Below, piece after piece: positions 1 through 64,000 of a stretch of DNA of 64,000 nucleotides. The first letter of the stretch is position 1, and each line of letters begins with the position of its first letter. A program made the translations under genes and the position numbers. This DNA is from Thermosinus carboxydivorans Nor1. Lineage in GTDB: Bacteria; Bacillota; Negativicutes; Sporomusales; Thermosinaceae. Where the stretch lies: contig NZ_AAWL01000006.1 in assembly GCF_000169155.1 (NCBI RefSeq), positions 62,001-126,000 of the forward strand. Reading direction: 5' to 3'. The notes under the pieces were generated by a model. That model had not been told where the DNA came from. It saw nothing but the letters and a program-made list of their open reading frames with translations, and did no database searches.

Positions 1-87
1 AAGGGCCACGGTAATAATGACGATAGCGACAACTACTTCGAGCATCAAAAAACCCCGTTGATTGAACCAAGCGCGCAGCAGCGGCAG
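1..87 (-). CDS. Type IV prepilin-like protein, 5' fragment cut by window edge
   Basis: The reverse strand encodes a prepilin N terminus: an Asn-Gln-Arg-Gly leader end, then Phe-Leu-Met-Leu-Glu with Glu at position +5, then a hydrophobic stretch (VVVAIVIITVAL). This is the class III signal cleaved by prepilin peptidase, so the product is probably a minor pilin or pseudopilin of the pilus assembled by the neighbouring genes. No ATG, GTG or TTG lies in frame between the GGAGG at 88-92 and the leader. Either a CTG (85-87 or 76-78) or a TTG inside the preceding gene would have to be the start, so the 5' end is uncertain. The rest lies outside the window. Confidence 0.55.
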   Translation of the reverse strand, partial: MPLLRAWFNQRGFLMLEVVVAIVIITVAL

Positions 88-94
88 CCTCCGG

Positions 95-562
95 CTATTC
101 GGCGCCAGCTGTATCGTCGACGCGAACCCGCCCGGTGATTGGGGCAATTTTGACATATTTATAGCCCCCTTTCGTGCTTTGCAGCAAGATGGACGTTCCG
201 TTAAGCGGCACGCCGAGAGAACCAAACTTCAGCTGCTGCGGCGGGCTGACAATCAAAACCGATGCCGGCAGCACGACTCGTTTGAACGTATCCTCGGGCA
301 TGGGATTTAATGGATCGGTAGCGTTATACCAGGTAATGCGGTATTCGTTAGGCTGGATAAACATTTTATAATCGGCTTTGTTATCAGGGTCATTGATTGA
401 AAGCTGCTGGAGATAGCGAATGTCAGCCGCCAGATTGCGGGCGGCATAGTTAAGTTCATGGGCGGCCAAGAAATTGCCAATCGCCGGCATGGCAAGAGTA
501 GCGGCAATCCCGAGGATGGCAACTGCGATAACGGTTTCAATGAACGTAAAACCTCGCTGCAC
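95..562 (-). CDS. Prepilin-like / GspH-type minor pseudopilin
   Basis: 155 residues. The N terminus MQRG|FTFIETVIAVAILGIAA is a classic type IV prepilin signal: Gly at -1, Phe at +1, Glu at +5, then a hydrophobic helix used both for membrane insertion and for filament packing. The remainder is a short soluble domain, as in GspH/FimT minor pilins. The GTG start is supported by GAGGTGA, which overlaps the stop of the prepilin peptidase gene, indicating translational coupling in one pilus operon. Its role is probably pilus initiation or tip formation. The family assignment rests on the N terminus, because the C-terminal domain is too divergent to name. Confidence 0.85.
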   Translation of the reverse strand: MQRGFTFIETVIAVAILGIAATLAMPAIGNFLAAHELNYAARNLAADIRYLQQLSINDPDNKADYKMFIQPNEYRITWYNATDPLNPMPEDTFKRVVLPASVLIVSPPQQLKFGSLGVPLNGTSILLQSTKGGYKYVKIAPITGRVRVDDTAGAE

Positions 563-566
563 TATT

Positions 567-1316
567 TCACCTCATAAAATGCTGAAAGTACCATCGCAGG
601 ATCTGCCAGCCGTAGAGACCGGCAAAAAAAGCGCCAAGGGCGAGAAAAGGGCCGAAAGGAATAAAATCCTTGCGGCCTTTGCGTTTCAATGTCAGCAGCA
701 CGATGCCGCCGACGCCGCCCAGCAAGAACGACAGGAATAAAGCCAGCAGCGTCAGTTTCCAGCCCAGCCACAAGCCCAGGCAAGCGGCAAATTTAATATC
801 CCCGCCACCCATGCCACCGCGGCTTGCGATGGCAATCACAAGCAGCAGACCGCCGCCGAGCAGGCTGCCGGCAATCATGTCGGTAAGACCGGTAAAACCT
901 AAACCAAGATTTATGAAAACACCAGCTCCCCCCAGCCAGATAAGCACTTTGTCGAGGATAAGCTGGTGGTCGTAGTCGATGAAGGCAACAACAATGAGAA
1001 ATGAAATAAAAATAAGGGCTTTAATTAATTCCGGGCCTAACCCGGTTACTTGAAAACACCATGTAAATAAAAAAGCAGTCAAAAGTTCCACCAGAAGGTA
1101 CCGCAACGAAAAAGCTGCGCCGCAATACCGACAGCGCCCGCGCAAGGCAATATAACTAATTACGGGAATTAAATCCCAGAATTTTAGGCGCGTGCCGCAA
1201 GCGAAACAATGTGAAGGCGGAGTAACGATGGATGCGCCTAGCGGCAGGCGGTAGATGCAGACATTGAGGAAACTGCCGATAATAAGACCAAGGATAAAAA
1301 TAAACAAGGTAAACAA
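567..1316 (-). CDS. pilD: Type IV prepilin peptidase / N-methyltransferase (A24 family)
   Basis: 249-residue polytopic membrane protein. An N-terminal domain carries two Cys pairs (CFACG near residue 37 and CRYCG near 62), the zinc-binding loop linked to the methyltransferase part. The two catalytic aspartates of aspartyl prepilin peptidases are present: FIDYDHQLI near residue 112 and GGGDIK near 170. It cleaves leader peptides of the prepilins encoded beside it and N-methylates the new Phe. The TTG start follows AAGGAGA at a suitable distance. It lies between the major pilin gene and the minor pilin genes in the same operon direction. Confidence 0.93.
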   Translation of the reverse strand: MFTLFIFILGLIIGSFLNVCIYRLPLGASIVTPPSHCFACGTRLKFWDLIPVISYIALRGRCRYCGAAFSLRYLLVELLTAFLFTWCFQVTGLGPELIKALIFISFLIVVAFIDYDHQLILDKVLIWLGGAGVFINLGLGFTGLTDMIAGSLLGGGLLLVIAIASRGGMGGGDIKFAACLGLWLGWKLTLLALFLSFLLGGVGGIVLLTLKRKGRKDFIPFGPFLALGAFFAGLYGWQILRWYFQHFMR

Positions 1317-1384
1317 AGGCGTTTCTCCTTAACGCAAAATAGGGAGCCAAGGCGGCATAAGGCCGCCTTGGTGTAGAATTTTTC

Positions 1385-1792
1385 TTATGGCCAGTCTGTG
1401 CTGTCGGAATAGTAGTATCCAATTCCAGTAATAGTAACATATGCCCTCTTGTAATTCGGCGAACTAGCATCTTCATTTAAATCATATTCTTGTTTTACAT
1501 CAAATCCTTTATATTTTTTAGGTGGCGCAGGTACCCCTGCCAAAAGTTTGGCCGACACCAAATTATTAATCGTAGCTGGATAACTTCCGTTTTGAGCATA
1601 GTACATAGCAACAGCGCTGTCGATAGTCCGTAAGTCAGCCTTCATTTTGGCTAAGTTAGCGCTATCAGCTGTAGTCGTAAAGCGTGGAATAGCTATTGCT
1701 GCCAATATTCCTATTATAGCAACTACTACCATTAGCTCGACCAGCGTGAAGCCCTTTTGCCCTTTCATGGCCTTTCTCATGTTTCTCAGCAT
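1385..1792 (-). CDS. pilA: Major type IV pilin
   Basis: 135 residues from the ATG at 1792, which follows a strong AAAGGAGGTG with 8 bases between; a GTG at 1801 lies inside that ribosome site and is rejected. Leader ends in KGQKG, cleaved before FTLVELMVVVAIIGILAAIAIPRF, with Glu at +5 and the Pro kink typical of type IVa pilins. The C-terminal part is short and Tyr-rich (GIGYYYSDS) and lacks the usual disulfide pair. It resembles the small pilins of Clostridia and Negativicutes. It is predicted to be the main filament subunit extended by PilB and retracted by PilT. Confidence 0.92.
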   Translation of the reverse strand: MLRNMRKAMKGQKGFTLVELMVVVAIIGILAAIAIPRFTTTADSANLAKMKADLRTIDSAVAMYYAQNGSYPATINNLVSAKLLAGVPAPPKKYKGFDVKQEYDLNEDASSPNYKRAYVTITGIGYYYSDSTDWP

Positions 1793-1813
1793 GAATTTCA
1801 CCTCCTTTCCATG

Positions 1814-3037
1814 TTATAAAGTGCGATTGAAATTGGTCATGACATCAAAGAGCGGCAATACGACGGCAATAACGATAAGACCGATTACCGCCCCCAATAT
1901 CCCGATTAATAGCGGCTCGAGCATGCTGCTTAACCGGCTGACCATGTCGTCCACGTCACTCTCATAAAAATCGGCGATTTTCTCCAGCATTTTATCCAGT
2001 TCGCCCGTTTCTTCGCCGATCGCCACCATTTGCACGACCATCGGCGTAAAAATGCTGCTGGCGCCAAGGGGCGCCGCCAGCCCCAAGCCGTCGCGGATGC
2101 TGGCCTGAGCCGAGGTCAGGGCCTTAATCATCGTCCAATTGGCCGTCGTCTTCTTCACCACGTCCAAAGCGCTGATGATGGGAACCCCGCCGCGCACCAG
2201 CGTTCCTAGCATACGGCTAAACCGGGCAATAGCAATTTTTCGCAGCAACATCCCAAAAACCGGCAAACGAAGTGCTACCTGGTCAATAACCGGTCGGACG
2301 CGGGGCTGCCGCGCTAGAAGGGCTACGCCGTAAATACCGGCGGCGGCGACGCCAAAGACACCCGGCCAGTAATTGCGGAGGAAATGGCTGACACCCAGCA
2401 GTACCCGCGTCAGCAGCGGCAGCTCAACTTTCAAGTTGTTAAATAAAGTCATAAAAGTGGGAAAAACAAAAGTTAAAATAAAAGTTACCGATAAAGCGGC
2501 CATGGCAATGACTACTGCCGGATAGACAAGCGCCGACTTGACTTTCTCGTTGAGTTTGTGTTCTTTCTCGAAATGTACGGCCAGGCGGTTCAAGACCTCG
2601 TCCAGGACGCCGCCCAGTTCGCCCGCTTCCACCATGCTCACCATGATGACCGGAAAGACCTGAGGATGATTGCCCAGCGCCCGGGATAAAGTTTCCCCTT
2701 CCTGGACCTTGCGGTAGACGTCTTGGACGGCCGATTTAAGCTTTGGGTTGTACGTCTGATCGATCAAGATACTCAAACAATTGAGGAGCGGGAGCCCCGC
2801 ATCTATCATTGTGGCGAACTGACGGCAAAACACGGCGAGGTCTTTAACGGTTACCCGCCTTACCATATTTATAAGGCTATGAAAAGAAAACGGTTCCTTT
2901 TTTTCTTTAATTTGAGTTACATAATATCCTTGGCCACGAATATACGCCGCGACGGCAGCCTCGTTTTCGGCCAAAATAGTACCTGTCACCACCTGGCCAG
3001 TACGGTCTTTGGCCTTATATTCAAACGGTTTGGCCAC
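1814..3037 (-). CDS. pilC: Type IV pilus inner-membrane platform protein PilC
   Basis: 407 residues from a GTG at 3037 that follows AGGAG by 8 bases; this gives the usual N terminus MAKPFEYKAKDRTG. Two repeated T2SSF domains are visible, each containing the cytoplasmic helical bundle, with membrane segments around residues 160-190, 210-240 and 370-400. PilC is the polytopic platform on which the ATPases PilB and PilT act to insert or remove pilin subunits. It is separated from pilT by about 57 bases and from pilA by a short gap, all on the same strand, consistent with one operon. Confidence 0.93.
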   Translation of the reverse strand: MAKPFEYKAKDRTGQVVTGTILAENEAAVAAYIRGQGYYVTQIKEKKEPFSFHSLINMVRRVTVKDLAVFCRQFATMIDAGLPLLNCLSILIDQTYNPKLKSAVQDVYRKVQEGETLSRALGNHPQVFPVIMVSMVEAGELGGVLDEVLNRLAVHFEKEHKLNEKVKSALVYPAVVIAMAALSVTFILTFVFPTFMTLFNNLKVELPLLTRVLLGVSHFLRNYWPGVFGVAAAGIYGVALLARQPRVRPVIDQVALRLPVFGMLLRKIAIARFSRMLGTLVRGGVPIISALDVVKKTTANWTMIKALTSAQASIRDGLGLAAPLGASSIFTPMVVQMVAIGEETGELDKMLEKIADFYESDVDDMVSRLSSMLEPLLIGILGAVIGLIVIAVVLPLFDVMTNFNRTL

Positions 3038-3094
3038 CTGTTCCACTCCTGTCAAGAGCGTCTACCGTATCATATTCTGTAAACGCTGAAATGA

Positions 3095-4150
3095 TTATCC
3101 ATTGATCAGCTTCAGAAACATTTCCTGGTCCATTGCCCGCGCCAGGGCATCTTCCCTGCTGATAAGGCCGCGCCGGTACAAGTCACGCAGCGCCATGTCC
3201 ATGGTCTGCATCCCCACCTTGCCGCCGGTTTGGATAACCGAGAGAAGTTGATGGGTTTTGCCTTCGCGGATAAGGTTGCGCACTGCCGGCGTAGCCACCA
3301 GCACTTCCAAGGCGGCCACCCGGCCCCTTCCGTCCTGACGGGGCAGGAGCTGCTGGGCAATAATCCCCTGGAGGGTTAGGGAAAGCTGCACCCTGATTTG
3401 CTGTTGCTGATAAGGTGGAAAGACATCGATAATCCGGTCAATGGTTTGGGCGGCATCGCCAGTATGCAGGGTGGCAAACACCAGGTGCCCGGTCTCAGCG
3501 GCAGTAATGGCAATCCCGATAGTCTCGGCATCGCGCATCTCGCCCACCAGTATGACGTCCGGGTCCTCCCGCAGGGCCGCCCGCAGCGCATTGGCGAACG
3601 AACGGGTGTCGGTGTTTATTTCTCGCTGATTGACAATGCACTTTTTATGCTGGTGCAAATATTCGATCGGGTCTTCCAATGTGATGATGTGACACGACCG
3701 CTCGCTGTTAATGAGATCAATCATAGCCGCTAGCGTTGTTGACTTGCCGCTTCCTGTCGGACCGGTTACCAGCACCAGCCCGCGCGGCTTACGGGCCAGC
3801 GTCTTTATTACTTCCGGGTGGCCCAATTCATCAAGGGTAGGTACTTTCTCGGCAACAACCCGGACGGCTATGGCCGTAAAGCCGCGTTGCCGGAAAGCGT
3901 TCACGCGGAAACGGCTAAATCCCGGGATCGCATAGGAAAAATCAACTTCTCCCTGTTCGCGGAATTTGGCTTGCTGCTCCGCCGTAGCTATAGAATTAAA
4001 AAGTTTCTCAGTTGCATCAGCAGTAAGAGGTGAAGAATCTGTTAGAACCAGACTGCCGTGAATGCGCAGAACCGGCGGCGCCCCTACCGTAATATGTAGA
4101 TCGGAAGCCTGACGCAGCACCGCTTCCCGTAATAACTCTTCCACTGTCAT
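3095..4150 (-). CDS. pilT: Twitching motility retraction ATPase PilT
   Basis: 351 residues, typical PilT length. PAS-like N-terminal domain, then a GspE-type ATPase core with Walker A GPTGSGKST, the Asp box LREDPDVILVGEMRD, and the His box ATLHTGDAA. The C-terminal AIRNLIRE-type motif appears as AVRNLIREGK. PilT depolymerises the pilus, driving twitching motility and DNA uptake. It starts only 4 bases after pilB ends, so it is translationally linked to it. Confidence 0.95.
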   Translation of the reverse strand: MTVEELLREAVLRQASDLHITVGAPPVLRIHGSLVLTDSSPLTADATEKLFNSIATAEQQAKFREQGEVDFSYAIPGFSRFRVNAFRQRGFTAIAVRVVAEKVPTLDELGHPEVIKTLARKPRGLVLVTGPTGSGKSTTLAAMIDLINSERSCHIITLEDPIEYLHQHKKCIVNQREINTDTRSFANALRAALREDPDVILVGEMRDAETIGIAITAAETGHLVFATLHTGDAAQTIDRIIDVFPPYQQQQIRVQLSLTLQGIIAQQLLPRQDGRGRVAALEVLVATPAVRNLIREGKTHQLLSVIQTGGKVGMQTMDMALRDLYRRGLISREDALARAMDQEMFLKLING

Positions 4151-4154
4151 TTAG

Positions 4155-5840
4155 TTAGCCCCCATATTCACCAGTATAGGCAACACGCATAACCTCTTCT
4201 ATCGTCGTTATTCCCGCTAAAGCCTTGTCAACGCCGTCCTGCCGCATGGTACGCATGCCTTCCTGCTTGGCGACTGCTGCCAGCTCGTCGCTGGACGTTC
4301 GCCGATTGATAAGTTCCCGCAACCTCGGGCTAACTTTCATCACTTCGTGAATAGCTACTCGGCCACGATACCCGGTATGACTGCAGCGTGGGCAGCCAAC
4401 GCCACGGTATAGCGTAATGTCCTGAGCGGACAAATGCCCAAGAAACAATCGTTCCGGCGCTTCGGCCTCCGGAGTGTATGGCTTCTTGCAGTCCGGACAA
4501 ATGACCCGCACCAGCCGCTGGGCCACGACGCCTAAAACAGATGAAGCCACTAAAAAGGGTTCGACGCCCATATCGATCAACCGGGTTATCGCCCCCGGCG
4601 CATCGTTGGTATGGAGGGTGGTAAAAACCAAATGACCGGTTAAGGCGGCCCTAATGGCAATATCCGCTGTCTCGGCGTCGCGGATTTCCCCCACCATGAC
4701 AATGTTGGGGTCTTGGCGCAGTATTGACCGCAACCCGCTGGCAAAGGTTAAGCCTGCTTTATAATTGACCTGCACCTGATTGATCCCGTCAAGGCGGTAT
4801 TCCACAGGGTCTTCGACCGTAATAATGTTTTTGCCGGGTGAATTTATTTCCGTCAAAGTAGAATATAGGGTAGTCGTCTTCCCTGAGCCGGTAGGCCCGG
4901 TAATAAGGATCATACCGTAGGACTGGGAGTATATTTGCCGGTACCGTTTAAGATTCTCCGGGGAAAATCCTAGCTTGTTAATATCAAGAACAACTGCCCG
5001 TTTATCCAATAGGCGCATTACCACTTTTTCGCCCAGAATAGTAGGGAGAGTAGATACACGAATATCAATATCGCGGCCTGCTTCCTGGACTTTAATTCGT
5101 CCGTCCTGGGGCACGCGTTTTTCGGCAATGTCCATTTCGCTCATGATTTTTATCCTTGAGACAATCGCCGCGTGAACATGACGGGGAAAGGTGACCACTT
5201 CCCGCAAAACGCCGTCCACCCGGAAGCGCACCCGCAAGTGCTTATCCTGCGGCTCTATATGGATATCACTGGCCCGCTCCTTAACGGCCTGGCTAATGAG
5301 AGAATTGACGATGCTGACTACCGGCGCGTCATCAGATGTAGTAACTTCGACAATATTGCTGGTATCTTCCGGCCGCAGCTTGTTAACCGCTTTTTCCACC
5401 AGTTCTTTTACACCGTAAGTTTCGTTGATCGCCCGGATGATTTCCTTCTCCGCGGCAATAACCGGCTCGACTTCACAGCCGGAAACCATACGGACATCGT
5501 CAATAGCGTAAAAGTTGGTAGGGTCTACCATGGCTAGCGTCAGTTTGCGGCCCTCTTTTTTAATTGGTATTACTTGGTAGCGCTCCGCCAGAGAAGCCGG
5601 AATAGTCGCCGCTGCCTCCGGATCGGGCGGCACGCTTCCCAAGTCGATATGAGGAACTCCCAGCTGGAATTCAAGGACCTCTATCATACTGTCCTCAGTT
5701 ATATACCCGAGGTTGATCAGAACTTTCCCCAGCCGTTCCCCCGTCTTTTTTTGCACATTAAGGGCTTTTTCAAGCTGTTCAGGCGTTATGAGACCCGCCT
5801 CAAGCAGCAAATCGCCCAAGCGTTTCCGTGTTTTCACCAT
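4155..5840 (-). CDS. pilB: Type IV pilus assembly ATPase PilB
   Basis: 561 residues from the ATG at 5840, chosen because MVKTRKRLGDLLLEAGLIT is the normal GspE N-terminal domain start; the frame stays open to 5939 but the extra residues do not resemble the family. Walker A GPTGSGKTTTLYS, Asp box LRQDPNIVMVGEIRD and TTLHTND are intact, and a four-Cys zinc site (CPDC, then CPRC) lies near residues 455-500. PilB powers pilus extension. It heads the pilus operon. The leader upstream contains two copies of an 8-base palindrome. Confidence 0.94.
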   Translation of the reverse strand: MVKTRKRLGDLLLEAGLITPEQLEKALNVQKKTGERLGKVLINLGYITEDSMIEVLEFQLGVPHIDLGSVPPDPEAAATIPASLAERYQVIPIKKEGRKLTLAMVDPTNFYAIDDVRMVSGCEVEPVIAAEKEIIRAINETYGVKELVEKAVNKLRPEDTSNIVEVTTSDDAPVVSIVNSLISQAVKERASDIHIEPQDKHLRVRFRVDGVLREVVTFPRHVHAAIVSRIKIMSEMDIAEKRVPQDGRIKVQEAGRDIDIRVSTLPTILGEKVVMRLLDKRAVVLDINKLGFSPENLKRYRQIYSQSYGMILITGPTGSGKTTTLYSTLTEINSPGKNIITVEDPVEYRLDGINQVQVNYKAGLTFASGLRSILRQDPNIVMVGEIRDAETADIAIRAALTGHLVFTTLHTNDAPGAITRLIDMGVEPFLVASSVLGVVAQRLVRVICPDCKKPYTPEAEAPERLFLGHLSAQDITLYRGVGCPRCSHTGYRGRVAIHEVMKVSPRLRELINRRTSSDELAAVAKQEGMRTMRQDGVDKALAGITTIEEVMRVAYTGEYGG

Positions 5841-5918
5841 GCCCGCCCCCAAAAACGAAAAACAACCGCCAACAGCAAAAACGTTATTTTGCATCTGGTC
5901 GGTTGCACTACTTGCTCG

Positions 5919-5951
5919 GTCCGGACTAAGTGCCCACATTACTGTCCGGAC
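5919..5951. promoter_or_regulatory. Paired GTCCGGAC palindromes in the pilB leader
   Basis: The self-complementary octamer GTCCGGAC occurs at 5919-5926 and again at 5944-5951, 25 bases centre to centre, upstream of pilB. As DNA this looks like a double operator with sites on nearly the same helical face every 2.5 turns. As RNA the two copies could pair into an 8-bp stem with a 17-base loop. No regulator or riboswitch family could be matched, so the role is inferred only. Confidence 0.35.
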
Positions 5952-6045
5952 TTCATCACACCCATTGCAGTATTGTTTTGACTACGTATATATTCGTAAT
6001 AAATTGGTAAAAATCCTGCAATGAAGTAGACGGGTTTACAATATT

Positions 6046-6912
6046 TCAAAGAACTGTTAATTCATGTAACCGTTGTTTTAAGATCCCGGCCATAATCTCC
6101 CGCGGCGCCTCGTGGCCCGTCCACAAAGTAAATGCCAAAGCGCCCTGCTCGACCAGCATGCCAACTCCGCATACCGTTTGGTGCCCGCGCCTGGCGGCCT
6201 CAAGCAGCAGCCGCGTTTCTTGCGGATTATAAATCAAGTCGCAAACAACGGCCCCGGGATTGAGCTGCTCCCAGTCAATATCAGGCATCTCATGACTATT
6301 GGGCCACATTCCTACTGGGGTGCAATTAACCAAGAGATCACACTCCGCCAACTGGCGACTAAATTCCGCAGTTGCCCACGGCACCGCAGAAATAATTGGA
6401 TCCTTAGCGGCAAAAGAGGCCGCCAGTGTTGCCGCTTTGTCGCCGCTACGCGCCACAACGGTAATTTGCGCCGCATCATGGTGGATAAGCCCGGCGGCTA
6501 CGGCGCGTGCGGCGCCGCCCGCCCCTAACAGGACGACTCTTTTTCCGTTTGGCTTAACGCCAGCCGCCGCAAGAGCGGCAATAAAAGCGGCGGCATCAGT
6601 ATTATGGCCAGTTGCCCGGCCGTCTTCAATAATAATAGTATTTACGGCGCCAACCATGCGAGCGGTATCGTCCAAGGCATCTAAATACGCCATAACTGCC
6701 ACTTTATGGGGAATGGTAACATTGGCTCCGGCAAACCCCATGGCCTTCAATCCGGCGATAGCGGCGCCAAGATTGTCAGGTTTTACCGCTAAGGGTAAAT
6801 ACACATAATCCAGCCCCAGGTACCGGAAGGCAGCATTTTGCATCGCCGGTGACAACGAATGCTCTACCGGCCAGCCGAAGAGAGCAATGGGTCTGGTCTT
6901 GCCGGTAATCAT
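6046..6912 (-). CDS. aroE: Shikimate dehydrogenase
   Basis: 288 residues from the ATG at 6912, preceded by GGAGGTG; the frame continues upstream to 7182 but that part overlaps the nitrilase-family gene and is not AroE-like. Substrate-binding motif HSLSPAMQNAAF and the catalytic Lys in NVTIPHKVAV are present, then an NADP-binding Rossmann motif GAGGAARAV and the C-terminal GMLVEQGALAF. It reduces 3-dehydroshikimate to shikimate in aromatic amino acid synthesis. The start overlaps the preceding stop (ATGA), so the two genes are co-translated. Confidence 0.95.
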   Translation of the reverse strand: MITGKTRPIALFGWPVEHSLSPAMQNAAFRYLGLDYVYLPLAVKPDNLGAAIAGLKAMGFAGANVTIPHKVAVMAYLDALDDTARMVGAVNTIIIEDGRATGHNTDAAAFIAALAAAGVKPNGKRVVLLGAGGAARAVAAGLIHHDAAQITVVARSGDKAATLAASFAAKDPIISAVPWATAEFSRQLAECDLLVNCTPVGMWPNSHEMPDIDWEQLNPGAVVCDLIYNPQETRLLLEAARRGHQTVCGVGMLVEQGALAFTLWTGHEAPREIMAGILKQRLHELTVL

Positions 6913-7685
6913 AAGTACACCTCCGGCCGCCGGTCCTGCCAGACCGACATTTTCTCCCGCGCCTTCGCGACTAACGCAAAGTCGGCCTCGGCATATAGGA
7001 TCGTTTCTTCCTCTCCGCCTTCCGCCAAAACCTCTCCTGACGGCCCGATAAGCATCGAATGGCCGTAGAAAGGATTCCCCTTGTGCTCGCCAACACAATT
7101 GACAACGCAGAGAAACACCTGGTTTTCGATAGCCCGGGTACGGCTTAACAAATGCCAGTGCTCGCCCCGGGCAGTCGGCCATTCCGCCGGCAGAAAAACA
7201 ATTTGGGCTCCATCTAACGCCAGTACCCGAAACAGTTCAGGGAATCGCAAGTCATAGCAAATCGCAATGCCCGCAGTGACCCCCTTTAAATTAAAAGTAC
7301 ACCGGCGATCACCGGCGGCAAAAAAGCGTTCTTCTCCCATCATACTGAAGAGGTGGATCTTTCGGTACTCGGCGGCAACATTTCCGTCCGGACCTATTAC
7401 TACCGCGCCGTTATAAACTTTTCCGTTTTTTCGTAATGGAATAGAGCCGGCGATGATATAAGCGCCATATTTCCTGGAAATATTTGACATTTCACTGATA
7501 GTCAGACCTTCAACATCCTCGGCCCACTTGTCCACTTCCCGCAGGGCATACCCTGTTGTCCAAATCTCCGGTAGGACGACAACATCCGCCCGGGCTGCTC
7601 CTTCCTGGGCTAACGCCAGCCCGCGGCGGCGATTTTCCGCGACGGCGCCGGCGATTACTTTCATCTGTACTAATGCAATGCGCAT
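6909..7685 (-). CDS. Carbon-nitrogen hydrolase (nitrilase superfamily)
   Basis: 258 residues with the nitrilase superfamily catalytic triad in order: Glu40 (VVLPEIW), Lys109 (YRKIHLF) and Cys143 (ICYDLRFPE). Length and the DLRFPE context fit the omega-amidase/YafV-like branch, which hydrolyses small amides such as alpha-ketoglutaramate; the exact substrate cannot be told from sequence. It is cytosolic, with no signal peptide. It lies between yqeG and aroE on one strand, with an ATGA overlap to aroE. Confidence 0.88.
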   Translation of the reverse strand: MRIALVQMKVIAGAVAENRRRGLALAQEGAARADVVVLPEIWTTGYALREVDKWAEDVEGLTISEMSNISRKYGAYIIAGSIPLRKNGKVYNGAVVIGPDGNVAAEYRKIHLFSMMGEERFFAAGDRRCTFNLKGVTAGIAICYDLRFPELFRVLALDGAQIVFLPAEWPTARGEHWHLLSRTRAIENQVFLCVVNCVGEHKGNPFYGHSMLIGPSGEVLAEGGEEETILYAEADFALVAKAREKMSVWQDRRPEVYL

Positions 7686-7700
7686 TTTATCACCCTGTTC

Positions 7701-8222
7701 TTATTTCATAAGTCCTTTTGCCCGTAAAAGCAGTACGGCAAGTTTTTCGAACTGTCTATGGATTCTTGTGCCGATAAACTCCTTCGTCGTCAGCGGCTTC
7801 ACCCAAATGGTATAAAGGCCAAGGCGGTTGCCGCCCAAAATGTCGGTAAACAACTGGTCACCGACCACAGCCGCCTGGTGGGGCTGAACGCCTAAGACAG
7901 CTAGAGCCCGGCGAAAACCCGCTTTGGCGGGTTTATACGCGCGCGAAACAAAGGGAAGGTTAAACCGCTGAGCAATCTCTTTAACCCTTTTCTGCCAGTT
8001 ATTGGACACGATAGCGACCTTAAATCCTCTAGCCTGTACTTCATTCAGCCAGTCGGTGATGCGCGGACACATTTCCAGACTGTTCCACGGAACAATGGTA
8101 TTGTCCAAATCGAAAATAATGCCGCAAATACCAAGCCTTTCCAGATCATTCAGATCAATCTCGTGCAATGTGTTGACCGTCATATCTGGACACAACAGTC
8201 TGTACAATCCGCCACCCCCCAT
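7701..8222 (-). CDS. YqeG-family HAD-IIIA phosphatase
   Basis: Up to 173 residues. HAD motif I is GIIFDLDNTIVPW (nucleophile Asp plus acid/base Asp), motif II VAIVSNN, a Lys in SRAYKPAKAGF, and motif III VVGDQLFTDILGGN. YqeG is a conserved Firmicute phosphatase, a relative of phosphatidylglycerophosphate phosphatases, encoded next to aroE in many genomes. The start is uncertain: the ATG at 8222 has no good ribosome site, whereas a TTG near 8207 follows a G-rich stretch that could serve as one and would give MYRLLCPDM. Confidence 0.88.
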   Translation of the reverse strand: MGGGGLYRLLCPDMTVNTLHEIDLNDLERLGICGIIFDLDNTIVPWNSLEMCPRITDWLNEVQARGFKVAIVSNNWQKRVKEIAQRFNLPFVSRAYKPAKAGFRRALAVLGVQPHQAAVVGDQLFTDILGGNRLGLYTIWVKPLTTKEFIGTRIHRQFEKLAVLLLRAKGLMK

Positions 8223-8388
8223 AGGATAACTCAGGCAAATTATATGAAAATTATAGCACGAGTAATCAAAAAACTAAAGACTGCTTCCCGGTAAGATAGT
8301 GTCAAGACATTGTAGGGTTTTTTAAAAGACATCCATCGCTCAATGCAGTTTCTATAAAATATAGGCAGCCGGCTATGAAACCAGCGTG

Positions 8389-9954
8389 TTAGTTTGCCGG
8401 CTGTTTTGGATCGATTTCCACACTTATTTCAAACATCCGATGCCAGGGAAACGATATATGGATCTTCTCCGGCGGCGCTAACAGATATTGCTGGGCAAAC
8501 TGGCGGATTCTCCTTTCCGTTTCCTGAGCAATTTGCGGTTCCAACTCGCCGATGAACTCCGAGTAACTTTGGTGGGAATATAATAGTTCTCGGTAAATTT
8601 CTTTTCGCAGGTTGGCCTGATAAGCCCAATCGTCCAGATAGCGAATCGCTAGAAGCCGTTTGCGTTCGTCAAGCGGCATTTCCCTGGCCAGCATGCCTTG
8701 GCCGACGGCATAGCCCAGCGTATTGCTCGCCGTGTTCCAGCCCGAGTATGCGTGGAGCTTGTCGAGCAAACCACGGGCAAATAATTCGTGCAGCAAAGAA
8801 TTGTCGGCGCCATTGGCAAAAGCGATATCGGCGACTGCTACAGGCGTTCCGGCTTGTATGCCGCGTTCGATGGCGTCGACGAATTGGCTGACAGTTTGCG
8901 AAGGCATGGCAATATTATCGAATATTTCGGCCTCAGGCGTATTTCCCGTCAGCGGGGTGTTCACCGCCAGAAGGAGGTCCGGTTTTACCCGACCATTGGC
9001 TACCTCTGCACCTGCCGCCTTGATAAGTTCGAGAATTGTGCGGTCAATCGGCTGATCTTCATAACTGGCAAGAGTCGCCGGTCCCTTCCCTAAGGCATAT
9101 TCAATTTTTACAATCGGCTTCTGGTTGGTTAATTCATTATACGCGCGCGCAAGCAGCACCATCCCCAGCTGATCGGCACCAGGAAACGAGGCGTATTGGT
9201 CAGCCGATAAGCCTTCAGCCAGTTTGGCCAGCAGGCGGCTTTCCTTGTGCGACTGCGAAAATGGGGAAGTATCATCGCGGCCAACGAGCAAAAAGTCGAT
9301 TTTGCCCGCTTTCGTCAGGTTAATAAGGCCGGCGTTTACTTTATAATTTTTCCCCCGCCGCTTAAACCAGTCAGCGAGAAATTCTGGCGGAACGGCTTTG
9401 GCCGCCGTTTCCAACATCGCTTGTTCTTCGCCCGTCAAGCCTTGTACCTCTGCTTTATCTTGCAGAGCGGTCAGCTGAAAAATTTGTCCGCCATAGGTTG
9501 CGTAATATAAAGGCTCAACTCCGCCATTACTGGCACGGGGTGTTCGCATGATCGTAGTAAATACATAAATGCGCGCGTCCGGCGCTATTGCCTTAAGCTT
9601 ATTGAACCGCTGCAACCGCCATTCGAGTACAACGCTGCTAAAGTCATGCGTTCGCGAATCTACTAATCCGCCATATATCAACGAATCGGCCGACAAAACC
9701 ATGGCGTCAGCGTTATTGGCATTTTTCTCTAACCATTGCCACAGTCTTTCCGGATCGCCGCTTTGCCCAGCACTTGCCAAATATTCGATTGGTGGCGACA
9801 GAATGTCAAAATTGGCCGCTTTGACAGTATCTGTCGGATAAGCTAAAGAAACCGGTCGGTTGTCTATTGGCACATAAAGAATGGCCTTGGCCCAAGCTGT
9901 TGATGTGGCCGTAATGAACAGCAAAACCGCTAAGATGAAGAGAAACTTTTTCAT
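8389..9954 (-). CDS. DUF4127 family protein, exported
   Basis: 521 residues from the ATG at 9954, chosen because it begins a good signal peptide (MKKF, a hydrophobic run, then AWA before KAILYVPIDNRPV). The motif YVPIDNRPVSLAYP and the later LSADSLIYGGLVDSR are hallmarks of DUF4127, a family of unknown biochemical function common in spore formers. Many Asp/Glu/His residues suggest a hydrolase fold, but this is inference. The stop lies inside an inverted repeat (8366-8403, CAGCCGGC/GCCGGCTG) that may act as a weak terminator. It stands alone between yqeG and the flavodoxin-like gene. Confidence 0.8.
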   Translation of the reverse strand: MKKFLFILAVLLFITATSTAWAKAILYVPIDNRPVSLAYPTDTVKAANFDILSPPIEYLASAGQSGDPERLWQWLEKNANNADAMVLSADSLIYGGLVDSRTHDFSSVVLEWRLQRFNKLKAIAPDARIYVFTTIMRTPRASNGGVEPLYYATYGGQIFQLTALQDKAEVQGLTGEEQAMLETAAKAVPPEFLADWFKRRGKNYKVNAGLINLTKAGKIDFLLVGRDDTSPFSQSHKESRLLAKLAEGLSADQYASFPGADQLGMVLLARAYNELTNQKPIVKIEYALGKGPATLASYEDQPIDRTILELIKAAGAEVANGRVKPDLLLAVNTPLTGNTPEAEIFDNIAMPSQTVSQFVDAIERGIQAGTPVAVADIAFANGADNSLLHELFARGLLDKLHAYSGWNTASNTLGYAVGQGMLAREMPLDERKRLLAIRYLDDWAYQANLRKEIYRELLYSHQSYSEFIGELEPQIAQETERRIRQFAQQYLLAPPEKIHISFPWHRMFEISVEIDPKQPAN

Positions 9955-10130
9955 TGTTTTACCTACACCCGTTCTATGTTGCATTTTTACTATATCTATT
10001 TCTCGCACCCATATACCCTACCGAAAAAACTTTGACTATTAGATAACGCCGCCGGGCGCAAGCACTGTTTGGCTCAGGAACTGATTACCGGTGAATTAAG
10101 CAAACAGAAAACGCGAAAGAAATAACCTCT

Positions 10131-10970
10131 CTAACGCGGTATCCACCAGCCGTCATACTGCTTATATTGTTGGCGCAAGGCATATAATTGGTTACGGCTT
10201 GCTATATATCGTCCCTTGATTTCTTCCAACAGAGCGCCGTGCTCCTTCATACCAGCAAGGGAAAACCGGGAATGTTCCCGCCGGTAAAACCGTACGGCAA
10301 ACCGGCCGTCCACAAAATGCAGCTGGCCAGACGCCCCACACAGCGGGCAGTATACGGCTCCGTCAGGTGACAGGCGCAACAGGGAACTTGCGCATTCCGG
10401 GCATGAGCACCCGGTCGCCTCTTCTGCCGCTTCCACCCCTGGCAAAAGACGCTGCGCCAGCTGTCTTGCCCTGGCCAACACTTCCGGTCTGACAACTTCG
10501 CCTGGATTGGCCGCCTGCACGGTCATGCTGCCGACAACGTCGAGATGGAGAAACCGGGCGAAATTAACAGCTGCTTCCCGGGCATAGCCATCCCACCCCG
10601 CGACACCATAAGTTACTGCCACCACGCATTTTTTACCCGTAAATTCATCCCCATTCTGAAGAACTGAAATCAACCGGTCGCCAATCATCTTTAAACTGGT
10701 GTGAGTACCAAGAAAATAACACGGCGTTCCGATGATGATCGCGTCTGCCGTTCGGATATTGTCTAGCAAAAACGACAAGTCATCGGCAATAACGCAGGAT
10801 TTATCCGCCCCCAGACAGGCATAGCATGCTCGGCACTGATCAATGTTAAGGTCCGGCAACCTAATCATGGCCTTTTCCACAATATCAGGCAGTGCCGCCA
10901 GCATTTCCTTGACCAGTATCTCTGAATTGCCCAGTTTGCGAGCAGAAGCCACCAATCCTAATACCCTCAT
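10131..10970 (-). CDS. Flavodoxin-like NAD(P)H-dependent FMN reductase with C-terminal zinc ribbon
   Basis: 279 residues from the ATG at 10970, 8 bases after GAGGGG. The N-terminal half is a flavodoxin-like fold (VLGLVASARKLGNSEIL phosphate loop; CRACYACLG; IIIGTPCYFLGTHTSLKM), the iron-sulfur-flavoprotein/NADPH-FMN-reductase group. Cys residues near 50-60 could hold a cofactor. Near residues 188-215 a rubredoxin-like CxxC pair of knuckles (CSCPEC, then CPLC) precedes a basic tail. The substrate is unknown; redox handling of metals or quinones is a guess. Confidence 0.8.
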   Translation of the reverse strand: MRVLGLVASARKLGNSEILVKEMLAALPDIVEKAMIRLPDLNIDQCRACYACLGADKSCVIADDLSFLLDNIRTADAIIIGTPCYFLGTHTSLKMIGDRLISVLQNGDEFTGKKCVVAVTYGVAGWDGYAREAAVNFARFLHLDVVGSMTVQAANPGEVVRPEVLARARQLAQRLLPGVEAAEEATGCSCPECASSLLRLSPDGAVYCPLCGASGQLHFVDGRFAVRFYRREHSRFSLAGMKEHGALLEEIKGRYIASRNQLYALRQQYKQYDGWWIPR

Positions 10971-11038
10971 CACTATTTCCCCTCTCTTGTGGTTGGTCTT
11001 GGTAATATGGCAAATTCTATCCAGCCAGGCTAAATCCT

Positions 11039-11233
11039 CTAGCTATAATAGCAACTTCCCCCGACAACCTCACCCCAAGAAAATCCCGCTATACTAGAAG
11101 AGCCGCCTATACCAGAGCAACGACCACAAATAGCCTTATCAAAGTCAGCATTTCGCACACAATTTCTGCCAGCGGCTTTGGCCTCATACATCAGCGCATC
11201 CGCCCTTTGCATCAATGTATCAATCGTATCTCC
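11039..11233 (-). pseudogene. 3' remnant of a GGDEF-domain (diguanylate cyclase) gene
   Basis: The reverse strand holds about 64 open codons with no start; a stop codon lies directly upstream. It reads LMQRADALMYEAKAAGRNCVR, the characteristic C-terminal helix of GGDEF domains, followed by an unrelated tail ending in TAG at 11039. The catalytic GGDEF motif and everything before it are gone. This is the tail of a deleted c-di-GMP synthase gene. Confidence 0.7.
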
Positions 11234-11326
11234 TTATTTTTTCTTGCTATTTGCTCTTTTATACTCTATAATTTTCTTATAACTACATAATATGACAAAA
11301 GACCGAAAATTTGGAGGTGCACGGCC

Positions 11327-11608
11327 ATGGCGATTTCTGATTTACTGGAAAAAATCAAAAACCAGCGGAAAAAATCAGAGAAAAAGGAAACCCTGAAAAA
11401 AGTAGCTGCCGGCGCGGCGATTGGTGCAGTAGTCGGGGTAGCGGCCGGCGTCCTTTTAGCGCCGAAAGCCGGTAAGGAGACGCGGGAAGACCTGGCCAAA
11501 GTCACCAAAGAAGCGGTAGAAAAAGCTAAGGAAAAAATTGACGAAGTCAAGGCCAAGCTCAAGGGACAAGCCCCGGAAGCGGTGGAACCGTCTTCGGAAA
11601 ATAAATAA
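11327..11608 (+). CDS. YtxH domain-containing protein
   Basis: 93 residues. GGAGGTGC precedes the ATG at 11327. A Lys-rich N terminus, one glycine/alanine-rich membrane helix (AAGAAIGAVVGVAAGVLLAP) followed by KAGKETREDL, then a long Lys/Glu amphipathic helix. This is the YtxH layout, seen in small general-stress proteins of Firmicutes, function unresolved. It is followed 21 bases later by a second membrane-anchored coiled protein, forming a two-gene operon closed by a strong terminator at 12028-12063. Confidence 0.85.
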   Translation: MAISDLLEKIKNQRKKSEKKETLKKVAAGAAIGAVVGVAAGVLLAPKAGKETREDLAKVTKEAVEKAKEKIDEVKAKLKGQAPEAVEPSSENK

Positions 11609-11629
11609 GTCCGGGAAGAAGGTCAGCTG

Positions 11630-12010
11630 ATGTATATTTCACTATATGACCTCGGACTGATTATTTTGTTTTGTCTGGCGTTGGTAGCCGGTTATTATCT
11701 CATCGTCACTCTCCGAGCCATACTGGCCGTTACCCGAACTATTGCTGCCATTATCGACAGCCGGCGCAGCGCCCTGGAAAAATCCATCGAACTCTTGCCG
11801 GAAATCTTAAATAATACCAATGAAGCTATTGTTGCCGTAAAAACAACCGCCGAGCCGGTCAGCTCTCTGGCCCGTTACCTTGAGAGCAACCTGACCGAAA
11901 CCGCGGACAATTTCGAGCGGCTGGCCGAAACGGTGCTGTTATATGCCCGCTGGGCCGCAGAAATAATAAAACAAGTTATGGCTCTATTGTCTAAAAAGGG
12001 CGATAAATAA
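11630..12010 (+). CDS. Small membrane-anchored protein, DUF948-like
   Basis: 126 residues: one N-terminal membrane helix (LGLIILFCLALVAGYYLIV) followed by a long helical, heptad-rich cytoplasmic or periplasmic region. This organisation resembles DUF948 proteins, which commonly sit beside YtxH genes, but no diagnostic motif was found, so the name is tentative. The ribosome site is GAAGGTC. It is the second and last gene before the terminator. Confidence 0.7.
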   Translation: MYISLYDLGLIILFCLALVAGYYLIVTLRAILAVTRTIAAIIDSRRSALEKSIELLPEILNNTNEAIVAVKTTAEPVSSLARYLESNLTETADNFERLAETVLLYARWAAEIIKQVMALLSKKGDK

Positions 12011-12027
12011 TTACCCAGTAAATGACT

Positions 12028-12063
12028 AAAAGCGGCTGGTGGTTTAAACCACCAGCCGCTTTT
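12028..12063 (+). terminator. Rho-independent terminator after the YtxH operon
   Basis: Perfect 15-bp inverted repeat (12028-12042 with 12049-12063) around the loop TTTAAA, GC-rich core and T tail, 17 bases after the stop of the DUF948-like gene. It marks the end of ordinary chromosome before the accessory island. Confidence 0.9.
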
Positions 12064-12191
12064 ACCTGGCTTCACCATCATCCCCTGATATAGTCGCAAA
12101 TCCCGACTTTGACAGTAAAACGCCATTTTTAGGGGGTTCAGGGCTCGAAAAGCCAATGATTTCAATAGTAATAATCAAATTGCTTTTTTTT

Positions 12192-12253
12192 GGAAAGCCT
12201 TCGGTAAAGAGTTTGAGCAGCCACCTCAAAGAGTCCTGACCGAAGGCTTTTCC
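12192..12253. repeat. Long imperfect hairpin at island edge
   Basis: GGAAAGCCTTCGGT at 12192-12205 is complementary to ACCGAAGGCTTTTCC at 12239-12253 (one bulged T). Inside, TTTGAG and CTCAAA form a second stem around CAGCCAC. It lacks a T tract on the 3' side in either direction, so it is not a standard terminator. It lies between the YtxH operon and the decayed gene and may be a mobile-element end or a structured RNA. The remaining bases from 12064 to 12305 show no gene. Confidence 0.5.
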
Positions 12254-12305
12254 ATTCCTCTGTTTTCATAATTAACCGAATTTTCCACAATTGATTTCCA
12301 TTATC

Positions 12306-12712
12306 CTATTTGGCCATTGATTTTGAGCAAGTCCAGGTCAAAAAATGTGAGCGGAAACATTTTACCTCATCCTTATACATTTCTTCATAACACCATGTAC
12401 AAACAGATGCAGGTGGAAGCTCCCAATTTTTAACTTTAGTATCATCCCTAAAAAATCGGGCGGAGTTGCATAGCACCTAATCTTTTATTTCCCGAAAGCG
12501 TTGATACTATAACAAAATAGGGGAATAAAATCAATATCATTGCAACTTTTCCCTTCGTTTTCTTCCTCCAAGTCCGTATCTTTATTTTCTCCGACCATGT
12601 CCCCAGGAAAGGAATACCTGCCTGAACAATATATATTTTCCCTCGGTTCTTTACACAAATGACCGTTCCACCCATTATCATGCCAGGCAAGCCTGGCTGA
12701 AAGATGTTTCAT
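12306..12712 (-). pseudogene. Frameshifted, truncated gene of a large accessory protein (SARLAWHDNGWNG N terminus)
   Basis: A good ribosome site (GAGGTGT) precedes the ATG at 12712. The reading frame begins MKHLSARLAWHDNGWNGHLC, followed by PxxNxYCxxxxSxPGD-like spacing. I recall this N terminus from large helicase/ATPase-type proteins in restriction and defence loci, but cannot confirm the family. After about 75 codons the frame breaks at FGK, continues in a second frame (GNKRLGAM) and a third (CNSARFFRDD to SMAK, stop at 12306), and the remaining gene is missing. Three consecutive frames of matching character show decay, not chance. Confidence 0.55.
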
Positions 12713-12826
12713 GATTTTGACACCTCACAAATCTTTAATGAGCAGACCCCATAGCCCATTTATTGAAAACTACCTGGTCAAAGCAAAAAGCTTCAACCAG
12801 GTATTCACAGTACATAGCAAACTTCA

Positions 12827-15800
12827 TTATTTGACACCGATCTTCTGTAAAAAGTCATCATAGTTTTTTGCCTGTTTAAATTGTACATCGTTTGCAACAG
12901 CTTTAAAATGAAGCTCCCCGCACCGTATTTTTGTCGTTTCAACTTTATTTAAATCATTTTTATCCTTATCTATCTTGGTTTCAACAATAAAGAAAAGCCT
13001 CGCCGTGTTATTGTCCCCTTTATAAATTACCGCCCAGTCAGGCGAATACTCTCCGTAAGGAGTATCGATTACAAAACCGCCTTTTTTGAGTTTAGTATAA
13101 AGGAGCACATTTTCATCCGCATCAAGCCTCTTGGCAAACTCCAGTTCACCTTTGCTGTCAAATTTATAATACTTATGAACTGCCCTCCGACTTTCTGGAT
13201 TGGTTTTAAAGACAAGGCTTGCCGCATCATCGAGCATACTTCTATCGATCTGCTCGGTTTCAAAGATAGTGGATTCATCAAATATATATCCGTCAATTGC
13301 CTCGTATCTGATAACCCCTTGAGCCATGAAATCGGTCAGCTTTTCCTGGAGCCTCTGCGTTACGAAGTCAAGGATATCCTGGTTTTTCAGCATGTCCTTC
13401 TTCTCAAGTCTTGAAATAATCCTGTATATGGCAAGACGGGGAAGCATGGTATGGTACATAATATAATTGATAATCTCAAATTCGCTTTTCCCTGTTTCCA
13501 TCCCCTCAAGCTCGTCAAAAAGTTGTTGTACAGATGGATCCGCCAGGCGGAATTTTTTTAACTCGTCAAATTCTGCTTTTCCTGTCTCAATATGGTATTC
13601 ATACCTTATGCGTTTATACCGAAGAGCTTCATCTAACTCCGATACACATTCTTCTATAAACGCCTTATTATCGATCTTCACCTGGTACATGGTTCGCTGC
13701 GACATCCGCTTGCTTAACTCTTTCAGCAGTTTATCGAAATACTCCTCGGAAATATAGCTGTGCTTGCCATTTTCTACAGGTTCTTCATCTCCGTTCTTGA
13801 TCGGAATCTTTCTGGTACCCTTGGCAAGCATCGCTTCAACAAACTTTTCCTTCAACATGATACTGTGTTCCTGGAGGGTTTCATTAGTGAAAGTAATGGT
13901 TTCAATTTTCCTGGCATCTCTGGTAAGGACACCATCATTATTGATAATCCCCTGCTCTAAAAGTTCCTGCTTAAAGAGTTCTGCTAGCTCCATAATCTTG
14001 TTTTCAGGAATACCAGCGTTTTTAAGCGTAGTATAGATTACATCATAGGTAACCTCATCCTTGTTAAATCCAGCCTGTTCGTTAAAATCCTGCTGGAGCG
14101 CCGCTGCGAAATGGTCGTAATAATCATTGGCAATGACGGTCAGTTCATTTACTTCACTATCTGTGCAGCGGTTACCATATATATCAACAGGAAGCCTTAA
14201 ACCTCTACCGATCTCCTGCTTTTTGGCAATATCGGAACCGCTCTTCTTCAGAGTACAGAGAGTGAACACATTGGGATTGTCCCAACCTTCCCGCAGGGCG
14301 GAGTGGGAGAAAATAAAAGCCAAAGGCTCTTCAAAGGAAATCAGTTCGTCCTTTTTCTCCAGGATCAGCTCAATCCCCCTGTCAATATCCTCCTGGGATT
14401 TGGCTTTCAACTTTTCTTCATCCATAATGTTTTCCCAGTTTTCGATCTCAACCGCATTCTTATTTTTATCAACGGCGAAATAGCCTTCCCTGACTCTGTA
14501 AACATCCTTGTATTCCTTAAATAGCTCTGGATACTCCTTAAATACCTTATTCCACCTGTCATCAGTAATTATCTTGGCATATTCTTCATCAAAAATTCTC
14601 AGATATTCCCCTCGGCCATCGGGGGCGCTGCTGTCCCTGTATTTATTTACAGCATCAATGAAGAAAAGGGTGAGTACCTTTATTTTATGTCCTTTTCTCA
14701 GGATTTTGTACTGCTTATCCAGGTGGCTCTTAATGGCAAGCCTGATCTGGATCCTTATTATTTCTTCCTCACTCATATTTACATTGCTTTCCCCGACAGC
14801 AAGCTCCAACACATCATCCCACTTGCCAATCTTAAGCTTTTTCAGCTTATGGGGATCTTCCATGACAATCATGTTTCGATATTGGGCAAGGTTGCCCGAG
14901 CACTCATACAGGGAATCTCCGCCGCGGACTTTGAATTGTTTCGTACGGATAACCCCGCCCTGTTCAACACAAAATATCTCGATTTTGGCATACAAATCCT
15001 TGGTAAACTCCACATAGCGGATATAGGGGTAATCTTTGGGTATGGTGCCATGCACCGTCTTAACCTCAATCTTTTTAACCAGGTCATTCTGGTAAGCGTC
15101 ATAGGAATCCAGTTTATATACCTGGTTGAAAAGCCGTTTATGGGTGGCAGAGTATCTCAGTATAAATAAAGGGTTAAGCATTTCAATGGCCGTAAGAGAA
15201 GCGCTCTTTTTCTTTGCAGTACCTTCAATCTTTTGCGGCTCATCGATAATAACAATAGGGCTTATGTACTTGATATCCTCCCAGAGAATTTGGCCGTATT
15301 CGTCTGCCTGGCGGATTTTATTGGTGTCCTTGTTAAAAGCCTGGATGTTCATCACCACTATGCTTAAATCCCTGCTTTCCACAAAGCTGCTGACTCTGCC
15401 CAAATTATTTGAATCATAGACAAAAGCGTGGTTCTTTATGTCAAGCCCGTCGTAGAGGGCCTTGAAATGTTCCCTTAACATTTCAATACTCTTCTCAACG
15501 CCTTTTCTGATAGCGATGCTGGGTACAACAATCATAAACTTAGTAAAACCATAAGTCTTGTAAAGCTCCAAGATAGTCCTCAAGTAAACATAGGTTTTGC
15601 CTGTACCCGTTTCCATTTCAATTGTAAAGTTGTTACCCTTCAGCTCATTATCCATAAACAGCATGTTTCTACGCTGAACTTCTTGGAGATTCTTTAAAAG
15701 CCTTGATGGTTTCACAATTTGAGGATTGCGGACGGGGTCACCTTCGCCAATCTTCTTTATTCTGTTAACATTGCGGTATATCGTTCCTTCGTCCTGGCGG

Positions 15801-15892
15801 CTGACACCTTTAAAAAGGTCAACCACTGAATAAATGGCATCAAGCTGGTATTTCAGTTTGTCATCAAATTGAAAGTTAATACGGCTGGCCAC
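12827..15892 (-). CDS. Type III restriction enzyme, Res (helicase-nuclease) subunit
   Basis: 1021 residues, usual Res length. SF2 motor motifs in order: Walker A METGTGKTYVY (near residue 93), DEAH-like box IIDEPQKI (near 216), SAT motif RYSATH, and motif VI QEIGRGLRLP. The C terminus holds a PD-(D/E)xK nuclease core (SPDWAVIY, then FIVETKID). Res translocates or switches on DNA after Mod recognises unmethylated sites and then cleaves. The GTG start follows GGGGGTGG. It starts 12 bases after the Mod stop, in the same operon. All key residues look intact. Confidence 0.93.
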   Translation of the reverse strand: MASRINFQFDDKLKYQLDAIYSVVDLFKGVSRQDEGTIYRNVNRIKKIGEGDPVRNPQIVKPSRLLKNLQEVQRRNMLFMDNELKGNNFTIEMETGTGKTYVYLRTILELYKTYGFTKFMIVVPSIAIRKGVEKSIEMLREHFKALYDGLDIKNHAFVYDSNNLGRVSSFVESRDLSIVVMNIQAFNKDTNKIRQADEYGQILWEDIKYISPIVIIDEPQKIEGTAKKKSASLTAIEMLNPLFILRYSATHKRLFNQVYKLDSYDAYQNDLVKKIEVKTVHGTIPKDYPYIRYVEFTKDLYAKIEIFCVEQGGVIRTKQFKVRGGDSLYECSGNLAQYRNMIVMEDPHKLKKLKIGKWDDVLELAVGESNVNMSEEEIIRIQIRLAIKSHLDKQYKILRKGHKIKVLTLFFIDAVNKYRDSSAPDGRGEYLRIFDEEYAKIITDDRWNKVFKEYPELFKEYKDVYRVREGYFAVDKNKNAVEIENWENIMDEEKLKAKSQEDIDRGIELILEKKDELISFEEPLAFIFSHSALREGWDNPNVFTLCTLKKSGSDIAKKQEIGRGLRLPVDIYGNRCTDSEVNELTVIANDYYDHFAAALQQDFNEQAGFNKDEVTYDVIYTTLKNAGIPENKIMELAELFKQELLEQGIINNDGVLTRDARKIETITFTNETLQEHSIMLKEKFVEAMLAKGTRKIPIKNGDEEPVENGKHSYISEEYFDKLLKELSKRMSQRTMYQVKIDNKAFIEECVSELDEALRYKRIRYEYHIETGKAEFDELKKFRLADPSVQQLFDELEGMETGKSEFEIINYIMYHTMLPRLAIYRIISRLEKKDMLKNQDILDFVTQRLQEKLTDFMAQGVIRYEAIDGYIFDESTIFETEQIDRSMLDDAASLVFKTNPESRRAVHKYYKFDSKGELEFAKRLDADENVLLYTKLKKGGFVIDTPYGEYSPDWAVIYKGDNNTARLFFIVETKIDKDKNDLNKVETTKIRCGELHFKAVANDVQFKQAKNYDDFLQKIGVK

Positions 15893-15904
15893 GGTTCCAC
15901 CCCC

Positions 15905-17869
15905 TTAAATGAACTCAACCCTGTAGGCCTTTTTCTTTTCGCCGCTGTTCTTTTTCATCTGGGCTTCAAGCCTGAGCATGGTGTTGGTTTTAAGGGTTAT
16001 GTCATCGCCGAAAGCGCTGTCGCGGAAGATTATCTTCATGGGCATCGGTTCTATGGTCGCAATTTTATCAATAATACTTTCGGTTACATTCTCCTCAAGG
16101 CAGACTACCACCGTATCGGCAAAAATATAGGTACGTTCGCCGATCTCAGACAGCTTTTCCACTTTTGCAGACAGCGGAATATCCCTGTGCCTTAACAATA
16201 TCTCATAAACCACATCGATGTCGGTAAAGCCTGGGTTGAAGTCAAGCCTGTCTTTATCTGACATCATGCTTTCTTCCAAGGTCATGTTTTCAGACTTGAT
16301 TGCCTCGCTAAACCAGCGGATGTTAGTATCCGCTACCCTGAAGACCTTAAAGCCTATGTCCAGATTTTCAATGCCTTCTTTATCCTTATTTTCTTCTTTT
16401 ATCTTTTCCCCAGCCCTGCGGATACGTTCTTTGCCGATTTCACATATATTTTTAAATCCTGCCTTATATGCTTCACTTTTTTCGTCACATGGTTCGGGAA
16501 GCTGCACCATGATAAACTTACGGTTGCCTCCGTCTTCGGCATTAAGCTGCATAACTGCGTGGGCAGTAGTGGCAGAGCCAGAAAAGAAGTCCAAAACTGT
16601 AAATTCTTTATTAAAATAGCCAATTGTATTAATAAGGTACTTTAATAAAGAAACAGGTTTTGGATAATCCAATATATTTTCTACATTAAATATTGATAAC
16701 AATTCTTGGTAAGCATCTTCATTTGTTCCAACACTCATTTTATTGTCTAATATATCTACAGGTCTCTTAATTTTCTCATCCTGATCCGCTCTAAATACAT
16801 TAAACCCAAATTTTGACGATAAGGAAACTCTAGTACCCAATTCTAATTCTTCGTTTAGCTTCGATTGTGTCCAGACAAATGGGCCAGTTACAGTTATTTC
16901 ATTTATAACCAAATTATTTTTTATAATAATATCTGTCTCAAAAAGCAATGAAGATGTACCTTCTCCATAAACACCCGCTTGATAAATCCCATCATTAAGC
17001 GTAGTTTCAACTTTTTTTGCAGGAAATACTAAAGTCTTCGGAGCATTAGTTCTTTTTACTAATGGTTGCCATTTATTACTATATGCTTCTTCTCCAAACA
17101 ACTCAATTTTTAAAGCATTTTTTCCAAATAGCAAAATATATTCAACCATATTTCTAATTGTTTTCGATAAATGACTACCCTTTTTCTTTTTAACCCATGT
17201 AAAACAAGCAATAAAATTTTCTTCCCCAAAGATCTCATCACAAATCTTCTTTAAATTGTGTACTTCATTATCATCAATACTAATAAATATAACCCCATCT
17301 TCCGTCAACAAATCCTTTGCCACCTTCAGTCTCGGATATATCATCGACAGCCAGTTAGAGTGAAATCTGCCATTGCTTTTCTGATTAACAATAAGCCGCT
17401 CTCCATATTCATCCTTTTCTCCCTCTAACAAAGCATTTTCTTCTTCGCTGACCTTGAAATCGTCCCTGTAAATAAAATCATTACCCGTATTATAAGGCGG
17501 ATCTATGTAAATCATTTTAATCTTGTTATAATAGCTGTTTCGGAGCAGCTTCAAAACCTCCAGATTATCCCCTTCAATGTACAAATTCTCAGTAGTGTCG
17601 GGGTTTTTACTATCCTCTGGAATGTATTTCAGCGTCCGTCCTACAATATCCGTGTTTGCCAGCCGCTTTGCATCCTCTTTTCCCGCCCAGCCAAGCTCAT
17701 AGCGTTCGGACAGTTTTTCGCTGGCGGTTTCAAACTGGCCCAATTCAGCTTTCAAAGCCTCAAAATCAACCTGCCCGTCTTTCACTACTGACGGGAAAAC
17801 TTGCGCCAGTTTTTTTACATTTTCACTGATCGGATTAAATATCTCTTTCTGCACTTTGGGAAACTCCAC
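15905..17869 (-). CDS. Type III DNA methyltransferase, Mod subunit
   Basis: 654 residues. The beta-class order of motifs is present: catalytic DPPYNTGNDF at residues 123-132, target-recognition region in the middle, and the AdoMet motif DFFSGSATTAHAV near residue 425. Mod methylates adenine (N6) on one strand and specifies the Res subunit's site. The segment 16620-17230, covering the recognition domain, is visibly more AT-rich than both flanks, with different codon use, suggesting replacement by recombination. The GTG start follows TAGGAAA. It lies 12 bases after the DUF4391-like gene stop. Confidence 0.93.
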   Translation of the reverse strand: MEFPKVQKEIFNPISENVKKLAQVFPSVVKDGQVDFEALKAELGQFETASEKLSERYELGWAGKEDAKRLANTDIVGRTLKYIPEDSKNPDTTENLYIEGDNLEVLKLLRNSYYNKIKMIYIDPPYNTGNDFIYRDDFKVSEEENALLEGEKDEYGERLIVNQKSNGRFHSNWLSMIYPRLKVAKDLLTEDGVIFISIDDNEVHNLKKICDEIFGEENFIACFTWVKKKKGSHLSKTIRNMVEYILLFGKNALKIELFGEEAYSNKWQPLVKRTNAPKTLVFPAKKVETTLNDGIYQAGVYGEGTSSLLFETDIIIKNNLVINEITVTGPFVWTQSKLNEELELGTRVSLSSKFGFNVFRADQDEKIKRPVDILDNKMSVGTNEDAYQELLSIFNVENILDYPKPVSLLKYLINTIGYFNKEFTVLDFFSGSATTAHAVMQLNAEDGGNRKFIMVQLPEPCDEKSEAYKAGFKNICEIGKERIRRAGEKIKEENKDKEGIENLDIGFKVFRVADTNIRWFSEAIKSENMTLEESMMSDKDRLDFNPGFTDIDVVYEILLRHRDIPLSAKVEKLSEIGERTYIFADTVVVCLEENVTESIIDKIATIEPMPMKIIFRDSAFGDDITLKTNTMLRLEAQMKKNSGEKKKAYRVEFI

Positions 17870-17881
17870 TTTCCTAACCCC

Positions 17882-18610
17882 CTATGCCTTCTCGATAATT
17901 TTGGCAAACTCGGCGTACAGCCTTTTTAACTCTGAATTAATCCTTGCGCTTTCCGCCACAGTCTTTGCGAATTTCTGCTCTTTTTTTAGCTGTTCTACCC
18001 GTTTAAGCCTGTCATAGAGCTTTAACATATCGTCCCTGTTATACCATACCTTTGAGACAAGCAATGCCCTCGTCCCAGACCATAAGGAAAGGTTGGATAT
18101 GATATACGCCTTAATCATCATTTCAAGGTAAAAGTCCAGCTTGTTGCCCCTGTTTTGGATTCTGTCAAACTCAATGTACTGCCGCATCATAGTATTTGTT
18201 TCGTCTGCAAACTGCATGGAAGTAGGGGAGGAGTAAACCATATCCTCGATAACCACCTGCGTCCTGTCGTTTAAGTTCAACCTTTTGTGACAAAAACAAA
18301 AAACTTGACAATTGGTATGGTCATAAAATCTGATTACGCATAACGGTTTGACCAACCGCTGCATGATGTTTCCTACAAAGTTGGCATTTTTCAACTCGGT
18401 CAAACGGACACTGAAAAACAGAATCGCCTGGCAGTCGTATTCGTCATTGATCAGCGAGGGGATGTCCTCCCCTGCAATCTGATATAACAGCTTTATTTCA
18501 ATTACTGCTTCCCTGAACCTTTTTTTCTCCTTTTGGGTCAGGTCAGCAGTCATAAATGTCTTTATGGTAAATGTCTTATTTATCTCATATACACTGGGTA
18601 TCGCCAGCAT
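17882..18610 (-). CDS. DUF4391-like protein of the helicase/type III locus
   Basis: 242 residues from the ATG at 18610, after GGGGTGA; the frame extends upstream but overlaps the helicase gene. It starts MLAIPSVYEINKTFTIKTFM, then has a mixed alpha/beta domain with a conserved-looking IEIKLLYQIAGE segment (Glu-x-Lys) that resembles a nuclease-type motif, and a C-terminal Lys/Glu coiled-coil (RLKRVEQLKKE...). From memory this is DUF4391, a family found beside such helicases and Mod/Res genes; function unknown. It lies 10 bases after the helicase gene stop, so it belongs to the same operon. Confidence 0.7.
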   Translation of the reverse strand: MLAIPSVYEINKTFTIKTFMTADLTQKEKKRFREAVIEIKLLYQIAGEDIPSLINDEYDCQAILFFSVRLTELKNANFVGNIMQRLVKPLCVIRFYDHTNCQVFCFCHKRLNLNDRTQVVIEDMVYSSPTSMQFADETNTMMRQYIEFDRIQNRGNKLDFYLEMMIKAYIISNLSLWSGTRALLVSKVWYNRDDMLKLYDRLKRVEQLKKEQKFAKTVAESARINSELKRLYAEFAKIIEKA

Positions 18611-18620
18611 AGCTTCACCC

Positions 18621-21600
18621 CTATTCCACCACCAGGAAAGATATAAGCTCAAAATCATCGGAGCTTGAGTTGGCAAATTCGTTGTTATATCCTCCGAAGT
18701 CAAAGATGGTCATTTCCGCTTTTTTATCCTCATCCCCCTGGATTGCTTCAATCGCCTTATTGAGCAACCTTGAATAAAAGGACATATCCTCGGCATTTTT
18801 GGTACGGCTGTTAAATTTTTTGAACAACTCGGGATCAGGCTTTGCTTTGCCATAAGCAATCTTCCTGAACTCCCTTAAGGCCTCACGGGCATTGGCACTG
18901 CCGTAGTAAATCTCACCATCATTGCTGATATACATTACATAGTACGGGTAAAGCGAGCTTTCGTTTGCTGGTTTTGCCACCTCGTTTTGATGCCTAAAGC
19001 AAAAGATGCAGCCCTTCTTTTCCCCTTCAGTTACAGAGTACACACCCCTGGGTACCCGCATAATCTCTGTGTTATTCTTGATATATCTCGAAAGCTCATA
19101 AATGTAATCATTCATATTCAGGTCGGTCAGGGAGATGTTATCATTCAGTTCATCAATTTCGATAACCTCTTTCTGCAACCGTTCCAGCTGTTTTTTTCTG
19201 AAGAGAAAATCATTCATTTCAGGGGAGAGAAAATCCTCATCCCCTGAGGCCGTTAAGTTTACCGCCATCATTTTCCCTTTTACCCTCTGTTCAAGCTGTA
19301 AATAATCATTGAGAGCCAGATTGGGAAAGAAGTTGATCATAGCAATCTTTTTGTTTTGGCTGCCAATGCGGTCTATCCTGCCGAAACGCTGGATAAGCAC
19401 AACGGGATTCCACTGGATGTCATAGTTAATGACGGCATCGCAGTCCTGCAGGTTTTGTCCCTCGGAAATACAGTCAGTGGCAATAAGCACATCGATCTGC
19501 TCATGCTTCGGCAGGTCCTGACCCAGCTTAGACTTTGGCGAAAAGTGTCGCAGAATGGTGTTAAACTCACAGCGGATATTTTTCATCGTTGTCCGCGGAT
19601 CTCCAGAACCAGTAATGCATGCTACATTAATTCCATGTTTTGAAAGCTCATCAGCAATGCTGTCATACAGATAATTAGCAGTATCAGCAAAAGCAGAAAA
19701 GATAAGCATTTTTCTGTTTCCTGGGTTATAAGGGGTCTTGATGATCTTGTTAACAATAATTTCTTCAAGCTTTTTCAGCTTTGCGTCCCTTTTTTCATTC
19801 AATACCTGTAAAACATTCCTGTACAAACCTTCCAACATTTCCTTGTCGTAGTATAAATCCTCCAGGAAATCCGCTGCAATCAAATGTTCCACCTTAATCT
19901 CATATTTATAGTCAAGGGTAACATCTTCTTCAACATATTCTTCTCCCGCAAGCTCCACTTCTCCCGAATTACAGCGTGATATGACCTCAATATAGCTGTC
20001 AATTCTGGCGATAAGCCTCCTGATGGTTTCACCAAAAGCAAAAACAGAGCTTTCGAGGCGTTTGAACAAGTTAAATCTATGCAAGCGGGCATTGATAAGC
20101 TCGCGATTTTCGTGGTAGAACAACACCCTCTCCCCATAGACGGTCTGGTATTTTTTACGGTAATATTCCTTGTATTCGGACTTTATGTAGGACATAGGAG
20201 AATAAACCGCCAGTTTCAATGACTCCAATATTTCATTCGTTTCCGCAAAATTAAGCAGTTCTCCTTTTGTATCTATTTCTGGATAATATGTCTCTGGCGG
20301 TAGTTTTTCTGGAAATTTGCCAATATTGTCATTTCCGTAGTATCCAGTAATATGTTTTCTGCTCCGAGAAATAGTAACCATCTCCAGCAGTTTATAGAAG
20401 TCCGCGGGAAGCCTGTCCAGGAGATCGTTTTTTGACCGTTCTTCAGTTTTAAGCCAGTCATTGATTTCCTTCTGCGTTTTGCGGAGTAGGTTGGATATAC
20501 TTGGTATTCCCGCTTCTTCAAAGGCATGGTCTCTATCGGCAGTGATAATGCTTATTTGGTTTTTCAGGTCTATGAGCGAGTTGTTGACGGGAGTTGCCGA
20601 CAGCATCAGTACCTTTGTCCCATGTCCCTTTTTAATAATATCATTCATGAGTTTCATATAGCGGCTCATATGTTCAATGTCTTCGTTTCGGTTGCGGAAG
20701 TTATGGGATTCGTCGATGACCACCAGGTCGAAATTGCTCCAGTTCACACGGGATAAATCTATACCGCTTCTGGAATAACCCTTTGTCCTTGTCAAATCTG
20801 TATGGCAAAGGATTTTATAGTTAAAGTTATCCTTTATAAAGGCGTTGTCTATGTATGGGTTTTTGAAGGAATCCCAGTTATCATAGAGCTTGGCAGGGCA
20901 TAAAACCAGCACATTATCTTCCCGAAGCTCGAAGTATTTAATTACGGCCAAAGCCTCAAAGGTTTTTCCCAGACCAACACTGTCGGCAATGATGCACCCA
21001 TTGTATTTATTTATCTTTTGAATGGCGGAAACAACAGCATCTTTCTGAAAATCATAGAGACTGTTCCAGATGACAGACTTTTTAAAACCTGTTTTATCCT
21101 TTTCAAAGCGCTCCACACCACTATCAAGCTGACTGCCGAAAAGCTCTTTCAGTGTAAAATAGTACAGGAATTCGGGAGAATAGTCTTTGTAAACATAATT
21201 AAGGCTTTCAAGCAACTGTGTTTTGTAATCCTCGGTATAATCATCGCTGTTCCAGATGATATTAAATAACCTCTGAAAATGCTCAAGCTGCGATTTTTCG
21301 GTGACAGCAGAATTAAAATGGATGGGCGCCAGCTCTCCACGCTTTGTTTTCCTCGATACTTCAAGGGATGATGTGCCATGTATAGCAATCTCATCATCAA
21401 TCATGATAATGTTCCCTGTTATTTTCCCTGGGTCTTTTGCCTTACGCACATTTACATGTTTTTGGATAAAATCATACATGGATTTCGCTTTGGCAAAATG
21501 CTGGAGCTTGTTTTTCTGGATGATGTCATACGAATTAAAAAACAAGTCTGTATCGTTTTGCCTAATCTCAAACTCACGAGGCAGTTCGCGCCCAGCAGGC

Positions 21601-21785
21601 ACATAAGCAGTATTGCGTATAATAAAATTGATTTTCTCAACATTTTTAAGATTTTTGGAAAGTTCGCTAAATACCGATAATGTAAGTTTGTCATTAATGA
21701 TATTTATTTTCCTGCCCTTTCTTTCTTTTAGCACTTCATTTATTTTTGCTATCAATTGTTCATTAGAACTTATAACTTCATTCAT
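18621..21785 (-). CDS. SNF2-type SF2 helicase with degenerate PLD-like N terminus
   Basis: About 1054 residues from the ATG at 21785, 8 bases after a G-rich site; ATGs at 21803 and 21827 are less well supported. The N-terminal ~200 residues (MIDDEIAIHGTSSLEV...) resemble a degenerate phospholipase D-like domain. The motor has Walker A DSVGLGKTFEAL, DEAH-type box VIDESHNF, SATPVNNSL, and motifs V/VI (ATDCISEGQNL, QRFGRIDRIG). Proteins of this type remodel or translocate on DNA in phage-defence loci. It is the first gene of the four-gene operon that continues with the DUF4391-like, Mod and Res genes. Confidence 0.85.
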   Translation of the reverse strand: MNEVISSNEQLIAKINEVLKERKGRKINIINDKLTLSVFSELSKNLKNVEKINFIIRNTAYVPAGRELPREFEIRQNDTDLFFNSYDIIQKNKLQHFAKAKSMYDFIQKHVNVRKAKDPGKITGNIIMIDDEIAIHGTSSLEVSRKTKRGELAPIHFNSAVTEKSQLEHFQRLFNIIWNSDDYTEDYKTQLLESLNYVYKDYSPEFLYYFTLKELFGSQLDSGVERFEKDKTGFKKSVIWNSLYDFQKDAVVSAIQKINKYNGCIIADSVGLGKTFEALAVIKYFELREDNVLVLCPAKLYDNWDSFKNPYIDNAFIKDNFNYKILCHTDLTRTKGYSRSGIDLSRVNWSNFDLVVIDESHNFRNRNEDIEHMSRYMKLMNDIIKKGHGTKVLMLSATPVNNSLIDLKNQISIITADRDHAFEEAGIPSISNLLRKTQKEINDWLKTEERSKNDLLDRLPADFYKLLEMVTISRSRKHITGYYGNDNIGKFPEKLPPETYYPEIDTKGELLNFAETNEILESLKLAVYSPMSYIKSEYKEYYRKKYQTVYGERVLFYHENRELINARLHRFNLFKRLESSVFAFGETIRRLIARIDSYIEVISRCNSGEVELAGEEYVEEDVTLDYKYEIKVEHLIAADFLEDLYYDKEMLEGLYRNVLQVLNEKRDAKLKKLEEIIVNKIIKTPYNPGNRKMLIFSAFADTANYLYDSIADELSKHGINVACITGSGDPRTTMKNIRCEFNTILRHFSPKSKLGQDLPKHEQIDVLIATDCISEGQNLQDCDAVINYDIQWNPVVLIQRFGRIDRIGSQNKKIAMINFFPNLALNDYLQLEQRVKGKMMAVNLTASGDEDFLSPEMNDFLFRKKQLERLQKEVIEIDELNDNISLTDLNMNDYIYELSRYIKNNTEIMRVPRGVYSVTEGEKKGCIFCFRHQNEVAKPANESSLYPYYVMYISNDGEIYYGSANAREALREFRKIAYGKAKPDPELFKKFNSRTKNAEDMSFYSRLLNKAIEAIQGDEDKKAEMTIFDFGGYNNEFANSSSDDFELISFLVVE

Positions 21786-21997
21786 TCCGTAAGCCCCCAC
21801 CATATCTTCGCCTATTTTATGTCTCATGAATGCGTGTCAGTGAATTTTTCGGCATTACGCACATACAACCCTCTTGCAGTTTAACCTCTCTCTAATCTAT
21901 TTTGTTGCATTTTGAAATATTTGTCCGGCTATTGCTCAAATTATGTGACCGTAACCTGATTTTACTGGGCCGCTTGGCTTGACATTATTTAGGCAAT

Positions 21998-22358
21998 TTA
22001 ATGGAACTGGAATTTATCCTGTGGGATTTTTCTTTGTTCAGCCATACTTCACAACATTGGTTGCTAATTTAATTAGCTTTTCTGGCACACCTCCCCGGGT
22101 AAGAGCAGTGTCTTTCTCTCCATCTACCTGCCGCAGTTACTCTGGGCAACCTTCGGTAGCAAGGACTTTGCTTTGTAACGCAAGCTCAACCAACTGCCCC
22201 TAGCCTCATTTGCGGTTCGTTTCCCTCAGAACGAAGATTTGCCGCCGACTTCCTTAGGATCCCATCTCGCAATGGGCACCATTGTCTTAGGCTACAGCTA
22301 CTGTTACCTTCGCCGTTCGGGACTTTCACCCTAGAGACAACGCCCATGCCGAGCACAC
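21998..22358 (-). mobile_element. Truncated group IIC intron (5' ribozyme part plus start of maturase ORF)
   Basis: On the reverse strand the element starts at the group II 5' signature GTGTGC (22358), followed by CGGCATGGGCG, then the domain I blocks AGGGTGAAAGTCCCGAAC, AATGAGGCTAGG, AAGTCCTTGCT and TTACCCGGGGAGG. These match, from memory, the sequence order of the Oceanobacillus group IIC intron. A maturase ORF then begins at 22045 (MAEQRKIPQDKFQFH) but stops after 15 codons. Domains V and VI are absent. The intron starts about seven bases beyond a terminator stem, the expected target of group IIC introns. Confidence 0.85.
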
Positions 22359-22364
22359 ATTAAA

Positions 22365-22399
22365 ATAACTTCCGATAACTATAAATTATCGGAAGTTAT
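22365..22399 (-). terminator. Terminator hairpin used as intron target
   Basis: A 14-bp stem (22365-22378 with 22386-22399) around a 7-base loop, followed on the reverse strand by TTTAAT and then the intron 5' end. No gene that it would terminate remains upstream on this strand; it is probably left from a deleted gene. Confidence 0.7.
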
Positions 22400-22492
22400 A
22401 ACCGAAAATACAGTCATGAATTTTGAAACACGAGAAAAACAAAAAACAGTTCACAAATTTTATAATTTCAAATAATAGGACAACCCGCCATA

Positions 22493-22740
22493 GTAGAGTC
22501 CGTATAATTGTGTAAAAAGGAATTAACAAAAGAAGAGCCAATTCAAAATCCTCAGTTAGAATGAAGCGGCAACAACATTCAACGAGAGGTGATTTTGAAA
22601 TGGCTCAATACCAGATTAACATTGATTCGAAAATTTTGCATCAACTTTTTTAAGCAATGCAAAAGATAACGGAATACTTTCGATTAAGGCCGCCATCCGT
22701 TACGGCGGCGGCTGCCCAATACCGCCTCCGTCAGTTGAAG
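22493..22740 (+). mobile_element. IS256-family element remnant (left end and transposase N terminus)
   Basis: A terminal-repeat-like sequence at 22493-22524 (GTAGAGTCCGTATAATTGTG and on) is followed by a ribosome site GAGAGGTG and an ORF from 22600, MAQYQINIDSKILHQLF, typical of IS256-type transposase N termini, which ends at a stop after 17 codons. A second frame then reads SNAKDNG, continuing the homology after a frameshift, before all similarity is lost. The rest of the element is gone. Bases 22741-22862 show no gene. Confidence 0.7.
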
Positions 22741-22862
22741 TGTAGAGGACGTTGGGCCTTTTGAAGATACTATGAAGGAGTATATTCAGCGTTTTATAAT
22801 TGGAGAAAAGTCGTAGATTTAACTGCTGCTTAAGAACATCTAGCATTCATGTTTTTTCAAAA

Positions 22863-22898
22863 AACGCCTCCCCTTGAGCAATCTCAAGGGGAGGCGTT
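22863..22898 (-). terminator. Terminator after the VWA gene
   Basis: Perfect 16-bp GC-rich stem (22863-22878 with 22883-22898) with a 4-base loop. On the reverse strand it is followed by TTTTTTG, 8 bases beyond the stop of the VWA gene. Confidence 0.92.
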
Positions 22899-22905
22899 CG
22901 TTAGA

Positions 22906-23514
22906 CTACTTAGTTTTTCGGGGACTTAGGTATTGATTTCTTTTCTCGCATACCGCTTCGTTTACCTTTAGGTACATAGCCTCGATACCAGCAGTAGAAG
23001 CCTCAAAATTAAAGGCATTGTCAATATGAATGCCAATTTTGTCGGCTTCTTGTTCGACGTCGATATTGGCGCCGAGGAAGATAAACTCCCATCCATATTG
23101 TTCTTGCTGGCGGCGTATCAGTTCTTTAACTTTTCGGTAGGTGAATTCACGGCTGGCATTTTCCAAACCATCTGTCGTAATAACAAATATTACCTTACCG
23201 GGCCGTTCACTTTCATTGGTTTTTGACAGCCTGTAATTAACATCCACAATAGTCTTGCCAATCGCGTCGAGAAGAGCCGTACACCCGCGGACATAATATT
23301 CGTTTTCGGTTAGTTTAACACCTTTGACATCGATGCCGTTCCACAAAATTTCATATTCGTGATCAAACAAAATCACCGTAAGTAGTGTCCGCCCTTCCAA
23401 TTGGGCCTGTTTTGCGATAAATTCATTGAAACCCCTTATGGTAGACCTTTCAAGTCCCCCCATCGAACCGCTCCGGTCGAGCAGAAAAATTATTTCGGTT
23501 AAGTTGGCGTTCAA
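22906..23514 (-). CDS. von Willebrand factor A (VWA) domain protein
   Basis: 202 residues from the TTG at 23514, which sits at a proper distance from AAGGGG; a GTG at 23523 is only inside that site. A single VWA domain with a complete metal site: DRSGS (residues 13-17), Thr79 in GCTALLDA and Asp115 in ITTDGLENAS. No signal peptide, so it is cytosolic. Such stand-alone TerY-like VWA proteins usually act as metal-dependent scaffolds in stress or defence complexes. It is transcribed divergently from the HTH-like gene at 23613, across a palindromic operator. Confidence 0.88.
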   Translation of the reverse strand: MNANLTEIIFLLDRSGSMGGLERSTIRGFNEFIAKQAQLEGRTLLTVILFDHEYEILWNGIDVKGVKLTENEYYVRGCTALLDAIGKTIVDVNYRLSKTNESERPGKVIFVITTDGLENASREFTYRKVKELIRRQQEQYGWEFIFLGANIDVEQEADKIGIHIDNAFNFEASTAGIEAMYLKVNEAVCEKRNQYLSPRKTK

Positions 23515-23529
23515 ACGTATCACCCCTTA

Positions 23530-23567
23530 ACTTGTTTTGTTTGCTATAATAATAGCTAAAAACAAGT
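23530..23567. promoter_or_regulatory. Palindromic operator over divergent promoter
   Basis: ACTTGTTTT at 23530-23538 mirrors AAAACAAGT at 23559-23567 around a TATAAT at 23545-23550. It lies between the divergent VWA and HTH-like genes, as expected for autoregulation by the HTH-like product. A second small hairpin, GTCGCC/GGCGAC (23576-23592), sits just before the GGAGG ribosome site of the gene at 23613. Confidence 0.55.
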
Positions 23568-23612
23568 AAGAAGTGGTCGCCTGCGAGGCGACAATGCGGA
23601 GGTACGGCCATA

Positions 23613-24110
23613 ATGCTAAGTAAAGAAATACGCCAGGCACTCGCAGAATATGTTAATCAACATAAAAATATATACACTACATACGCTCTCCAGGACAATA
23701 CACGCGACTACGGTCTTGCTTATAGTATCGCTTACGAAGAAGTTAAAGATTTTATAGAAACCAAGCAAAAGCGAACATTTAAGCAGGTCTTATTCCATTT
23801 TATTGACAGCAAAAACATGAGCGACGCGGAAATATATCGCAAGGCAAATATCGACCGCAGGCACTTTCATAAAATCCGCTCAAAACCCGATTATCGTCCC
23901 GGCAAAAGCACGATTATCGCCATCGCCTTGGCCCTCGAACTTGATAAAAACGACACGATAACGCTGTTAAATTCCGCCGGTTATACTTTGTCGGACAGTG
24001 ACGCGTTTGATTTGGTAATCCAATTTTGCCTGGAGAAAAAAATATATGACATCCATGACGTCAATTTGGCACTGGATTTTATGGGGTTAAAACCGTTGAC
24101 TGGGTGTTAA
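23613..24110 (+). CDS. Helix-turn-helix-like protein divergent from the VWA gene
   Basis: 165 residues, GGAGG ribosome site. The middle (residues 60-125) reads TFKQVLFHFIDSKNMSDAEIYRKANIDRRHFHKIRSK..., which follows the pattern of a lambda-repressor-like HTH (AEIYRKANIDRRHFHKIRS as recognition part) and then GKSTIIAIALALELDKNDTITLLNSAGYTL, the usual closing helices of XRE-type regulators. The N-terminal 50 residues are unassigned. Probably a DNA-binding regulator of itself and of the VWA gene through the palindrome between them. Confidence 0.65.
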   Translation: MLSKEIRQALAEYVNQHKNIYTTYALQDNTRDYGLAYSIAYEEVKDFIETKQKRTFKQVLFHFIDSKNMSDAEIYRKANIDRRHFHKIRSKPDYRPGKSTIIAIALALELDKNDTITLLNSAGYTLSDSDAFDLVIQFCLEKKIYDIHDVNLALDFMGLKPLTGC

Positions 24111-24215
24111 AAAATAAGGCAGGGTAATGCTGTAAAGCTTTATTATCTATGATTGGTTTGGCCCTTTGGATTTCGCTCTCCACATGGTGCCGGTATAGCA
24201 CCTCCAGCCCACTGC

Positions 24216-24300
24216 TCAAGTGGTTTTATTGGCCACGCTCCCTTCAAAAACCTGGTGGGCAATAGGAATACCTTCAGACGTCACTAATAATCCGATGTTA
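24216..24300 (-). pseudogene. Transposase fragment (IS1634/IS4-like)
   Basis: The reverse strand reads IGLLVTSEGIPIAHQVFEG then SVANKTT and a stop. This is the conserved catalytic-core segment around the first Asp region of IS1634/IS4-type DDE transposases (LLV..EGIPIA..VFEGN). Nothing upstream or downstream continues convincingly. It is a decayed insertion sequence. Confidence 0.55.
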
Positions 24301-24372
24301 ATTTTAATTCATAATTCATAACGTTACGCATAGTTTTCATTTGATGATAAATTTCAGTGGCAAAGTTTTCGA

Positions 24373-24750
24373 TTAGCTCGCGTTCCCAGATGATATTTCG
24401 CCATTTCGCCGGTATTTGCCCACCCCGTAATAAGCTCCGGCCAGTTGACCGTATACCGCACCGGTAGTGTCGGCGTCATCCCCTAAGTTTACCGCCAGCA
24501 ATGCTCCCTCTTCAAAAGTATTCGAGTGATAAAACGCCCATAGACCACATAACCACTTCCCTTTATTTGGGGTGGTTTTTTTATTTTATTTGCAGGCATC
24601 AATGCACTCCGCGGCCGCATGGGTCGTACGAGAGCTATCAGCACAATACTTCATTGCCAACGGCGAATTATTGGCGTAGTATAACGCTACCGGGGCCAGC
24701 CGCATGATCGACCCGTTTCCGGCAATATGTGGATCTGCCATTGACGTATC
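24373..24750 (-). pseudogene. ADP-ribosylglycohydrolase family pseudogene
   Basis: Two pieces on the reverse strand are recognisable: AGNGSIMRLAPVALYYAN (24586-24750, then a stop) and [22 protein letters not shown] (24373-24510). Both are signature segments of DraG/ADP-ribosylglycohydrolases; the second holds the metal-binding Asp residues. The N-terminal ~100 residues and the stretch between the pieces are missing, and a terminator-like hairpin lies between them. The living gene would have removed ADP-ribose from a protein or nucleic acid. Confidence 0.75.
24551..24582 (+). terminator. Terminator-like hairpin inside the pseudogene
   Basis: AACCAC (24551-24556) pairs with GTGGTT (24572-24577) and is followed by T5. 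It interrupts the ADP-ribosylglycohydrolase relic, so it probably arrived with an insertion that has since been deleted. Confidence 0.5.
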
Positions 24751-24764
24751 AAAAGATATCTTGC

Positions 24765-24812
24765 TTGCCTTTTGGCAAAGCTTGATTTATAATTTTATCG
24801 AACAAATGTTCT
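24765..24812 (+). promoter_or_regulatory. SOS-controlled promoter with LexA box
   Basis: A -35 TTGCCT at 24765-24770, 17 bases, and a -10 TATAAT at 24788-24793 form a strong sigma-A promoter. CGAACAAATGTTCT at 24799-24812 matches the Firmicute LexA/DinR operator (CGAAC-N4-GTTCG) in all but the last base and overlaps the expected transcription start. It precedes the small-protein/polymerase operon by 16 bases. Confidence 0.85.
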
Positions 24813-24827
24813 TAATTGGAGGTCGCT

Positions 24828-25058
24828 ATGGGTAAGGTTTTTGTCCAAATTACGGCTGAGCATAATGTAAACGGAGAAATCCGCCCCCTGTCCCTGCGCT
24901 GGACCAACGGGCGCATCTACCCGATCGACCGAATCCTGGATGTCCGGCCGGCCGCTTCCCTTAAAGGCGGTGGACAAGGCATGCGGTATACCTGCCGGAT
25001 TGCCGGCAAGGAAGTGTATTTGTTCTGCGACGAAGGCCGCTGGTTTATTGAAAGGTAA
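24828..25058 (+). CDS. Small conserved protein co-expressed with the Y-family polymerase
   Basis: 76 residues from the ATG at 24828, after TTGGAGGT; an upstream TTG in frame lies within that site. The protein is a compact beta-rich domain (MGKVFVQITAEHNVNGEIRPLS, RWTNGRIYPIDRILDVR, GMRYTCRIAGKEVYLF, DEGRWFIER). I do not recognise an enzyme motif. It is the first gene of an SOS operon and lies 21 bases before the polymerase, so an accessory role in translesion synthesis is a fair inference. Confidence 0.8.
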   Translation: MGKVFVQITAEHNVNGEIRPLSLRWTNGRIYPIDRILDVRPAASLKGGGQGMRYTCRIAGKEVYLFCDEGRWFIER

Positions 25059-25079
25059 GCGCCGTTTGGGGGATGTAGC

Positions 25080-26321
25080 GTGGATCGCGTTATTCTTCAC
25101 GTCGATCTGAATAATTTCTATGCCAGCGTCGAGTGTCTCTACCGGCCTGAACTACGGGATAAACCGGTCGCCGTATGCGGCGATGCCGAAGCCCGTCATG
25201 GCATTGTCCTTGCCAAAAACTACCCGGCCAAAGCCTATGGCATCAAGACCGGCGATGTCATTTGGGAAGCAAGGCAAAAGTGCCCTGGCCTGGTGATTGT
25301 ACCGGCAGACTTTGGCAAGTATCTGCGCTTTTCCCGGCTGGCCAGGGCAATATATGACGATTACACCGATCAGGTTGAAAGTTTTGGCATTGACGAGGCC
25401 TGGCTGGACGTTACCGGCTCGGTTGGCTTGTTCGGAGATGGCGAAGCGATCGCCGCCGCCATTCGCCGCCGGGTGCGTGAAGAGCTTGGCATAACGGCGT
25501 CGGTCGGCGTTTCGTGGAACAAAGTTTTTGCCAAACTGGGCAGCGATCGCCAAAAGCCGGACGCTACCACCGTTATTACCAAAGAGAATTTTCGCGAGAT
25601 AGTGTGGCCATTGCCGGTGGAGGAACTATTATATGTCGGCCGGTCAACCCGGCGCAAACTGGCCAACCGGGCGATATTCACCATCGGCGATCTAGCCCGG
25701 CGCAATGTTGAAAACTTAAGGCTCCTGCTGGGCATTTGGGGCGAAACCCTTTGGGGCTTTGCCAATGGCCTCGATACATCGCCGGTACGCCATAGCGGCG
25801 AGGAAAGCATTGTTAAATCCATCGGCAACAGTACGACGACCGTGCGGGACCTGGTTAACATCGAAGATGTCAAGCTGATTGTTTATGTTTTGGCCGAAAG
25901 TGTCGCCGCCCGGCTGCGCAGACACGGCCTAAAATGCACGATTGTGGCGATTAGCGTCCGGGATACGGAGCTTTACTCATTCGAAAGACAAGGCAAGCTC
26001 GGCAGTCCGACTTTCGTTTCCGGCGATATTGCCCACAAAGCCTTGGAACTCTTTACCGCCAACTATCGCTGGGAAAAGCCGGTCCGCAGCCTGGGCGTAC
26101 GGGCCGCCGGCCTGGTGACGGCAAGTGGCAACGTCCAGCTTGATCTGTTTAATCCGGACAAAACAAAGGTCGAAAAGCTGGAACGCACCGTCGATGCCAT
26201 CAGGCGGCGGTTTGGCCATTACAGTATCCAACGGGGAGCGATGCTCATCGATCGGCGGCTAACCGGCTTTAATCCGAAGGACGAGCATGTAATTCATCCG
26301 GTTTCTTTTTTCGGGCGATGA
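25080..26321 (+). CDS. Y-family DNA polymerase (Pol IV / UvrX-like)
   Basis: 413 residues from a GTG after GGGGGAT. Catalytic acids are in place: Asp9 (HVDLNNFYASVE) and Asp105-Glu106 (SFGIDEAWLDVT). The fingers motif is AKNYPAKAYGIKTG and the little-finger domain follows after residue 245. QLDLF at residues 353-357 is a beta-clamp binding peptide. It performs error-prone bypass of DNA lesions. Transcription from the LexA-box promoter upstream makes it part of the SOS response. It ends 2 bases from the convergent gene at 26324. Confidence 0.93.
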   Translation: MDRVILHVDLNNFYASVECLYRPELRDKPVAVCGDAEARHGIVLAKNYPAKAYGIKTGDVIWEARQKCPGLVIVPADFGKYLRFSRLARAIYDDYTDQVESFGIDEAWLDVTGSVGLFGDGEAIAAAIRRRVREELGITASVGVSWNKVFAKLGSDRQKPDATTVITKENFREIVWPLPVEELLYVGRSTRRKLANRAIFTIGDLARRNVENLRLLLGIWGETLWGFANGLDTSPVRHSGEESIVKSIGNSTTTVRDLVNIEDVKLIVYVLAESVAARLRRHGLKCTIVAISVRDTELYSFERQGKLGSPTFVSGDIAHKALELFTANYRWEKPVRSLGVRAAGLVTASGNVQLDLFNPDKTKVEKLERTVDAIRRRFGHYSIQRGAMLIDRRLTGFNPKDEHVIHPVSFFGR

Positions 26322-26323
26322 GC

Positions 26324-27076
26324 TCACCAATCAATATGGTCGGGATATTCCACGCCACTAATCCTTATGTCCTCGATTGGACAGTTATATTCTTGCGCCG
26401 CCTGTAAAATCTCATTCCGCAAATCGAGATATTCACTGCCCGGCTCCGTCAGAAGTTTTGCCATTTTCGATAGGTTTTTCAGGCGTTTTTCTTTACTCAT
26501 CTTCAAAAACCGGCAATTGAGCAGATCCACATACTGCGTAGCATAGTTGTAACACACGATGTATTCTTTATTCAGGCTGCCCATCATCCGGCTGTATACA
26601 CCGGCAGGAACCACGCTTTTAAGGCATTTGGCAACCGCCGCTTGCAACATACGCACCTGGGCGATCGAGTCGTCCCAAATGTTACGTCTGTTTAGCATTA
26701 TGTCATAAGTTGTCTTGGCCTGCTTGCGGGCATAAAGTTTGACAAAATCGTTTAGCGCGACCATAACGAATAACATTTCCGGCCACAGCACATTAATCTT
26801 CAGATAAACGTTTTTACTGCTGGCAATGACCGCCATTTGCCGCATTTTGTCGGCATCCATACCATTGTCGACAAATTCGATGTCGCGATGCCCCATCAGC
26901 GCGTGTCGCAAGTCATAACAAACCGCTAGCACCCTAAGGCCGGCACCAGACAATGCTGGCTCCTCCTCTTCGTCGCCAACAACGGTATGCAATGCATCGT
27001 ACAGCGCTTTAAAATCCAAGTAATCGCCGTAAATCGCCACTCCTGCATTATTGGGGGTATTGGTCACATATATCAC
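26324..27076 (-). CDS. Conserved protein of unknown function (possibly DUF6904)
   Basis: 250 residues from a GTG; a weak AAAGGA lies upstream. The opening MIYVTNTPNNAGVAIYGDYLDFKALYDALH resembles what I recall as DUF6904 (low certainty). The rest is mostly helical, with Met/Leu-rich stretches, WPEMLFVMVALNDFVKLYARKQ, and a basic C-terminal helical region. No enzyme motif, signal peptide or membrane segment is seen. It is convergent with the polymerase gene and has no operon partner. Confidence 0.65.
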   Translation of the reverse strand: MIYVTNTPNNAGVAIYGDYLDFKALYDALHTVVGDEEEEPALSGAGLRVLAVCYDLRHALMGHRDIEFVDNGMDADKMRQMAVIASSKNVYLKINVLWPEMLFVMVALNDFVKLYARKQAKTTYDIMLNRRNIWDDSIAQVRMLQAAVAKCLKSVVPAGVYSRMMGSLNKEYIVCYNYATQYVDLLNCRFLKMSKEKRLKNLSKMAKLLTEPGSEYLDLRNEILQAAQEYNCPIEDIRISGVEYPDHIDW

Positions 27077-27328
27077 GCCGGTGTTCGTCCTTTCTTTTCA
27101 TATATTTTTCCATAATATTTAGAGCTGTAGCAAAGCCAATGGGGCAGGAAATAAAAAATCAGTCGATAATTATTGGCCATCCATGCATATTAATACCAGC
27201 CATCTTTATAACTTATATTTGACGATTGATTCAGTGCACTAGCCAATGGTTGCCACCAAAGAAGTAATTCGTGGCGCCGCCGTTATTGTAACTATAAAAG
27301 AGTTATGCTGTTAAAATGTGACCACTCT

Positions 27329-27355
27329 AAAAATTAGGAGCAAGTCCTAATTTTT
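27329..27355 (+). terminator. Terminator-like hairpin between 27076 and sigK
   Basis: AAAAATTAGGA (27329-27339) pairs with TCCTAATTTTT (27345-27355) over a 5-base loop, giving T-rich 3' ends on both strands. No gene ends here on the plus strand, so it likely belongs to the lost insertion sequence. The rest of the stretch 27077-27461 contains no gene. Confidence 0.6.
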
Positions 27356-27388
27356 ACACACCAATTAGGGCTTGATTCTTTTTTGGAC

Positions 27389-27420
27389 AATTCCTTTTTA
27401 CACAATTATACTGACTTTAC
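27389..27420 (-). repeat. IS256-like terminal inverted repeat
   Basis: Read on the reverse strand this 32-base sequence (GTAAAGTCAGTATAATTGTG and on) differs at only two positions from the one at 22493-22524, in inverted orientation. It is the other end of an IS256-type element. No matching target duplication was found next to the two copies. Confidence 0.7.
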
Positions 27421-27461
27421 CGTCTTAGTCCCTGGAAAACGGAAATATGAAGATGTATTAA

Positions 27462-28166
27462 TTATTTGTTTTCTTCAACGTAAAGATTCTTAGACAATTT
27501 GCTGATTGCTCTTTTTTCTATTCTTGAAACATAGGAACGGGAAATACCTAAAAGCTTGGCAATATCACGCTGCGTCTTACGGCTGCCGTCCGGCATGCCG
27601 AAACGCATCTCCAATACCCACTTTTCCCGTTTGCTCAGACGGTGAATTTCCTTGCTAAGGCGCTCTGTCTCGCACTGATTTTCCACCGCCTCGGCCACAA
27701 CATCCGGCGCGGTACCAAGAACATCAATAAGAGTTATCTCGTTGCCTTCTTTGTCGACCCCGATCGGGTCGTATAAGCTAACTTCCGAACGTATTCGCCG
27801 TGTGCTTCTTAAGTGCATCAAAATTTCGTTCTCGATGCAGCGGGCTGCATATGTCGCCAGCCTGATTTTCTTGGCTTGGTCAAAAGTATTGATCGCCTTA
27901 ATCAGTCCAATTGTACCGATGGAAATAAGGTCATCGACATCTTCGCCGGTATTGTCAAATTTTTTGACGATGTGTGCCACCAGTCTAAGATTTCGTTCAA
28001 TCAAAACATTCTTGGCTTTTTCGTCTCCTGCCTTCAGTCTTTCCAGGTAAATCTGCTCTTCTTTTTCTGAGAGCGGCAACGGAAATGTATTGTTAGTAAT
28101 ATAGGAGACAAGGAGCGCGATTCCCTTTAAAACCGAAGCTGCCAAAACAGCAAAAAAAGATACCAA
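27462..28166 (-). CDS. sigK: Sporulation sigma factor SigK
   Basis: 234 residues from the TTG at 28166, which follows GGGGGTGA; the frame also allows a TTG at 28187. A hydrophobic pro-sequence (VSFFAVLAASVLKGIALLVSYITNN) precedes FPLPLSEKEEQIYLERL, as in pro-sigma-K cleaved by SpoIVFB. Region 2 (NLRLVAHIVKKFDNTGEDVDDLISIGTIGLIKA) and region 4 (RDIAKLLGISRSYVSRIEKRA) are intact. The gene is uninterrupted: there is no skin element. It directs late mother-cell transcription of coat and cortex genes. Confidence 0.95.
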   Translation of the reverse strand: MVSFFAVLAASVLKGIALLVSYITNNTFPLPLSEKEEQIYLERLKAGDEKAKNVLIERNLRLVAHIVKKFDNTGEDVDDLISIGTIGLIKAINTFDQAKKIRLATYAARCIENEILMHLRSTRRIRSEVSLYDPIGVDKEGNEITLIDVLGTAPDVVAEAVENQCETERLSKEIHRLSKREKWVLEMRFGMPDGSRKTQRDIAKLLGISRSYVSRIEKRAISKLSKNLYVEENK

Positions 28167-28198
28167 GCCATTCACCCCCGCTGACAATTCGTCGGTTC

Positions 28199-28228
28199 AT
28201 TGTATGGGTGATCGGCCGGTTCTGTGCC
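28199..28228 (-). promoter_or_regulatory. Sigma-E type promoter of sigK
   Basis: On the reverse strand CATACAAT (28199-28206) is an exact match to the sigma-E -10 consensus CATACANT. A weaker -35 (GGCACAGA, 28221-28228) lies 14 bases away, the right spacing. Sigma-E control of sigK is established in Bacillus, which supports the call. Confidence 0.65.
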
Positions 28229-28328
28229 TGTCAGCAGCACTTGTTTTCAATGGTTTTTCCTGGCAAAAGCTGAGATACTTGCGCCACTATGGATTAATGC
28301 TTTATAATCGCAGCAGGACGGTGATTTT

Positions 28329-28418
28329 ATGGGACAGTTTATTGGCGACATAGGTGTACTTTTTGCCGCCATATTGGTCATCTTATACATGATGTGGGAT
28401 AAAATTTTTCACGATTAA
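28329..28418 (+). CDS. 29-residue membrane microprotein between sigK and yyaC
   Basis: ATG at 28329 after a GGACGGTGA ribosome site; the product begins MGQFIGDIGVLF, continues as one hydrophobic helix to YMMWD, and ends KIFHD. Single membrane helix with charged C terminus, N-out or N-in undecided. It is divergent from sigK and convergent with yyaC, whose stop lies 3 bases away. No homologue is remembered; its position suggests a sporulation peptide, by inference only. Confidence 0.5.
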   Translation: MGQFIGDIGVLFAAILVILYMMWDKIFHD

Positions 28419-28420
28419 TT

Positions 28421-28999
28421 CTAACCCGAAACTGATGCCGTTGGCATTGCCATCATTTTCAGGGCGTCTTCCAGTGCCGTGGCAATAATTTTACTTAACT
28501 TCATGACAATTGATAGAGGCGTGCTTTGTAAATCTAAATAGCCGATTTTGCCGCCGGCATTGACAACACCAATGATAGAAATATTACCCACACATGGGAG
28601 CCGATTGCCGACAGCAATACCTGCTTCTAAGCCGCCTTCCCAAACTTCGATATTGCCGATTTCACTGGCCTTGCCTAAGCAGGCGTCTACGGCAATAATT
28701 AGCGGATGGTGATACCGGTTATTGATAATGTTAATTGTTTCTACCAGATTGCCGGCATGCACGGGATGGTCAAGGCAGCCATATACGGTATAGTCGGTGT
28801 GCTCTTTTAGATACGATCCTACTAGCGGCCCGAGGGCATCCCCTGTATACCGGTCGGAACCAATACATAAGACGATTAGATGACGTGCATTAATACCTTC
28901 CTGCCGGCCAAGCAACGTCATCAGATGGGCCCCAATCACCTGGCGGGCATTCGTATCCTCAAAATGTGCCGTCAGCTTTGTCGCCTTGTTCTTTCCCAT
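28421..28999 (-). CDS. yyaC: Spore protease YyaC family
   Basis: 192 residues. LIVLCIGSDRYTGDALGPLVG near residue 45 and VDACLGKASEIGNIEVWEGGLEAGIAVGNRLPCVGNISIIGVVN are the conserved blocks of YyaC, a relative of the GPR-type germination protease and of hydrogenase-maturation proteases. It is a spore-associated protein of unclear target. A possible sporulation promoter (CCATAAAT, 13 bases, CATAGAGT) lies upstream near 29005-29040, but it is weak. Confidence 0.88.
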   Translation of the reverse strand: MGKNKATKLTAHFEDTNARQVIGAHLMTLLGRQEGINARHLIVLCIGSDRYTGDALGPLVGSYLKEHTDYTVYGCLDHPVHAGNLVETINIINNRYHHPLIIAVDACLGKASEIGNIEVWEGGLEAGIAVGNRLPCVGNISIIGVVNAGGKIGYLDLQSTPLSIVMKLSKIIATALEDALKMMAMPTASVSG

Positions 29000-29223
29000 C
29001 GTCCCTCTCCTTTTAAAACTGTCTTTGTAAACTCTATGCGTGCTGGGAAAGATTTATGGCAAAAAAAACAGCAGGGTATCCATGCTTGTCCCTGTCATTA
29101 CATATAACTTTTACTTATACCTAAACTTGTATTATTTATAATTATTTATCGCAATTTTATGTGAAATATTTATACAAACCCATGTTATAATTAGCACAGG
29201 ACAAATCCTAGGAGGTCATAACA

Positions 29224-30129
29224 ATGCAACTTGGGCAGTTTGATTTATTCTGCCAGGTGGCCCGGGTAAAAAGTTTTTCCAAGGCAGCCAAGCTCCTGCA
29301 TATCTCTCAGCCCGCAATCAGCGCCCAAATCCACTCCATGGAGGAGTATTACGGCATAAAGCTTTTTGAGCGGACACCACACGGCGTTATTCTGACCGAG
29401 GCGGGAGCCACCCTTTTTGAATACGCCAAACAAATCCTCGAACTGCATGAAGACCTGGAACGTAAACTCTCGAGTCTCGCTGACGAAAAAAACCAACGGC
29501 TTATCATCGGTGCTACCGCTACCGTGGGCAGTCACGCATTGGCCTGCGGCATTTGGACTTTTAAGGACAAATATCCTGAACTGCAAATTAACCTTGAAAT
29601 TGGCAGTCTGCAGGAGATGATTACCAAAATTTACGATAAAGCAATTGATTTAGCCATTATCGAGTGCCCGGTAGCAAACTACAAAGGACTTACCAAAAAA
29701 TCCGTTTTTAAAGACGAGTTGGTGGCTATTGTTCCCAACAACGAACAATGGGCCGGGAAAACGAGCGTCACCATTGAGGAGCTTACCAAAAGCCGCCTTA
29801 TACTACCGGAAGAGGGCTCGGAGCTGCACTATATCCTAGACCAGGCTCTCGAACCGATTAACTTAAAATTTATGAATTTGAAACCGCGTACCACAATTAG
29901 CAATTCCAATGCCATTAAGTCGGCAGTAGAAAAAGGCCATGGCGTTTCCATATGTCTCCGTCTGACGGTGCAGAAGGAACTGCGCCATGGAACCCTGCTG
30001 GCCTTACCGATAGAAAACATTGATCCAAGCGTCGAATATAACTTAGTATATCGCGACGCCGACTTGTCCGGCATTGCCAAACGTTTCATCAGATTTATAA
30101 CATTGCCAGGGGAACTAGAAGTTTGCTAG
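29224..30129 (+). CDS. LysR-family transcriptional regulator, selenium-metabolism type
   Basis: 301 residues, strong AGGAGGT ribosome site. N-terminal winged HTH FCQVARVKSFSKAAKLLHISQPAISAQIHSMEEYYGIKLFERT, linker helix, then a type 2 periplasmic-binding-like effector domain (GATATVGSHALACGIWTFKD...). Length is standard for LysR. The closest remembered group is the LysR regulators beside selenium-metabolism genes of Firmicutes; the convergent TusA-like gene supports a sulfur/selenium link, but the ligand is unknown. Its last 4 bases overlap the end of that gene. Confidence 0.85.
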   Translation: MQLGQFDLFCQVARVKSFSKAAKLLHISQPAISAQIHSMEEYYGIKLFERTPHGVILTEAGATLFEYAKQILELHEDLERKLSSLADEKNQRLIIGATATVGSHALACGIWTFKDKYPELQINLEIGSLQEMITKIYDKAIDLAIIECPVANYKGLTKKSVFKDELVAIVPNNEQWAGKTSVTIEELTKSRLILPEEGSELHYILDQALEPINLKFMNLKPRTTISNSNAIKSAVEKGHGVSICLRLTVQKELRHGTLLALPIENIDPSVEYNLVYRDADLSGIAKRFIRFITLPGELEVC

Positions 30130-30350
30130 CATTTGGTGATTTTAACCTGCCAAATCCCTTTGTCAACTTCCTCTACATCAAATTTGTAGCCTTGTTTATC
30201 CGCCCAGGCCAATAAGTTACGAACTGAGCGACTGAAATCCGATTCGACGACCAGTACATCGCCGCTTTTCAACTTCTCCATCTTGGCTTGGGCCATATGC
30301 AGCGGATGGGGGCAAATTTCCCCTAACATATCGAGATAATGTATCGCCAT
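30126..30350 (-). CDS. TusA-like sulfurtransferase (SirA/YedF family)
   Basis: 74 residues from the ATG at 30350, after GGGAGGTTG; the frame continues upstream to 30419 but through the terminator. MAIHYLDMLGEICPHPLHMAQAKMEKLKSGD carries the CPxP motif (CPHP) whose Cys carries sulfur as persulfide, and SVRNLLAWADKQGY is the second conserved block. It moves sulfur, or selenium, in tRNA thiolation or selenium metabolism. It overlaps the convergent LysR gene by 4 bases and ends in Cys. Confidence 0.88.
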   Translation of the reverse strand: MAIHYLDMLGEICPHPLHMAQAKMEKLKSGDVLVVESDFSRSVRNLLAWADKQGYKFDVEEVDKGIWQVKITKC

Positions 30351-30401
30351 ACCATCAACCTCCCATATGGAGTTATTCGCTGCCAAAGCCGCAAAACCTG
30401 C

Positions 30402-30437
30402 AAAAAACCTCTTCGCCATACGGCGAAGAGGTTTTTT
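30402..30437. terminator. Bidirectional terminator upstream of the TusA-like gene
   Basis: Perfect 16-bp stem with A6/T6 ends (30402-30417 with 30422-30437) and a 4-base loop. It closes the HD-hydrolase transcript 15 bases after its stop and separates it from the TusA-like gene. Confidence 0.92.
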
Positions 30438-30451
30438 GTTCCTGAAACCGC

Positions 30452-31021
30452 TTAGCTGACTAACGGAAGCTCCTGATATTCAGGCTGCCGAGTTGCTGCC
30501 GCCAGTGCTTTCGTAACAAAATCGATATGGTCTTTAAGATCCACGCCCATTGCCTCGGCACTGTTCACTATCGTCTCACGATTGACGGCACGGGCGAAGG
30601 CTTTATCCTTCATTTTCTTCATAACCGACTTTACTTCCAGATTATCTAAACTTTTATCCGGACGGACAAGGGCGCAGGCGATAATAAAGCCGGTCAGTTC
30701 ATCCACCGCCAGCAATGTTTTTTGTAAAAGGGTGCGCTCCCCCTCCCAGTTCCGCGCATGGGACTCGACGTTAGTAATAAATTCATCGTCATAGCCGTAA
30801 GAAGCAAGAATTTCTCTGGCATGGTTGGGATGGTCATGGGGAAATTTTTCAAAATCAATATCGTGTAGTAATCCCACCGCTCCCCAATAATCGGGGTCTT
30901 CGCCAAATTTTTGCGCGTAAGCGCGCATGGCAATTTCCACGGCTACACAATGTTTTAACAGTGCTTCACCGGTAACGTGTTCTCGTAAAATCTGCCAAGT
31001 TTTCGCTCGGGAATACTGCAT
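30452..31021 (-). CDS. HD-domain hydrolase
   Basis: 189 residues, AGGAGGG ribosome site. HD-superfamily ligands appear in order: His near residue 24 (LLKHCVAVE), GLLHDIDFEKFP (His-Asp), HPNHAREI, VESHARNW and LAVDELTGFI (final Asp). This is the HDIG-related short phosphohydrolase type acting on nucleotides or phosphate esters; substrate unknown. Single-gene transcript with its own terminator. Confidence 0.88.
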   Translation of the reverse strand: MQYSRAKTWQILREHVTGEALLKHCVAVEIAMRAYAQKFGEDPDYWGAVGLLHDIDFEKFPHDHPNHAREILASYGYDDEFITNVESHARNWEGERTLLQKTLLAVDELTGFIIACALVRPDKSLDNLEVKSVMKKMKDKAFARAVNRETIVNSAEAMGVDLKDHIDFVTKALAAATRQPEYQELPLVS

Positions 31022-31155
31022 AACAGCCCTCCTGTTTTAACCTATTTTGGTAAGCATTACCGCTTATATGCAAAATTATACCATTATTTAAAAAGGTTTA
31101 CTAGCATTGGATGCTGCCATACCTCATAGAGTTACTGCAAAGGAGGGTGCAACAT

Positions 31156-32082
31156 ATGTATATTCTTATCGTGATGTTTGCCGGTGTGGGAATGCTGGTC
31201 GGCGGCATCTTTCTAATGCGCTTTGGCTTAAAGCGCCTGCTGTGGCGACGTTTTCAGCGCCTTCTTCAATCCATGACGGTAACGGCCTGGCGGGGTCTAT
31301 TGGTGGGAACGGCAGCAGCAGCGCTTATGCAGAGCAGCACCGCTGTTTCCCTTGTCACTATCGGCCTGGTTAGCGCCGAATACCTCACTTTTTATCAGGG
31401 CTTAGGCATTATCCTGGGTGCCAATATCGGGACTTGTTCAACCGTACAGCTCCTAACCATCTCCTTACCGGACCACTACTTTCTTCCCTTGCTAGTTTTG
31501 TCGCTTATCATGGCAGTTTTTTCCCAAAAACTGCGCTATGTCAGCCTGGCTGTTGCCGGATTGGCCAGCATGTTCATTGGTCTCAGCCTTATCTCCGATT
31601 TAATTGGCCAGCTTCCCCAAATAGAGACAATCATTGATTACCTTACCAAGGAGCGGTCCAACCCTTTGTACGGTATTATGGGCGGAATCATTCTCACCTT
31701 TCTCTTCCAGTCGAGCAGCGCCGCCACCGGGGCGCTAATGGTACTCGCCGCCGATGGCATCATTGATTTAACAACCGCCGCCTATGTCGTTTACGGCAAT
31801 AATATTGGCTCCTGTCTTTCATCTGTAATCGTCGGCAGTGCCGCCCCGCTCGCGGCGAAGCGAGTAGCTGCCGCCCATATCATATTAAATGTTGCAGGCG
31901 CACTGATTTTTTTACCCCTAACGGAGCTGCTGACAAGCGTCGCCGCCTGGATTACGGCTGACTTCGGCGCACAGGTAGCCATGGTCCATACTCTTTTCAA
32001 CATTATTTCGTCACTGGCAGTACTGCCGTTTATCCGTCAATTCTCCCGCTTAATCGCCGCTCTGGTACCTGGACGCGGCTAA
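31156..32082 (+). CDS. Na/Pi-cotransporter family membrane protein
   Basis: 308 residues from the ATG at 31156, which follows AAGGAGGGTG; the frame also contains an upstream ATG at 31111 without a ribosome site. Two inverted repeats each hold the PNaS signature: QSSTAVS with GANIGT, and QSSSAAT with GNNIGS. About eight membrane helices. It likely moves phosphate or another anion with Na+; it lacks the C-terminal PhoU domain of YjbB-type proteins. Its 3' end overlaps the convergent znuB by 33 bases. Confidence 0.88.
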   Translation: MYILIVMFAGVGMLVGGIFLMRFGLKRLLWRRFQRLLQSMTVTAWRGLLVGTAAAALMQSSTAVSLVTIGLVSAEYLTFYQGLGIILGANIGTCSTVQLLTISLPDHYFLPLLVLSLIMAVFSQKLRYVSLAVAGLASMFIGLSLISDLIGQLPQIETIIDYLTKERSNPLYGIMGGIILTFLFQSSSAATGALMVLAADGIIDLTTAAYVVYGNNIGSCLSSVIVGSAAPLAAKRVAAAHIILNVAGALIFLPLTELLTSVAAWITADFGAQVAMVHTLFNIISSLAVLPFIRQFSRLIAALVPGRG

Positions 32083-32892
32083 ACTACCAAAAACTAAAAA
32101 ATCTCTTCGCCAAAACAAAATTAGCAGATAAAGCCCGATAGTCGTTATAACAATCGTGCCGCCCGGCGCAATATCAAGATAGAAAGCAAAAACAAGGCCG
32201 CCGATGACGGACAGAATGGAAAAAACGATCGCCCAGGCCAAGGTCGCTTTGAAACCGCGGCGAAGAAGGTGCGCCGCAGCAACGGGAACAACCATGAGAG
32301 CACTTACCAGTAAAATCCCCACGACCGTCATGCCGATGACGACGACCAGCGCGGTCAACACGCTGAACAGCATATTAATCGCGCCGGTATTGACGCCGGA
32401 CACAATCGCTACCTCTTCGTCCAGCGCCAACAGCATCAACTTGTCAAAATACCGGTAAATTACCGCCACGACGACGGCGCCGCAAAAGGCTATAAGCATA
32501 AGATCTATGGTCGTAACAGTCATGATACTGCCAAAAAGAAAACTAAGCAGCCCGGCGCCGCTCATACGCGTCATGGTACTGAAAATGATGGCCAAAGCAA
32601 TGCCGGCATAGAAAAAGATGGCCAAAACCATATCAGCGAACTGACTGTGCCACCGTCTGACAAACTCAATGCCCACGGCGCCAGCAACAGTAAGCAGTGC
32701 GGCGGCGACAACAGGGTTACACCCTATGAGATATCCGCCCGTCACGCCAGCAAAGGCGATGTGACCCAGCCCATCGCCAATAAGCGACTGCCGGCGGATA
32801 ACAACAAACATACCAATCAGCGGGCAGACAATGGCGGTAATGAGACCCGCGGCAAGTGCTCGCTGCATAAAGTCGTATTGGAGAAATTCCAT
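32050..32892 (-). CDS. znuB: Zinc/manganese ABC transporter permease
   Basis: 280 residues from the ATG at 32892, after GGGAGGTG; upstream in-frame residues overlap the ATPase gene. ABC-3 family permease with about eight membrane helices; typical blocks RRQSLIGDGLGHIAFAG and SGVNTGAINMLFSVLTALVVV. It imports Zn2+ (or Mn2+) with ZnuC. It starts 4 bases after the znuC stop. No binding-protein gene lies in the window, so it must be supplied elsewhere. The metal is inferred from the linked Fur-family regulator. Confidence 0.9.
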   Translation of the reverse strand: MEFLQYDFMQRALAAGLITAIVCPLIGMFVVIRRQSLIGDGLGHIAFAGVTGGYLIGCNPVVAAALLTVAGAVGIEFVRRWHSQFADMVLAIFFYAGIALAIIFSTMTRMSGAGLLSFLFGSIMTVTTIDLMLIAFCGAVVVAVIYRYFDKLMLLALDEEVAIVSGVNTGAINMLFSVLTALVVVIGMTVVGILLVSALMVVPVAAAHLLRRGFKATLAWAIVFSILSVIGGLVFAFYLDIAPGGTIVITTIGLYLLILFWRRDFLVFGSLAASRYQSGD

Positions 32893-32896
32893 CTTT

Positions 32897-33622
32897 TCAC
32901 CTCCCGGTTTCATACCAAAAGTGGCGTACTGGCATGTGGCTATCGCGAAACTCACGGCCACTGCCCAAAAAACATAATCCCCGATTGATGCAGGCCACCC
33001 GCGAAGCCCAGCAGGTGGCTTTTTCAATGTCGTGGGAAACCATGACAACCGTAATCCCCAAGTTGCGATTCAACGTTCCCAACAGTTCGTATATTTTGGC
33101 GCTGGCATCAGCATCAATGCCGCTAGTCGGCTCGTCTAACAAAAGGAGCCTGGGGTTGCCGGCCAAAGCTCGCGCCACCATCACTCGCTGCAGCTGCCCG
33201 CCGCTGAGTTCACCGATACGCCTTGAGCGCAGGTCAGCCATATCAACAAGTTCCAACATATGTTCTACAATATGGGTGGCTAACTGCTTGCTGGGCCTGG
33301 TAACGCCGCCTGTGACCAAACCCAATGCCACTACTTCCTCCACTGTTGCCGGAAAACCGGCCGAGTTCTTTCCGTAGGTCTGCGGTACATAACCAATTAG
33401 TCCCTGCCTTTGCGCTTCCCTTACCGACTGTCCGTCGATGCGAACTTCGCCGCCCTGTGGCCTAGCGATTCCCGCCATTATTTTTAGCAACGTACTTTTA
33501 CCAGCCCCGTTGGGACCGACAACGACGAGAAAATCACCGCTGGCTACCACTAAAGATATATTGTTAAGCACGGGATGATCATCGTAGGCAAAGCATACGC
33601 CATCAAGCTGCACCATGCACAT
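32897..33622 (-). CDS. znuC: Zinc/manganese ABC transporter ATP-binding protein
   Basis: 241 residues, ATG at 33622 six bases after GGAGGG. Walker A GPNGAGKSTLLK, Q-loop VPQTYGKN, signature LSGGQLQRVMVARALA, Walker B LLLLDEPTSGID and the switch His (VSHDIEKA). A small C-terminal tail contains HMPVRHFWYE. It powers the ZnuB permease. It sits between zur and znuB in one operon. Confidence 0.92.
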   Translation of the reverse strand: MCMVQLDGVCFAYDDHPVLNNISLVVASGDFLVVVGPNGAGKSTLLKIMAGIARPQGGEVRIDGQSVREAQRQGLIGYVPQTYGKNSAGFPATVEEVVALGLVTGGVTRPSKQLATHIVEHMLELVDMADLRSRRIGELSGGQLQRVMVARALAGNPRLLLLDEPTSGIDADASAKIYELLGTLNRNLGITVVMVSHDIEKATCWASRVACINRGLCFLGSGREFRDSHMPVRHFWYETGR

Positions 33623-33633
33623 TTATTGCCCTC

Positions 33634-34059
33634 CTAACCCTGCCGGCACTGCGCGCAAAGACCGAACAACTCAATATTGTGCCGGACAAGTTCATACCCA
33701 TGCTGGCGAAGCATAATTAAAAATTCAGGATCAATAGGACAAAATTCCAAGCAAGCCGCTTCACCGCACTTTATGCAAGTAATATGGTGATGATGCCGGG
33801 ATGAGGAAGCTACCTCATACCGAGTTCCGTTCTTACCCAGCCCGACAATAGGAATTAACAGCCCCATTTCAACCAAAATATTCAGGTTACGGTAAATTGT
33901 ATCGAGACCAACGTCTGGATACTGATGACGGACTTCACGCCATATTTCCGCCGCTGTCAAGTTCTTCGCCGTTTGGAGTATCCGCTCTAAAATTGCCCGC
34001 CGCTGCGGTGTAATGCGATACCCCTTTTCCTTAAGCTGCTGCACCAGGTCATTTAACAT
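33634..34059 (-). CDS. zur: Fur-family metal regulator, probably Zur
   Basis: 141 residues. Winged helix LKEKGYRITPQRRAILERIL and LDTIYRNLNILVEMGLL; metal-rich SRHHHHITCIKCGEAACLEFC and final CAQC form the structural zinc site. It heads the operon containing znuC and znuB, which makes zinc sensing (Zur) the likeliest choice over Fur or PerR; PerR's diagnostic residues cannot be judged. No clear operator palindrome was found in the 34060-34140 leader. Confidence 0.85.
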   Translation of the reverse strand: MLNDLVQQLKEKGYRITPQRRAILERILQTAKNLTAAEIWREVRHQYPDVGLDTIYRNLNILVEMGLLIPIVGLGKNGTRYEVASSSRHHHHITCIKCGEAACLEFCPIDPEFLIMLRQHGYELVRHNIELFGLCAQCRQG

Positions 34060-34236
34060 GATAATTCACTCCGCTTCTAATCAAAATATATACGATTCAT
34101 CACAAATAGGAACTTTCTTACTAAAAGCATAAAAAAAAATTTGCCCAGTCTTTTCTTTATTCTTCTACCATTAAACACAGGCTATGCAAACATTCTGTCA
34201 TACAGCAATTTTTGCTCAAATAGAGGAAAAATAAAA

Positions 34237-34253
34237 GGAGGCGCCTGGCCTCC
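34237..34253 (-). terminator. Terminator of the NlpC/P60 gene
   Basis: 6-bp GC stem GGAGGC/GCCTCC with a 5-base loop, followed on the reverse strand by TTTTATTTTT, 5 bases beyond the gene stop. Confidence 0.8.
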
Positions 34254-34258
34254 AAATC

Positions 34259-34918
34259 TTATAACACCCGACGCGCTCCTACATAACGCGGCCCCCAGTA
34301 ACTGCTATCCATGCGATCGATGACCACACCACGGCTGGACGTAGCGCTGATAAAATTGCCATCTCCCAAGTAAATACCGCTGTGCGAAGGACCAGGAGCA
34401 TAAGTGGAAAAGAAAACCATGTCGCCAGGCTGTAATCTTGAATAAGATACAGGTTGACCCACTTCAAACTGCGCGTCAGCCGTTCTCGGCAAGTATACGC
34501 CCGCCCGGGCATACACAAACCGGGTAAAGCCGGAACAGTCGAACCCATCAGGAGTCGTACCGCCAAAAACATAGGGAACGCCGATATAACGCATGGCCGT
34601 CTGAATGACCCGCCGGGCAGCGCTACTATCACGGCTAACCGGCATGTCCCGTCCCATGAGAGCGCGGTAGGTCTGGGCCCCGACAACGCCATCCGCTTCC
34701 AAGCCCCGGTCTTTTTGGAAGGCGATTACGGCGCTTTTGGTCGCCTGGCCGAAGTCGCCGTCAACCTCCAGCCGATAGCCAAGCTCTCTAAGCCGGGCCT
34801 GAATAGCGGCTATTTCCGGGCCTTGATCCCCTTCTTCATAGACTCCTGAGGCGTGGGCGAAGGTTGCTGTCATAAACAGCAGCAAAAAAAGAACCATCGT
34901 CCGAAACACTTTACCCAA
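34259..34918 (-). CDS. NlpC/P60 cell wall hydrolase with peptidoglycan-binding domain
   Basis: 219 residues, TTG start 8 bases after AGAGGAGA. A signal peptide (MGKVFRTMVLFLLLFMTATFAHA), then a peptidoglycan-binding domain (GPEIAAIQARLRELGYRLEVDGDFG), then an NlpC/P60 domain with Cys in FDCSGFTRFVYA, His in SHSGIYLGDG and a third polar residue in the following strand. An exported endopeptidase cutting peptide cross-links in peptidoglycan. Expression is set by the c-di-AMP riboswitch just upstream, as known for such enzymes. Confidence 0.92.
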   Translation of the reverse strand: MGKVFRTMVLFLLLFMTATFAHASGVYEEGDQGPEIAAIQARLRELGYRLEVDGDFGQATKSAVIAFQKDRGLEADGVVGAQTYRALMGRDMPVSRDSSAARRVIQTAMRYIGVPYVFGGTTPDGFDCSGFTRFVYARAGVYLPRTADAQFEVGQPVSYSRLQPGDMVFFSTYAPGPSHSGIYLGDGNFISATSSRGVVIDRMDSSYWGPRYVGARRVL

Positions 34919-34933
34919 GACAATTCTCCTCTC

Positions 34934-35036
34934 TAAGCCGACGAGGTTAGCTGACGGGTTAGGGTTGAAGGCACCCCACTCCTAAAGAGTTTCACCCCAG
35001 TAATGGTTCCCCCGCTCCTGAGCTGGATTAGGCTTT
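34934..35036 (-). promoter_or_regulatory. c-di-AMP riboswitch (ydaO/yuaA type)
   Basis: On the reverse strand the conserved blocks occur in order: AATCC, AGCGGGGGAACC, TGGGGTGAA, AACCCTAACCCGTCAGCTAACCTCGTCGGC; flanking AAAGCC and GGCTTA form the closing stem. It lies directly before the cell-wall hydrolase gene, the class usually controlled by this riboswitch. Rising c-di-AMP is expected to switch the gene off. Confidence 0.9.
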
Positions 35037-35183
35037 ATATAGCTCACCTGAATTATTCGCTATTTTTGTACATAATCCTTCTAAATGGTTTTTCTTGAAA
35101 AAATTTCCGGTTTCTCATTTTTTACTATATCTACAGGAAAACCACGATTCATCAGCGAATTGCTAAGTGAAAGGAGTGTCGCC

Positions 35184-36281
35184 ATGCTTTCCGACGCATT
35201 TCGTTATCAGATCGAAACAAAAATCACAGAAGGTCTTCGTTTGTCCCGTGATGAAGGACTTGCACTCCTCCACTCACATGATTTGGCCTGGCTAGGCTAT
35301 CTTGCCAACAAAGTTCGTCAACGGGTCAGCGGCGATTATGTATATTTTAATGTTAACCGGCATATTAACCTGACAAATGTCTGCACTGCCCGTTGTAAAT
35401 TTTGCGCTTTCGGCTGTGACAACTCCAGTCCGCAAGCCTACAGCATGACCAAAGAACATGTCCTCCGTATCGCCCGCCAAGCGGCTGAGGACCCTGATTT
35501 GCGCGAACTACACATCGTTAGCGGTTTACACCCCGACTGGCCTTTTGAATATTATGTCGATATTATCGCCACCGTTAAAGAAGCCTTGCCCCATCTACAT
35601 CTTAAAGCATTCACTGCTGTTGAAATTCACTATTTTGCCAAGATATCCGGCAAATCGGTGGAAGAAGTGCTGAAAACCCTGAAGAAGGCTGGCCTTGGAT
35701 CTATGCCGGGCGGCGGAGCGGAAATCTTTAGCCCCCGGGTGCGGAGCCTTCTTTGTCCAAATAAGGCCAGCGGTGAAGACTGGCTCGCTATCATGCGCAC
35801 GGCCCATCGTCTCGGTATCCGGACAAATGCCAGCATGCTCTACGGCCATATCGAAACACCAGAGGAACGCATTGACCACCTTTTGGCGCTTCGCGACCTG
35901 CAGGATGAGACCGGGGGCTTCCAAACGTTTATCGGTCTGGCCTTTCATCCGAAAAATACCGCATTAGAAAGCCAGGTCACGCGGGTTCCAGCCTGGGAAG
36001 ACCTGAAAATGATAGCGCTTGCCCGTCTCATGCTCGATAACTTTAAACACATCAAAGCTTATTGGGTTATGCTTACCTTGCCGATTGCCCAGTTGGCGCT
36101 GGCCTTTGGCGCCAATGATTTGGATGGAACGGTAAACGAGGAAAAAATCACACATGCGGCCGGCGGTAAGTCTGAGCAGTCGCTAAGCATCGAACGGCTG
36201 GTCAATGTCATCCGTCAAGCCGGGCGCATTCCTGTTGAGCGGGATTCACTGTATAATATTGTTAAAATTTACAGACAATAA
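35184..36281 (+). CDS. mqnE: Aminofutalosine synthase MqnE (radical SAM)
   Basis: 365 residues from the ATG at 35184, after AAGGAGTG; the frame upstream is not MqnE-like. Radical-SAM cluster Cys residues are in CTARCKFCAFG near residue 70, followed by the conserved SGLHPDWPFEYY and GGGAEIFSPRVR blocks. It makes aminodeoxyfutalosine in the alternative menaquinone pathway. The other mqn genes are not in the window. It is divergent from the riboswitch-controlled hydrolase gene and convergent with aroH. Confidence 0.93.
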   Translation: MLSDAFRYQIETKITEGLRLSRDEGLALLHSHDLAWLGYLANKVRQRVSGDYVYFNVNRHINLTNVCTARCKFCAFGCDNSSPQAYSMTKEHVLRIARQAAEDPDLRELHIVSGLHPDWPFEYYVDIIATVKEALPHLHLKAFTAVEIHYFAKISGKSVEEVLKTLKKAGLGSMPGGGAEIFSPRVRSLLCPNKASGEDWLAIMRTAHRLGIRTNASMLYGHIETPEERIDHLLALRDLQDETGGFQTFIGLAFHPKNTALESQVTRVPAWEDLKMIALARLMLDNFKHIKAYWVMLTLPIAQLALAFGANDLDGTVNEEKITHAAGGKSEQSLSIERLVNVIRQAGRIPVERDSLYNIVKIYRQ

Positions 36282-36309
36282 AAAACAGCCTTTTTCTAGG
36301 CTGAATTTT
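36281..36309 (+). terminator. Terminator between mqnE and aroH
   Basis: CAGCC (36286-36290) pairs with GGCTG (36299-36303), flanked by A5 and T-rich ends, directly after the mqnE stop; it can serve both convergent genes. Confidence 0.75.
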
Positions 36310-36670
36310 ATTGCCTGTTGATATCTTGCCGCAGTACCGCCGCGCCGTGTAGATACACATGCCTGATCTTCCCCTGAGGAAGGTCGGTATTCCACAGTAT
36401 GAGTACCCGGATGCACCTAGCCAAACCTGTAGGATTATCAATTTCCTGGGTGCCGAATAGCGGCACTTCCGTCCAACCCAAAATCCGGGCCCCTGCGGCA
36501 GGATACATGCTATTTAAATCGGGTGTAGAACTAAAAATTACCGCTCCGATATCGGCCGTATCGATTCCATTCTCCCGGACAAGAACTGTTAATAGTTCGC
36601 GAACTCGCTCCTGTATATTTTCCGGCGTATTCGCATCTACTGTTGTCGCTCCCCGGACTCCGCGCAGCAA
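36308..36670 (-). CDS. aroH: Chorismate mutase AroH
   Basis: 120 residues from the TTG at 36670, which follows AAAGGAGCG and gives LLRGVRGATTVDAN, matching the known AroH N terminus; an in-frame ATG at 36709 has no ribosome site. Active-site pieces are GVRGATTV and later FSSTPDLNSMYPAAGAR with RCIRVLILWNT. It converts chorismate to prephenate. It complements aroE and aroQ in this window, but is in its own short unit after a Cys-rich gene. Confidence 0.9.
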   Translation of the reverse strand: MLRGVRGATTVDANTPENIQERVRELLTVLVRENGIDTADIGAVIFSSTPDLNSMYPAAGARILGWTEVPLFGTQEIDNPTGLARCIRVLILWNTDLPQGKIRHVYLHGAAVLRQDINRQ

Positions 36671-36709
36671 CGTAATCGCTCCTTTCCGCCTGATTTTTTT
36701 ATATTTCAT

Positions 36710-36912
36710 CTATTCGTTGTCTTGTTCGCTTTTCCTTTCGTCATTGAGTTTATTACACCGGCAAGAACCGCAATAGTGACATTTCCACCAACCGCATTCA
36801 GGACATACTTCATTTTTGTCCGTCAATTCAATGTAACGGCCTTCCTGACGGTCTTTCCAGCAGAAAGTGCTGCCGCAGCCTTTAAGCAAACAAATAAATT
36901 TTTAAAATTCAT
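36710..36912 (-). pseudogene. Small Cys-rich zinc-ribbon gene with a one-base frame break
   Basis: ATG at 36912 follows GGAAGGA. After MNFKN the frame fails at the A5 tract (36899-36903); one more A would give an open frame reading FICLLKGCGSTFCWKD, then YIELTDKNEVCPECGWWKCHYCGSCRCN and a polar tail to TAG at 36710, about 67 residues. The two CxxC knuckles (CPEC, CHYC/CGSC) indicate a zinc ribbon. Either a sequencing error or slippage in the homopolymer explains the break. Function unknown; it sits between spoIVB and aroH. Confidence 0.65.
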
Positions 36913-36964
36913 GTCCTTCCCCCCCATGATATAGTTATGAGGAGAAACAATCTTAAATGCAAAA

Positions 36965-38338
36965 TTACCCCAAGGATAATAACGCCCAGCCAGGCGCACC
37001 AAATAAGCCTGAAAAACTGAATAGTTTTCTGACTGTTTGCCTCTCTTTTTTCGGCAACAGACCACTTTCCATCAGCATCCAGTCGACAAAGCAGCCATAG
37101 CCCCGCGTTGGGTCGTGGATAAAGACATGCGTTACCGCACCGACGATTTTGCCATTTTGTATAATAGGGCTGCCGCTCATGCCTTGGACAATGCCACCCG
37201 TCTTTTCAAGCAATCGACTGTCGGTCACTTTAATTACCAACCCTTTGCCTTCCGGTACCTCCTGAAGATTTACTTTTTGGATTTCAATGCTGAACCGCTC
37301 AATGGTCTGCCCGTCAATCACGGTGAGCATTTCGGCCGGGCCTGTCTGCACTTGGCTCATCGACGCCACGGCGATAGCTTCATGAAATAAGTTGTTTTCA
37401 ATCAACGTTTCCAGTTTGCCGTAAATGCCAAAGGGCGTGTTTTTACGGATGTCACCCAGCATTTGCCCTTCTTCAATAAAAACGCCGATTTTTTCCCCGG
37501 GCTGGCCCCGTTTACCATGCTGGATACCCGACACTGTTGCCAGAACAATTTTGCCTTGTTCACAATCAATGGGTTGGTTCGTATCTGAATCGGTGATAAT
37601 ATGACCCAAGGCGCCATATGTTCGGGATACAGGTTCGTAAAAAGTTAATGTACCCACACCTGCTGCGCTATCGCGGACAAAAAGGCCGATACGATATCTT
37701 TTGGTGTCGCTGCATAAAACTGGTGTCACCGTGACTTGCGCGCGGGAATCGCCCCGTTTTATTAAAATATCTACCGGACTTTTCTCTTTGCCGGCCTCAT
37801 TGATGATTTCCGCTACCTGCGCATCGTTATTAACCGGGGTACCGTTAATGCTTAAAATGACGTCCCCAACAGCGATACCGGCGTCTTTGGCGGGAGTGTA
37901 ATATTGGCCGTCTTGGCTGAGAACCGGCGAATTGCCAACTACTATCACTCCCTGAGAGTGAAGGACGACCCCGATGGAATGACCTCCCGGCACTAGTTTA
38001 AGCGGCGGCGTCACGTCTACTTGCACTGTCCGCACGGGAATAAGGCCGAGCAACCTAAACTCGACAACTGCTTTACCCAGTTTTACCGGCTGCAGCGATA
38101 CCGGCCGGGAAAGGGCATATAGCGGTGTATCGGAATGAAGGCGAATGCTTGGGTCAAAATCGGAATTGACTGTTACCGTCAGCGGAAAATTGACGGTAAA
38201 CAACGCCGTTTCCCCTTCTATTATACGCATATGGGGAGGAAGACTATAAATATGGCGGAACTGCGGCGTTAAGCAAAAGGCAACAATGCTGATTGCAATT
38301 ATAATTCCGGTCACAAAGCGCCAGTTGATGCCTCTCAT
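36965..38338 (-). CDS. spoIVB: SpoIVB serine peptidase
   Basis: 457 residues. One N-terminal membrane helix, a PDZ domain (GIAVGDVILSINGTPVNNDAQVAEIIN) and an SpoIVB (S55) peptidase domain with catalytic His in GALGHIITDSDT and Ser in GMSGSPIIQNGKIVGAV. It is made in the forespore and signals across the membranes to trigger pro-sigma-K processing; sigK is also in this window. It follows recN on the same strand, the usual order recN-spoIVB, but a terminator hairpin lies between. Confidence 0.95.
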   Translation of the reverse strand: MRGINWRFVTGIIIAISIVAFCLTPQFRHIYSLPPHMRIIEGETALFTVNFPLTVTVNSDFDPSIRLHSDTPLYALSRPVSLQPVKLGKAVVEFRLLGLIPVRTVQVDVTPPLKLVPGGHSIGVVLHSQGVIVVGNSPVLSQDGQYYTPAKDAGIAVGDVILSINGTPVNNDAQVAEIINEAGKEKSPVDILIKRGDSRAQVTVTPVLCSDTKRYRIGLFVRDSAAGVGTLTFYEPVSRTYGALGHIITDSDTNQPIDCEQGKIVLATVSGIQHGKRGQPGEKIGVFIEEGQMLGDIRKNTPFGIYGKLETLIENNLFHEAIAVASMSQVQTGPAEMLTVIDGQTIERFSIEIQKVNLQEVPEGKGLVIKVTDSRLLEKTGGIVQGMSGSPIIQNGKIVGAVTHVFIHDPTRGYGCFVDWMLMESGLLPKKERQTVRKLFSFSGLFGAPGWALLSLG

Positions 38339-38495
38339 ACCCTTGCCATCACTCCTTGCTTTAAATTCCCAGGTGCGGACGATCGTTGTGCTGTTTTTTG
38401 TTTACCTGATTTTATAAATTCCCGAAAGAATTCGGGATTATTCCGGAATTTATAGCATAAATTGACTTTAAGCGAGGTTTACTCTGTTTTTTGAG

Positions 38496-38533
38496 AAAAA
38501 TAAAGCGCAAGCTCAAGCTTGCGCTTTATTTTT
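38496..38533 (-). terminator. Terminator overlapping the recN stop
   Basis: 18-bp stem (38496-38513 with 38516-38533) with a 2-base loop and T-rich end. The recN stop codon is inside it. It partly separates recN from spoIVB. Confidence 0.85.
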
Positions 38534-40225
38534 CCATTTTTCTTTTTTTCGTTTTGCCAGGGCCACCATCTCCCTAGCATTTTCGATTGCCAAGTCGGTC
38601 AGATTGTCACCGGCTACCATACGGGTAAGCTCCAGAACCCGCTCTGTTTCATCCAGCGCTTGAACACGGGTCGTAGTCCGCTCCTGTTCCACTTCTTTGC
38701 GTATGAGAAGGTGATGGTCAGCCATACAGGCAATCTGCGGCAGATGCGTGATGCATAATACTTGCTTATCAGCGGCGACTAAGGCAATCTTTTCCGCAAC
38801 CATTTGGGCAGTCTGACCGCCAATGCCGGCATCAACTTCGTCAAAGACCATTACACCGGTTTCGTCACGGCTGGCGCATACCGTCTTTACTGCCAGGGCA
38901 ATGCGGGACAATTCACCGCCTGACGCTACCTTATGAAGCGGCTTAGGCTCCTCGCCAGGATTGGCGGAAAAGAGCAGCATCGCCTCATTGCACCCCCGGG
39001 CCGCAAGCTGCGCCGTTTTTGTTATTTGCACGATAAAGCGAGCTTTCGGCATACCAAGATCCTGCAGGTGGCGGCTTACTTCGGCGGCCAACTGTTTGGC
39101 CGCCCGCTGGCGCAAGGCATCCAGCTCGTCAGCCGCCTGCCGCGCTCTTTCCTCAAGACGCTGCTTACGCGCCGCAAGTTCGGCCATATGCTCGTCATAA
39201 TGGGTGAGGACAGCCAGCTCGCTAAGCGCTTGCTCATAATATGCTAAGATTTCGTCAATGGTAGCGCCGTACTTTTTCTTTAACTTTTGAATTAAGTCCT
39301 GCCGCTCCTGAAGCTGATCGAGACGCCGGGGCTCAAAGTCAATAGTCTCACTGTGCCGACGGATATCGCTAGCGACTTCTTCAAGCTGATAAAACGCTTC
39401 GGTGATAATATCAGCCTGTTTTTGAATGCGCGGGTCAAAACGGGCCGCCGCTTCTAACTCCCGTTTAACGTCAGCAAGTAACGGCAGCACCCCGCCGCCT
39501 CCTTTAGGCCCTTGCTGCAATAAGTTATAGGCCCGACTCAGGGCGGTAGCAATTTTTTCGGCATTGGCCAAGACGCGGATTTCTTGATCCAACGTCTCAT
39601 CTTCGCCCGGTTTCAAGCAGGCCGCGGCGATTTCTTCCGTCTGCCAATTGAGCATATCAAGACGTTGCATTCGCTCCCGCGCCAATTTTTCCGCTTTGAG
39701 CAGCTCATTCCTCACCCCGCTCCATTCCTGATAAATTCGGCTATACTCCGCAAGTTTGGCTTCAATCCGGGAATCGGAGCTATCCACCAATGGTAGGTAG
39801 GATTCAGGCCGGAGCATGGTCTGGTTTTCGTGCTGTCCGTGCATATCTACCAATTTGCCGCCCAGTTCCCGCAAGACAGACAACGGTACCTGGCATCCGT
39901 TAACGATGATGGTATTCTTACCGCTCCGGGTGTAGCGACGGCTAATAATTAACTGCCCCTCTTCAATCGGAATACCCTGTTCTTCCAGCAAAGCGGCCAC
40001 ACCGCCGGCAGCGCTAATTTCAAAAACCGCTTCCACCCGGAAATATTCGCAGCCGCTGCGGATTAAGTCAGCGGAAGTGCGGCTCCCCAGCAAAGTATTA
40101 AGAGCATCGATCAATATGGATTTGCCTGCTCCCGTCTCGCCGGTTAGAATGTTGAGCCCGGGCGCAAATTCAACTTGAGCTTGGTCGATGAGGGCAAAAT
40201 TGGTAACTGTCAATGATTTTAACAT
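38513..40225 (-). CDS. recN: DNA repair protein RecN
   Basis: 570 residues, usual length. SMC-like: Walker A GETGAGKSILIDALN, long coiled coil in the middle (residues 160-370), ABC signature ASGGELSRIALAVK and Walker B VMVFDEVDAGIGG. Cytosolic ATPase that gathers broken DNA ends for recombination. It follows argR with a 15-base gap, the typical Firmicute order. No LexA box was noticed at its start. Confidence 0.95.
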   Translation of the reverse strand: MLKSLTVTNFALIDQAQVEFAPGLNILTGETGAGKSILIDALNTLLGSRTSADLIRSGCEYFRVEAVFEISAAGGVAALLEEQGIPIEEGQLIISRRYTRSGKNTIIVNGCQVPLSVLRELGGKLVDMHGQHENQTMLRPESYLPLVDSSDSRIEAKLAEYSRIYQEWSGVRNELLKAEKLARERMQRLDMLNWQTEEIAAACLKPGEDETLDQEIRVLANAEKIATALSRAYNLLQQGPKGGGGVLPLLADVKRELEAAARFDPRIQKQADIITEAFYQLEEVASDIRRHSETIDFEPRRLDQLQERQDLIQKLKKKYGATIDEILAYYEQALSELAVLTHYDEHMAELAARKQRLEERARQAADELDALRQRAAKQLAAEVSRHLQDLGMPKARFIVQITKTAQLAARGCNEAMLLFSANPGEEPKPLHKVASGGELSRIALAVKTVCASRDETGVMVFDEVDAGIGGQTAQMVAEKIALVAADKQVLCITHLPQIACMADHHLLIRKEVEQERTTTRVQALDETERVLELTRMVAGDNLTDLAIENAREMVALAKRKKEKWKNKAQA

Positions 40226-40240
40226 GCCAATCCTCTCCCG

Positions 40241-40693
40241 TCACTGTAGCAGTGCCTGGAATTTGGCCAACACCTCATTTACAGCTTCCGGCGGCTTGAC
40301 CAGAACAAAAATTGTATCATCGCCCGCTACACTACCGATGACTTCCGGCCATTTAGCGTGGTCAATGGTAGAAGCTACCGCCTGAGCGGTTCCAGGCAGT
40401 GTTTTGATGACAATGATATTTGTGCTAAAGTCTAAACCGATGACAGAGTCCTGGAAAACGCGCGCCATCCGCGACTGGGAATAGATGACGCTTTGCTCCG
40501 GCGGAAAAGCATACCGGTACCGCCCGTCGCCGATAGGTACCTTAATCAGCATAAGCTCTTTGATGTCGCGTGAAACGGTGGCCTGGGTAACCTCGATGTT
40601 CTCTTTGCGCAGTGCTTCCGCCAGTTCTTCCTGGGTCTCTATGATCTGGCGTTCAATGATTTCTTTGATTTTCGCGTGACGTAGCGCCTTCAC
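40241..40693 (-). CDS. argR: Arginine repressor ArgR
   Basis: 150 residues from the GTG at 40693, five bases after GGGGTGA; a GTG at 40702 lies in that site. N-terminal winged helix KIKEIIERQIIETQEELAEAL and TVSRDIKELMLIKV; C-terminal hexamer/arginine domain with GTAQAVASTIDH and the GDDTIFV block holding the ligand Asp pair. Represses arginine biosynthesis and activates catabolism. It partly overlaps in translation with the mnmM stop. Confidence 0.94.
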   Translation of the reverse strand: MKALRHAKIKEIIERQIIETQEELAEALRKENIEVTQATVSRDIKELMLIKVPIGDGRYRYAFPPEQSVIYSQSRMARVFQDSVIGLDFSTNIIVIKTLPGTAQAVASTIDHAKWPEVIGSVAGDDTIFVLVKPPEAVNEVLAKFQALLQ

Positions 40694-40698
40694 GCACT

Positions 40699-41265
40699 TC
40701 ACCCCGTTCTCTCGACAATATATAAAACCGGTGGATTATTAACCTGGTTTATCATTTGCCAGCAAGCCACGGTATACAGTTTTTGCGGCAGCGTAGCCAA
40801 GAAACTGCGCAAAGCCAGCTCTTCCCTCCGCCCCATATCATGGCCGGGATAGGCTACAATGGAAATTATACCCATTGGATTTAGCAGAACCAGGAGCTGG
40901 TTTAGCGCCGCCACCGTTGTATCCGGCATAGTAGTCACGGTATGATCCCCGCCCGGGAGATAGCCCAGATTAAACATTGCTGCATCCACCGGACTATTTA
41001 CATAATTAGCAATCTGGTCATGACTGGCAAGAATAAACTTTACTTTTCGCTCCTGGCCGTGGTCTGCAAGTAACGCCTTCGTTTTGTTTAAAGCTGTTTG
41101 TTGGATATCAAAAGCCCATATAACAGCCTCTGATGGCGTATTAATGGCCAAAAAAAGGGTATCCTTGCCGTTGCCGGCCGTCGCATCGACTACATTATAG
41201 GCGTTTTTAAGTTTGGGCAGCAGTAGGGCGTGCGCCATTTTCACCGCATTAACGATTTGTCCCAT
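40699..41265 (-). CDS. mnmM: tRNA mnm5U methyltransferase-like protein (YtqB/MnmM family)
   Basis: 188 residues, class I SAM methyltransferase: motif I VVDATAGNGKDTLFLA, motif II AFDIQ, then FNLGYLPGGDHTVTT, the hallmark of the rRNA_methylase/YtqB family, now known in Bacillus as MnmM, which completes mnm5(s2)U34 in tRNA. Functional transfer is by family. It overlaps nadK closely (stop and start within a few bases) and runs into argR. Confidence 0.85.
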   Translation of the reverse strand: MGQIVNAVKMAHALLLPKLKNAYNVVDATAGNGKDTLFLAINTPSEAVIWAFDIQQTALNKTKALLADHGQERKVKFILASHDQIANYVNSPVDAAMFNLGYLPGGDHTVTTMPDTTVAALNQLLVLLNPMGIISIVAYPGHDMGRREELALRSFLATLPQKLYTVACWQMINQVNNPPVLYIVERTG

Positions 41266-42117
41266 TTATCTCCCCGCCGTCAACTTAGTATAAACCGTCT
41301 CGTAGTAGCCAGCGCGGTTAAAGCGGATAAATTTGGCGCGATACGGAGACCGACGCACGATAATAGTATCATCAGGCTGGAGGGCATGAACTGTCTGGCC
41401 ATCCACGGTCAGGACGATGTCCTGATGCGTAGCATACACCGTTACCTTTACTTCTTCTGTCTCCGCGACGATCAGCGAACGGGAATGGAGCGTATGCGGG
41501 CAAATCGGGGTAAGAACAATAACCTTAAGGCCCGGGCTGACAATGGGACCGCCGGCAGACAAAGAATATCCCGTCGAACCCGTCGGGGTGGCGATAATGA
41601 GACCATCAGCCGGATAGTTAGCTGTAAGCTGGCCGTCGATGTATAAATTAAGCCTGATCATGCGAGCAAAGCCGCCTTTAGTCACAACCACGTCATTCAC
41701 CGCCGAAGAGACGAAAATGCTCTTGCCCTGCCGGAGAATATTAGCGTCCAGCATAAGCCTCTCTTCAATGCTATATTGGCCAGCCACCAGCCGGTCCAAA
41801 GCCTGATTGACTTCTGACGGTTCGACCTCGGTAAGAAACCCTAGCTGCCCCATGTTAATACCGCAGACAGGGATGCCAAACGGCGCCGCCGCTCGCGCCG
41901 TGCTTAGCAGCGTTCCATCGCCGCCCAAGGTAACGGCCATAGCGATTTCTTTCAGCAGCCGCTCCCGGGATGCGCCTAACTCCGGGTAGCCCATTTCCTC
42001 CGCTGCCTCTTCCGGCAAAGCCACTTCCGCCCCCCGTTCCAGCAGGCGCTGTATTACCAAGCCTAAAACGGCACTAATTCCCTGTTTTTGTACATGGGGA
42101 AATATGCCTATCTTCAC
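41266..42117 (-). CDS. nadK: NAD kinase
   Basis: 283 residues. GGDGTLLSTARAAAPFGIPVCGINMGQLGFLTEV is the catalytic GGDG block with the NE/D region, and ATPTGSTGYSLSAGGPIVSP the second conserved motif. Phosphorylates NAD to NADP. It lies in the common Firmicute cluster tlyA-nadK-argR-recN, 13 bases after tlyA. Confidence 0.95.
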   Translation of the reverse strand: MKIGIFPHVQKQGISAVLGLVIQRLLERGAEVALPEEAAEEMGYPELGASRERLLKEIAMAVTLGGDGTLLSTARAAAPFGIPVCGINMGQLGFLTEVEPSEVNQALDRLVAGQYSIEERLMLDANILRQGKSIFVSSAVNDVVVTKGGFARMIRLNLYIDGQLTANYPADGLIIATPTGSTGYSLSAGGPIVSPGLKVIVLTPICPHTLHSRSLIVAETEEVKVTVYATHQDIVLTVDGQTVHALQPDDTIIVRRSPYRAKFIRFNRAGYYETVYTKLTAGR

Positions 42118-42129
42118 TGTCGCGCCTCC

Positions 42130-42936
42130 CTAATCCGCCAGGCTGCCGTGCGCCTCTCGCACAACCTCAGCGATGGTATCGTCGTTTACCAGACTTGGTT
42201 GGCCGTTCTTGACCAGGTGCAGCAAATACTCGATGTTTCCCTCCGGCCCCTTGATCGGTGAAAACGTAAGACCGACGGGGTTTAGTCCCTGCGTTTCGGC
42301 AAAGCGAACCACGGCGCTAATCACTTCCATATGAGTCTGGGGATCGCGCACCACGCCTTTTTTGCCTACCTTTTCGCGGCCTGCTTCAAACTGCGGCTTA
42401 ATGAGCGCCACAATTTGCCCGTCCGGAAGTAATAATTCTTTGGCGACAGGCAACACTTTGCTCAGGGAAATAAACGATACGTCGATAGCAACAAAATCCA
42501 CCGGACTGCCCAGGTCGGCCGCCGTTACCTGGCGGATATTGGTCCGTTCCATATTGATTACGCGGTCATCATTACGTAGCGACCAAGCCAGTTGACCATA
42601 GCCTACGTCAATGGCATATACGCACACGGCGCCATGCTTAAGGGCGCAGTCAGTGAACCCTCCCGTAGAAGCGCCGATATCCGCCACCGTTTTGCCTGTC
42701 AAGTCAATGCCAAATGTTCGCAGGGCCTTTTCCAATTTCAAGCCGCCGCGACTTACATACCCAATATTGTCACCGGTCACTACGATATCGGCCATTAGCG
42801 GGACCATGGCGCCAGCCTTGTCTACTCTCTGTCCATCAACCCGCACAAGCCCGGCCATGATCCAGGCTTTAGCCCGCTCCCGGCTGCTAGCCAGACCGCG
42901 CTTGACCAGTAAAACATCCAAACGTTCTTTTGGCAT
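42130..42936 (-). CDS. tlyA: TlyA-family rRNA 2'-O-methyltransferase
   Basis: 268 residues. N-terminal S4 RNA-binding domain (RLDVLLVKRGLASSRERAKAWIMAG), then an FtsJ-type methyltransferase domain with motif I DIGASTGGFTDCALKHGA and the AIDVSFISLSKVLP block. TlyA proteins methylate cytidines in 16S and/or 23S rRNA. The stop of dxs and the start of this gene abut (42937/42936). Confidence 0.92.
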   Translation of the reverse strand: MPKERLDVLLVKRGLASSRERAKAWIMAGLVRVDGQRVDKAGAMVPLMADIVVTGDNIGYVSRGGLKLEKALRTFGIDLTGKTVADIGASTGGFTDCALKHGAVCVYAIDVGYGQLAWSLRNDDRVINMERTNIRQVTAADLGSPVDFVAIDVSFISLSKVLPVAKELLLPDGQIVALIKPQFEAGREKVGKKGVVRDPQTHMEVISAVVRFAETQGLNPVGLTFSPIKGPEGNIEYLLHLVKNGQPSLVNDDTIAEVVREAHGSLAD

Positions 42937-44823
42937 CTACCGCACTCCGTATTCATTGATAAAATTTTGCACCGCCGCCGCAATACCCGCACCATCCAAT
43001 CCATGCTTGGCGAGCAGTTCCTGGCGAGAACCATGCTCAACGAAGGTGTCCGGCAAGCCTAAACGGAGTAATTTTACCCACTGCAGGTTTTGGCTGTTAA
43101 TGTATTCCAGCACAGCTGAGCCAAAACCGCCGGTCAAAACATTGTCTTCCACCGTTACCAGCATCCCGGGGTCGCGCGCCAACGCGCGAATTAGCGCGGC
43201 ATCAAAGGGCTTGGCAAAACGGGCGTTTACAACCCCTGCCTTAATACCGCGTTTTTCCAAGATAGCGGCGGCTTCCAAGCACGGCCCGACCATCGCGCCC
43301 AAAGCCAAAAAGGTTAGCTTTCCCCCCTGCTGAACGATTTCCGCCTTGCCCACTTCTAGCAGGCTGAATACTTTGTCCAGTGAGACCCCCACCCCGTTGC
43401 CGCGGGGATAACGAATGGCAACAGGACAATTCAACTTCAGCGCCGTGTGCAGCATATGGCGAAGCTCGTTTTCATCCTTTGGCGCCATTATGACCATGTT
43501 TGGTATATGCCGCAGGAACGAAAGGTCGAAAACGCCATGATGAGTAGGTCCGTCCTCGCCAACAATGCCAGCGCGGTCGAGAGCGAAGACTACGGGAAGG
43601 TTCTGCAGGCACACATCATGGACAATCTGGTCGTAAGCGCGCTGCAGAAAAGTAGAATAAATGGCAACAACCGGGCGCAAGCCTTGCGTCGCCATCCCCG
43701 CCGCCATGGTAACGGCATGCGGTTCGGCAATGCCCACATCAAAAAAGCGTGCAGGAAAACGGGCTGCAAACTTTTTCAGTCCGGTGCCTTCCGGCATGGC
43801 CGCGGTTATCGCGATAATACGGTCATCTTTCTCCGCCAATTCAACCAGCGCATCGCCAAAAACGGCCGTATAAGTAGGATTGACGCCATTTTTGATAATT
43901 TCGCCCGTTTCCACACAAAAAGGGCCCACGCCATGAAACTTGTCAGCATTGCATTCAGCCGGACGGTAGCCCTTTCCCTTCTGGGTCAGAACATGAATCA
44001 GCACCGGCCCCCGTACATTTTTGGCCTGCTGCAGTACATCGACAAGGGAAGCAATATTATGGCCATCAATTGGCCCTATGTAAGTAAATCCCAATTCTTC
44101 AAAAATAACACCGGGAACCAGCAAGTATTTGAGACTGTCTTTCACCCGTTCCGCTGTTTTGGCCACACTATCGCCAATGGCAGGGATGCGGCGCAGCAGG
44201 TATTCGATATCATGCTTGACCCGCGAGTAGGTGGGCGCCGTCCGCATGCGCGCCAGATATTGGGACATGGCGCCTACGTTTTTGGCAATAGACATTTCGT
44301 TGTCATTCAGGATAACCGTCAAGTTGCTCCCCATGTGACCGGCATGGTTGAGGGCTTCATAGGCCTGGCCGCCGGTCAGCGATCCATCGCCGATGACGGC
44401 AACGACGTGATATTTCGCGCCTAAAAGATCTCTGGCCAAGGCCATGCCTAGGGCTGAAGATATAGAAGTGCTGGAATGGCCAGTGCCAAATACGTCATGT
44501 TCGCTTTCGCTCCGTTTGGGAAAACCGCTCAGTCCGCCCAGTTGCCGCAGCGTCTCAAACTGGGCGCGCCGACCGGTCAGTAATTTGTGCACATAGGCCT
44601 GATGACCCACGTCCCAGATAATCTTATCCCTGGGGCTGTCAAAAACTTTATGGATGGCAATGGTTAGCTCGACAACGCCAAGATTAGGCGCAAGATGACC
44701 ACCGGTTTTGGCAACGGTATGTATCAGAAGCTCGCGCACTTCACTGGCGAGGTTTTCCAGTTCATTAAGGGAAAGTTTCTTTAAATCACCAGGCTGCTCC
44801 ATGGTGTCTAACAGTTTTGTCAC
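42937..44823 (-). CDS. dxs: 1-deoxy-D-xylulose-5-phosphate synthase
   Basis: 628 residues; GTG start after GAGGGG. Thiamine diphosphate motif [18 protein letters not shown], catalytic Glu in [18 protein letters not shown], and [15 protein letters not shown]. First committed enzyme of the MEP isoprenoid route; clustered with ispA upstream, so the two ends of isoprenoid synthesis share a transcription block. Confidence 0.96.
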
Positions 44824-44888
44824 AAGATTGCCCCTCTTTCGCCAGCAGGCAATTTTTTATGACATTATTATAGCATATTTGACAGGAA

Positions 44889-45344
44889 TTAGAAAAAGCG
44901 GCTAAAGCCGTAGGCAATCACGAAGCCAAGAACGGCGCCGGCCAAAACCTCAAGCGGAGTATGCCCCAAAAGCTCTTTCAGCCGGGTATCACGGATGGTA
45001 TGCTGGACGCGCAGTTCCATGACGAGTTTATTCAGCACCTTGGCCTGTTTTCCCGCTGCCCGCCGAACGCCGGCGGCGTCATACATTACAATAGCGGCCA
45101 ATACTGCGGCTACGGCAAACAGGGGCGAGTGGAGGCCGTCATGAAATGCTACCGCCGAGGCCAAAGCCACGACCAGCGAGGTATGCGAACTGGGCATTCC
45201 GCCCGCGCCGACTAACCGCTCTAAATTAAAGGCTTTCTGCTTCCAAAAGGAAGTAATGGTCTTCAGCACCTGGGCCGTAAACCAGGCCGTCAGCGCCGAC
45301 ATTAAAATCACATTTTGCCCAATAGCACCCAACAATTCAGCCAA
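44889..45344 (-). CDS. Divergent PAP2 family membrane protein
   Basis: About 151 residues from the TTG at 45344, which follows GAGGTG; TTG at 45359 is possible. Four or so membrane helices; the acid-phosphatase-like GGMPSSHTSLVVALASAVA is the PAP2-type motif with His, and later MELRVQHTIRDTRLKELLGHTPLEVLAGAVLG holds the second His. Members probably act on isoprenoid or lipid phosphates, which fits its place between ispA and dxs. Confidence 0.85.
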   Translation of the reverse strand: MAELLGAIGQNVILMSALTAWFTAQVLKTITSFWKQKAFNLERLVGAGGMPSSHTSLVVALASAVAFHDGLHSPLFAVAAVLAAIVMYDAAGVRRAAGKQAKVLNKLVMELRVQHTIRDTRLKELLGHTPLEVLAGAVLGFVIAYGFSRFF

Positions 45345-45355
45345 ACCGAAACACC

Positions 45356-46241
45356 TCAACTATCTCGCGTTAAAAGATAACTTACCAGGTCCCGCAAGAT
45401 ATCCGCTTCGGCGCCAAAGCCGTCCAAGGCCGCCTTAGCCTGCTTTACCGCTTCCCAGGCCATTTGCCTTGCGCCTTCCAATGAGTAAAGACTGACATAA
45501 GTGGCTTTGGCATTACGGATATCGCTGCCTACAGGCTTGCCGATTTTTTCTTCACTGCCTGTTACGTCCAAAATATCATCTGTAATTTGGAAGGCAAGGC
45601 CAAACTGTTCTGCATAGTGCAGTCAGCGCCTCAATCTGACTGTTGGAGCCCCCGGCAAGGAGAGCGCCTGCGCGCAATGCCGCCCGGAACAACGCCCCCG
45701 TTTTAGCCTGATGCATAAACTTAAGGGCGTCAGCATCAAGCACCTTACCCTCGGCAGCCAGATCCACGGCTTGTCCGCCTACCATCCCCGCCGGGCCAGC
45801 GGCCTGCGCAATCTCACGGACCACTTTAAGGAGCACTCCTGGCTCAACGCCAGGCTGGGACAGCATCACCTCGAAAGCGGCTGTGAGCAGTCCATCACCG
45901 GCAAGGATGGCCATACCCTCGCCAAATACGCGGTGGCTTGTCGGCTTGCCGCGGCGGAAATCATCATTGTCCATAGCCGGTAAGTCGTCGTGAATGAGTG
46001 AATAGGTATGGATCATTTCGAGACCGCACGCCACATGCAGGTATTGGCTGCCGCGGCCGCCCACGGCATCGGCGGCCGCCATCAGCAAGATGGGACGCAG
46101 GCGCTTCCCACCGGCAAAGAGACTATAGCGCATCGCCTCATAAACCGTTTCCAAATAGCCCGCCTGCCGAGGTACCAATCGGGCCAGCGCTTCATCAACC
46201 AGCGCCGCCTTTTGCTGGCAGTAAGCTTTTAGTATTTGCAT
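45356..46241 (-). CDS. ispA: Polyprenyl (farnesyl) diphosphate synthase, frameshifted
   Basis: Start ATG at 46241 after GGGGAGGA. The first Asp-rich motif is in LIHDDLPAMDNDD, and GKRLRPILLMAAADA precedes it. At about 45617 one extra base (C on the coding strand) breaks the frame, which otherwise continues YAEQFGLAFQITDDILDVTG, with the second Asp-rich motif, to 45356. Without the extra base the protein would be about 294 residues, the normal size. It makes C15 prenyl chains. A sequencing error is likely because the rest is well kept. Confidence 0.88.
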
Positions 46242-46504
46242 TTTTCTTCCTCCCCTAAAAGCAGCGGGTTTTCCTTTATTGTACCCTGCTCTTCCTGCAA
46301 AATTGTATAAATCCTCTCTTCCGCGGCGCTTAGTTTCTGCAAACATACCTGCGATAGAGCAACCCCCTCGGCAAATTGCTCAAGCATCTCCTCCAGCGGT
46401 AAGTCGCCTTTTTCTAACCGTTTTACAATTAGTTCTAATTTGCCTAAGGCTTCCTCAAAGCATACATTCTCCTGGTCTATAGACCCTTTAACCTTTCCTG
46501 CCAT
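46229..46504 (-). CDS. xseB: Exodeoxyribonuclease VII small subunit
   Basis: 91 residues, helical: FEEALGKLELIVKRLEKGDLPLEEMLEQFAEGVAL is the conserved XseB core, followed by LSAAEERIYTI. Regulates the XseA nuclease. It overlaps xseA by 17 bases and ispA by 13, so all three are coupled. Confidence 0.93.
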   Translation of the reverse strand: MAGKVKGSIDQENVCFEEALGKLELIVKRLEKGDLPLEEMLEQFAEGVALSQVCLQKLSAAEERIYTILQEEQGTIKENPLLLGEEEKCKY

Positions 46505-47711
46505 TATCGTGCTCCTCTCCTATTTTCTCAACTCTGGCCTCAATGCGACCGCGATGCAGCACTATCTCCAACAATTGGTCTTTGCCCACCTGGTCGACTG
46601 CCCGGATTATTCGCCCATCGGGCGTGCGAACAATGCTGTATCCCCGCGCTAATACCATAAGCGGGTTGAGTACGGCCAGTTTCTCGGCAATCACTTTAAA
46701 CCGGTGCTGCTTGGTGGTAAACTGTTCTTTTACAATATGGTGCAAACGCTGTAAGCTGATATCCAGTAATTGCTGCTTGGCCGCTACTATCTCTACGGGC
46801 CGGCGGCGCAGGGCGCGGCTGTCGCGGTATTGCTCGACAAGCAGCCGATAGCGTTTGATATAGCTTTGGACATGGCTTTCCATTGCCTGCCGCAGCATCC
46901 GGATATAACGCCCTAGCTCCTGGACGTCCGGAAATACAATCTCGGCCGCTTGGGAAGGAGTCGCTGCCCGACGGTCAGCGGCAAAATCGGCCAGCGTGTA
47001 ATCCGTCTCGTGGCCAACGGCGGACACGACGGGAATTGATGACGCAGCAATGGCCCGTACCGCTTCTTCTTCGTTAAACGCCCACAACTCCTCCAAAGAA
47101 CCGCCACCTCGCCCGACAATCAAGACGTCTACATTGGCCAAACGGTTAAACACCCGGATGGCATGGGCAATTTGCGGCGCAGCTTCCGGTCCCTGCACCT
47201 GCACGGGATAGAGCACGATCGGGATGCCAGGGTGTCTTCGCCGGGCCACGGTAATGATATCGCGCAAAGCCGCCCCGACCGGTGAGGTAATCACCCCAAC
47301 AGCCTTTGGCAAGAGCGGCAGCGGCTTTTTGCGTTCTTCGGCAAAAAGCCCTTCGGCGGCCAGCTTTTCTTTCAGCTGCTCTAGCGCCAGACTAAGTTCG
47401 CCAAGGCCGGCCGGCACCAGTTGGTCTACATAAAGCTGGTATTGCCCGTCCCGTTCAAAGACGGAGATATGACCGCCAGCAATAACTTTGAGACCATCAC
47501 GGGGCTCAAACTTTAAAAATTGGACCCGGCTGCGAAACATGACGCACCTGAGCGTTGCCCCGGCGTCTTTAAGGGTAAAGTAGCAATGCCCTGAATAGTG
47601 GCGTTTAAAATTCGAAATTTCGCCACGGACGAAAACATCGGCAAGAGTGTCGTCGCCATCGAGCAAACCTTTAATATAGCAGGTAATCTCGCTTACACTA
47701 AAAATACCCAA
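46488..47711 (-). CDS. xseA: Exodeoxyribonuclease VII large subunit
   Basis: 407 residues from the TTG at 47711, seven bases after AAAAGGTGG. N-terminal OB-fold (VRGEISNFKRHYSGHCYFTLKD), catalytic domain with LIVGRGGGSLEELWAFNEE and SAVGHETDYTLADFAADRRAATPSQAAE, coiled-coil and C-terminal AVL-RGYSIVR repeat. Degrades single-stranded DNA; together with xseB here. Confidence 0.95.
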   Translation of the reverse strand: MGIFSVSEITCYIKGLLDGDDTLADVFVRGEISNFKRHYSGHCYFTLKDAGATLRCVMFRSRVQFLKFEPRDGLKVIAGGHISVFERDGQYQLYVDQLVPAGLGELSLALEQLKEKLAAEGLFAEERKKPLPLLPKAVGVITSPVGAALRDIITVARRRHPGIPIVLYPVQVQGPEAAPQIAHAIRVFNRLANVDVLIVGRGGGSLEELWAFNEEEAVRAIAASSIPVVSAVGHETDYTLADFAADRRAATPSQAAEIVFPDVQELGRYIRMLRQAMESHVQSYIKRYRLLVEQYRDSRALRRRPVEIVAAKQQLLDISLQRLHHIVKEQFTTKQHRFKVIAEKLAVLNPLMVLARGYSIVRTPDGRIIRAVDQVGKDQLLEIVLHRGRIEARVEKIGEEHDNGRKG

Positions 47712-47728
47712 ATAAGAACCACCTTTTC

Positions 47729-47932
47729 TTAACAATATATTTTATCATATAACAAATAAGCAAAAAAAAAACAGACGTTGCCGTCTTTAAAGGCATGTTC
47801 CAAAGTATTTTGGGGCGACAAAACACTTATAGCGCCAATCACAAACCAGAAAAAATAGCCTGGCGGGATAAGATGGCCGACAACTGTGCCGATCACCGCA
47901 CCCACCAGCGTATAAATCAGCTTAGACGCCAC
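47729..47932 (-). CDS. Possible small two-helix membrane protein
   Basis: 67 residues from a GTG after CAGGGG: MASKLIYTLVGAVIGTVVGHLIPPGYFFWFVIGAISV with two hydrophobic helices, then a short polar part. The last 20 codons cross an obvious terminator hairpin at 47762-47786, which is odd for a real C terminus. Either the gene truly overlaps the terminator, or a frameshift hides an earlier stop. It follows the TsaD-like gene. Confidence 0.45.
   Translation of the reverse strand: MASKLIYTLVGAVIGTVVGHLIPPGYFFWFVIGAISVLSPQNTLEHAFKDGNVCFFFAYLLYDKIYC
47762..47786 (-). terminator. Terminator before xseA
   Basis: On the reverse strand AGACG-GCAA-CGTCT followed by GT10: a short strong terminator between the TsaD-like gene and xseA. 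Confidence 0.8.
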
Positions 47933-47964
47933 CCCTGCACCAACTTTTATGTATCATATGCGGC

Positions 47965-48924
47965 TCAAATGGCAGGGGTGTCATGGGATAAGGCAAAAAA
48001 GGCGGCGCCAACGGCATTATCCGGGCTAAACCGCGGACTAGGATAATACAGGTTGAGCCGCTGCGGTTCCCGCAGCCTCTCGTCCAGGTAGTGACGAATG
48101 AAGCTATTAGCGGTGACTCCACCTACCAATAATACGTCCCGTAAGCCGGTCTCTTCAGACGCCTGCCCAATCAGTCTGGCAAGACTGTCGGCTACGCACT
48201 GCTCAACGCCTGCGGCGATGGCAGCCGGTTCTTCACCTTTGGCGATTAAACGCTGTGCCTGTGACTCAGGACCGGCAAAACTGACCCGAAGCTCCCGTAC
48301 CGCTACCGGAATGCGACTTGCCCGATCCCGTCCCGCCTGCGCCAGCTTTTCCAGGTGGGGACCTGCGGGAAAGGGAAGGCCCAGAGCGACACCTACCCGG
48401 TCAATAAATTGGCCGGCGTGCAAGTCGGCCGATCCGCCCATTAATTCGATTTCACAACCTTGAGCGCTGCGCTTTACCCGCACAAGCTCAGTCGTACCGC
48501 CTGAGACGTGAATAGCAAGAAATTCACGCTGTTTGGGTCCGCCTGCTGACCACAAGCCAGCAAAAACGTGATTTTCCTGGTGGCTTAGGCGGCGGAGCGC
48601 AATACGGTTTAGCGCCGCCAAAGCACGGGCAAACCCCAGCCCAACGAGAAAGGCCGGCATATAGGACTCAGGCAAAGGGCGAGGCGAAGCCGAAACACCT
48701 ATGGCGGCAAGCTGCACCGCACTACCCGCCTTGCCAAGCACTTCCTCCAGAAGGTCGGGCAGGTTGCGAGTATGCTGAAAAACCATTTCCGATTGGGCAA
48801 GTCCCCGCTTCCCTGCTTTAACCGTCAGCAGTCGGCGCTCATCGGCCACCAAGCCGCCGCATTCATCCAGCAAGGCAACGGAAGTCGTATAGCAGCTTGT
48901 ATCAATTCCCAGATAATACCGCAT
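47965..48924 (-). CDS. TsaD/Kae1-like paralogue
   Basis: 319 residues. ASKHA fold: LGIDTSCYTTSVALLDE phosphate loop, HQENH (two His ligands for metal, spaced as in TsaD), HVSGGTTELVRV, and C-terminal VGGVTANSFIRHYL with SPDNAVG. It is shorter and more divergent than true TsaD (for example SPRPL replaces the usual GPGL). Clostridia and Negativicutes carry this second copy near nusB. Possibly a sugar or carbamoyl-type kinase-fold enzyme; not the t6A enzyme itself. Confidence 0.82.
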   Translation of the reverse strand: MRYYLGIDTSCYTTSVALLDECGGLVADERRLLTVKAGKRGLAQSEMVFQHTRNLPDLLEEVLGKAGSAVQLAAIGVSASPRPLPESYMPAFLVGLGFARALAALNRIALRRLSHQENHVFAGLWSAGGPKQREFLAIHVSGGTTELVRVKRSAQGCEIELMGGSADLHAGQFIDRVGVALGLPFPAGPHLEKLAQAGRDRASRIPVAVRELRVSFAGPESQAQRLIAKGEEPAAIAAGVEQCVADSLARLIGQASEETGLRDVLLVGGVTANSFIRHYLDERLREPQRLNLYYPSPRFSPDNAVGAAFFALSHDTPAI

Positions 48925-48927
48925 AAT

Positions 48928-49353
48928 TTACCTCAAGCCATCTTGCAGGGCCTTTTTCTTGACCAGCGCACCCAATATTCCATTAACAAAACGCCCCGAT
49001 TCTTCCGTGCTGAAGATTTTAGCCAGTTCAACCGCTTCATTAATGACAACATTTGGCGGTAACTTCTCTTGTCCGTATCGCATCTCATAAATGGCCATAC
49101 GCACAATGTTACGGTCCACACCGGCCATTCGCTCAAGCTTCCACTCTTTTGCCTGACCGGCAATAATGGCATCAATTTCGGCCAGATGGTCTTTGGTGCC
49201 TGTTACCAATTGGCGGGCATACTCCTGAGCGTTTTTACTTACATCATCCCTGTCCTGAACCAAAGCGGCCAGCGCCGCCACTGGATCGGTGTCATTAAAA
49301 TCAAGTTGAAACAGCGTTTGTAACGCAATCTCCCGTGCTTTTCGTCGACTCAT
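48928..49353 (-). CDS. nusB: Transcription antitermination factor NusB
   Basis: 141 residues, all-helical: RRKAREIALQTLFQLDFND and VDRNIVRMAIYEMRYGQEKLPPNVVINEAVELAKIFSTEESGRFVNGILG are the conserved NusB blocks. Binds boxA RNA with NusE for rRNA antitermination. Adjacent to the TsaD-like gene by 3 bases and to the DUF2273 gene by 12. Confidence 0.95.
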   Translation of the reverse strand: MSRRKAREIALQTLFQLDFNDTDPVAALAALVQDRDDVSKNAQEYARQLVTGTKDHLAEIDAIIAGQAKEWKLERMAGVDRNIVRMAIYEMRYGQEKLPPNVVINEAVELAKIFSTEESGRFVNGILGALVKKKALQDGLR

Positions 49354-49365
49354 AGTCTTTTTCTC

Positions 49366-49593
49366 CTAACGGTGATATCCTGGCGGTAATAGCTTATCCA
49401 AAATATCCATAATATCTTCTTTTTCGTCAATGCGTTTGCCTACCACATATCCGCCTACGACGCACAACAATACAAACAGGGTACGAATAAAGCCGAAGGT
49501 AATAATAAAAACGCCTAACAGAAAGCCAATGGCGACGCCTAAAATCTTACCGCTGTGTTGCTGCCAAATTTCTTGCAGCAATTTTTGGTTCAT
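49366..49593 (-). CDS. DUF2273 small membrane protein
   Basis: 75 residues, one or two hydrophobic helices (GKILGVAIGFLLGVFIITFGFIRTLFVLLCVVGGYVVGKRID) with charged ends. DUF2273 proteins accompany Asp23 and AmaP genes in Firmicutes and likely belong to the same envelope-stress membrane complex. Third gene of that set here, directly before nusB. Confidence 0.9.
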   Translation of the reverse strand: MNQKLLQEIWQQHSGKILGVAIGFLLGVFIITFGFIRTLFVLLCVVGGYVVGKRIDEKEDIMDILDKLLPPGYHR

Positions 49594-49604
49594 GGCCTAC
49601 CCTC

Positions 49605-50141
49605 CTATTCGACCCGCTGTTTCTTAAAGTCGTTCGCAATATTTTCAACCAAAATTTTCACATCGGCCAGTTCCACACCAACGGTGTTTTTGGCATAAGC
49701 ATAAACGCGTTCCTGAATTTGCGCCGAAACGTCGGGAACATTGCTCTCCGGGCTGATAACCGTCCTGATAAAAACCGCCAGACCCTGACCGGTGTGGCTG
49801 ACCCGCACTTTTACGCCCCGCACGCCGCGGACATGGCGCGCCGTTTTTTCCACTAAGTTTTTAACAGCATCAAGCGAAATATGGATATCACCCATATCAC
49901 TGTGATGAACGATTGTTTCCCGTTCACCGCGCGAACGAAGCCCTGCTAAGAGTAAACGCACGCTTACCATTAAGAACACGGCGGCAACCAGAGCAGCCTC
50001 CCATTGGCCGTAAATATAGATCACGCTTGTCCATACCCACTCCAAAGGAAGGAGGCTTAAGCCCAGCAAGACAACGCCTAATGACAAAAAAGCCAATACA
50101 AACGTATAGACAGACAAAATTATCCGGTCGATAATTCCCAT
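49605..50141 (-). CDS. amaP: Alkaline shock response membrane anchor AmaP
   Basis: 178 residues; two N-terminal membrane helices (IILSVYTFVLAFLSLGVVLLG and AALVAAVFLMVSVRLLLAG) and a C-terminal Asp23-like domain (ISLDAVKNLVEKTARHVRGVRGVKVRV). AmaP anchors Asp23 at the membrane. Encoded between the asp23-like gene and DUF2273. Confidence 0.9.
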   Translation of the reverse strand: MGIIDRIILSVYTFVLAFLSLGVVLLGLSLLPLEWVWTSVIYIYGQWEAALVAAVFLMVSVRLLLAGLRSRGERETIVHHSDMGDIHISLDAVKNLVEKTARHVRGVRGVKVRVSHTGQGLAVFIRTVISPESNVPDVSAQIQERVYAYAKNTVGVELADVKILVENIANDFKKQRVE

Positions 50142-50153
50142 ATTTACTCCTTT

Positions 50154-50570
50154 CTAGCGCACGCGAACTTCCTCATCCTTACCTTCCTGGGCAAAACCGA
50201 CGCCTTGAACATGGATGTTTACTTCAACAACATCTAGGCCAGTCATGGACTCAATCGCCCGCTTTACATTTTCCTGCACCCGCAAGGCGACGTCAGGTAT
50301 GCGCACGCCGTACTCAACAATGATATACAAGTCCACTGCCGCTTCGCGTTCACCCACTTCCACCTTAACACCTTTTGATAGGTTCTTCTTGCCGAGCATT
50401 TCGGCAATGCCGCCTACCAGGCCTCCGCTCATGCCCGCGACACCGGGCACCTCGGTGGCGGCCAGGCCGGCAATAATGCCCACGACTTCGTCGGCAATAC
50501 GTATCGAGCCTACGTCATTGCGCTCGGTTCTCTCCATATGCTCGCGCTTATCCAACAAAACCCCCCCCAT
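50154..50570 (-). CDS. Asp23/Gls24 family envelope stress protein
   Basis: Up to 138 residues. IRIADEVVGIIAGLAATEVPGVAGMSGG and the VEVGEREAAVDLYIIVEYGVRIPDVALRVQENVKRAIESMTGLDVVEVNIHVQGV blocks define Asp23 (YqhY-like). It is a soluble partner recruited to AmaP. The start is unclear: ATG at 50570 or TTG codons at 50558/50555, which fit better with the preceding G-run. About 150 bases separate it from spoIIIAH. Confidence 0.9.
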   Translation of the reverse strand: MGGVLLDKREHMERTERNDVGSIRIADEVVGIIAGLAATEVPGVAGMSGGLVGGIAEMLGKKNLSKGVKVEVGEREAAVDLYIIVEYGVRIPDVALRVQENVKRAIESMTGLDVVEVNIHVQGVGFAQEGKDEEVRVR

Positions 50571-50722
50571 TCCGGTTGGTATATTATCCTATGACTTTAT
50601 TTAACGATTATGGCTTTATTAGTATACCAAATTTTTCCCGGATTTACAAAGACCTCTCTAGTCAAGACGACTAAAATGACAAACAGAGTGGCAATTACGG
50701 TCCACTCTGTGGCAATGCTATG

Positions 50723-51257
50723 CTATGGTTTCGCGCTGATCGTAATATCCTCCGGTTTTACCCCGGAGACGCGGCTGATGACTTCGGCAACCTGCATGAC
50801 GTCCTCGCGCGTCAGCGAAGGCGTCTTAACAACCGCACTGACAGAATTATCACGGATGAAAACAAGAACATCGGCATAGCCCCGTGCCTTTATCAGACTT
50901 TCAATTTCGGCCTCGCGTTGTTTTTCCAAGGTCATTTTCAGCACGGCTTCCTGGGCTTTTTGTCTAGTTTCTTCGCCGCTTGCGCTGCGAATTATTTCAC
51001 GCAGCAAGTCAAAGCGTTCACTGCGGATTTTATCACGCTCAAGCCGGTATTCGGTGAAAAAGTCTGGGGCCGTCACCGGCACCGCCGGTTCCGGCGTCAT
51101 TGTTTTGGCGACTTGCATGGCGTTAGACCGGTCAGCCTTACTCTGCCAAACATGCCCCCGATAGGTCAGCAGCCCTGTTGTGAGTAACGCCACGGCTATT
51201 ACTCCTGCCAACAGCAGCACAACTTTTTTCAGTTTTTTCTAAGGCCACTACCATCAT
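50723..51257 (-). CDS. spoIIIAH: Stage III sporulation protein SpoIIIAH, with an apparent N-terminal frameshift
   Basis: The C-terminal part (from 51220) is clear SpoIIIAH: membrane helix VVLLLAGVIAVALL, then the extracellular ring-forming domain ending VISRVSGVKPEDITISAKP. Upstream, ATG at 51257 with GAGGGC starts MMVVALE, but an A6 tract at 51233-51238 puts it out of frame; removing one A joins it to KLKKVVLLLAG. SpoIIIAH pairs with forespore SpoIIQ to form the feeding channel. No other start with a ribosome site is available, so a homopolymer error is likely. Confidence 0.88.
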
Positions 51258-51267
51258 AATTCTGCCC

Positions 51268-51861
51268 TCACTTTCTTTGCGGTAATACGGTAATTTTATA
51301 AGCTGGCACACCCAGCCCGGCCTCAACGGCTTTCGTCAGATTGGCTTTGACGCTGGAATCATATGCCCCGTCGGCAATAACCAGAACTCCCTTGATTACC
51401 GGCTTGGTTTCCCGTACCATTACCGGTCGGTCGGCGCCACCTTCCTTACTCAGGAGGATTTGTTCATTCTCCCGCGTCTCCGTTGTCACGCGCGTACCGC
51501 CGGCCGTGTCTTTTTCCTGGATAACTTTTGTTTCCTTGACGATATTCTTAGCATGCTCCTGGACCCCGCCGTTTTCCAACGTGATACTGACGGACACAGC
51601 CCCAGCGCCCTTGACTTGCGAAAGCAGATTGGCCATTTTGGCTTCCAATGCTTCTTCGTAACTACGGCTGACGACCAACGCCTTGGCTGGCTGCGGCACG
51701 CTTTCGACCTTCAGCTTAGCGCCAGGCGTCTCCAGCATGCCGCCGGCAATTATGAGCAATACGCCGCAAAGTCCGATGAAAATCAGCCGCAGTCTGCTCC
51801 CTCCTTCGCCGGCAATATTAAAAGAAAACATTTTTTTTGCCGTTGAAATAAAGCCGTTCAT
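51268..51861 (-). CDS. spoIIIAG: Stage III sporulation protein SpoIIIAG
   Basis: 197 residues: one N-terminal membrane helix (LRLIFIGLCGVLLIIAGGMLE), then the soluble ring-building domain VSRSYEEALEAKMANLLSQVKGAGAVSVSITLENG and KPVIKGVLVIADGAYDSSVKANLTKAVEAGLGVPAYKITVLP. Forms the large ring of the mother-cell side of the channel. Sits 10 bases before spoIIIAH. Confidence 0.93.
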   Translation of the reverse strand: MNGFISTAKKMFSFNIAGEGGSRLRLIFIGLCGVLLIIAGGMLETPGAKLKVESVPQPAKALVVSRSYEEALEAKMANLLSQVKGAGAVSVSITLENGGVQEHAKNIVKETKVIQEKDTAGGTRVTTETRENEQILLSKEGGADRPVMVRETKPVIKGVLVIADGAYDSSVKANLTKAVEAGLGVPAYKITVLPQRK

Positions 51862-51876
51862 TTTTCCGACCTCCTT

Positions 51877-52473
51877 TTAGTTCATCCGCTTTACTTCAAT
51901 CTGAGCTGGTCGCAATTGGTACAACTCTGTAACAATCCGAATAATTTTGGCCTTAATCTGCGGTTCTATTTCCTCTTTGCTGTCTGCAGCCTCGTGAGGC
52001 TTCACCGTAATAGGCTCTATATTACGCCCGTCAGCTGTCCTGCCTGGCGTAATATAGACAGTAACCCGTTTGATGGCTCCCGTGAGTCGTTTATCAGCGG
52101 TTTCAACCAATTCCACTGTCGCCCGCGCGTCAGCCACCCCGTCGACAGCCATCGCCAAGGCCCGGACTTGTTTGGCAACGTCATGGCGGTACACCTCTTG
52201 GGCCAGACGACTCTGCTCGTCGGCTAAATCCCGGCTTTTCCGCAAAATGTCCGCTGCCTGGCCGGCGCCGGCGCTCACGGCGGCGGCGCGGTCACCCCAC
52301 TGAGTGTTTATGATTTCAAGCACGGGATTTAAGACGGCCAGCATGATGAACAGCCCCAAGATGACCCGGACAAAACGTTGCATGCTGTTATTCGGCAGGA
52401 GCAGCTCAAGAAAGGTGGCAAACAGGACCACTAAGATAATCTGTTTTATGTAGGCAGACAAAATGGCGATCAT
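51877..52473 (-). CDS. spoIIIAF: Stage III sporulation protein SpoIIIAF
   Basis: 198 residues. Two N-terminal membrane helices (AYIKQIILVVLFATFLELLLP and FVRVILGLFIMLAVLNPVLEII) and a soluble C-terminal part, the SpoIIIAF layout. Part of the mother-cell channel complex. Confidence 0.9.
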   Translation of the reverse strand: MIAILSAYIKQIILVVLFATFLELLLPNNSMQRFVRVILGLFIMLAVLNPVLEIINTQWGDRAAAVSAGAGQAADILRKSRDLADEQSRLAQEVYRHDVAKQVRALAMAVDGVADARATVELVETADKRLTGAIKRVTVYITPGRTADGRNIEPITVKPHEAADSKEEIEPQIKAKIIRIVTELYQLRPAQIEVKRMN

Positions 52474-52494
52474 AATAATACCCCACTCGTGGTA

Positions 52495-53652
52495 TCAGCG
52501 CAGCATTACTGCCAGGCTGCCTGCGCCGACGATCATGGTTATAGCCAAAAAGAGCATTAAGGCGACCGTTAGAACAGCACCGAAAACCAGCAGCAAGTTG
52601 TTGCCCATGCCGTCAAGACATTTCGCCATCTTTTCGTCGCCAAGGGGTTGAACAAGAGCGCCGGCGATTTTAATGACCAGTATTAGCGACATCAGTTTAA
52701 TGAGAGGGAAAGCGCAAACAGTGATAATGGCCATTACGCCGAAAATACCGATGGCGTTTTTAATGAGCAGTGATGCGCCCATCACTAGTTCAACTGTATC
52801 GGCAAACATTTTACCGACTACAGGTATAAAGGTAGACGTAGCATATTTTGCAGTCCGCAGCGTAATCCCATCGGCCACGCTGCCGGCGACGCCCTGAATG
52901 GTAATGATGCCGATAAAAATGACCAGTGTCAGACCGAGGACTACCATGCCGCCTTGCTTAAAAAAACCGGCCAGATTACTCAAACGGTATTTGTCAGACA
53001 AAAAATTGACACATTCCAGGACGGCCGTCAGTATTAACAGCGGCAGCACCACATCTTTGACGACCAAGCCGACCGAGCTCACCACGAAAAGCATCAGCGG
53101 CGTAAACAAGGCAGCCGATGTCAGCGCGCCAACGCCGGCTAACAACGAAAGCAAAAGCGGCAAGAGCGCCTCCATCATACCTACCATGTAATCGACGGTT
53201 TCCCGGGCCATGGTCAGGGCATTGTATAAAGCATTAAGGGCAATAACGGCAAGAAAAATAAAGCACACGCCGTAAGCCAGCAGGGAAATCGTCGACTGCT
53301 CAAAAGAATTTTGTAGGTTTTGCAACAACGCACAAAGGACGGCCAGAAATAACAGTTTGCCGAGGAGGTGAATATTCGCCGCGCATTCGCGAAATAGCCG
53401 ACTAATCAGCTTTTGCCATAACTGGGACCAATCAAAATTCAGCCCCTTGGCGGCTGTCTCCTTGATAGTTGCCGCGGTAAGCAGGGGAATATCCTCCTGT
53501 AATTCGTGGTTGACTTTACGAATAAAATTATTGACATTGTCCAATGACAACTTATCAAGAAGCTGATCGCTTACGCCGTCCTGATCAAGGGGCGCGGCCC
53601 AGCCGGCTCCACTAATAATTAGCAGCATGATGACACATAAAACTATTTTCAT
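52495..53652 (-). CDS. spoIIIAE: Stage III sporulation protein SpoIIIAE
   Basis: 385 residues. Signal-like N terminus (IVLCVIMLLIISGAGWAAP), then about seven to eight membrane helices; GYDYMVGMMEALLPLLLSLLAGVG-type region and PLIKLMSLILVIKIAGALVQPLGDEKMAKCLDGMGN are family-typical. Polytopic component of the SpoIIIA export apparatus. Confidence 0.94.
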   Translation of the reverse strand: MKIVLCVIMLLIISGAGWAAPLDQDGVSDQLLDKLSLDNVNNFIRKVNHELQEDIPLLTAATIKETAAKGLNFDWSQLWQKLISRLFRECAANIHLLGKLLFLAVLCALLQNLQNSFEQSTISLLAYGVCFIFLAVIALNALYNALTMARETVDYMVGMMEALLPLLLSLLAGVGALTSAALFTPLMLFVVSSVGLVVKDVVLPLLILTAVLECVNFLSDKYRLSNLAGFFKQGGMVVLGLTLVIFIGIITIQGVAGSVADGITLRTAKYATSTFIPVVGKMFADTVELVMGASLLIKNAIGIFGVMAIITVCAFPLIKLMSLILVIKIAGALVQPLGDEKMAKCLDGMGNNLLLVFGAVLTVALMLFLAITMIVGAGSLAVMLR

Positions 53653-53661
53653 GCTTCCACC

Positions 53662-54048
53662 TTATGGTATCAGTCTCACGATCGTGTCGAGGACCAATGC
53701 GATAATCGGAATAGCCATTACCATGACCAGAATTTTGCCGGCAAACTCAATCTTGCCGGCCACCGCACCTTCGCCGGCGTCGCGGCAGACTTGGGCCCCA
53801 AACTCGGTGATATAGGCAATGCCGATAATCTTGAGAATGGTATTTAGGTAGGTCTGGCTAATATTGGCTTTTTCCGCCAAATCACGGAACAAATTTAACA
53901 CAACGTTGATTTTACCAAGCACCAGCAAAAAAATGACCGTTGCCAGCGTCAGACTAAGCTGTAAAGCAAATTCGGGACGCTGCCGCCGGATTATTAAGAT
54001 AAGCAGCGTAACGACAAAGCCCAGCCCGACAATCTGCACAATTTCCAT
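53662..54048 (-). CDS. spoIIIAD: Stage III sporulation protein SpoIIIAD
   Basis: 128 residues, four membrane helices; IVQIVGLGFVVTLLILIIRRQRPEFALQLSLTLATVIFLLVL and LKIIGIAYITEFGAQVCRDAGEGAVAGKIEFAGK are characteristic SpoIIIAD/SpoIIIAC-type blocks. Confidence 0.94.
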   Translation of the reverse strand: MEIVQIVGLGFVVTLLILIIRRQRPEFALQLSLTLATVIFLLVLGKINVVLNLFRDLAEKANISQTYLNTILKIIGIAYITEFGAQVCRDAGEGAVAGKIEFAGKILVMVMAIPIIALVLDTIVRLIP

Positions 54049-54059
54049 GGCGGCACCCC

Positions 54060-54257
54060 TTAGAATAACTTAAAAACGTCCTGGACGGTAGTAAACAGCC
54101 GGCCTAATAATTGTACGACCCATAGCAGGACGAGAGCGAAGCCCGCCAATGTGCAGATTTGCGCCATGTCTTCCTTGCCTGCCTGTTTGAGCGCCGTGTG
54201 GAACACCGAAACCAGTATGCCAACGCCTGCAATTTTGAATAATAAGTCTAATCCCAT
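54060..54257 (-). CDS. spoIIIAC: Stage III sporulation protein SpoIIIAC
   Basis: 65 residues, two membrane helices: LLFKIAGVGILVSVFHTALKQAGKEDMAQICTLAGFALVLLWV. Exact family length. Same origin as SpoIIIAD by partial duplication. Confidence 0.94.
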   Translation of the reverse strand: MGLDLLFKIAGVGILVSVFHTALKQAGKEDMAQICTLAGFALVLLWVVQLLGRLFTTVQDVFKLF

Positions 54258-54276
54258 ACTCTACGCCCCTTTCCCT

Positions 54277-54798
54277 CTACACCAGCAATATTACAATTGC
54301 CAGACTGCCGCATACGCCAAGATAGCGATACATTTTCATATTTGGATCGCGCTGGGCGATAGCTTCACGTTCCGCTTTCTCCAGTTCGTGCTGTACCAAG
54401 TCAAGCTGCTTCTGTTGTTCCTCGCGGTTCATCGCGCCAAGATTGGCGCCCAGGAGCAGCAAAGCTTCTAGTTCAGGCCGGCCCAAAACAAGCCGGCTGT
54501 CCGCCTGACCCAGCGCCCGGCGAAGAGCCTCCTGCGGCGAAAGCCAACTCTCCTTTTGCAGCATTTGCGCCATCCGTCCAAACAGTTCGGCAACGGGGCC
54601 GTTGATGCCAACGCTGCAGCGTGCCAGAGCTTCCGGCAGTGGTATGGCTGCATAGTTTATATATGACTTTAGAGAAACAATACAGCTAATAATCTGGGCA
54701 ATTTGCCGCGGGCGCTCACCATAGCGCCAAGCCATTAAAAAACCAATGGCGGTACCTGCTGTTACCACCAGCAAGCTGCCCGTGAGTTTCAACCACAT
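54277..54798 (-). CDS. spoIIIAB: Stage III sporulation protein SpoIIIAB
   Basis: 173 residues with N- and C-terminal hydrophobic helices and a helical domain between, related to type II secretion GspF-like folds; LREIAQIISCIVSLKSYINYA-like and LGANLGAMNREEQQKQLDLVQ blocks. Overlaps spoIIIAA by 10 bases (translational coupling). Confidence 0.93.
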   Translation of the reverse strand: MWLKLTGSLLVVTAGTAIGFLMAWRYGERPRQIAQIISCIVSLKSYINYAAIPLPEALARCSVGINGPVAELFGRMAQMLQKESWLSPQEALRRALGQADSRLVLGRPELEALLLLGANLGAMNREEQQKQLDLVQHELEKAEREAIAQRDPNMKMYRYLGVCGSLAIVILLV

Positions 54799-55790
54799 AC
54801 TCTCACCTCTTTTGGCCGCCGGTACAACGTTCGGCCGTCGGCAGCCGCAATAACCTGCTCAATAGTGCCGACAGTCGGCGTATCACTTAAAATGACATAC
54901 CGGTCGAACCAACCGTTTTTTATCAGTTCGCCCACATATGGACGTTGGGCGATACCGGCTATGTCACGCCCATGTACGGTAGCAACAACAACCACGCCCG
55001 CATGGAGGGCTTCCTGAATTGCCGCAGCGTCCTCCCCCCTTCCCAGTTCATCTGTTACCAGCACCTGCGGCGCCATGGAACGAAGCAGCATTAAAAGGCC
55101 GCTGGCTTTGGGACAGCCGTCGAGAACATCGACCCGCGGTCCTAAATCCATGGTCGGAACGCCGCTAACGCAAGCGGCGATTTCTGATCGCTCATCGACC
55201 AGCCCGACCTGAACGCCGGAAAAATTTAGCTGCCGCACGCCACTGCTGAGCTGGCGGATAATATCACGAAGCAGGGTTGTTTTACCACAGCGCGGCGGTG
55301 AAATAAGCAGCGTACTATACAAACGCCCATCCGGACCGATCAGGTAAGGCATGAGCGGATCGGCGCAGCCTTTTACCTCCCGTGCCAGACGAATATTCAT
55401 GGAGGTGGCATTTTTCAGCGCTTTTACCGTACCATCATGGACAATGACCTGTCCGGCCAAGCCAACGCGATGGCCGCCGGCGATCGTAATGAAGCCAAGT
55501 TTTAGTTCTTGTTCGAAAGCGTAAAGGGAATTCTTGCTTATTAATTGCAATGTTTTAATTAAATCGTCATAACAGCAGCAGTAGGCCTGCTCCCGCCTGC
55601 CTGTCGGCTGACCTGCCGGAGTAAGCATCACGTCGGTCGCTCCCAAGCCCAAAAGGAGGGGCTGATTAACCCTAAGCCGTATTTCGGTGGCCTGTGCGAG
55701 CAAAGCCGGAGGCACACCCCGGAGGAGCGCCGCAATCGTGTGCGGCAGGACGGGAAATACCGTCTTTTCCAAAGCTTGAATAGTGTCCAT
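54789..55790 (-). CDS. spoIIIAA: Stage III sporulation protein SpoIIIAA (secretion-type ATPase)
   Basis: 333 residues from the ATG at 55790, after GGGGACGGGAC; the frame extends further but without a better site. Walker A SPPRCGKTTLLRDIIRQ, Walker B-like VLVTDELGRGEDAAAIQEAL, and TVHGRD His box. It energises the SpoIIIA-SpoIIQ feeding channel. First gene of the eight-gene operon. Confidence 0.95.
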   Translation of the reverse strand: MDTIQALEKTVFPVLPHTIAALLRGVPPALLAQATEIRLRVNQPLLLGLGATDVMLTPAGQPTGRREQAYCCCYDDLIKTLQLISKNSLYAFEQELKLGFITIAGGHRVGLAGQVIVHDGTVKALKNATSMNIRLAREVKGCADPLMPYLIGPDGRLYSTLLISPPRCGKTTLLRDIIRQLSSGVRQLNFSGVQVGLVDERSEIAACVSGVPTMDLGPRVDVLDGCPKASGLLMLLRSMAPQVLVTDELGRGEDAAAIQEALHAGVVVVATVHGRDIAGIAQRPYVGELIKNGWFDRYVILSDTPTVGTIEQVIAAADGRTLYRRPKEVRVCG

Positions 55791-55815
55791 ATTTGTCCCG
55801 TCCCCTTTCCCTACA

Positions 55816-55845
55816 TAAATATGGTTAACAATAGCCATTTATGAC
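55816..55845 (-). promoter_or_regulatory. Probable sigma-E promoter of the spoIIIA operon
   Basis: Reverse strand GTCATAAA (55838-55845), 14-base spacer, CATATTTA (55816-55823). The -35 and the CATA half of the -10 fit sigma-E, and sigma-E control is known for spoIIIA. The match is moderate. Confidence 0.45.
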
Positions 55846-55866
55846 AGCCTTGCGATAAAATAAAAA

Positions 55867-55884
55867 TCCCGGAATGTTCCGGGA
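55867..55884 (-). terminator. Terminator after the CD1247-like gene
   Basis: Reverse strand TCCCGGAA-CA-TTCCGGGA followed by TTTTTATTTTAT, 22 bases beyond the gene stop; it insulates the spoIIIA promoter just downstream. Confidence 0.88.
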
Positions 55885-55906
55885 CTTTAATATTTCGTTC
55901 TTATCC

Positions 55907-56371
55907 TTATACACCGGGGTGAAGAAGATGGCGGCCGGACCGCATGTCTTCCATCTCGTCATCCGCAAAATCCAACGTATTGTCATAAACGATGCCGCCG
56001 CAATGCGGACAAGTTACTTCCACTGGATCGTCCTCATCGAGAAGGTCCGCCTCAAAGGTGACATCTTCATGACAAATAGGGCACTCTACTTCCACCATGT
56101 CTTCGTCTTCATCTTCATCAGCTATTTCAGCGTCATCAACCATTTTAACGTCATAGACTTCATCTTCCAAATCTGTGAGGTCGTCATCAATGGTTTCCAC
56201 ATAGTTTTCAAGTTCCTGCTGCGCCACTGACATGCACGCCCACTCTTCAGCGAACGAATCCAACACATCAACAATGTTGACCAGGAGTTTACCCTCCGGC
56301 GACTGCGTATCTACGTTTAATCCTTTCGTTAGCCCTTGCAAATACGCCACCTTTTCTTTCAAATTGGCCAT
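55907..56371 (-). CDS. CD1247 N-terminal-domain protein, acidic with zinc ribbon
   Basis: 154 residues. Opening ANLKEKVAYLQGLTKGLNVD with SPEGKLLVNIVDVLDSFAEE is the CD1247 N-terminal domain found in many Clostridia and Negativicutes; then a very acidic middle (DEDEDEDMVEVE) and two Cys pairs (CPIC, CPHC) likely forming a zinc ribbon. Function unknown. It lies between efp and spoIIIA with its own terminator. Confidence 0.85.
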   Translation of the reverse strand: MANLKEKVAYLQGLTKGLNVDTQSPEGKLLVNIVDVLDSFAEEWACMSVAQQELENYVETIDDDLTDLEDEVYDVKMVDDAEIADEDEDEDMVEVECPICHEDVTFEADLLDEDDPVEVTCPHCGGIVYDNTLDFADDEMEDMRSGRHLLHPGV

Positions 56372-56460
56372 AAAAAAACCCCCTTTGCTATGTTCCAGCT
56401 CATACCGGTATTATTCCCGTCAAAGCCTGAAAACATAACAGAGGGGGTAATTTTCATGTG

Positions 56461-57018
56461 CTATGCTCGTTCAATATACTCGCCGGTACGGGTATCGATG
56501 CGCAACACATCGCCTTCATTGATGAAAAGCGGCACACGGACAACATATCCTGTTTCCAGTTTGGCCGGTTTAGTGCCGCCAGTTGCCGTATCACCCCGGA
56601 TACCGGGATCGGTCTCCACTACCCTGAGTTCTACCGAATTAGGCAGGTCAACGCCGATAACGACCCCTTGGAAGAACATAACGCCGATGTTCATGTTCTC
56701 TTTCAAAAATTTCTTGGCGTCACCAAGCTGTTCCTCGGTAAGGGCGACTTGCTCGTATGTTTCGTTATCCATAAAGTTATACATGCCATCGCTTTCATAA
56801 AGGTACTGCATTTCCCGGCGATCCACATGCGCCCTGGGTAATTTCTCGCCGGCGTTGAATGTCCGTTCGACCACGGCCCCGGTACGGACATTTTTCAATT
56901 TACTGCGGACAAAAGCAGCGCCCTTACCGGGTTTCACATGCTGGAAATCGACGACTTGCCAAACATCGCCGTCAATTTCAACAGTAATCCCTGTGCGAAA
57001 ATCGTTGGTAGATATCAT
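56461..57018 (-). CDS. efp: Translation elongation factor P
   Basis: 185 residues from the ATG at 57018, after [49 protein letters not shown] carries the tip loop PGKG whose Lys may be modified; C-terminal signature region [35 protein letters not shown] is complete. Relieves ribosome stalling at Pro-Pro. Next to pepQ, the usual neighbour. Confidence 0.96.
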
Positions 57019-57034
57019 GCCCAAAACCTCCCAA

Positions 57035-58099
57035 TTACCAGTCTAGTTCTATGATTTGCTTACTACTCCCAGTCAGCACTTCACAGCCGGAAGCAGTAAG
57101 GACAACCATATCCTCAATGCGTACCCCGCCCCAATCGGGCAAATAAATTCCGGGCTCAACCGTCACGATCATGTTCTCTTCCAGGATGATGGAACCATTA
57201 GGTGATAAACGCGGTTCTTCATGAATTGCCAGTCCGGCGCCGTGACCCAGCCCGTGACCGAAAAATTCGCCGTACCCGGCGTCAGCAATTACCGCGCGCG
57301 CGGCCTTATCCACTTCTCTGCCAGCAAGACCGGGCCTGAGTACGCTAATGCCCGTCTGCTGCGCAGCCAGAACAATGTCGTAGATTTGACGTTGCTTGGC
57401 GCTTGCCCGTCCAACAACCACCGTGCGGGTAATATCGGAATGATACCCCTGGTATACGGCGCCAAAGTCCAAGGTAACCAAATCACCGGCTTCAATTAAT
57501 TTTTCGCTGGCTACGCCGTGGGGCAAAGCCGAACGGGCGCCTGAGGCGACAATAATATCAAAAGCCGCCTTTTCCGCGCCTTGCCGGCGCATGGCAAATT
57601 CAAGCTCCAGCGCTATTTCGCGCTCGCTTACCCCTGGTTTTAGGAAAGAAAGAATATGTTCGAAAGCATGGTCGGCAATGGCCACGGCCTTTTTAAGGAG
57701 AAGTAGTTCATCGGTGTCCTTAACCATCCGCAATCCATCAAGCCGTAATGGGGCAAGTTCGGTGCCAATAGAGCCGTTTAGCGCCTGATAGACATCCCAA
57801 GTAACATAGTCGGCCTCAAAGCCTATGCGGGCCAAATCTAACGGTCTTAAAAGATCAGCCAGCGTTTCGTAAATGCTAACGCCGTGCCGAATCACTTCAA
57901 AATCTTGCGCCTGCTGAACGGCCTGCTCTACATAACGAAAGTCGGTGATGAGCCACTGCGCCTCAGCCGTAATGAGCAACATGCCTGCCGTGCCAGTAAA
58001 ACCGCTAAAATAGCGGCGGTTTTCCGGTTTTGTAACAATTACGCCATCAACATTCTCTTGCCTGAGCAAATTGTGCAAACGTTTCAAGCGTTTCTTCAT
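57035..58099 (-). CDS. pepQ: Xaa-Pro aminopeptidase (M24 family)
   Basis: 354 residues: creatinase-like N domain, then pita-bread domain with metal ligands in [16 protein letters not shown] (two Asp), [13 protein letters not shown] (His), [19 protein letters not shown] (Glu pair). Removes N-terminal residues before Pro. Its start overlaps the aroQ stop by 4 bases. The name pepQ follows common use for this position; pepP-like is also possible. Confidence 0.92.
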
Positions 58100-58560
58100 T
58101 TTTTGCCGTCTCCTTTACGGAGCAAGATAGCAGCCGCTTCCAGAGCTAATAAATAGCTCGCTACCCCAAAACCGCTAATCTGGCCAACAACTACCGGCGC
58201 AATCACCGAGTGCCGCCGAAATTCTTCCCGGCCATAAATGTTGGACAAATGAACCTCGATAACCGGCAACGATACAGCCGCCAGGGCATCACGTAAAGCA
58301 ATGCTGTAATGAGTAAAAGCGGCTGGGTTGATGATAAGACACTCGTACCGGCCATCAGCTTGCTGCACCGCGTCAATCAGCGCACCCTCGTGATTGGACT
58401 GGAAACAATCCACTTCCAGGCCGAGCGCCTTGGCTTTATCACTAATTAGCGCGTTAATTTCCCCTAGGGTTGTAACGCCATAAATATGCGGTTCTCGTCT
58501 TCCCAGCCAATTAAGATTTGGACCGTGCAGCACCAAAACTCGCCGGGCCTTTTCCCCCAT
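58096..58560 (-). CDS. aroQ: 3-dehydroquinate dehydratase, type II
   Basis: 154 residues from the ATG at 58560 after [28 protein letters not shown] (catalytic Tyr nearby), [40 protein letters not shown] are the three family blocks with the catalytic His. Third step of the shikimate pathway; aroE and aroH also lie in this window. Confidence 0.96.
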
Positions 58561-58630
58561 AAAGCATTCTCCCCCGTAGCTCACTAACTTTTTGATTTTA
58601 CCATAAAATTGCCTTTTTGCCTAGATTTTC

Positions 58631-59974
58631 TTAACTGCCGCTAATCGTAATACCACTAATCCTAAGAGTAGGCGCACCCTGGGAACCGAAAAACCGCAGA
58701 TCACTCCCCACGGCATCGACATTATTCAGCAATTCCAGAATATTGCCAGCGATGGCTACCCCGCGGACGGCATGGGTAAACTCCCCGTTCTCAATCCACA
58801 CGCCGGCGGCGCCGATCGAGAAATCGCCGGAAATGGGGTTGGCTGTATGCATGCCCATGACATTAGTGACATAAAAACCCTTTCTAACCCCAGCAATTAT
58901 GGCATTCGGCTCGGTATCACCGGGTTGAATAAAAATATTAGTAGGCCCTACTTCCGGCAAACCTTTGAACGAACCACGCACGCCGTTGCCGGTACTGGCC
59001 ACATTATCTTTAGCTGCCGTATAGGTATTATATAAGTAATTTTTTAATTCACCCCGCACCACCAATTCGGTACGGCGGGTAAGCACTCCTTCGCCATCGA
59101 CGGGACTGGAGGCAATACCTCCTTCCAGGCGGCCATCGTCTACGAGCGAAAGAACCGGCGAAGCCACTTTTTGTCCCAGCTTGCCTTTAAATAGGGAGCG
59201 GCCCTTCTGTACGGCATCGGCACTCAGCGCCGGTATCAAAATGCTGAAAAAGTTAGTGGCAATATAGGGACTGAGAACCAAGGCCGCTTTTGTCGTACCA
59301 ATCGTCTTCGCGCCAAGCAGCATGACGGCTTCCCGTGCTGCTTCACTGCCAACCGCGGCAGGATCAAGTTCGGCAAACCGCCGCCGATAACTCAGAGCCA
59401 TGCCGGTCTGGACATCGCCGTCTTGCTCCGCGAGCACCATGCCATAGACGCCGCAATAACCGCTCCGGTAAGCCACCGCCAGACCGTTCGAATTAGCTAG
59501 CGCCACGCCATAATCGGCATCTTCATAGACGCAACGTTCCGTCCGCCGGACGCGCTTGTCGGTCCGCTGCGCCGCCCGCTCTACTTCTTTCGCTTTTTCA
59601 ATCTTTTCCTCTACCGACGCCAGGGCCAACTGGCGGTCAAGAAGATCCATTTCCGGTATCTGTTGTGGCTTACCGGGAAGAAAATGATATCTATCGGCAA
59701 AGCTTTTGCGGCTGTTAGCCAGCGCTTGGCGGACTACGCCTTCAATATCGCCGCTGTCGATGCCGGTACAATGAGCAAACCCCACCGCTTGTTCTCGCGA
59801 AATTACGCGAATGCCAATGCCGGTGTCGTTGGCCTGCTTTAATGTTTCCACCTTCTGCTCGGCTACTTCTATCGTAAGGGCCCTAGCGTCAAGCACATAG
59901 GCTTCGGCCGCATAGGCGCCAATTTTTTGCGCCAATTGTACTGCCTTAACAGCTATTTCCAAATAATCCACCAA
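58631..59974 (-). CDS. TldD/PmbA-family metallopeptidase
   Basis: 447 residues. PmbA-type: N-terminal LTIEVAEQKVETLKQANDTGIGIRV, middle domain, and C-terminal VASTGNGVRGSFKGLPEVGPTNIFIQPGD, FYVTNVMGMHTANPISGDFSIGAAG. The HExxH-like site belongs to the TldD partner; PmbA members lack it, as here. Usually works as a heterodimer cutting unfolded peptides; no tldD partner is next to it in the window. Confidence 0.9.
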   Translation of the reverse strand: MVDYLEIAVKAVQLAQKIGAYAAEAYVLDARALTIEVAEQKVETLKQANDTGIGIRVISREQAVGFAHCTGIDSGDIEGVVRQALANSRKSFADRYHFLPGKPQQIPEMDLLDRQLALASVEEKIEKAKEVERAAQRTDKRVRRTERCVYEDADYGVALANSNGLAVAYRSGYCGVYGMVLAEQDGDVQTGMALSYRRRFAELDPAAVGSEAAREAVMLLGAKTIGTTKAALVLSPYIATNFFSILIPALSADAVQKGRSLFKGKLGQKVASPVLSLVDDGRLEGGIASSPVDGEGVLTRRTELVVRGELKNYLYNTYTAAKDNVASTGNGVRGSFKGLPEVGPTNIFIQPGDTEPNAIIAGVRKGFYVTNVMGMHTANPISGDFSIGAAGVWIENGEFTHAVRGVAIAGNILELLNNVDAVGSDLRFFGSQGAPTLRISGITISGS

Positions 59975-60177
59975 AATCCCTCCGACCGTATTCCAATAAG
60001 TTTATTATATGCCCCAGTTGCATGCTTAATGCGACAGCACACTGGTCGCCCATTTATGGGTATTCCCTGTTTTTGCTAGTTTCCCTGCCTAAATATCTCA
60101 ATCTTCATCTGCTTTTTTAGCCGATTTAACAAAGAAATAATAATAATGATATCGCACAAATTTTAATTCAGAATAAT

Positions 60178-60219
60178 AGCCAAAGCAGCCCGCCCCAAAA
60201 GGGACTAGGCTGCTTGGCT
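60178..60219 (-). terminator. Terminator of the GntP permease gene
   Basis: AGCCAAAGCAGCC pairs with GGCTGCTTGGCT (one bulge) around a 17-base loop, 43 bases beyond the permease stop. The stretch 59975-60177 shows no gene. Confidence 0.7.
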
Positions 60220-60262
60220 TCTACTTAATATGTTAAATATGCCTCTTTGTTATCCGAGCCGC

Positions 60263-61606
60263 TCATACCAAAAACCACGTCATGACCCAAACGGTCAGCA
60301 TGCCGGTAATACCCATTACTAATGTTGCCAAGGTTTGTGCCTTGTATGCGGTATCAACGGGGATATTGGAAAACTGGGATACTACCCAGAAATACGAGTC
60401 ATTAGCATGTGACACGACCATCGAACCGCAACCGATCGCCATGGTAGCCAAAACCGCTCCCATGGGGGAACCAAGCCCAAGGGTAGCGAGCAGCGGATAG
60501 ACGATAGTCGATGTAGTGATTAGTGATACCGTAGATGAACCTTGGGCGGTTTTAATCGCCGCCGCAATAATAAATGGCAGAAAAACGCCAAGATTAAACT
60601 GGGCCAGGCTTTGGCCAAGATAGTTGCCGATTTTGGTCGCGGCGATAAGGGCGCCGAGAGAGCCGCCGGCAGCGGTAATCATGATAATCGCTGCCGAGTC
60701 TTTGATGCCTTGACCCACCCAGCCGGATAAAACTTCTTCGTCTAGTTTCGGGACAAGGAACAGGCAAAGACCAACCCCGATCAGGAGGGCGATCATTGGA
60801 TCACCGATAAAGTCAAACGTCACCTTTAGCGTCCCTTTGCCGAAAGGCGCACCCGGGAAATTAGCCACCGATTTTAAGGCAATAAGCACGATTGGTACGA
60901 CAAGCGGCGCAAAGGACGCGAGCGGACTGGGAAGTTTCTTGAATTTTGCCAGCAGTTCTTCATAACTGACACTTGTATCAGGCTCAATATTAAACCGCTT
61001 GGAATACCATGTCGCCCATAAATAGCCTGCCAAAGCGGCAGGAATGGCTACGATTAAACCGATAAAAATAACCATCCCTAAATCGGCTTTTAAGTTGTTC
61101 GCGGCCGCAATAGGCCCAGGTGTGGGCGGCACAAGCGTATGCGTTGCGTAAAGGCCGGTAGAGAGAGCCACCGCCATGACGGCCATGGAGACTCCGGCCC
61201 GTTTAGCCAGCGACTTATTAAGCGCCGAAAGAATGACAAAGCCTGAGTCACAAAAAACAGGAATAGAAGTTATATAGCCGATAACACTCATGGCCAAAGC
61301 GGGACGTTTTTCGCCTACCAGTTTGAGTATCGTTTCGGCCATGGTAAGTGCGGCGCCGCTCCGTTCCAACATAACGCCAATAATAGTGCCGGCAATAATC
61401 ACGATACCGATGCGTTCGACCGTCCCACCGAAGCCCTTAGCCACATGCTGGGTCACTTCGACGGGATTCATCCCCGCAGCAAAACCCACAAAAAACGCAG
61501 ACAATAATAAAGCTAAGAAAGCATGCACTTTGTATCGAGAAATCAAGACAATCATAAAAACAATGGCTACAAATAAAATGACCAGTAACATCGGACCTTG
61601 AACCAC
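60263..61606 (-). CDS. GntP-family permease (gluconate/organic acid)
   Basis: 447 residues, GTG start after AGGAGGG with 7 bases between. About 12 membrane helices; GTIIGVMLERSGAALTMAETILKLVGEKRP, SIPVFCDSGFVILSAL and LVPPTPGPIAAANNL are the signature blocks of GntP transporters for gluconate, glycerate or similar acids. No catabolic partner gene lies nearby, so the substrate is open. Confidence 0.92.
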   Translation of the reverse strand: MVQGPMLLVILFVAIVFMIVLISRYKVHAFLALLLSAFFVGFAAGMNPVEVTQHVAKGFGGTVERIGIVIIAGTIIGVMLERSGAALTMAETILKLVGEKRPALAMSVIGYITSIPVFCDSGFVILSALNKSLAKRAGVSMAVMAVALSTGLYATHTLVPPTPGPIAAANNLKADLGMVIFIGLIVAIPAALAGYLWATWYSKRFNIEPDTSVSYEELLAKFKKLPSPLASFAPLVVPIVLIALKSVANFPGAPFGKGTLKVTFDFIGDPMIALLIGVGLCLFLVPKLDEEVLSGWVGQGIKDSAAIIMITAAGGSLGALIAATKIGNYLGQSLAQFNLGVFLPFIIAAAIKTAQGSSTVSLITTSTIVYPLLATLGLGSPMGAVLATMAIGCGSMVVSHANDSYFWVVSQFSNIPVDTAYKAQTLATLVMGITGMLTVWVMTWFLV

Positions 61607-61807
61607 GCAAAAACCCTCCTTTACACAAAGATTGTTTATAAGCGAACCGTTACCGTCCTCACCCCTTTTCTTTCTGTGTTTTCCAAAGCTCCTGAAATAA
61701 TTATATAAAATATTTGGAATTTTACAACTTAATTATAGAAAATTAATAGCCGTTCAACTGGCCCATTTCACCCCATCATACCTACCAATAGATAAACACA
61801 CAAAAAA

Positions 61808-61826
61808 AGAAGGGGGAGCCCCTTCT
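61808..61826 (-). terminator. Terminator of tpx
   Basis: Reverse strand AGAAGGGG-CTC-CCCCTTCT followed by T6, 18 bases after the tpx stop. Confidence 0.9.
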
Positions 61827-61844
61827 CTTTTAACATGCTTAATT

Positions 61845-62357
61845 TTACAAATATTCTTTTGCTACCGCCAGCGCCTTATCATAGTCGGGATGCGCGGTAA
61901 CTTCCTTTACATATTCAACATGCCGCACGACGCCTTTTTGGTCGACGACGATGATACCGCGCGCAAGAAGTCGTAATTCTTCAATAACAAAACCGTACTT
62001 TAAACCAAAGTCCAGGTCTTTATGGTCGGATAGCGTTTTTACATTGTCAATGCCCTGGGCCGCGCAATATTTAGCCAAAGCAAACGGTAAATCGACGCTG
62101 ACAGAAAGGACAACTGCCCCACTAAGTTCAGACGCCTCTTCATTAAAGCGGCGCGTCTGCATATCGCATACCGGAGTATCTACTGAAGGCACTACACTGA
62201 TAATACGCACTTTGCCTTGATAGTCGCTTAGTTTTACCGGTTCAAGCGCTGTCGACAATACGGTGAAATCCGGCGCGTTCATACCCGCTTTAATTTCCGG
62301 TCCAAGCAAAGTTAGCGGATTACCTTTAAAAGTAATAACATTTTTCCGTTTTTCCAT
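61845..62357 (-). CDS. tpx: Thiol peroxidase Tpx
   Basis: 170 residues. Peroxidatic Cys64 in VVPSVDTPVCDMQTRRF, resolving Cys98 in LAKYCAAQG, and LLARGIIVVDQKGVV. Atypical 2-Cys peroxiredoxin reducing hydrogen and alkyl peroxides with thioredoxin. Monocistronic with its own terminator. Confidence 0.96.
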   Translation of the reverse strand: MEKRKNVITFKGNPLTLLGPEIKAGMNAPDFTVLSTALEPVKLSDYQGKVRIISVVPSVDTPVCDMQTRRFNEEASELSGAVVLSVSVDLPFALAKYCAAQGIDNVKTLSDHKDLDFGLKYGFVIEELRLLARGIIVVDQKGVVRHVEYVKEVTAHPDYDKALAVAKEYL

Positions 62358-62520
62358 TATCCATCTTCCTTCCTTTAGCTTCCTTATGTAGTTTTCACTG
62401 CCATATTTTTCAATTCAATTTTACCATATAGATTTCAATTTGCCAATAATAATTATTATTTAAAACAAGCAAATTGTCTTCTTAAATTTATCTATAATTG
62501 CTAAAAATCTTGCACCATTA

Positions 62521-62604
62521 TCAATCCTTCCTCCATTCTTCGTCGCCGCTTGACACGCCCCACCGAAACGGCCCATAGCCATAGTCAAAAAGTTCCGGTC
62601 CCAT
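62521..62604 (-). CDS. Possible 27-residue peptide downstream of the penicillin-binding protein
   Basis: ATG at 62604, 13 bases beyond the penicillin-binding-protein stop: MGPELFDYGYGPFRWGVSSG then DEEWRKD and a stop. The composition (Tyr/Gly/Phe repeat) looks selected, but the ribosome site is weak and no family is known. The flanking stretch 62358-62520 is AT-rich without a gene. Confidence 0.3.
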   Translation of the reverse strand: MGPELFDYGYGPFRWGVSSGDEEWRKD

Positions 62605-62616
62605 TTTAAAAATCCG

Positions 62617-64000
62617 TTAACGCGCATTAACCGAATTTCCATTCGTATTAGCATATATTTCCGCCACAATCTCCCGGAAAACAGGCGCCGCCACATCGCC
62701 GCCGGACATTCCCTCTTCGACAAAAACAACGACTACATATTGCGGATTTTCCAGCGGTGCGTAGCCGGCAAACCAGGCATGGTTAATCCCTTTGCCTTTG
62801 CCATCGGTCCGGCCTGTTTCCGCGGAGCCGGTCTTGCCTGCCGAACCGATGCCGTCTACATAAGCAGCCTGCCCCGTCCCATAGCGCGTCACCGCCAGCA
62901 TCATCGCCCGCAGTTCGGCGGCTGTAGCGCGGGACAAAACACGAACGCCCCGCGAAACGGGAAATTGTTTAATTACGACGCCTTCCGGTGAGGTAAATTT
63001 ACTGACTATATAAGGCTCTACTTTTACCCCGTCATTAACAATCGTAGCCACCAGGGATGCAACCTGTAGCGGCGTGGCTTCTAAAAGTCCCTGGCCGATG
63101 GCCAGATTGGCCAAATCTCCCGGATAGAGTGCATCGGCCGCAGGCAGATTGCCATCGGCCTCGCTTTCAAAATTAAGCCCGGTATGCTGACCAAACCCCA
63201 GCTTATGCGCGTATTCAATAACTTTAGCCGGGCCTAACCGAAGAGCCACTTCAATTAATACCGGATTGCTGGAGTAGGCTATTGCGTCGGTAAAGGTTAA
63301 TCGGCCCCGTGGACCCCGCTCATAATCCCATCCTTTAAAACGTAAGCTCCCAACGTCAATATAACCCTGGTCATAAAAGATATCTTGCGGCCGTACAGCG
63401 CCACTTTCCAGGGCAGCTGCCGCTACCACCAGCTTAAAGACCGAGCCAGGCTGATAGGCGGCCAAAGCGCGGTTTAAGAGCGGCGCAGTAACGTGCTGTA
63501 AATAATCGCCCAGGTTATTGGCGTCAAAGTTTGGCCGGGAAGCACAGGCCAAAATCTCACCGGTCGATGGTCTAAGAATCACCACCGCGCCTTTAGGCAC
63601 ATGCCGATCCATTACTCCTTCCACAATCTTTTGAATACGGCTGTCAATAGTAAGGACTACATTACTGGGCGCCGCGCCGTTATTGAGCCGAATACGTTTG
63701 TAGCCAAGACCTGGAATGAGCCGCTGGCCGGCGTCAACTACCGCCGCTACATACTCGGGCTGGTTGCCGCGCAGGATTTCGTCATACATGCCCTCGATAC
63801 CGCTGACACCTTTATTGTCCGCTTGATTAATATACCCTACAATATGAGCGGCCAGCGCACTGGAACCATACCGTTTTTTTTCCGCCACACACAACACTCC
63901 GGGTAAATGGAGCCCGTTAATTTTTTGAGCGGTAACGGCATCAAGATCGGTCTTCATTTTAAATGGATACCCGGCTTGCGCCAGCTGCTCAAGAATATTC
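62617..64000 (-). CDS. Class B penicillin-binding protein (transpeptidase), 5' end outside window
   Basis: 461 residues visible; the frame is open through 64000. Dimerisation domain, then a transpeptidase domain with active-site Ser in YQPGSVFKLVVA (SxxK), SSNPV (SxN) and GSAGKTGSAETG (KTG). Cross-links peptidoglycan; the type (PbpA/SpoVD/FtsI) cannot be fixed without the N terminus. No PASTA domains at the C terminus, so it is not SpoVD with PASTA. Confidence 0.92.
   Translation of the reverse strand, partial: NILEQLAQAGYPFKMKTDLDAVTAQKINGLHLPGVLCVAEKKRYGSSALAAHIVGYINQADNKGVSGIEGMYDEILRGNQPEYVAAVVDAGQRLIPGLGYKRIRLNNGAAPSNVVLTIDSRIQKIVEGVMDRHVPKGAVVILRPSTGEILACASRPNFDANNLGDYLQHVTAPLLNRALAAYQPGSVFKLVVAAAALESGAVRPQDIFYDQGYIDVGSLRFKGWDYERGPRGRLTFTDAIAYSSNPVLIEVALRLGPAKVIEYAHKLGFGQHTGLNFESEADGNLPAADALYPGDLANLAIGQGLLEATPLQVASLVATIVNDGVKVEPYIVSKFTSPEGVVIKQFPVSRGVRVLSRATAAELRAMMLAVTRYGTGQAAYVDGIGSAGKTGSAETGRTDGKGKGINHAWFAGYAPLENPQYVVVVFVEEGMSGGDVAAPVFREIVAEIYANTNGNSVNAR

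Follow-up and report, generated by a model that had tools for sequence, protein, structure and literature searches.

What part do the two genes play that precede mod and res in a type III-like restriction-modification locus of Thermosinus carboxydivorans Nor1? The locus lies in a window of 64,000 nucleotides, the whole stretch of DNA that was analysed, and encodes in transcriptional order a SNF2-family helicase (HEL), a DUF4391 protein, the methyltransferase Mod and the nuclease Res. Defence-finding models treat such a four-gene locus as plain mod plus res. HEL and DUF4391, two extra parts of a widespread type III set, seem never to have been studied: our literature search, which covered papers outside subscription and without their supplements, yielded no description of the four-gene set, and an earlier notice elsewhere is possible. 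In the same literature DUF4391 is named in one paper, without a function, Pfam family PF14335 was not found and PADLOC model C3a139, which matches HEL, is not named. If the pair were needed, many type III annotations would lack essential genes, and assays of Mod and Res on their own would miss the activity.

Layout of the locus and its four proteins

12771..12803, minus strand: terminator-like hairpin immediately behind Res, a stem of 14 pairs with a T-rich tail (consensus match only)
12827..15892, minus strand: Res, SF2 motor with C-terminal PD-(D/E)XK nuclease (GTG start, 1021 aa)
15905..17869, minus strand: Mod, DNA adenine methyltransferase of the type III kind (GTG start, 654 aa)
17882..18610, minus strand: DUF4391 protein (ATG start, 242 aa)
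18621..21785, minus strand: HEL, SNF2-family SF2 motor with PLD-like N-terminal domain (ATG start, 1054 aa)
20703..20714, minus strand: motif II of HEL, DESH, residues 358-361 (invariant in two homologue alignments)
20961..20984, minus strand: Walker A of HEL, DSVGLGKT, residues 268-275 (invariant in two homologue alignments)
21246..21785, minus strand: N-terminal PLD-like domain of HEL, roughly residues 1-180 (matches of homologue L055 and alignment)
21396..21419, minus strand: place of the lost HxKx4D motif in HEL, TGNIIMID instead of HxKxxxxD (alignment with homologues)

All four genes are intact, and the intergenic gaps of 10, 12 and 12 bases agree exactly with a first-pass annotation that had reported four same-strand genes 10-12 bases apart. 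A G-rich stretch resembling a Shine-Dalgarno sequence stands ahead of each of the four starts. A GTG at 17854 is an alternative start for Mod.

HEL matches PF00176 (9e-14) and Helicase_C (4e-16) in Pfam, so that its earlier designation as a SNF2-type helicase holds. Its SF2 motor motifs are invariant across 49 homologues, the nearest solved structures are RapA, the best Foldseek match in the PDB (E 1e-13), and SNF2 motors, and VIA-align gives Z values of about 18 against the latter, which places the protein in the SNF2 family. PADLOC model C3a139, labelled 'HKD+Snf2', matches it over its full length (2.5e-276). A PLD-like domain was not detected by Pfam in the window protein itself; the N-terminal region of homologue L055 matches PLDc_2 (2.6e-11) and RE_NgoFVII (1.7e-7), and the window residues align to L055, so that the PLD-like fold of the window protein holds by homology. 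The PLD-like N terminus proposed in the first-pass annotation thus stands as a fold. The catalytic HxK is gone from 81 of 82 homologues, the window protein among them, L055 being the one that keeps it. In the window protein the domain is not to be interpreted as a nuclease.

The DUF4391 protein is assigned to PF14335 over residues 2-234 (8.4e-50, 170.3 bits against a curated cut-off of 29.9). Its AlphaFold2 model (mean pLDDT 96.9) is a confident one that shows an N-terminal alpha/beta domain followed by a helical hairpin at the C terminus, and it has no Foldseek match in the PDB with E <0.27, hence no clear solved relative there; fold searches of PDB and BFVD likewise returned no convincing relative. 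VIA matches lie mostly on the helical hairpin, which may be merely a common arrangement. The family has a median pairwise identity of 21%, its alignment is too variable for a pattern scan, and PADLOC holds no model for it. Because the family diverges so fast, tblastn with the window protein found no relatives in viral contigs and none on plasmids, and the helicase is the better search bait.

In gene arrangement and domain content, Mod and Res conform to type III in the broad sense. The two genes are adjacent and co-directional with 12 bases between them. Mod belongs to the N6-adenine methyltransferases (PF01555, 1.7e-30; PADLOC MTase_III, 5e-188), carries DPPY and SAM motifs, the former being present in all 82 Mods of four-gene loci, and matches the EcoP15I Mod structure 4zcf (1.3e-58). 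Res combines its SF2 motor with the C-terminal nuclease (ResIII, 6.5e-16; RE_endonuc, 5.8e-27; PADLOC REase_III, 5e-204), and the motifs METGTGKT, DEPQ, SATH, QEIGRGLR and PD...ETK are conserved.

Linkage and history of the four-gene set

Loci were fetched by helicase similarity alone and counted as informative when at least 3 kb followed the helicase gene. The 80 helicase loci taken are the best of at least 581 helicase relatives, so that remote relatives lie outside the sample, and within this set the order HEL-DUF4391-Mod-Res on one strand recurs in all 62 informative loci. The arrangement is far beyond chance, because these 62 loci from elsewhere share it, and where the sequence reaches far enough the pair was never found without Mod and Res. 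Among 89 loci that contain the whole set, the gap between HEL and DUF4391 has a median of 1 base and is at most 50 bases in 83. The neighbourhood comparison, which asked whether pair and Mod/Res normally occur apart, thereby supports the earlier proposal that the genes are transcribed as one unit and form a composite defence system.

Four-gene loci span many bacterial phyla and also reside on plasmids (one of them archaeal), in prophage phi1605 and on E. coli chromosomes. Genomes with DUF4391 and genomes with the helicase coincide at the same places in our phylum sample, and in the sampled phylum the four-gene set accounts for roughly one in two of the clear type III res genes.

The four-gene systems fall into one clade in both the Res and the Mod tree (support 100 in each), far from the EcoP1-type enzymes, and Res of this clade is set apart by a branch with a length of 2.8 changes per column. 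Only two small subclades have Mod and Res of this clade without the pair, and the two trees suggest about one gain and two losses in its history. In one pair-less subclade, a DrmD-like SNF2 gene (979 aa and intact in L245) precedes mod and is read in the same direction. No SNF2 gene was found near mod and res in pair-less L111, L118 and L226, of which L118 and L226 form one subclade, and the motor can consequently be dispensed with. On Lactococcus and Lacticaseibacillus plasmids, a SNF2 gene follows res in canonical type III loci.

Pairwise distances, compared for four-gene systems only and with shared ancestry ignored, correlate more strongly between HEL and Res (rho 0.906) than between Mod and Res (0.780) or between HEL and Mod (0.772). 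The difference between the HEL-Res and Mod-Res values amounts to 0.075-0.171 on resampling, and core columns give the same result. New specificities are expected to arise by exchange of Mod, and this depresses the Mod-Res correlation for reasons of its own.

Possible roles of the helicase and DUF4391

Direct observations comprise which genes are present and in what order, their obligate linkage and co-variation, the state of the motifs, and one lineage in which a different SNF2 gene takes the place of the pair. We favour, with a probability of about one in two, a four-component type III-like restriction-modification system in which the SNF2 motor and DUF4391 would work with Res. Going by its family, Mod would methylate adenine at a specific asymmetric site and so mark self DNA; Res, by family and intact motifs, is presumably an ATP-driven nuclease cutting unmarked DNA. 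HEL and DUF4391 may form a two-subunit accessory motor, with HEL as a putative SNF2-type translocase on double-stranded DNA, its PLD-like domain serving as a scaffold and not as a nuclease, and DUF4391 as its adaptor. Working together with Res, this motor would most likely drive the Mod-Res complex along DNA or clear its path, allowing a long-range communication between sites that would not rest on passive sliding alone. Restriction may plausibly depend on the pair. Type III Res consumes little ATP yet communicates over kilobases, and how it does so is a mechanistic question; the four-gene set makes it testable whether a partner motor provides kilobase-range communication in this branch.

A bolder version, which we put forward tentatively and hold to be somewhat doubtful, sees in the set a second, ancient type III branch working as a dual-motor machine of four subunits (Mod, Res, a pseudo-nuclease SNF2 protein and DUF4391). 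Textbook type III enzymes need a head-to-head pair of sites; a machine that moves actively instead of sliding may therefore restrict without one.

The strongest competitor, though an unlikely one, casts the pair as a device for control or self-protection, which would clear Mod-Res or RNA polymerase off the host's own DNA or recycle them, or else would aid methylation by Mod. Res could thereby be kept from damaging the host during replication or after entering a new cell. The pair stands first in the operon and would be made before Res, RapA, the solved structure closest to HEL, recycles RNA polymerase, and a few lineages manage without the pair, as a safety part allows. HEL, however, varies more closely in step with Res than with Mod, and the presence of a DrmD-family SNF2 gene of defence type in place of the pair points to a role in restriction. 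Still less probable is that the pair constitutes an independent backup defence, housed in one operon with an ordinary type III system but otherwise unconnected to it. Whole defence modules do occur inside the operon, namely SIR2-HerA (L213), OLD-DUF2130 (L131) and GmrSD-UvrD-like (L206), but these inserts come and go, whereas HEL-DUF4391 is present in every informative locus, was not found apart, and has its two genes in coinciding genomes of the phylum sample.

Two further explanations appear very improbable. HEL might be a second nuclease whose PLD-like domain cuts DNA in addition to Res; HKD-helicase fusions are proposed effectors in Type-2 BREX-related (PMC12839542) and CxC/Pbe systems (PMC10853773), and L055 retains HxK, but the other 81 homologues, the window protein among them, do not. 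Equally remote is the reading that Mod and Res make up an ordinary two-gene type III system and that HEL and DUF4391 are passengers devoid of a restriction function: Mod and Res have all expected motifs and could work alone, yet the invariant linkage across phyla, the invariant ATPase motifs and the correlated divergence speak against mere passengers.

Comparison with known systems

Like HEL, DrmD of DISARM is a SNF2 motor encoded beside a DNA methyltransferase, but HEL scores only 158 against the DrmD cut-off of 610. DISARM was rejected, as no drmA, drmB or drmC was found among the scanned four proteins and two neighbours. Type-2 BREX-related systems have a PLD/HKD domain N-terminal to a SNF2 motor together with an adenine methyltransferase (PMC12839542); they use a DUF499 ATPase and DUF3780, whereas the window locus has DUF4391 and type III Mod and Res and has lost the HKD motif. 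BREX and BREX-related systems were discarded, PglZ and BrxC or a DUF499 ATPase being absent among the scanned proteins. In CxC-ABC/PbeABCD an HKD domain is fused to an SF2 helicase and accompanied by a small partner protein (PMC10853773); unlike these systems, the window locus is without ABC ATPase or DndE, and Pbe membership was rejected with no PbeA match for HEL of the window among the matches listed. RapA differs from HEL in lacking a PLD-like domain and a methyltransferase partner and in being a housekeeping gene.

Model C3a139 is mixed, for among its matches is a Druantia-linked protein in which no helicase homology is detectable. This protein comes from genome G253, the single apparent case in the phylum sample of a helicase without the other genes; the case was dismissed because the protein shows no detectable similarity to the HEL profile and is encoded beside DruE.

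Type III enzymes in the broad sense are further characterised by methylation of a single strand at an asymmetric site and by cleavage that depends on ATP and on two inverted sites free of modification. Canonical type III enzymes such as EcoP1I and EcoP15I are Mod2Res1 complexes. They share with the window locus a DPPY Mod of type III layout, a Res with SF2 motor and PD-(D/E)XK nuclease and the position of mod before res. They differ in having no two extra obligate genes, phage P1 containing mod and res only, whereas HEL and DUF4391 precede Mod in every one of the informative relatives, and Res and Mod of the window lie outside the EcoP1/EcoP15I-type clade, in a separate one, in both trees.

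Operon architecture and genomic surroundings

The first-pass annotation had placed four closely spaced genes on one strand, and all positions proved exact, on the minus strand and with gaps of 10, 12 and 12 bases. The operon and its neighbors are as follows.

18621-21785, minus strand: HEL, an SNF2-type helicase (1054 aa) with PLD-like N terminus (Pfam SNF2 and helicase C domains)
17882-18610, minus strand: DUF4391 protein (Pfam PF14335)
15905-17869, minus strand: Mod, type III methyltransferase subunit (Pfam N6_N4_Mtase)
12827-15892, minus strand: Res, type III restriction subunit (Pfam ResIII and RE_endonuc)
12803-12771, minus strand: strong hairpin with T-rich tail, directly after Res
22104-22276, minus strand: group II intron D1-D4 region lying between HEL and the VWA gene (Rfam RF02001, 116 bits, E 7e-24)
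22906-23523, minus strand: VWA-domain protein, inside the low-GC island
23613-24110, plus strand: small, possibly HTH-like protein without Pfam match, inside the low-GC island

A G-rich Shine-Dalgarno-like stretch precedes all four starts, and neither Mod nor Res lacks any catalytic motif (DPPY, METGTGKT, DEPQ, SATH, QEIGRGLR, PD...ETK). GC content is 37-43% in the operon stretch and about 50% in the flanks. In G299, a genome of the same genus, only about 0.5 kb separates the flanks (window 10138-11046 and 27462-36884); some 15 kb including the operon were therefore either gained relative to G299 or lost there. A same-genus genome lacks window 11047-27460 at the corresponding site (L243), and elsewhere in it (L244) window 24762-27108 directly adjoins window 12187-12353, an arrangement that would fit a mobile unit whose right and left ends had become joined. 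No ORF for an intron reverse transcriptase lies near the RF02001 match, which is either an intron remnant or an ORF-less intron. In the relatives examined, the divergent pair formed by the VWA gene and the small gene shows no linkage to the four-gene set.

Distribution and linkage of the four genes

Among 299 genomes from the window's phylum, DUF4391 is present in 25 and a match to the PADLOC model HKD+Snf2 (PDLC01075, C3a139), which covers HEL in full length, in 20. Up to 20 kb were read around these places, and every intact locus on a sufficiently long contig has HEL, DUF4391, Mod and Res in this order on one strand; the copies at L072, L075, L076 and L059 have decayed or are broken. At L077:10829-19516, PDLC01075 matches a 1293-aa protein that shows no similarity to the HEL profile and lies next to a split DruE; the model appears to mix two families.

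Searching 84,980 species genomes with the helicase alignment yielded at least 581 relatives, the best 80 of which were kept; their hosts are Bacillota, Pseudomonadota, Bacteroidota, Myxococcota, Verrucomicrobiota, Chloroflexota, Fibrobacterota and others. The grouping of the four genes as one candidate system, put forward in the first-pass annotation, is supported by these neighborhoods: DUF4391, Mod and Res follow in order at all 62 loci where the sequence extends 3 kb or more beyond the helicase, the remainder of the 80 being cut short by contig ends. The test is fair because loci were picked by the helicase alone. HEL also matched 102 plasmids in tblastn, including those of Enterococcus, Listeria, Acinetobacter and a Methanomethylovorans plasmid, and the same set is present in the plasmid regions opened. 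It is likewise carried by prophage phi1605, in which DUF4391 bears a chemotaxis protein annotation. Of 5,426 complete E. coli genomes, 88 contain a HEL match; all three divergent examples opened contain the four genes, one copy residing at the leuX tRNA. The set is widespread and, as far as open papers show, uncharacterized.

At the 89 loci where all four genes are present, HEL and DUF4391 are separated by a median of 1 base, and 83 of these loci have no more than 50 bases between the two; inserts above 250 bases, by contrast, are found in 29 DUF4391-Mod and 28 Mod-Res gaps. HEL and DUF4391 therefore look like a single unit and the operon like a docking place for additional defense genes. Inserts comprise RhuM, BRO-N/DinD-like, SLFN AlbA_2, DUF1016 nuclease, Fic and three nested modules inside the operon:

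L213:13945-16963: SIR2 with HerA
L131:13997-17289: OLD with DUF2130
L206:5796-11117: GmrSD with UvrD-like helicase

The regulator immediately upstream varies (L217:10234-10413, L131:9093-9998, L215:13096-14001), being MAD1-like HTH in one E. coli and of WYL or HTH type in other loci. The WYL gene in L131 agrees with WYL regulators reported adjoining type III systems (PMC9122601).

Phylogeny and apparent recruitment of SNF2 motors

Res and Mod trees are concordant and unite the four-gene systems and five Mod-Res members lacking the HEL-DUF4391 pair in one clade (support 100), apart from EcoP1-type enzymes. The pair label changes three times, which we read, with the root assumed among EcoP1-type rows, as probably one gain and two losses. 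Two pair-less members, L110 and L114, carry an SNF2 gene resembling DrmD, the DISARM helicase, upstream of Mod; it is broken in L114 and intact in L245. No SNF2 gene was found near pair-less L111, L118 and L226. In the canonical, EcoP1-type clade, Lactococcus and Lacticaseibacillus plasmids contain a ParB-like and an SNF2 gene after Res.

L245:2946-9742: DrmD-like SNF2 protein (979 aa) and uncharacterized 1279-aa protein, upstream of a four-gene-clade Mod
L219:9738-12861 and L221:5132-8297: canonical-clade Mod-Res, then ParB-like or unnamed protein and SNF2 helicase

In the latter arrangement a type III system and an SNF2 motor have come together independently. Type III systems therefore appear to have acquired SNF2 motors on at least three occasions.

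Proposed function and relation to known systems

The SF2 motifs of HEL are invariant in homolog alignments, and its best structural neighbors are RapA and SNF2 motors. Its N-terminal domain is PLD-like via homology to L055 (PLDc_2, 2.6e-11); since HxK is kept in just 1 of 82 HEL proteins, this domain is most likely a dead nuclease retained as a scaffold. The confident model of DUF4391 comprises an alpha/beta domain and a helical hairpin, and structure searches returned no clear solved relative. The protein evolves fast; K109, R110 and Y161 are among its better conserved positions, which include no obvious catalytic set. An adaptor would be the simplest reading.

Across 82 loci, pairwise distances correlate more strongly for HEL-RES (0.906) than for MOD-RES (0.780) or HEL-MOD (0.772), with permuted maxima of about 0.16, though all values still contain shared ancestry. 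When loci were resampled, the HEL-RES versus MOD-RES difference was 0.075-0.171, and core columns agree; Mod swapping for specificity would also lower the MOD-RES value. The motor part of HEL correlates with Res at 0.896, the PLD part at 0.753. HEL is an SNF2 motor both linked to Res and co-varying with it. Textbook type III enzymes, of composition Mod2Res1, hydrolyze ATP in a burst and thereafter slide diffusively until they encounter a second inverted site (PMC4490356). We propose that HEL-DUF4391 acts together with Res and may drive the Mod-Res complex along DNA or clear its path. The main rival explanation is that the pair controls self-damage; working with Res is the reading we prefer.

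No description of the four-gene set was found in the open papers searched, and it constitutes an apparently undescribed variant of type III restriction-modification. In a review of type III systems, EcoP1 restriction is defined by mod and res (PMC3874151); HEL and DUF4391 are added here. HKD-helicase fusions have been described in BREX-related and CxC/Pbe systems, and HEL likewise combines a PLD-like domain with a helicase.

Follow-up and report, generated by a model that had tools for sequence, protein, structure and literature searches.

A dead group IIC intron remnant beside a palindrome of probable recombination type in Thermosinus carboxydivorans

Introduction

A short locus in the genome of Thermosinus carboxydivorans Nor1 raises the question of what kind of hairpin a now broken group IIC intron had chosen as its target. 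According to published descriptions, terminators are where group IIC introns insert (PMC4424553, crediting Robart 2007), attC sites being used less often (PMC4424553, PMC7923331). An earlier note on this DNA, made from the letters alone, had read the locus as a dead group IIC intron remnant placed directly behind a terminator and marking the upstream edge of a restriction island. Here, we follow up this reading within a window of 64,000 nucleotides, i.e. the whole stretch of DNA that was analysed (contig NZ_AAWL01000006.1, positions 62,001 to 126,000), and by comparison with other genomes, plasmids and viral sequences.

Results

Searching the window with cmscan, we found the group II D1-D4 RNA model RF02001, which we take to be the RNA model for the IIC type of group II introns, matching over its full length (model positions 1-170) at 22276-22104 of the minus strand, where it scores 116.4 bits (E-value 3.5e-23) against a gathering cut-off of 32. 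The 5' end of the intron is a G at 22358 of the minus strand, from which the intron starts with GTGTGCTCGGCATGGG; its plasmid relatives from Alicyclobacillus (79-80% identity) and Carboxydocella (84% over 219 bp) start with GTGCGCCCGGCATGGG. Six nucleotides (TTTAAT) separate this 5' end from the hairpin at 22365-22399, a gap that the earlier note had put at about seven bases. We aligned 22 introns and scored every column for complementarity to the 3' end bases of the exon with no position preset. A single EBS1 column stands out (mean 0.875 versus 0.774 for the next best) and shows co-variation with the exon (GCGA/TCGC, AAAA/TTTT, GAAA/TTTC). In the window intron, this top column holds the EBS1 GUUA (22176-22179, minus strand), which pairs with the IBS1 TAAT, the final four bases of the 5' exon (22359-22362, minus strand), in 4 of 4 positions, one of the pairs being G.U. 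As this pairing falls on the best column of the unguided scan, 22358 is the true insertion junction.

Domain V (RF00029) gives no match even at E<=10 within 18000-25000, and the window intron can be aligned to those of Anoxybacillus (L272) and Peribacillus (L274) as far as intron position 341, corresponding to about 22018 of the window, resulting in a 5' fragment of ~341 nt (22018-22358, minus strand). The annotated reverse transcriptase (RT) genes in these two introns begin ~550 nt into the intron, so the window intron is cut ahead of its maturase gene. A maturase ORF surviving for 15 codons, as claimed before, had to be rejected: the aligned stretch near the break includes GCTGAACAA...CACAGG, a part of the ribozyme that does not code for protein, the counterpart in Anoxybacillus reading GCTGAACAATCAGAAGTCAGCAGAGG. 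The fragment combines the D1-D4 RNA, an EBS1-IBS1 pairing of the 3-4 bp type characteristic of group IIC and an upstream hairpin, and has lost the domains V-VI and the maturase of an active element, the break lying before the ORF. The covariance-model search proposed in the earlier note, which found the D1-D4 RNA and no domain V, bears out its view that the element is a group IIC intron and dead. These findings support the window element being the 5' remnant of a group IIC intron lying directly behind a hairpin in the IIC manner; the intron remnant by itself is ordinary.

An intact copy of the same intron acting in trans, for which the earlier note had proposed a search, was rejected. RF02001 is found at five places in the window genome, whereas RT and domain V are each matched once, within a single intron at ~49.2-51.1 kb of contig C12. 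This is the sole intact IIC intron and is a different one, being only 69% identical to the window intron over the matched part. By eye, more group IIC copies lie on contigs C3 (L017), C10 (L018) and C12 (L019), two of them truncated and one having a maturase gene with an internal shortening; beside its one intact copy, the genome thus has several dead IIC introns. Just past the intron break, a 69-bp repeat (21916-21984) has a second copy, 90% identical, on contig C5 (16840-16908), which by eye follows a T-box antiterminator-like sequence; the plasmids searched gave no match to this repeat.

The hairpin behind which the intron lies is a putative dif-type palindromic recombination site at 22367-22397, with 12-bp arms (22367-22378 and 22386-22397) around the spacer CTATAAA (22379-22385), the 31-bp core reading AACTTCCGATAA-CTATAAA-TTATCGGAAGTT. 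The arms reach 14 bp when the bounds are taken as 22365-22399. This 12-7-12 layout agrees with the palindrome of ~30 bp with a short centre expected of a dif/Xer site. Positions 22367-22401, loop included, are identical in 35 of 35 bp to a sequence of Anaerospora hongkongensis (L113), a member of another family of the same order, in which the copy lies 38 bp from a recombinase ORF. The letters of the palindrome returned only unrelated papers among the literature matches listed. No other IIC intron was seen by eye at this palindrome in the 20-nt flanks of 138 further sites, the window intron being the only one beside such a palindrome known here.

The palindrome belongs to a family of sites described by the pattern ACTTCCGATAA-N6..8-TTATCGGAAGT, which matches at least 118 stretches in species genomes, the hosts among the matches listed including Veillonella, Selenomonas, Anaerovibrio, Megasphaera, Rhizobium, Saccharothrix, Asaia, Piscirickettsia and others; with ten-bp arms, it is present in 18 viral stretches. 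The spacer is 7 nt long in 104 of 139 site loci, 6 nt in 32 and 8 nt in 3, counts that are not independent since the loci include repeated or near-identical sources (the window itself; L032 and L113; L180 and L182; L178 and L190; L183 and L189; L185 and L114). Six shuffled versions of the arms gave 0-3 matches each within the fetched loci at <=5 mismatches, and the reversed pattern was found in 1 of 40 genomes versus 24 of 40 for the real pattern, 20 of those 40 having been chosen for carrying the site. Two genomes of the same order as the window genome, G013 and G015, do not contain the exact window site and have a variant palindrome beside the recombinase gene: in G015 (L303:2513-2543) it reads AACTAGTGATAA-CTATAAA-TTATCACTAGTT, with the spacer kept and the outer arms changed, and in G013 it has the same spacer as in G015 and one arm mismatch.

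Four loci contain pairs of 6-nt-spacer sites with mutually inverted spacers ~155-201 bp apart (L064:3644-3872, L143:6811-6994, L125:6253-6470, L166:7813-7995), two of which (L064, L143) have a recombinase ORF nearby; these pairs, which share the arm sequence of the family, are likely to be invertible switches. Sites also occur in viral sequences. The Acutalibacteraceae phage NatCom_991 (L049:6001-8384) has the palindrome just upstream of a gene resembling the R gene of type I restriction systems (EcoEI_R_C, HSDR_N), and a further viral contig (L181:6746) has the site in a near-identical context. In the viral contig L191, a phage-type integrase adjoins the site (58-1100), and the left flank is identical in 56 of 57 positions to the Veillonella tobetsuensis chromosome, the right flank being unrelated (17 of 60), which suggests that this element apparently integrated exactly at a Veillonella dif-type site.

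The recombinase of Anaerospora is a 331-aa tyrosine recombinase containing PF00589 (68 bits) and PF02899 domains; among PDB structures, it matches XerD and Cre weakly. Columns R, K, H, R, H and Y, presumably the catalytic residues of tyrosine recombinases, are invariant in 14 recombinase sequences. Using an HMM that had the Anaerospora enzyme as its starting point, we found a recombinase ORF in the fetched stretches of 65 of the 139 site loci and none in those of the other 74. The distance to the site is <=250 bp for 43 of 69 recombinase ORFs and <=400 bp for 46, of which 37 have the site on their 5' side. A profile of the 14 sequences (A1), searched in 36 genomes, separates an upper class scoring 438-526 bits in 15 genomes from XerC/XerD-like proteins scoring <=72 bits; three genomes, one of them rhizobial and two actinobacterial, lie between the classes at up to 142 bits. 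In 10 of the 15 genomes (Veillonella, Megasphaera, Selenomonas, Mitsuokella, Anaerovibrio), nothing but this recombinase matches at E<=1e-8, as would be expected if XerC and XerD are absent there; G013, G014 and G015 have this recombinase together with proteins at XerC/XerD level.

On the complete chromosome of Veillonella parvula, the site lies at 1,114,393 of 2,146,482, the GC skew ranging from +0.098 to +0.186 in the ten 20-kb windows to its left and from -0.076 to -0.175 in the ten to its right. The skew also changes sign at the Anaerospora site (+0.055 to -0.123) and at the recombinase with the variant palindrome in G013 (+0.103 to -0.086) and G015 (+0.090 to -0.066). A wider count, based on 8-kb loci with >=1 kb per side, covered 78 of the 118 genome loci fetched, those included having spacers of 6 or 7 nt. 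The left skew is higher at 50 of 58 loci with a 7-nt spacer, with a flip from plus to minus at 33 of 58 and from minus to plus at 1 of 58; random splits give plus to minus in 34%, as the loci lie around the terminus anyway. Sites with a 6-nt spacer have no skew bias (10 of 20), so some members of the family are not dif. At the 20-kb scale, six of ten further genomes have the plus-to-minus flip, Mitsuokella, Selenomonas ruminis, Kutzneria and Saccharothrix being the four that do not. By recombinase adjacency, near-single copy and skew flips in some genomes, we show the site marking the replication terminus in several Negativicutes, where the adjacent enzyme would catalyse recombination.

These data bear on the explanation closest to the earlier note, according to which the palindrome is nothing more than an intrinsic terminator left by a gene that has since disappeared, and the intron targeted a terminator as group IIC introns ordinarily do. 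The hairpin is stable with a fold of -18.0 kcal/mol, passes a loose terminator-like scan with 4 G-C among its 16 pairs and a T-rich tail, and most other 5' exons of the 22-intron scan by eye resemble ordinary terminator hairpins. However, neither conservation of the loop nor recurrence beside recombinase genes is required of terminators, the identity to Anaerospora includes the spacer, the G015 recombinase adjoins the same spacer with different outer arms, the GC skew flips at the site in relatives, and the window has no gene ending just upstream of the hairpin. We regard this explanation as unlikely. Since sequence and loop recur beside tyrosine-recombinase genes and at GC-skew flips elsewhere, the window hairpin is probably a conserved recombination-type palindrome and not a plain terminator; of an intron lying behind a terminator, the hairpin and the short distance stand and the term terminator has become doubtful.

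The palindrome of the window differs from its relatives in position. The window genome holds exactly one site at <=3 mismatches, and its GC skew does not flip there (-0.104 on the left and -0.098 on the right over 40 kb), so that the terminus location seen in V. parvula, Anaerospora, G013 and G015 does not extend to it. Its best matches to profile A1, at 52 and 44 bits, are XerD and XerC as judged by the NCBIfam cut-offs; a cognate recombinase was not found with this profile in the assembly, which is 96.56% complete. The lack of both the skew flip and the cognate recombinase leads us to call the site an orphan. The congener (G001, 99% complete) has neither site nor recombinase, and at its syntenic place positions 11046 and 26324 of the window lie 11 bp apart, which places site, intron and restriction operon within a variable 15-kb segment (11046-26324), the G+C content of which is lower between 12 and 24 kb. 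The operon (12827-21827, minus strand) encodes a type III restriction-modification system (Res, Mod), a DUF4391 protein and an HKD/SNF2 helicase. The intron indeed lies just upstream of this operon, as the view of an island edge implied, and is nevertheless inside the variable segment. A second site at the other end of the island was not found in the window genome at <=3 mismatches, whereas an IMEX is flanked by two dif-type sites. Half-sites in the window do not exceed the level of shuffled sequences (8 versus a mean of 4.8, with 19 of 100 shuffles reaching 8), and a XerCD-type dif pattern was found in 0 of 40 genomes and is hence uninformative for the window genome.

Further features lie in and beside the island. 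Blocks 24756-27108 and 12178-12353 adjoin in the congener (C6:82063-84624), so the island seems to be assembled from pieces lying elsewhere in this relative. An insertion-sequence-like repeat fragment, transposase-like by eye, lies at 22493-22668 (plus strand; 98% identical over 177 bp to contig C1 of the same genome), and 49-bp arms at 22493-22541 and 27372-27420 are inverted and 84% complementary, being probably the ends of related insertion sequences. Elsewhere in the window, a c-di-GMP-II riboswitch (5888-5971, minus strand) is located upstream of genes that by eye are pilus-assembly-like, and a c-di-AMP riboswitch lies at 34921-35044 (minus strand).

Alternatively, the site could be the working dif of this genome, with the recombinase falling into an assembly gap or XerC/XerD acting on the site. 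The exactly single copy and the incomplete assembly speak for this; against it, the skew remains without a flip within 40 kb on each side, and the nearly complete congener lacks the site, the recombinase and, at the syntenic place, the island, making this alternative still less probable than a terminator. That the site is the relic of a DNA-inversion switch, comparable to the inverted 6-nt-spacer pairs near Lachnospiraceae recombinases (L064 and L143 each hold two such sites, 201 and 157 bp apart), is very improbable given the 7-nt spacer in the window, a genome without a second copy and the exact match to the Anaerospora terminus site.

Discussion

The sequence family, the recombinase adjacency, the terminus position in several genomes and the orphan status in the present assembly are observed directly, and we consider it quite probable that the locus as a whole is a group IIC intron at an orphan dif-type palindrome of a Cre/Xer-like system, which arrived with mobile DNA, the intron being broken later. 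According to this model, the RNA of a mobile group IIC intron would have reverse-spliced 6 nt behind the palindrome, guided by the EBS1-IBS1 pairing that can be read from the sequence, with the palindrome presumably supplying the hairpin part of the target for recognition by the ribonucleoprotein. The palindrome itself would belong, as an orphan site of the dif type, to a Cre/Xer-like system with a single recombinase, in which the recombinase would act on the site and the system would resolve dimers. Lying off the terminus in a variable 15-kb island, the window site probably came on mobile DNA. Afterwards, the intron would have lost everything past ~341 nt including the maturase gene and domain V, as a consequence of which it can neither splice nor move.

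The classic terminator-targeting IIC introns, as presented in PMC4424553, resemble the window intron in the RF02001 RNA, the 4-bp EBS1-IBS1 pairing and the hairpin just upstream; in contrast to these, the window hairpin is a recombination-type palindrome and only ~341 nt of the intron are left. The IIC-attC introns of integrons (PMC7923331, PMC4424553) are closer in that their hairpin is a tyrosine-recombinase site. However, attC is described there as an imperfect folded integron site with the target TTGT/T, whereas the window has a perfect dif-type palindrome and TAAT and is a single instance, with no intron lineage dedicated to such sites.

On the side of the recombinase, PMC9765430 describes the XerL/dif system of Legionellales as having perfect arms of 10-12 bp, a terminus location and a mobile element hijacking it, xerL being restricted to Legionellales. 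The system found here is alike in its single recombinase, uninterrupted inverted arms, ~30 bp length, terminus position and hijack by a mobile element, and judged from sequence it appears to be a dif/Xer system that works with one recombinase and is similar to XerL/dif, with a presumed Xer role. It differs in occurring in Negativicutes and other phyla and in its site usually lying beside the recombinase gene, the likeness to XerL being drawn from its description. A Rickettsiella genome (G048) has the site and 0 profile matches at E<=1e-8, and we therefore do not assign the recombinase family to XerL. XerS/difSL and XerH/difH are named single-recombinase systems (PMC9765430, PMC3025954), which share one recombinase and a dif adjoining its gene, the arms here differing by being perfectly symmetric; the XerS model scores the recombinase far below its cut-off. 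Extra dif-like sites on mobile DNA are also a feature of IMEX (PMC9765430) and pdif modules (PMC12907356); in contrast to both, the island of the window yielded neither a second site nor an integrase. Among the literature matches listed, which left most subscription journals outside their scope, no title or abstract deals with an intron at dif or with the present site in Negativicutes.

The palindrome, rather than the intron remnant, is the part worth following. Much of the Negativicutes and scattered members of other phyla may possess an undescribed Cre-like dimer-resolution system with stray mobile copies and a third hairpin target for IIC introns, a proposition that we see as evenly balanced. 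Its perfectly palindromic dif would often lie beside its own recombinase gene, and IIC introns might, with the same even balance, have this third target besides terminators and attC. If true, the missing chromosome-dimer-resolution site would be named for common bacteria of gut and mouth, e.g. Veillonella and Selenomonas, and single-recombinase dif/Xer systems would reach past Legionellales, streptococci and Campylobacter/Helicobacter. It would also provide a new symmetric pair of site and recombinase of the Cre/lox sort, which is directly assayable, and would suggest that any suitable palindrome, recombination sites included, can meet the hairpin requirement of group IIC introns.
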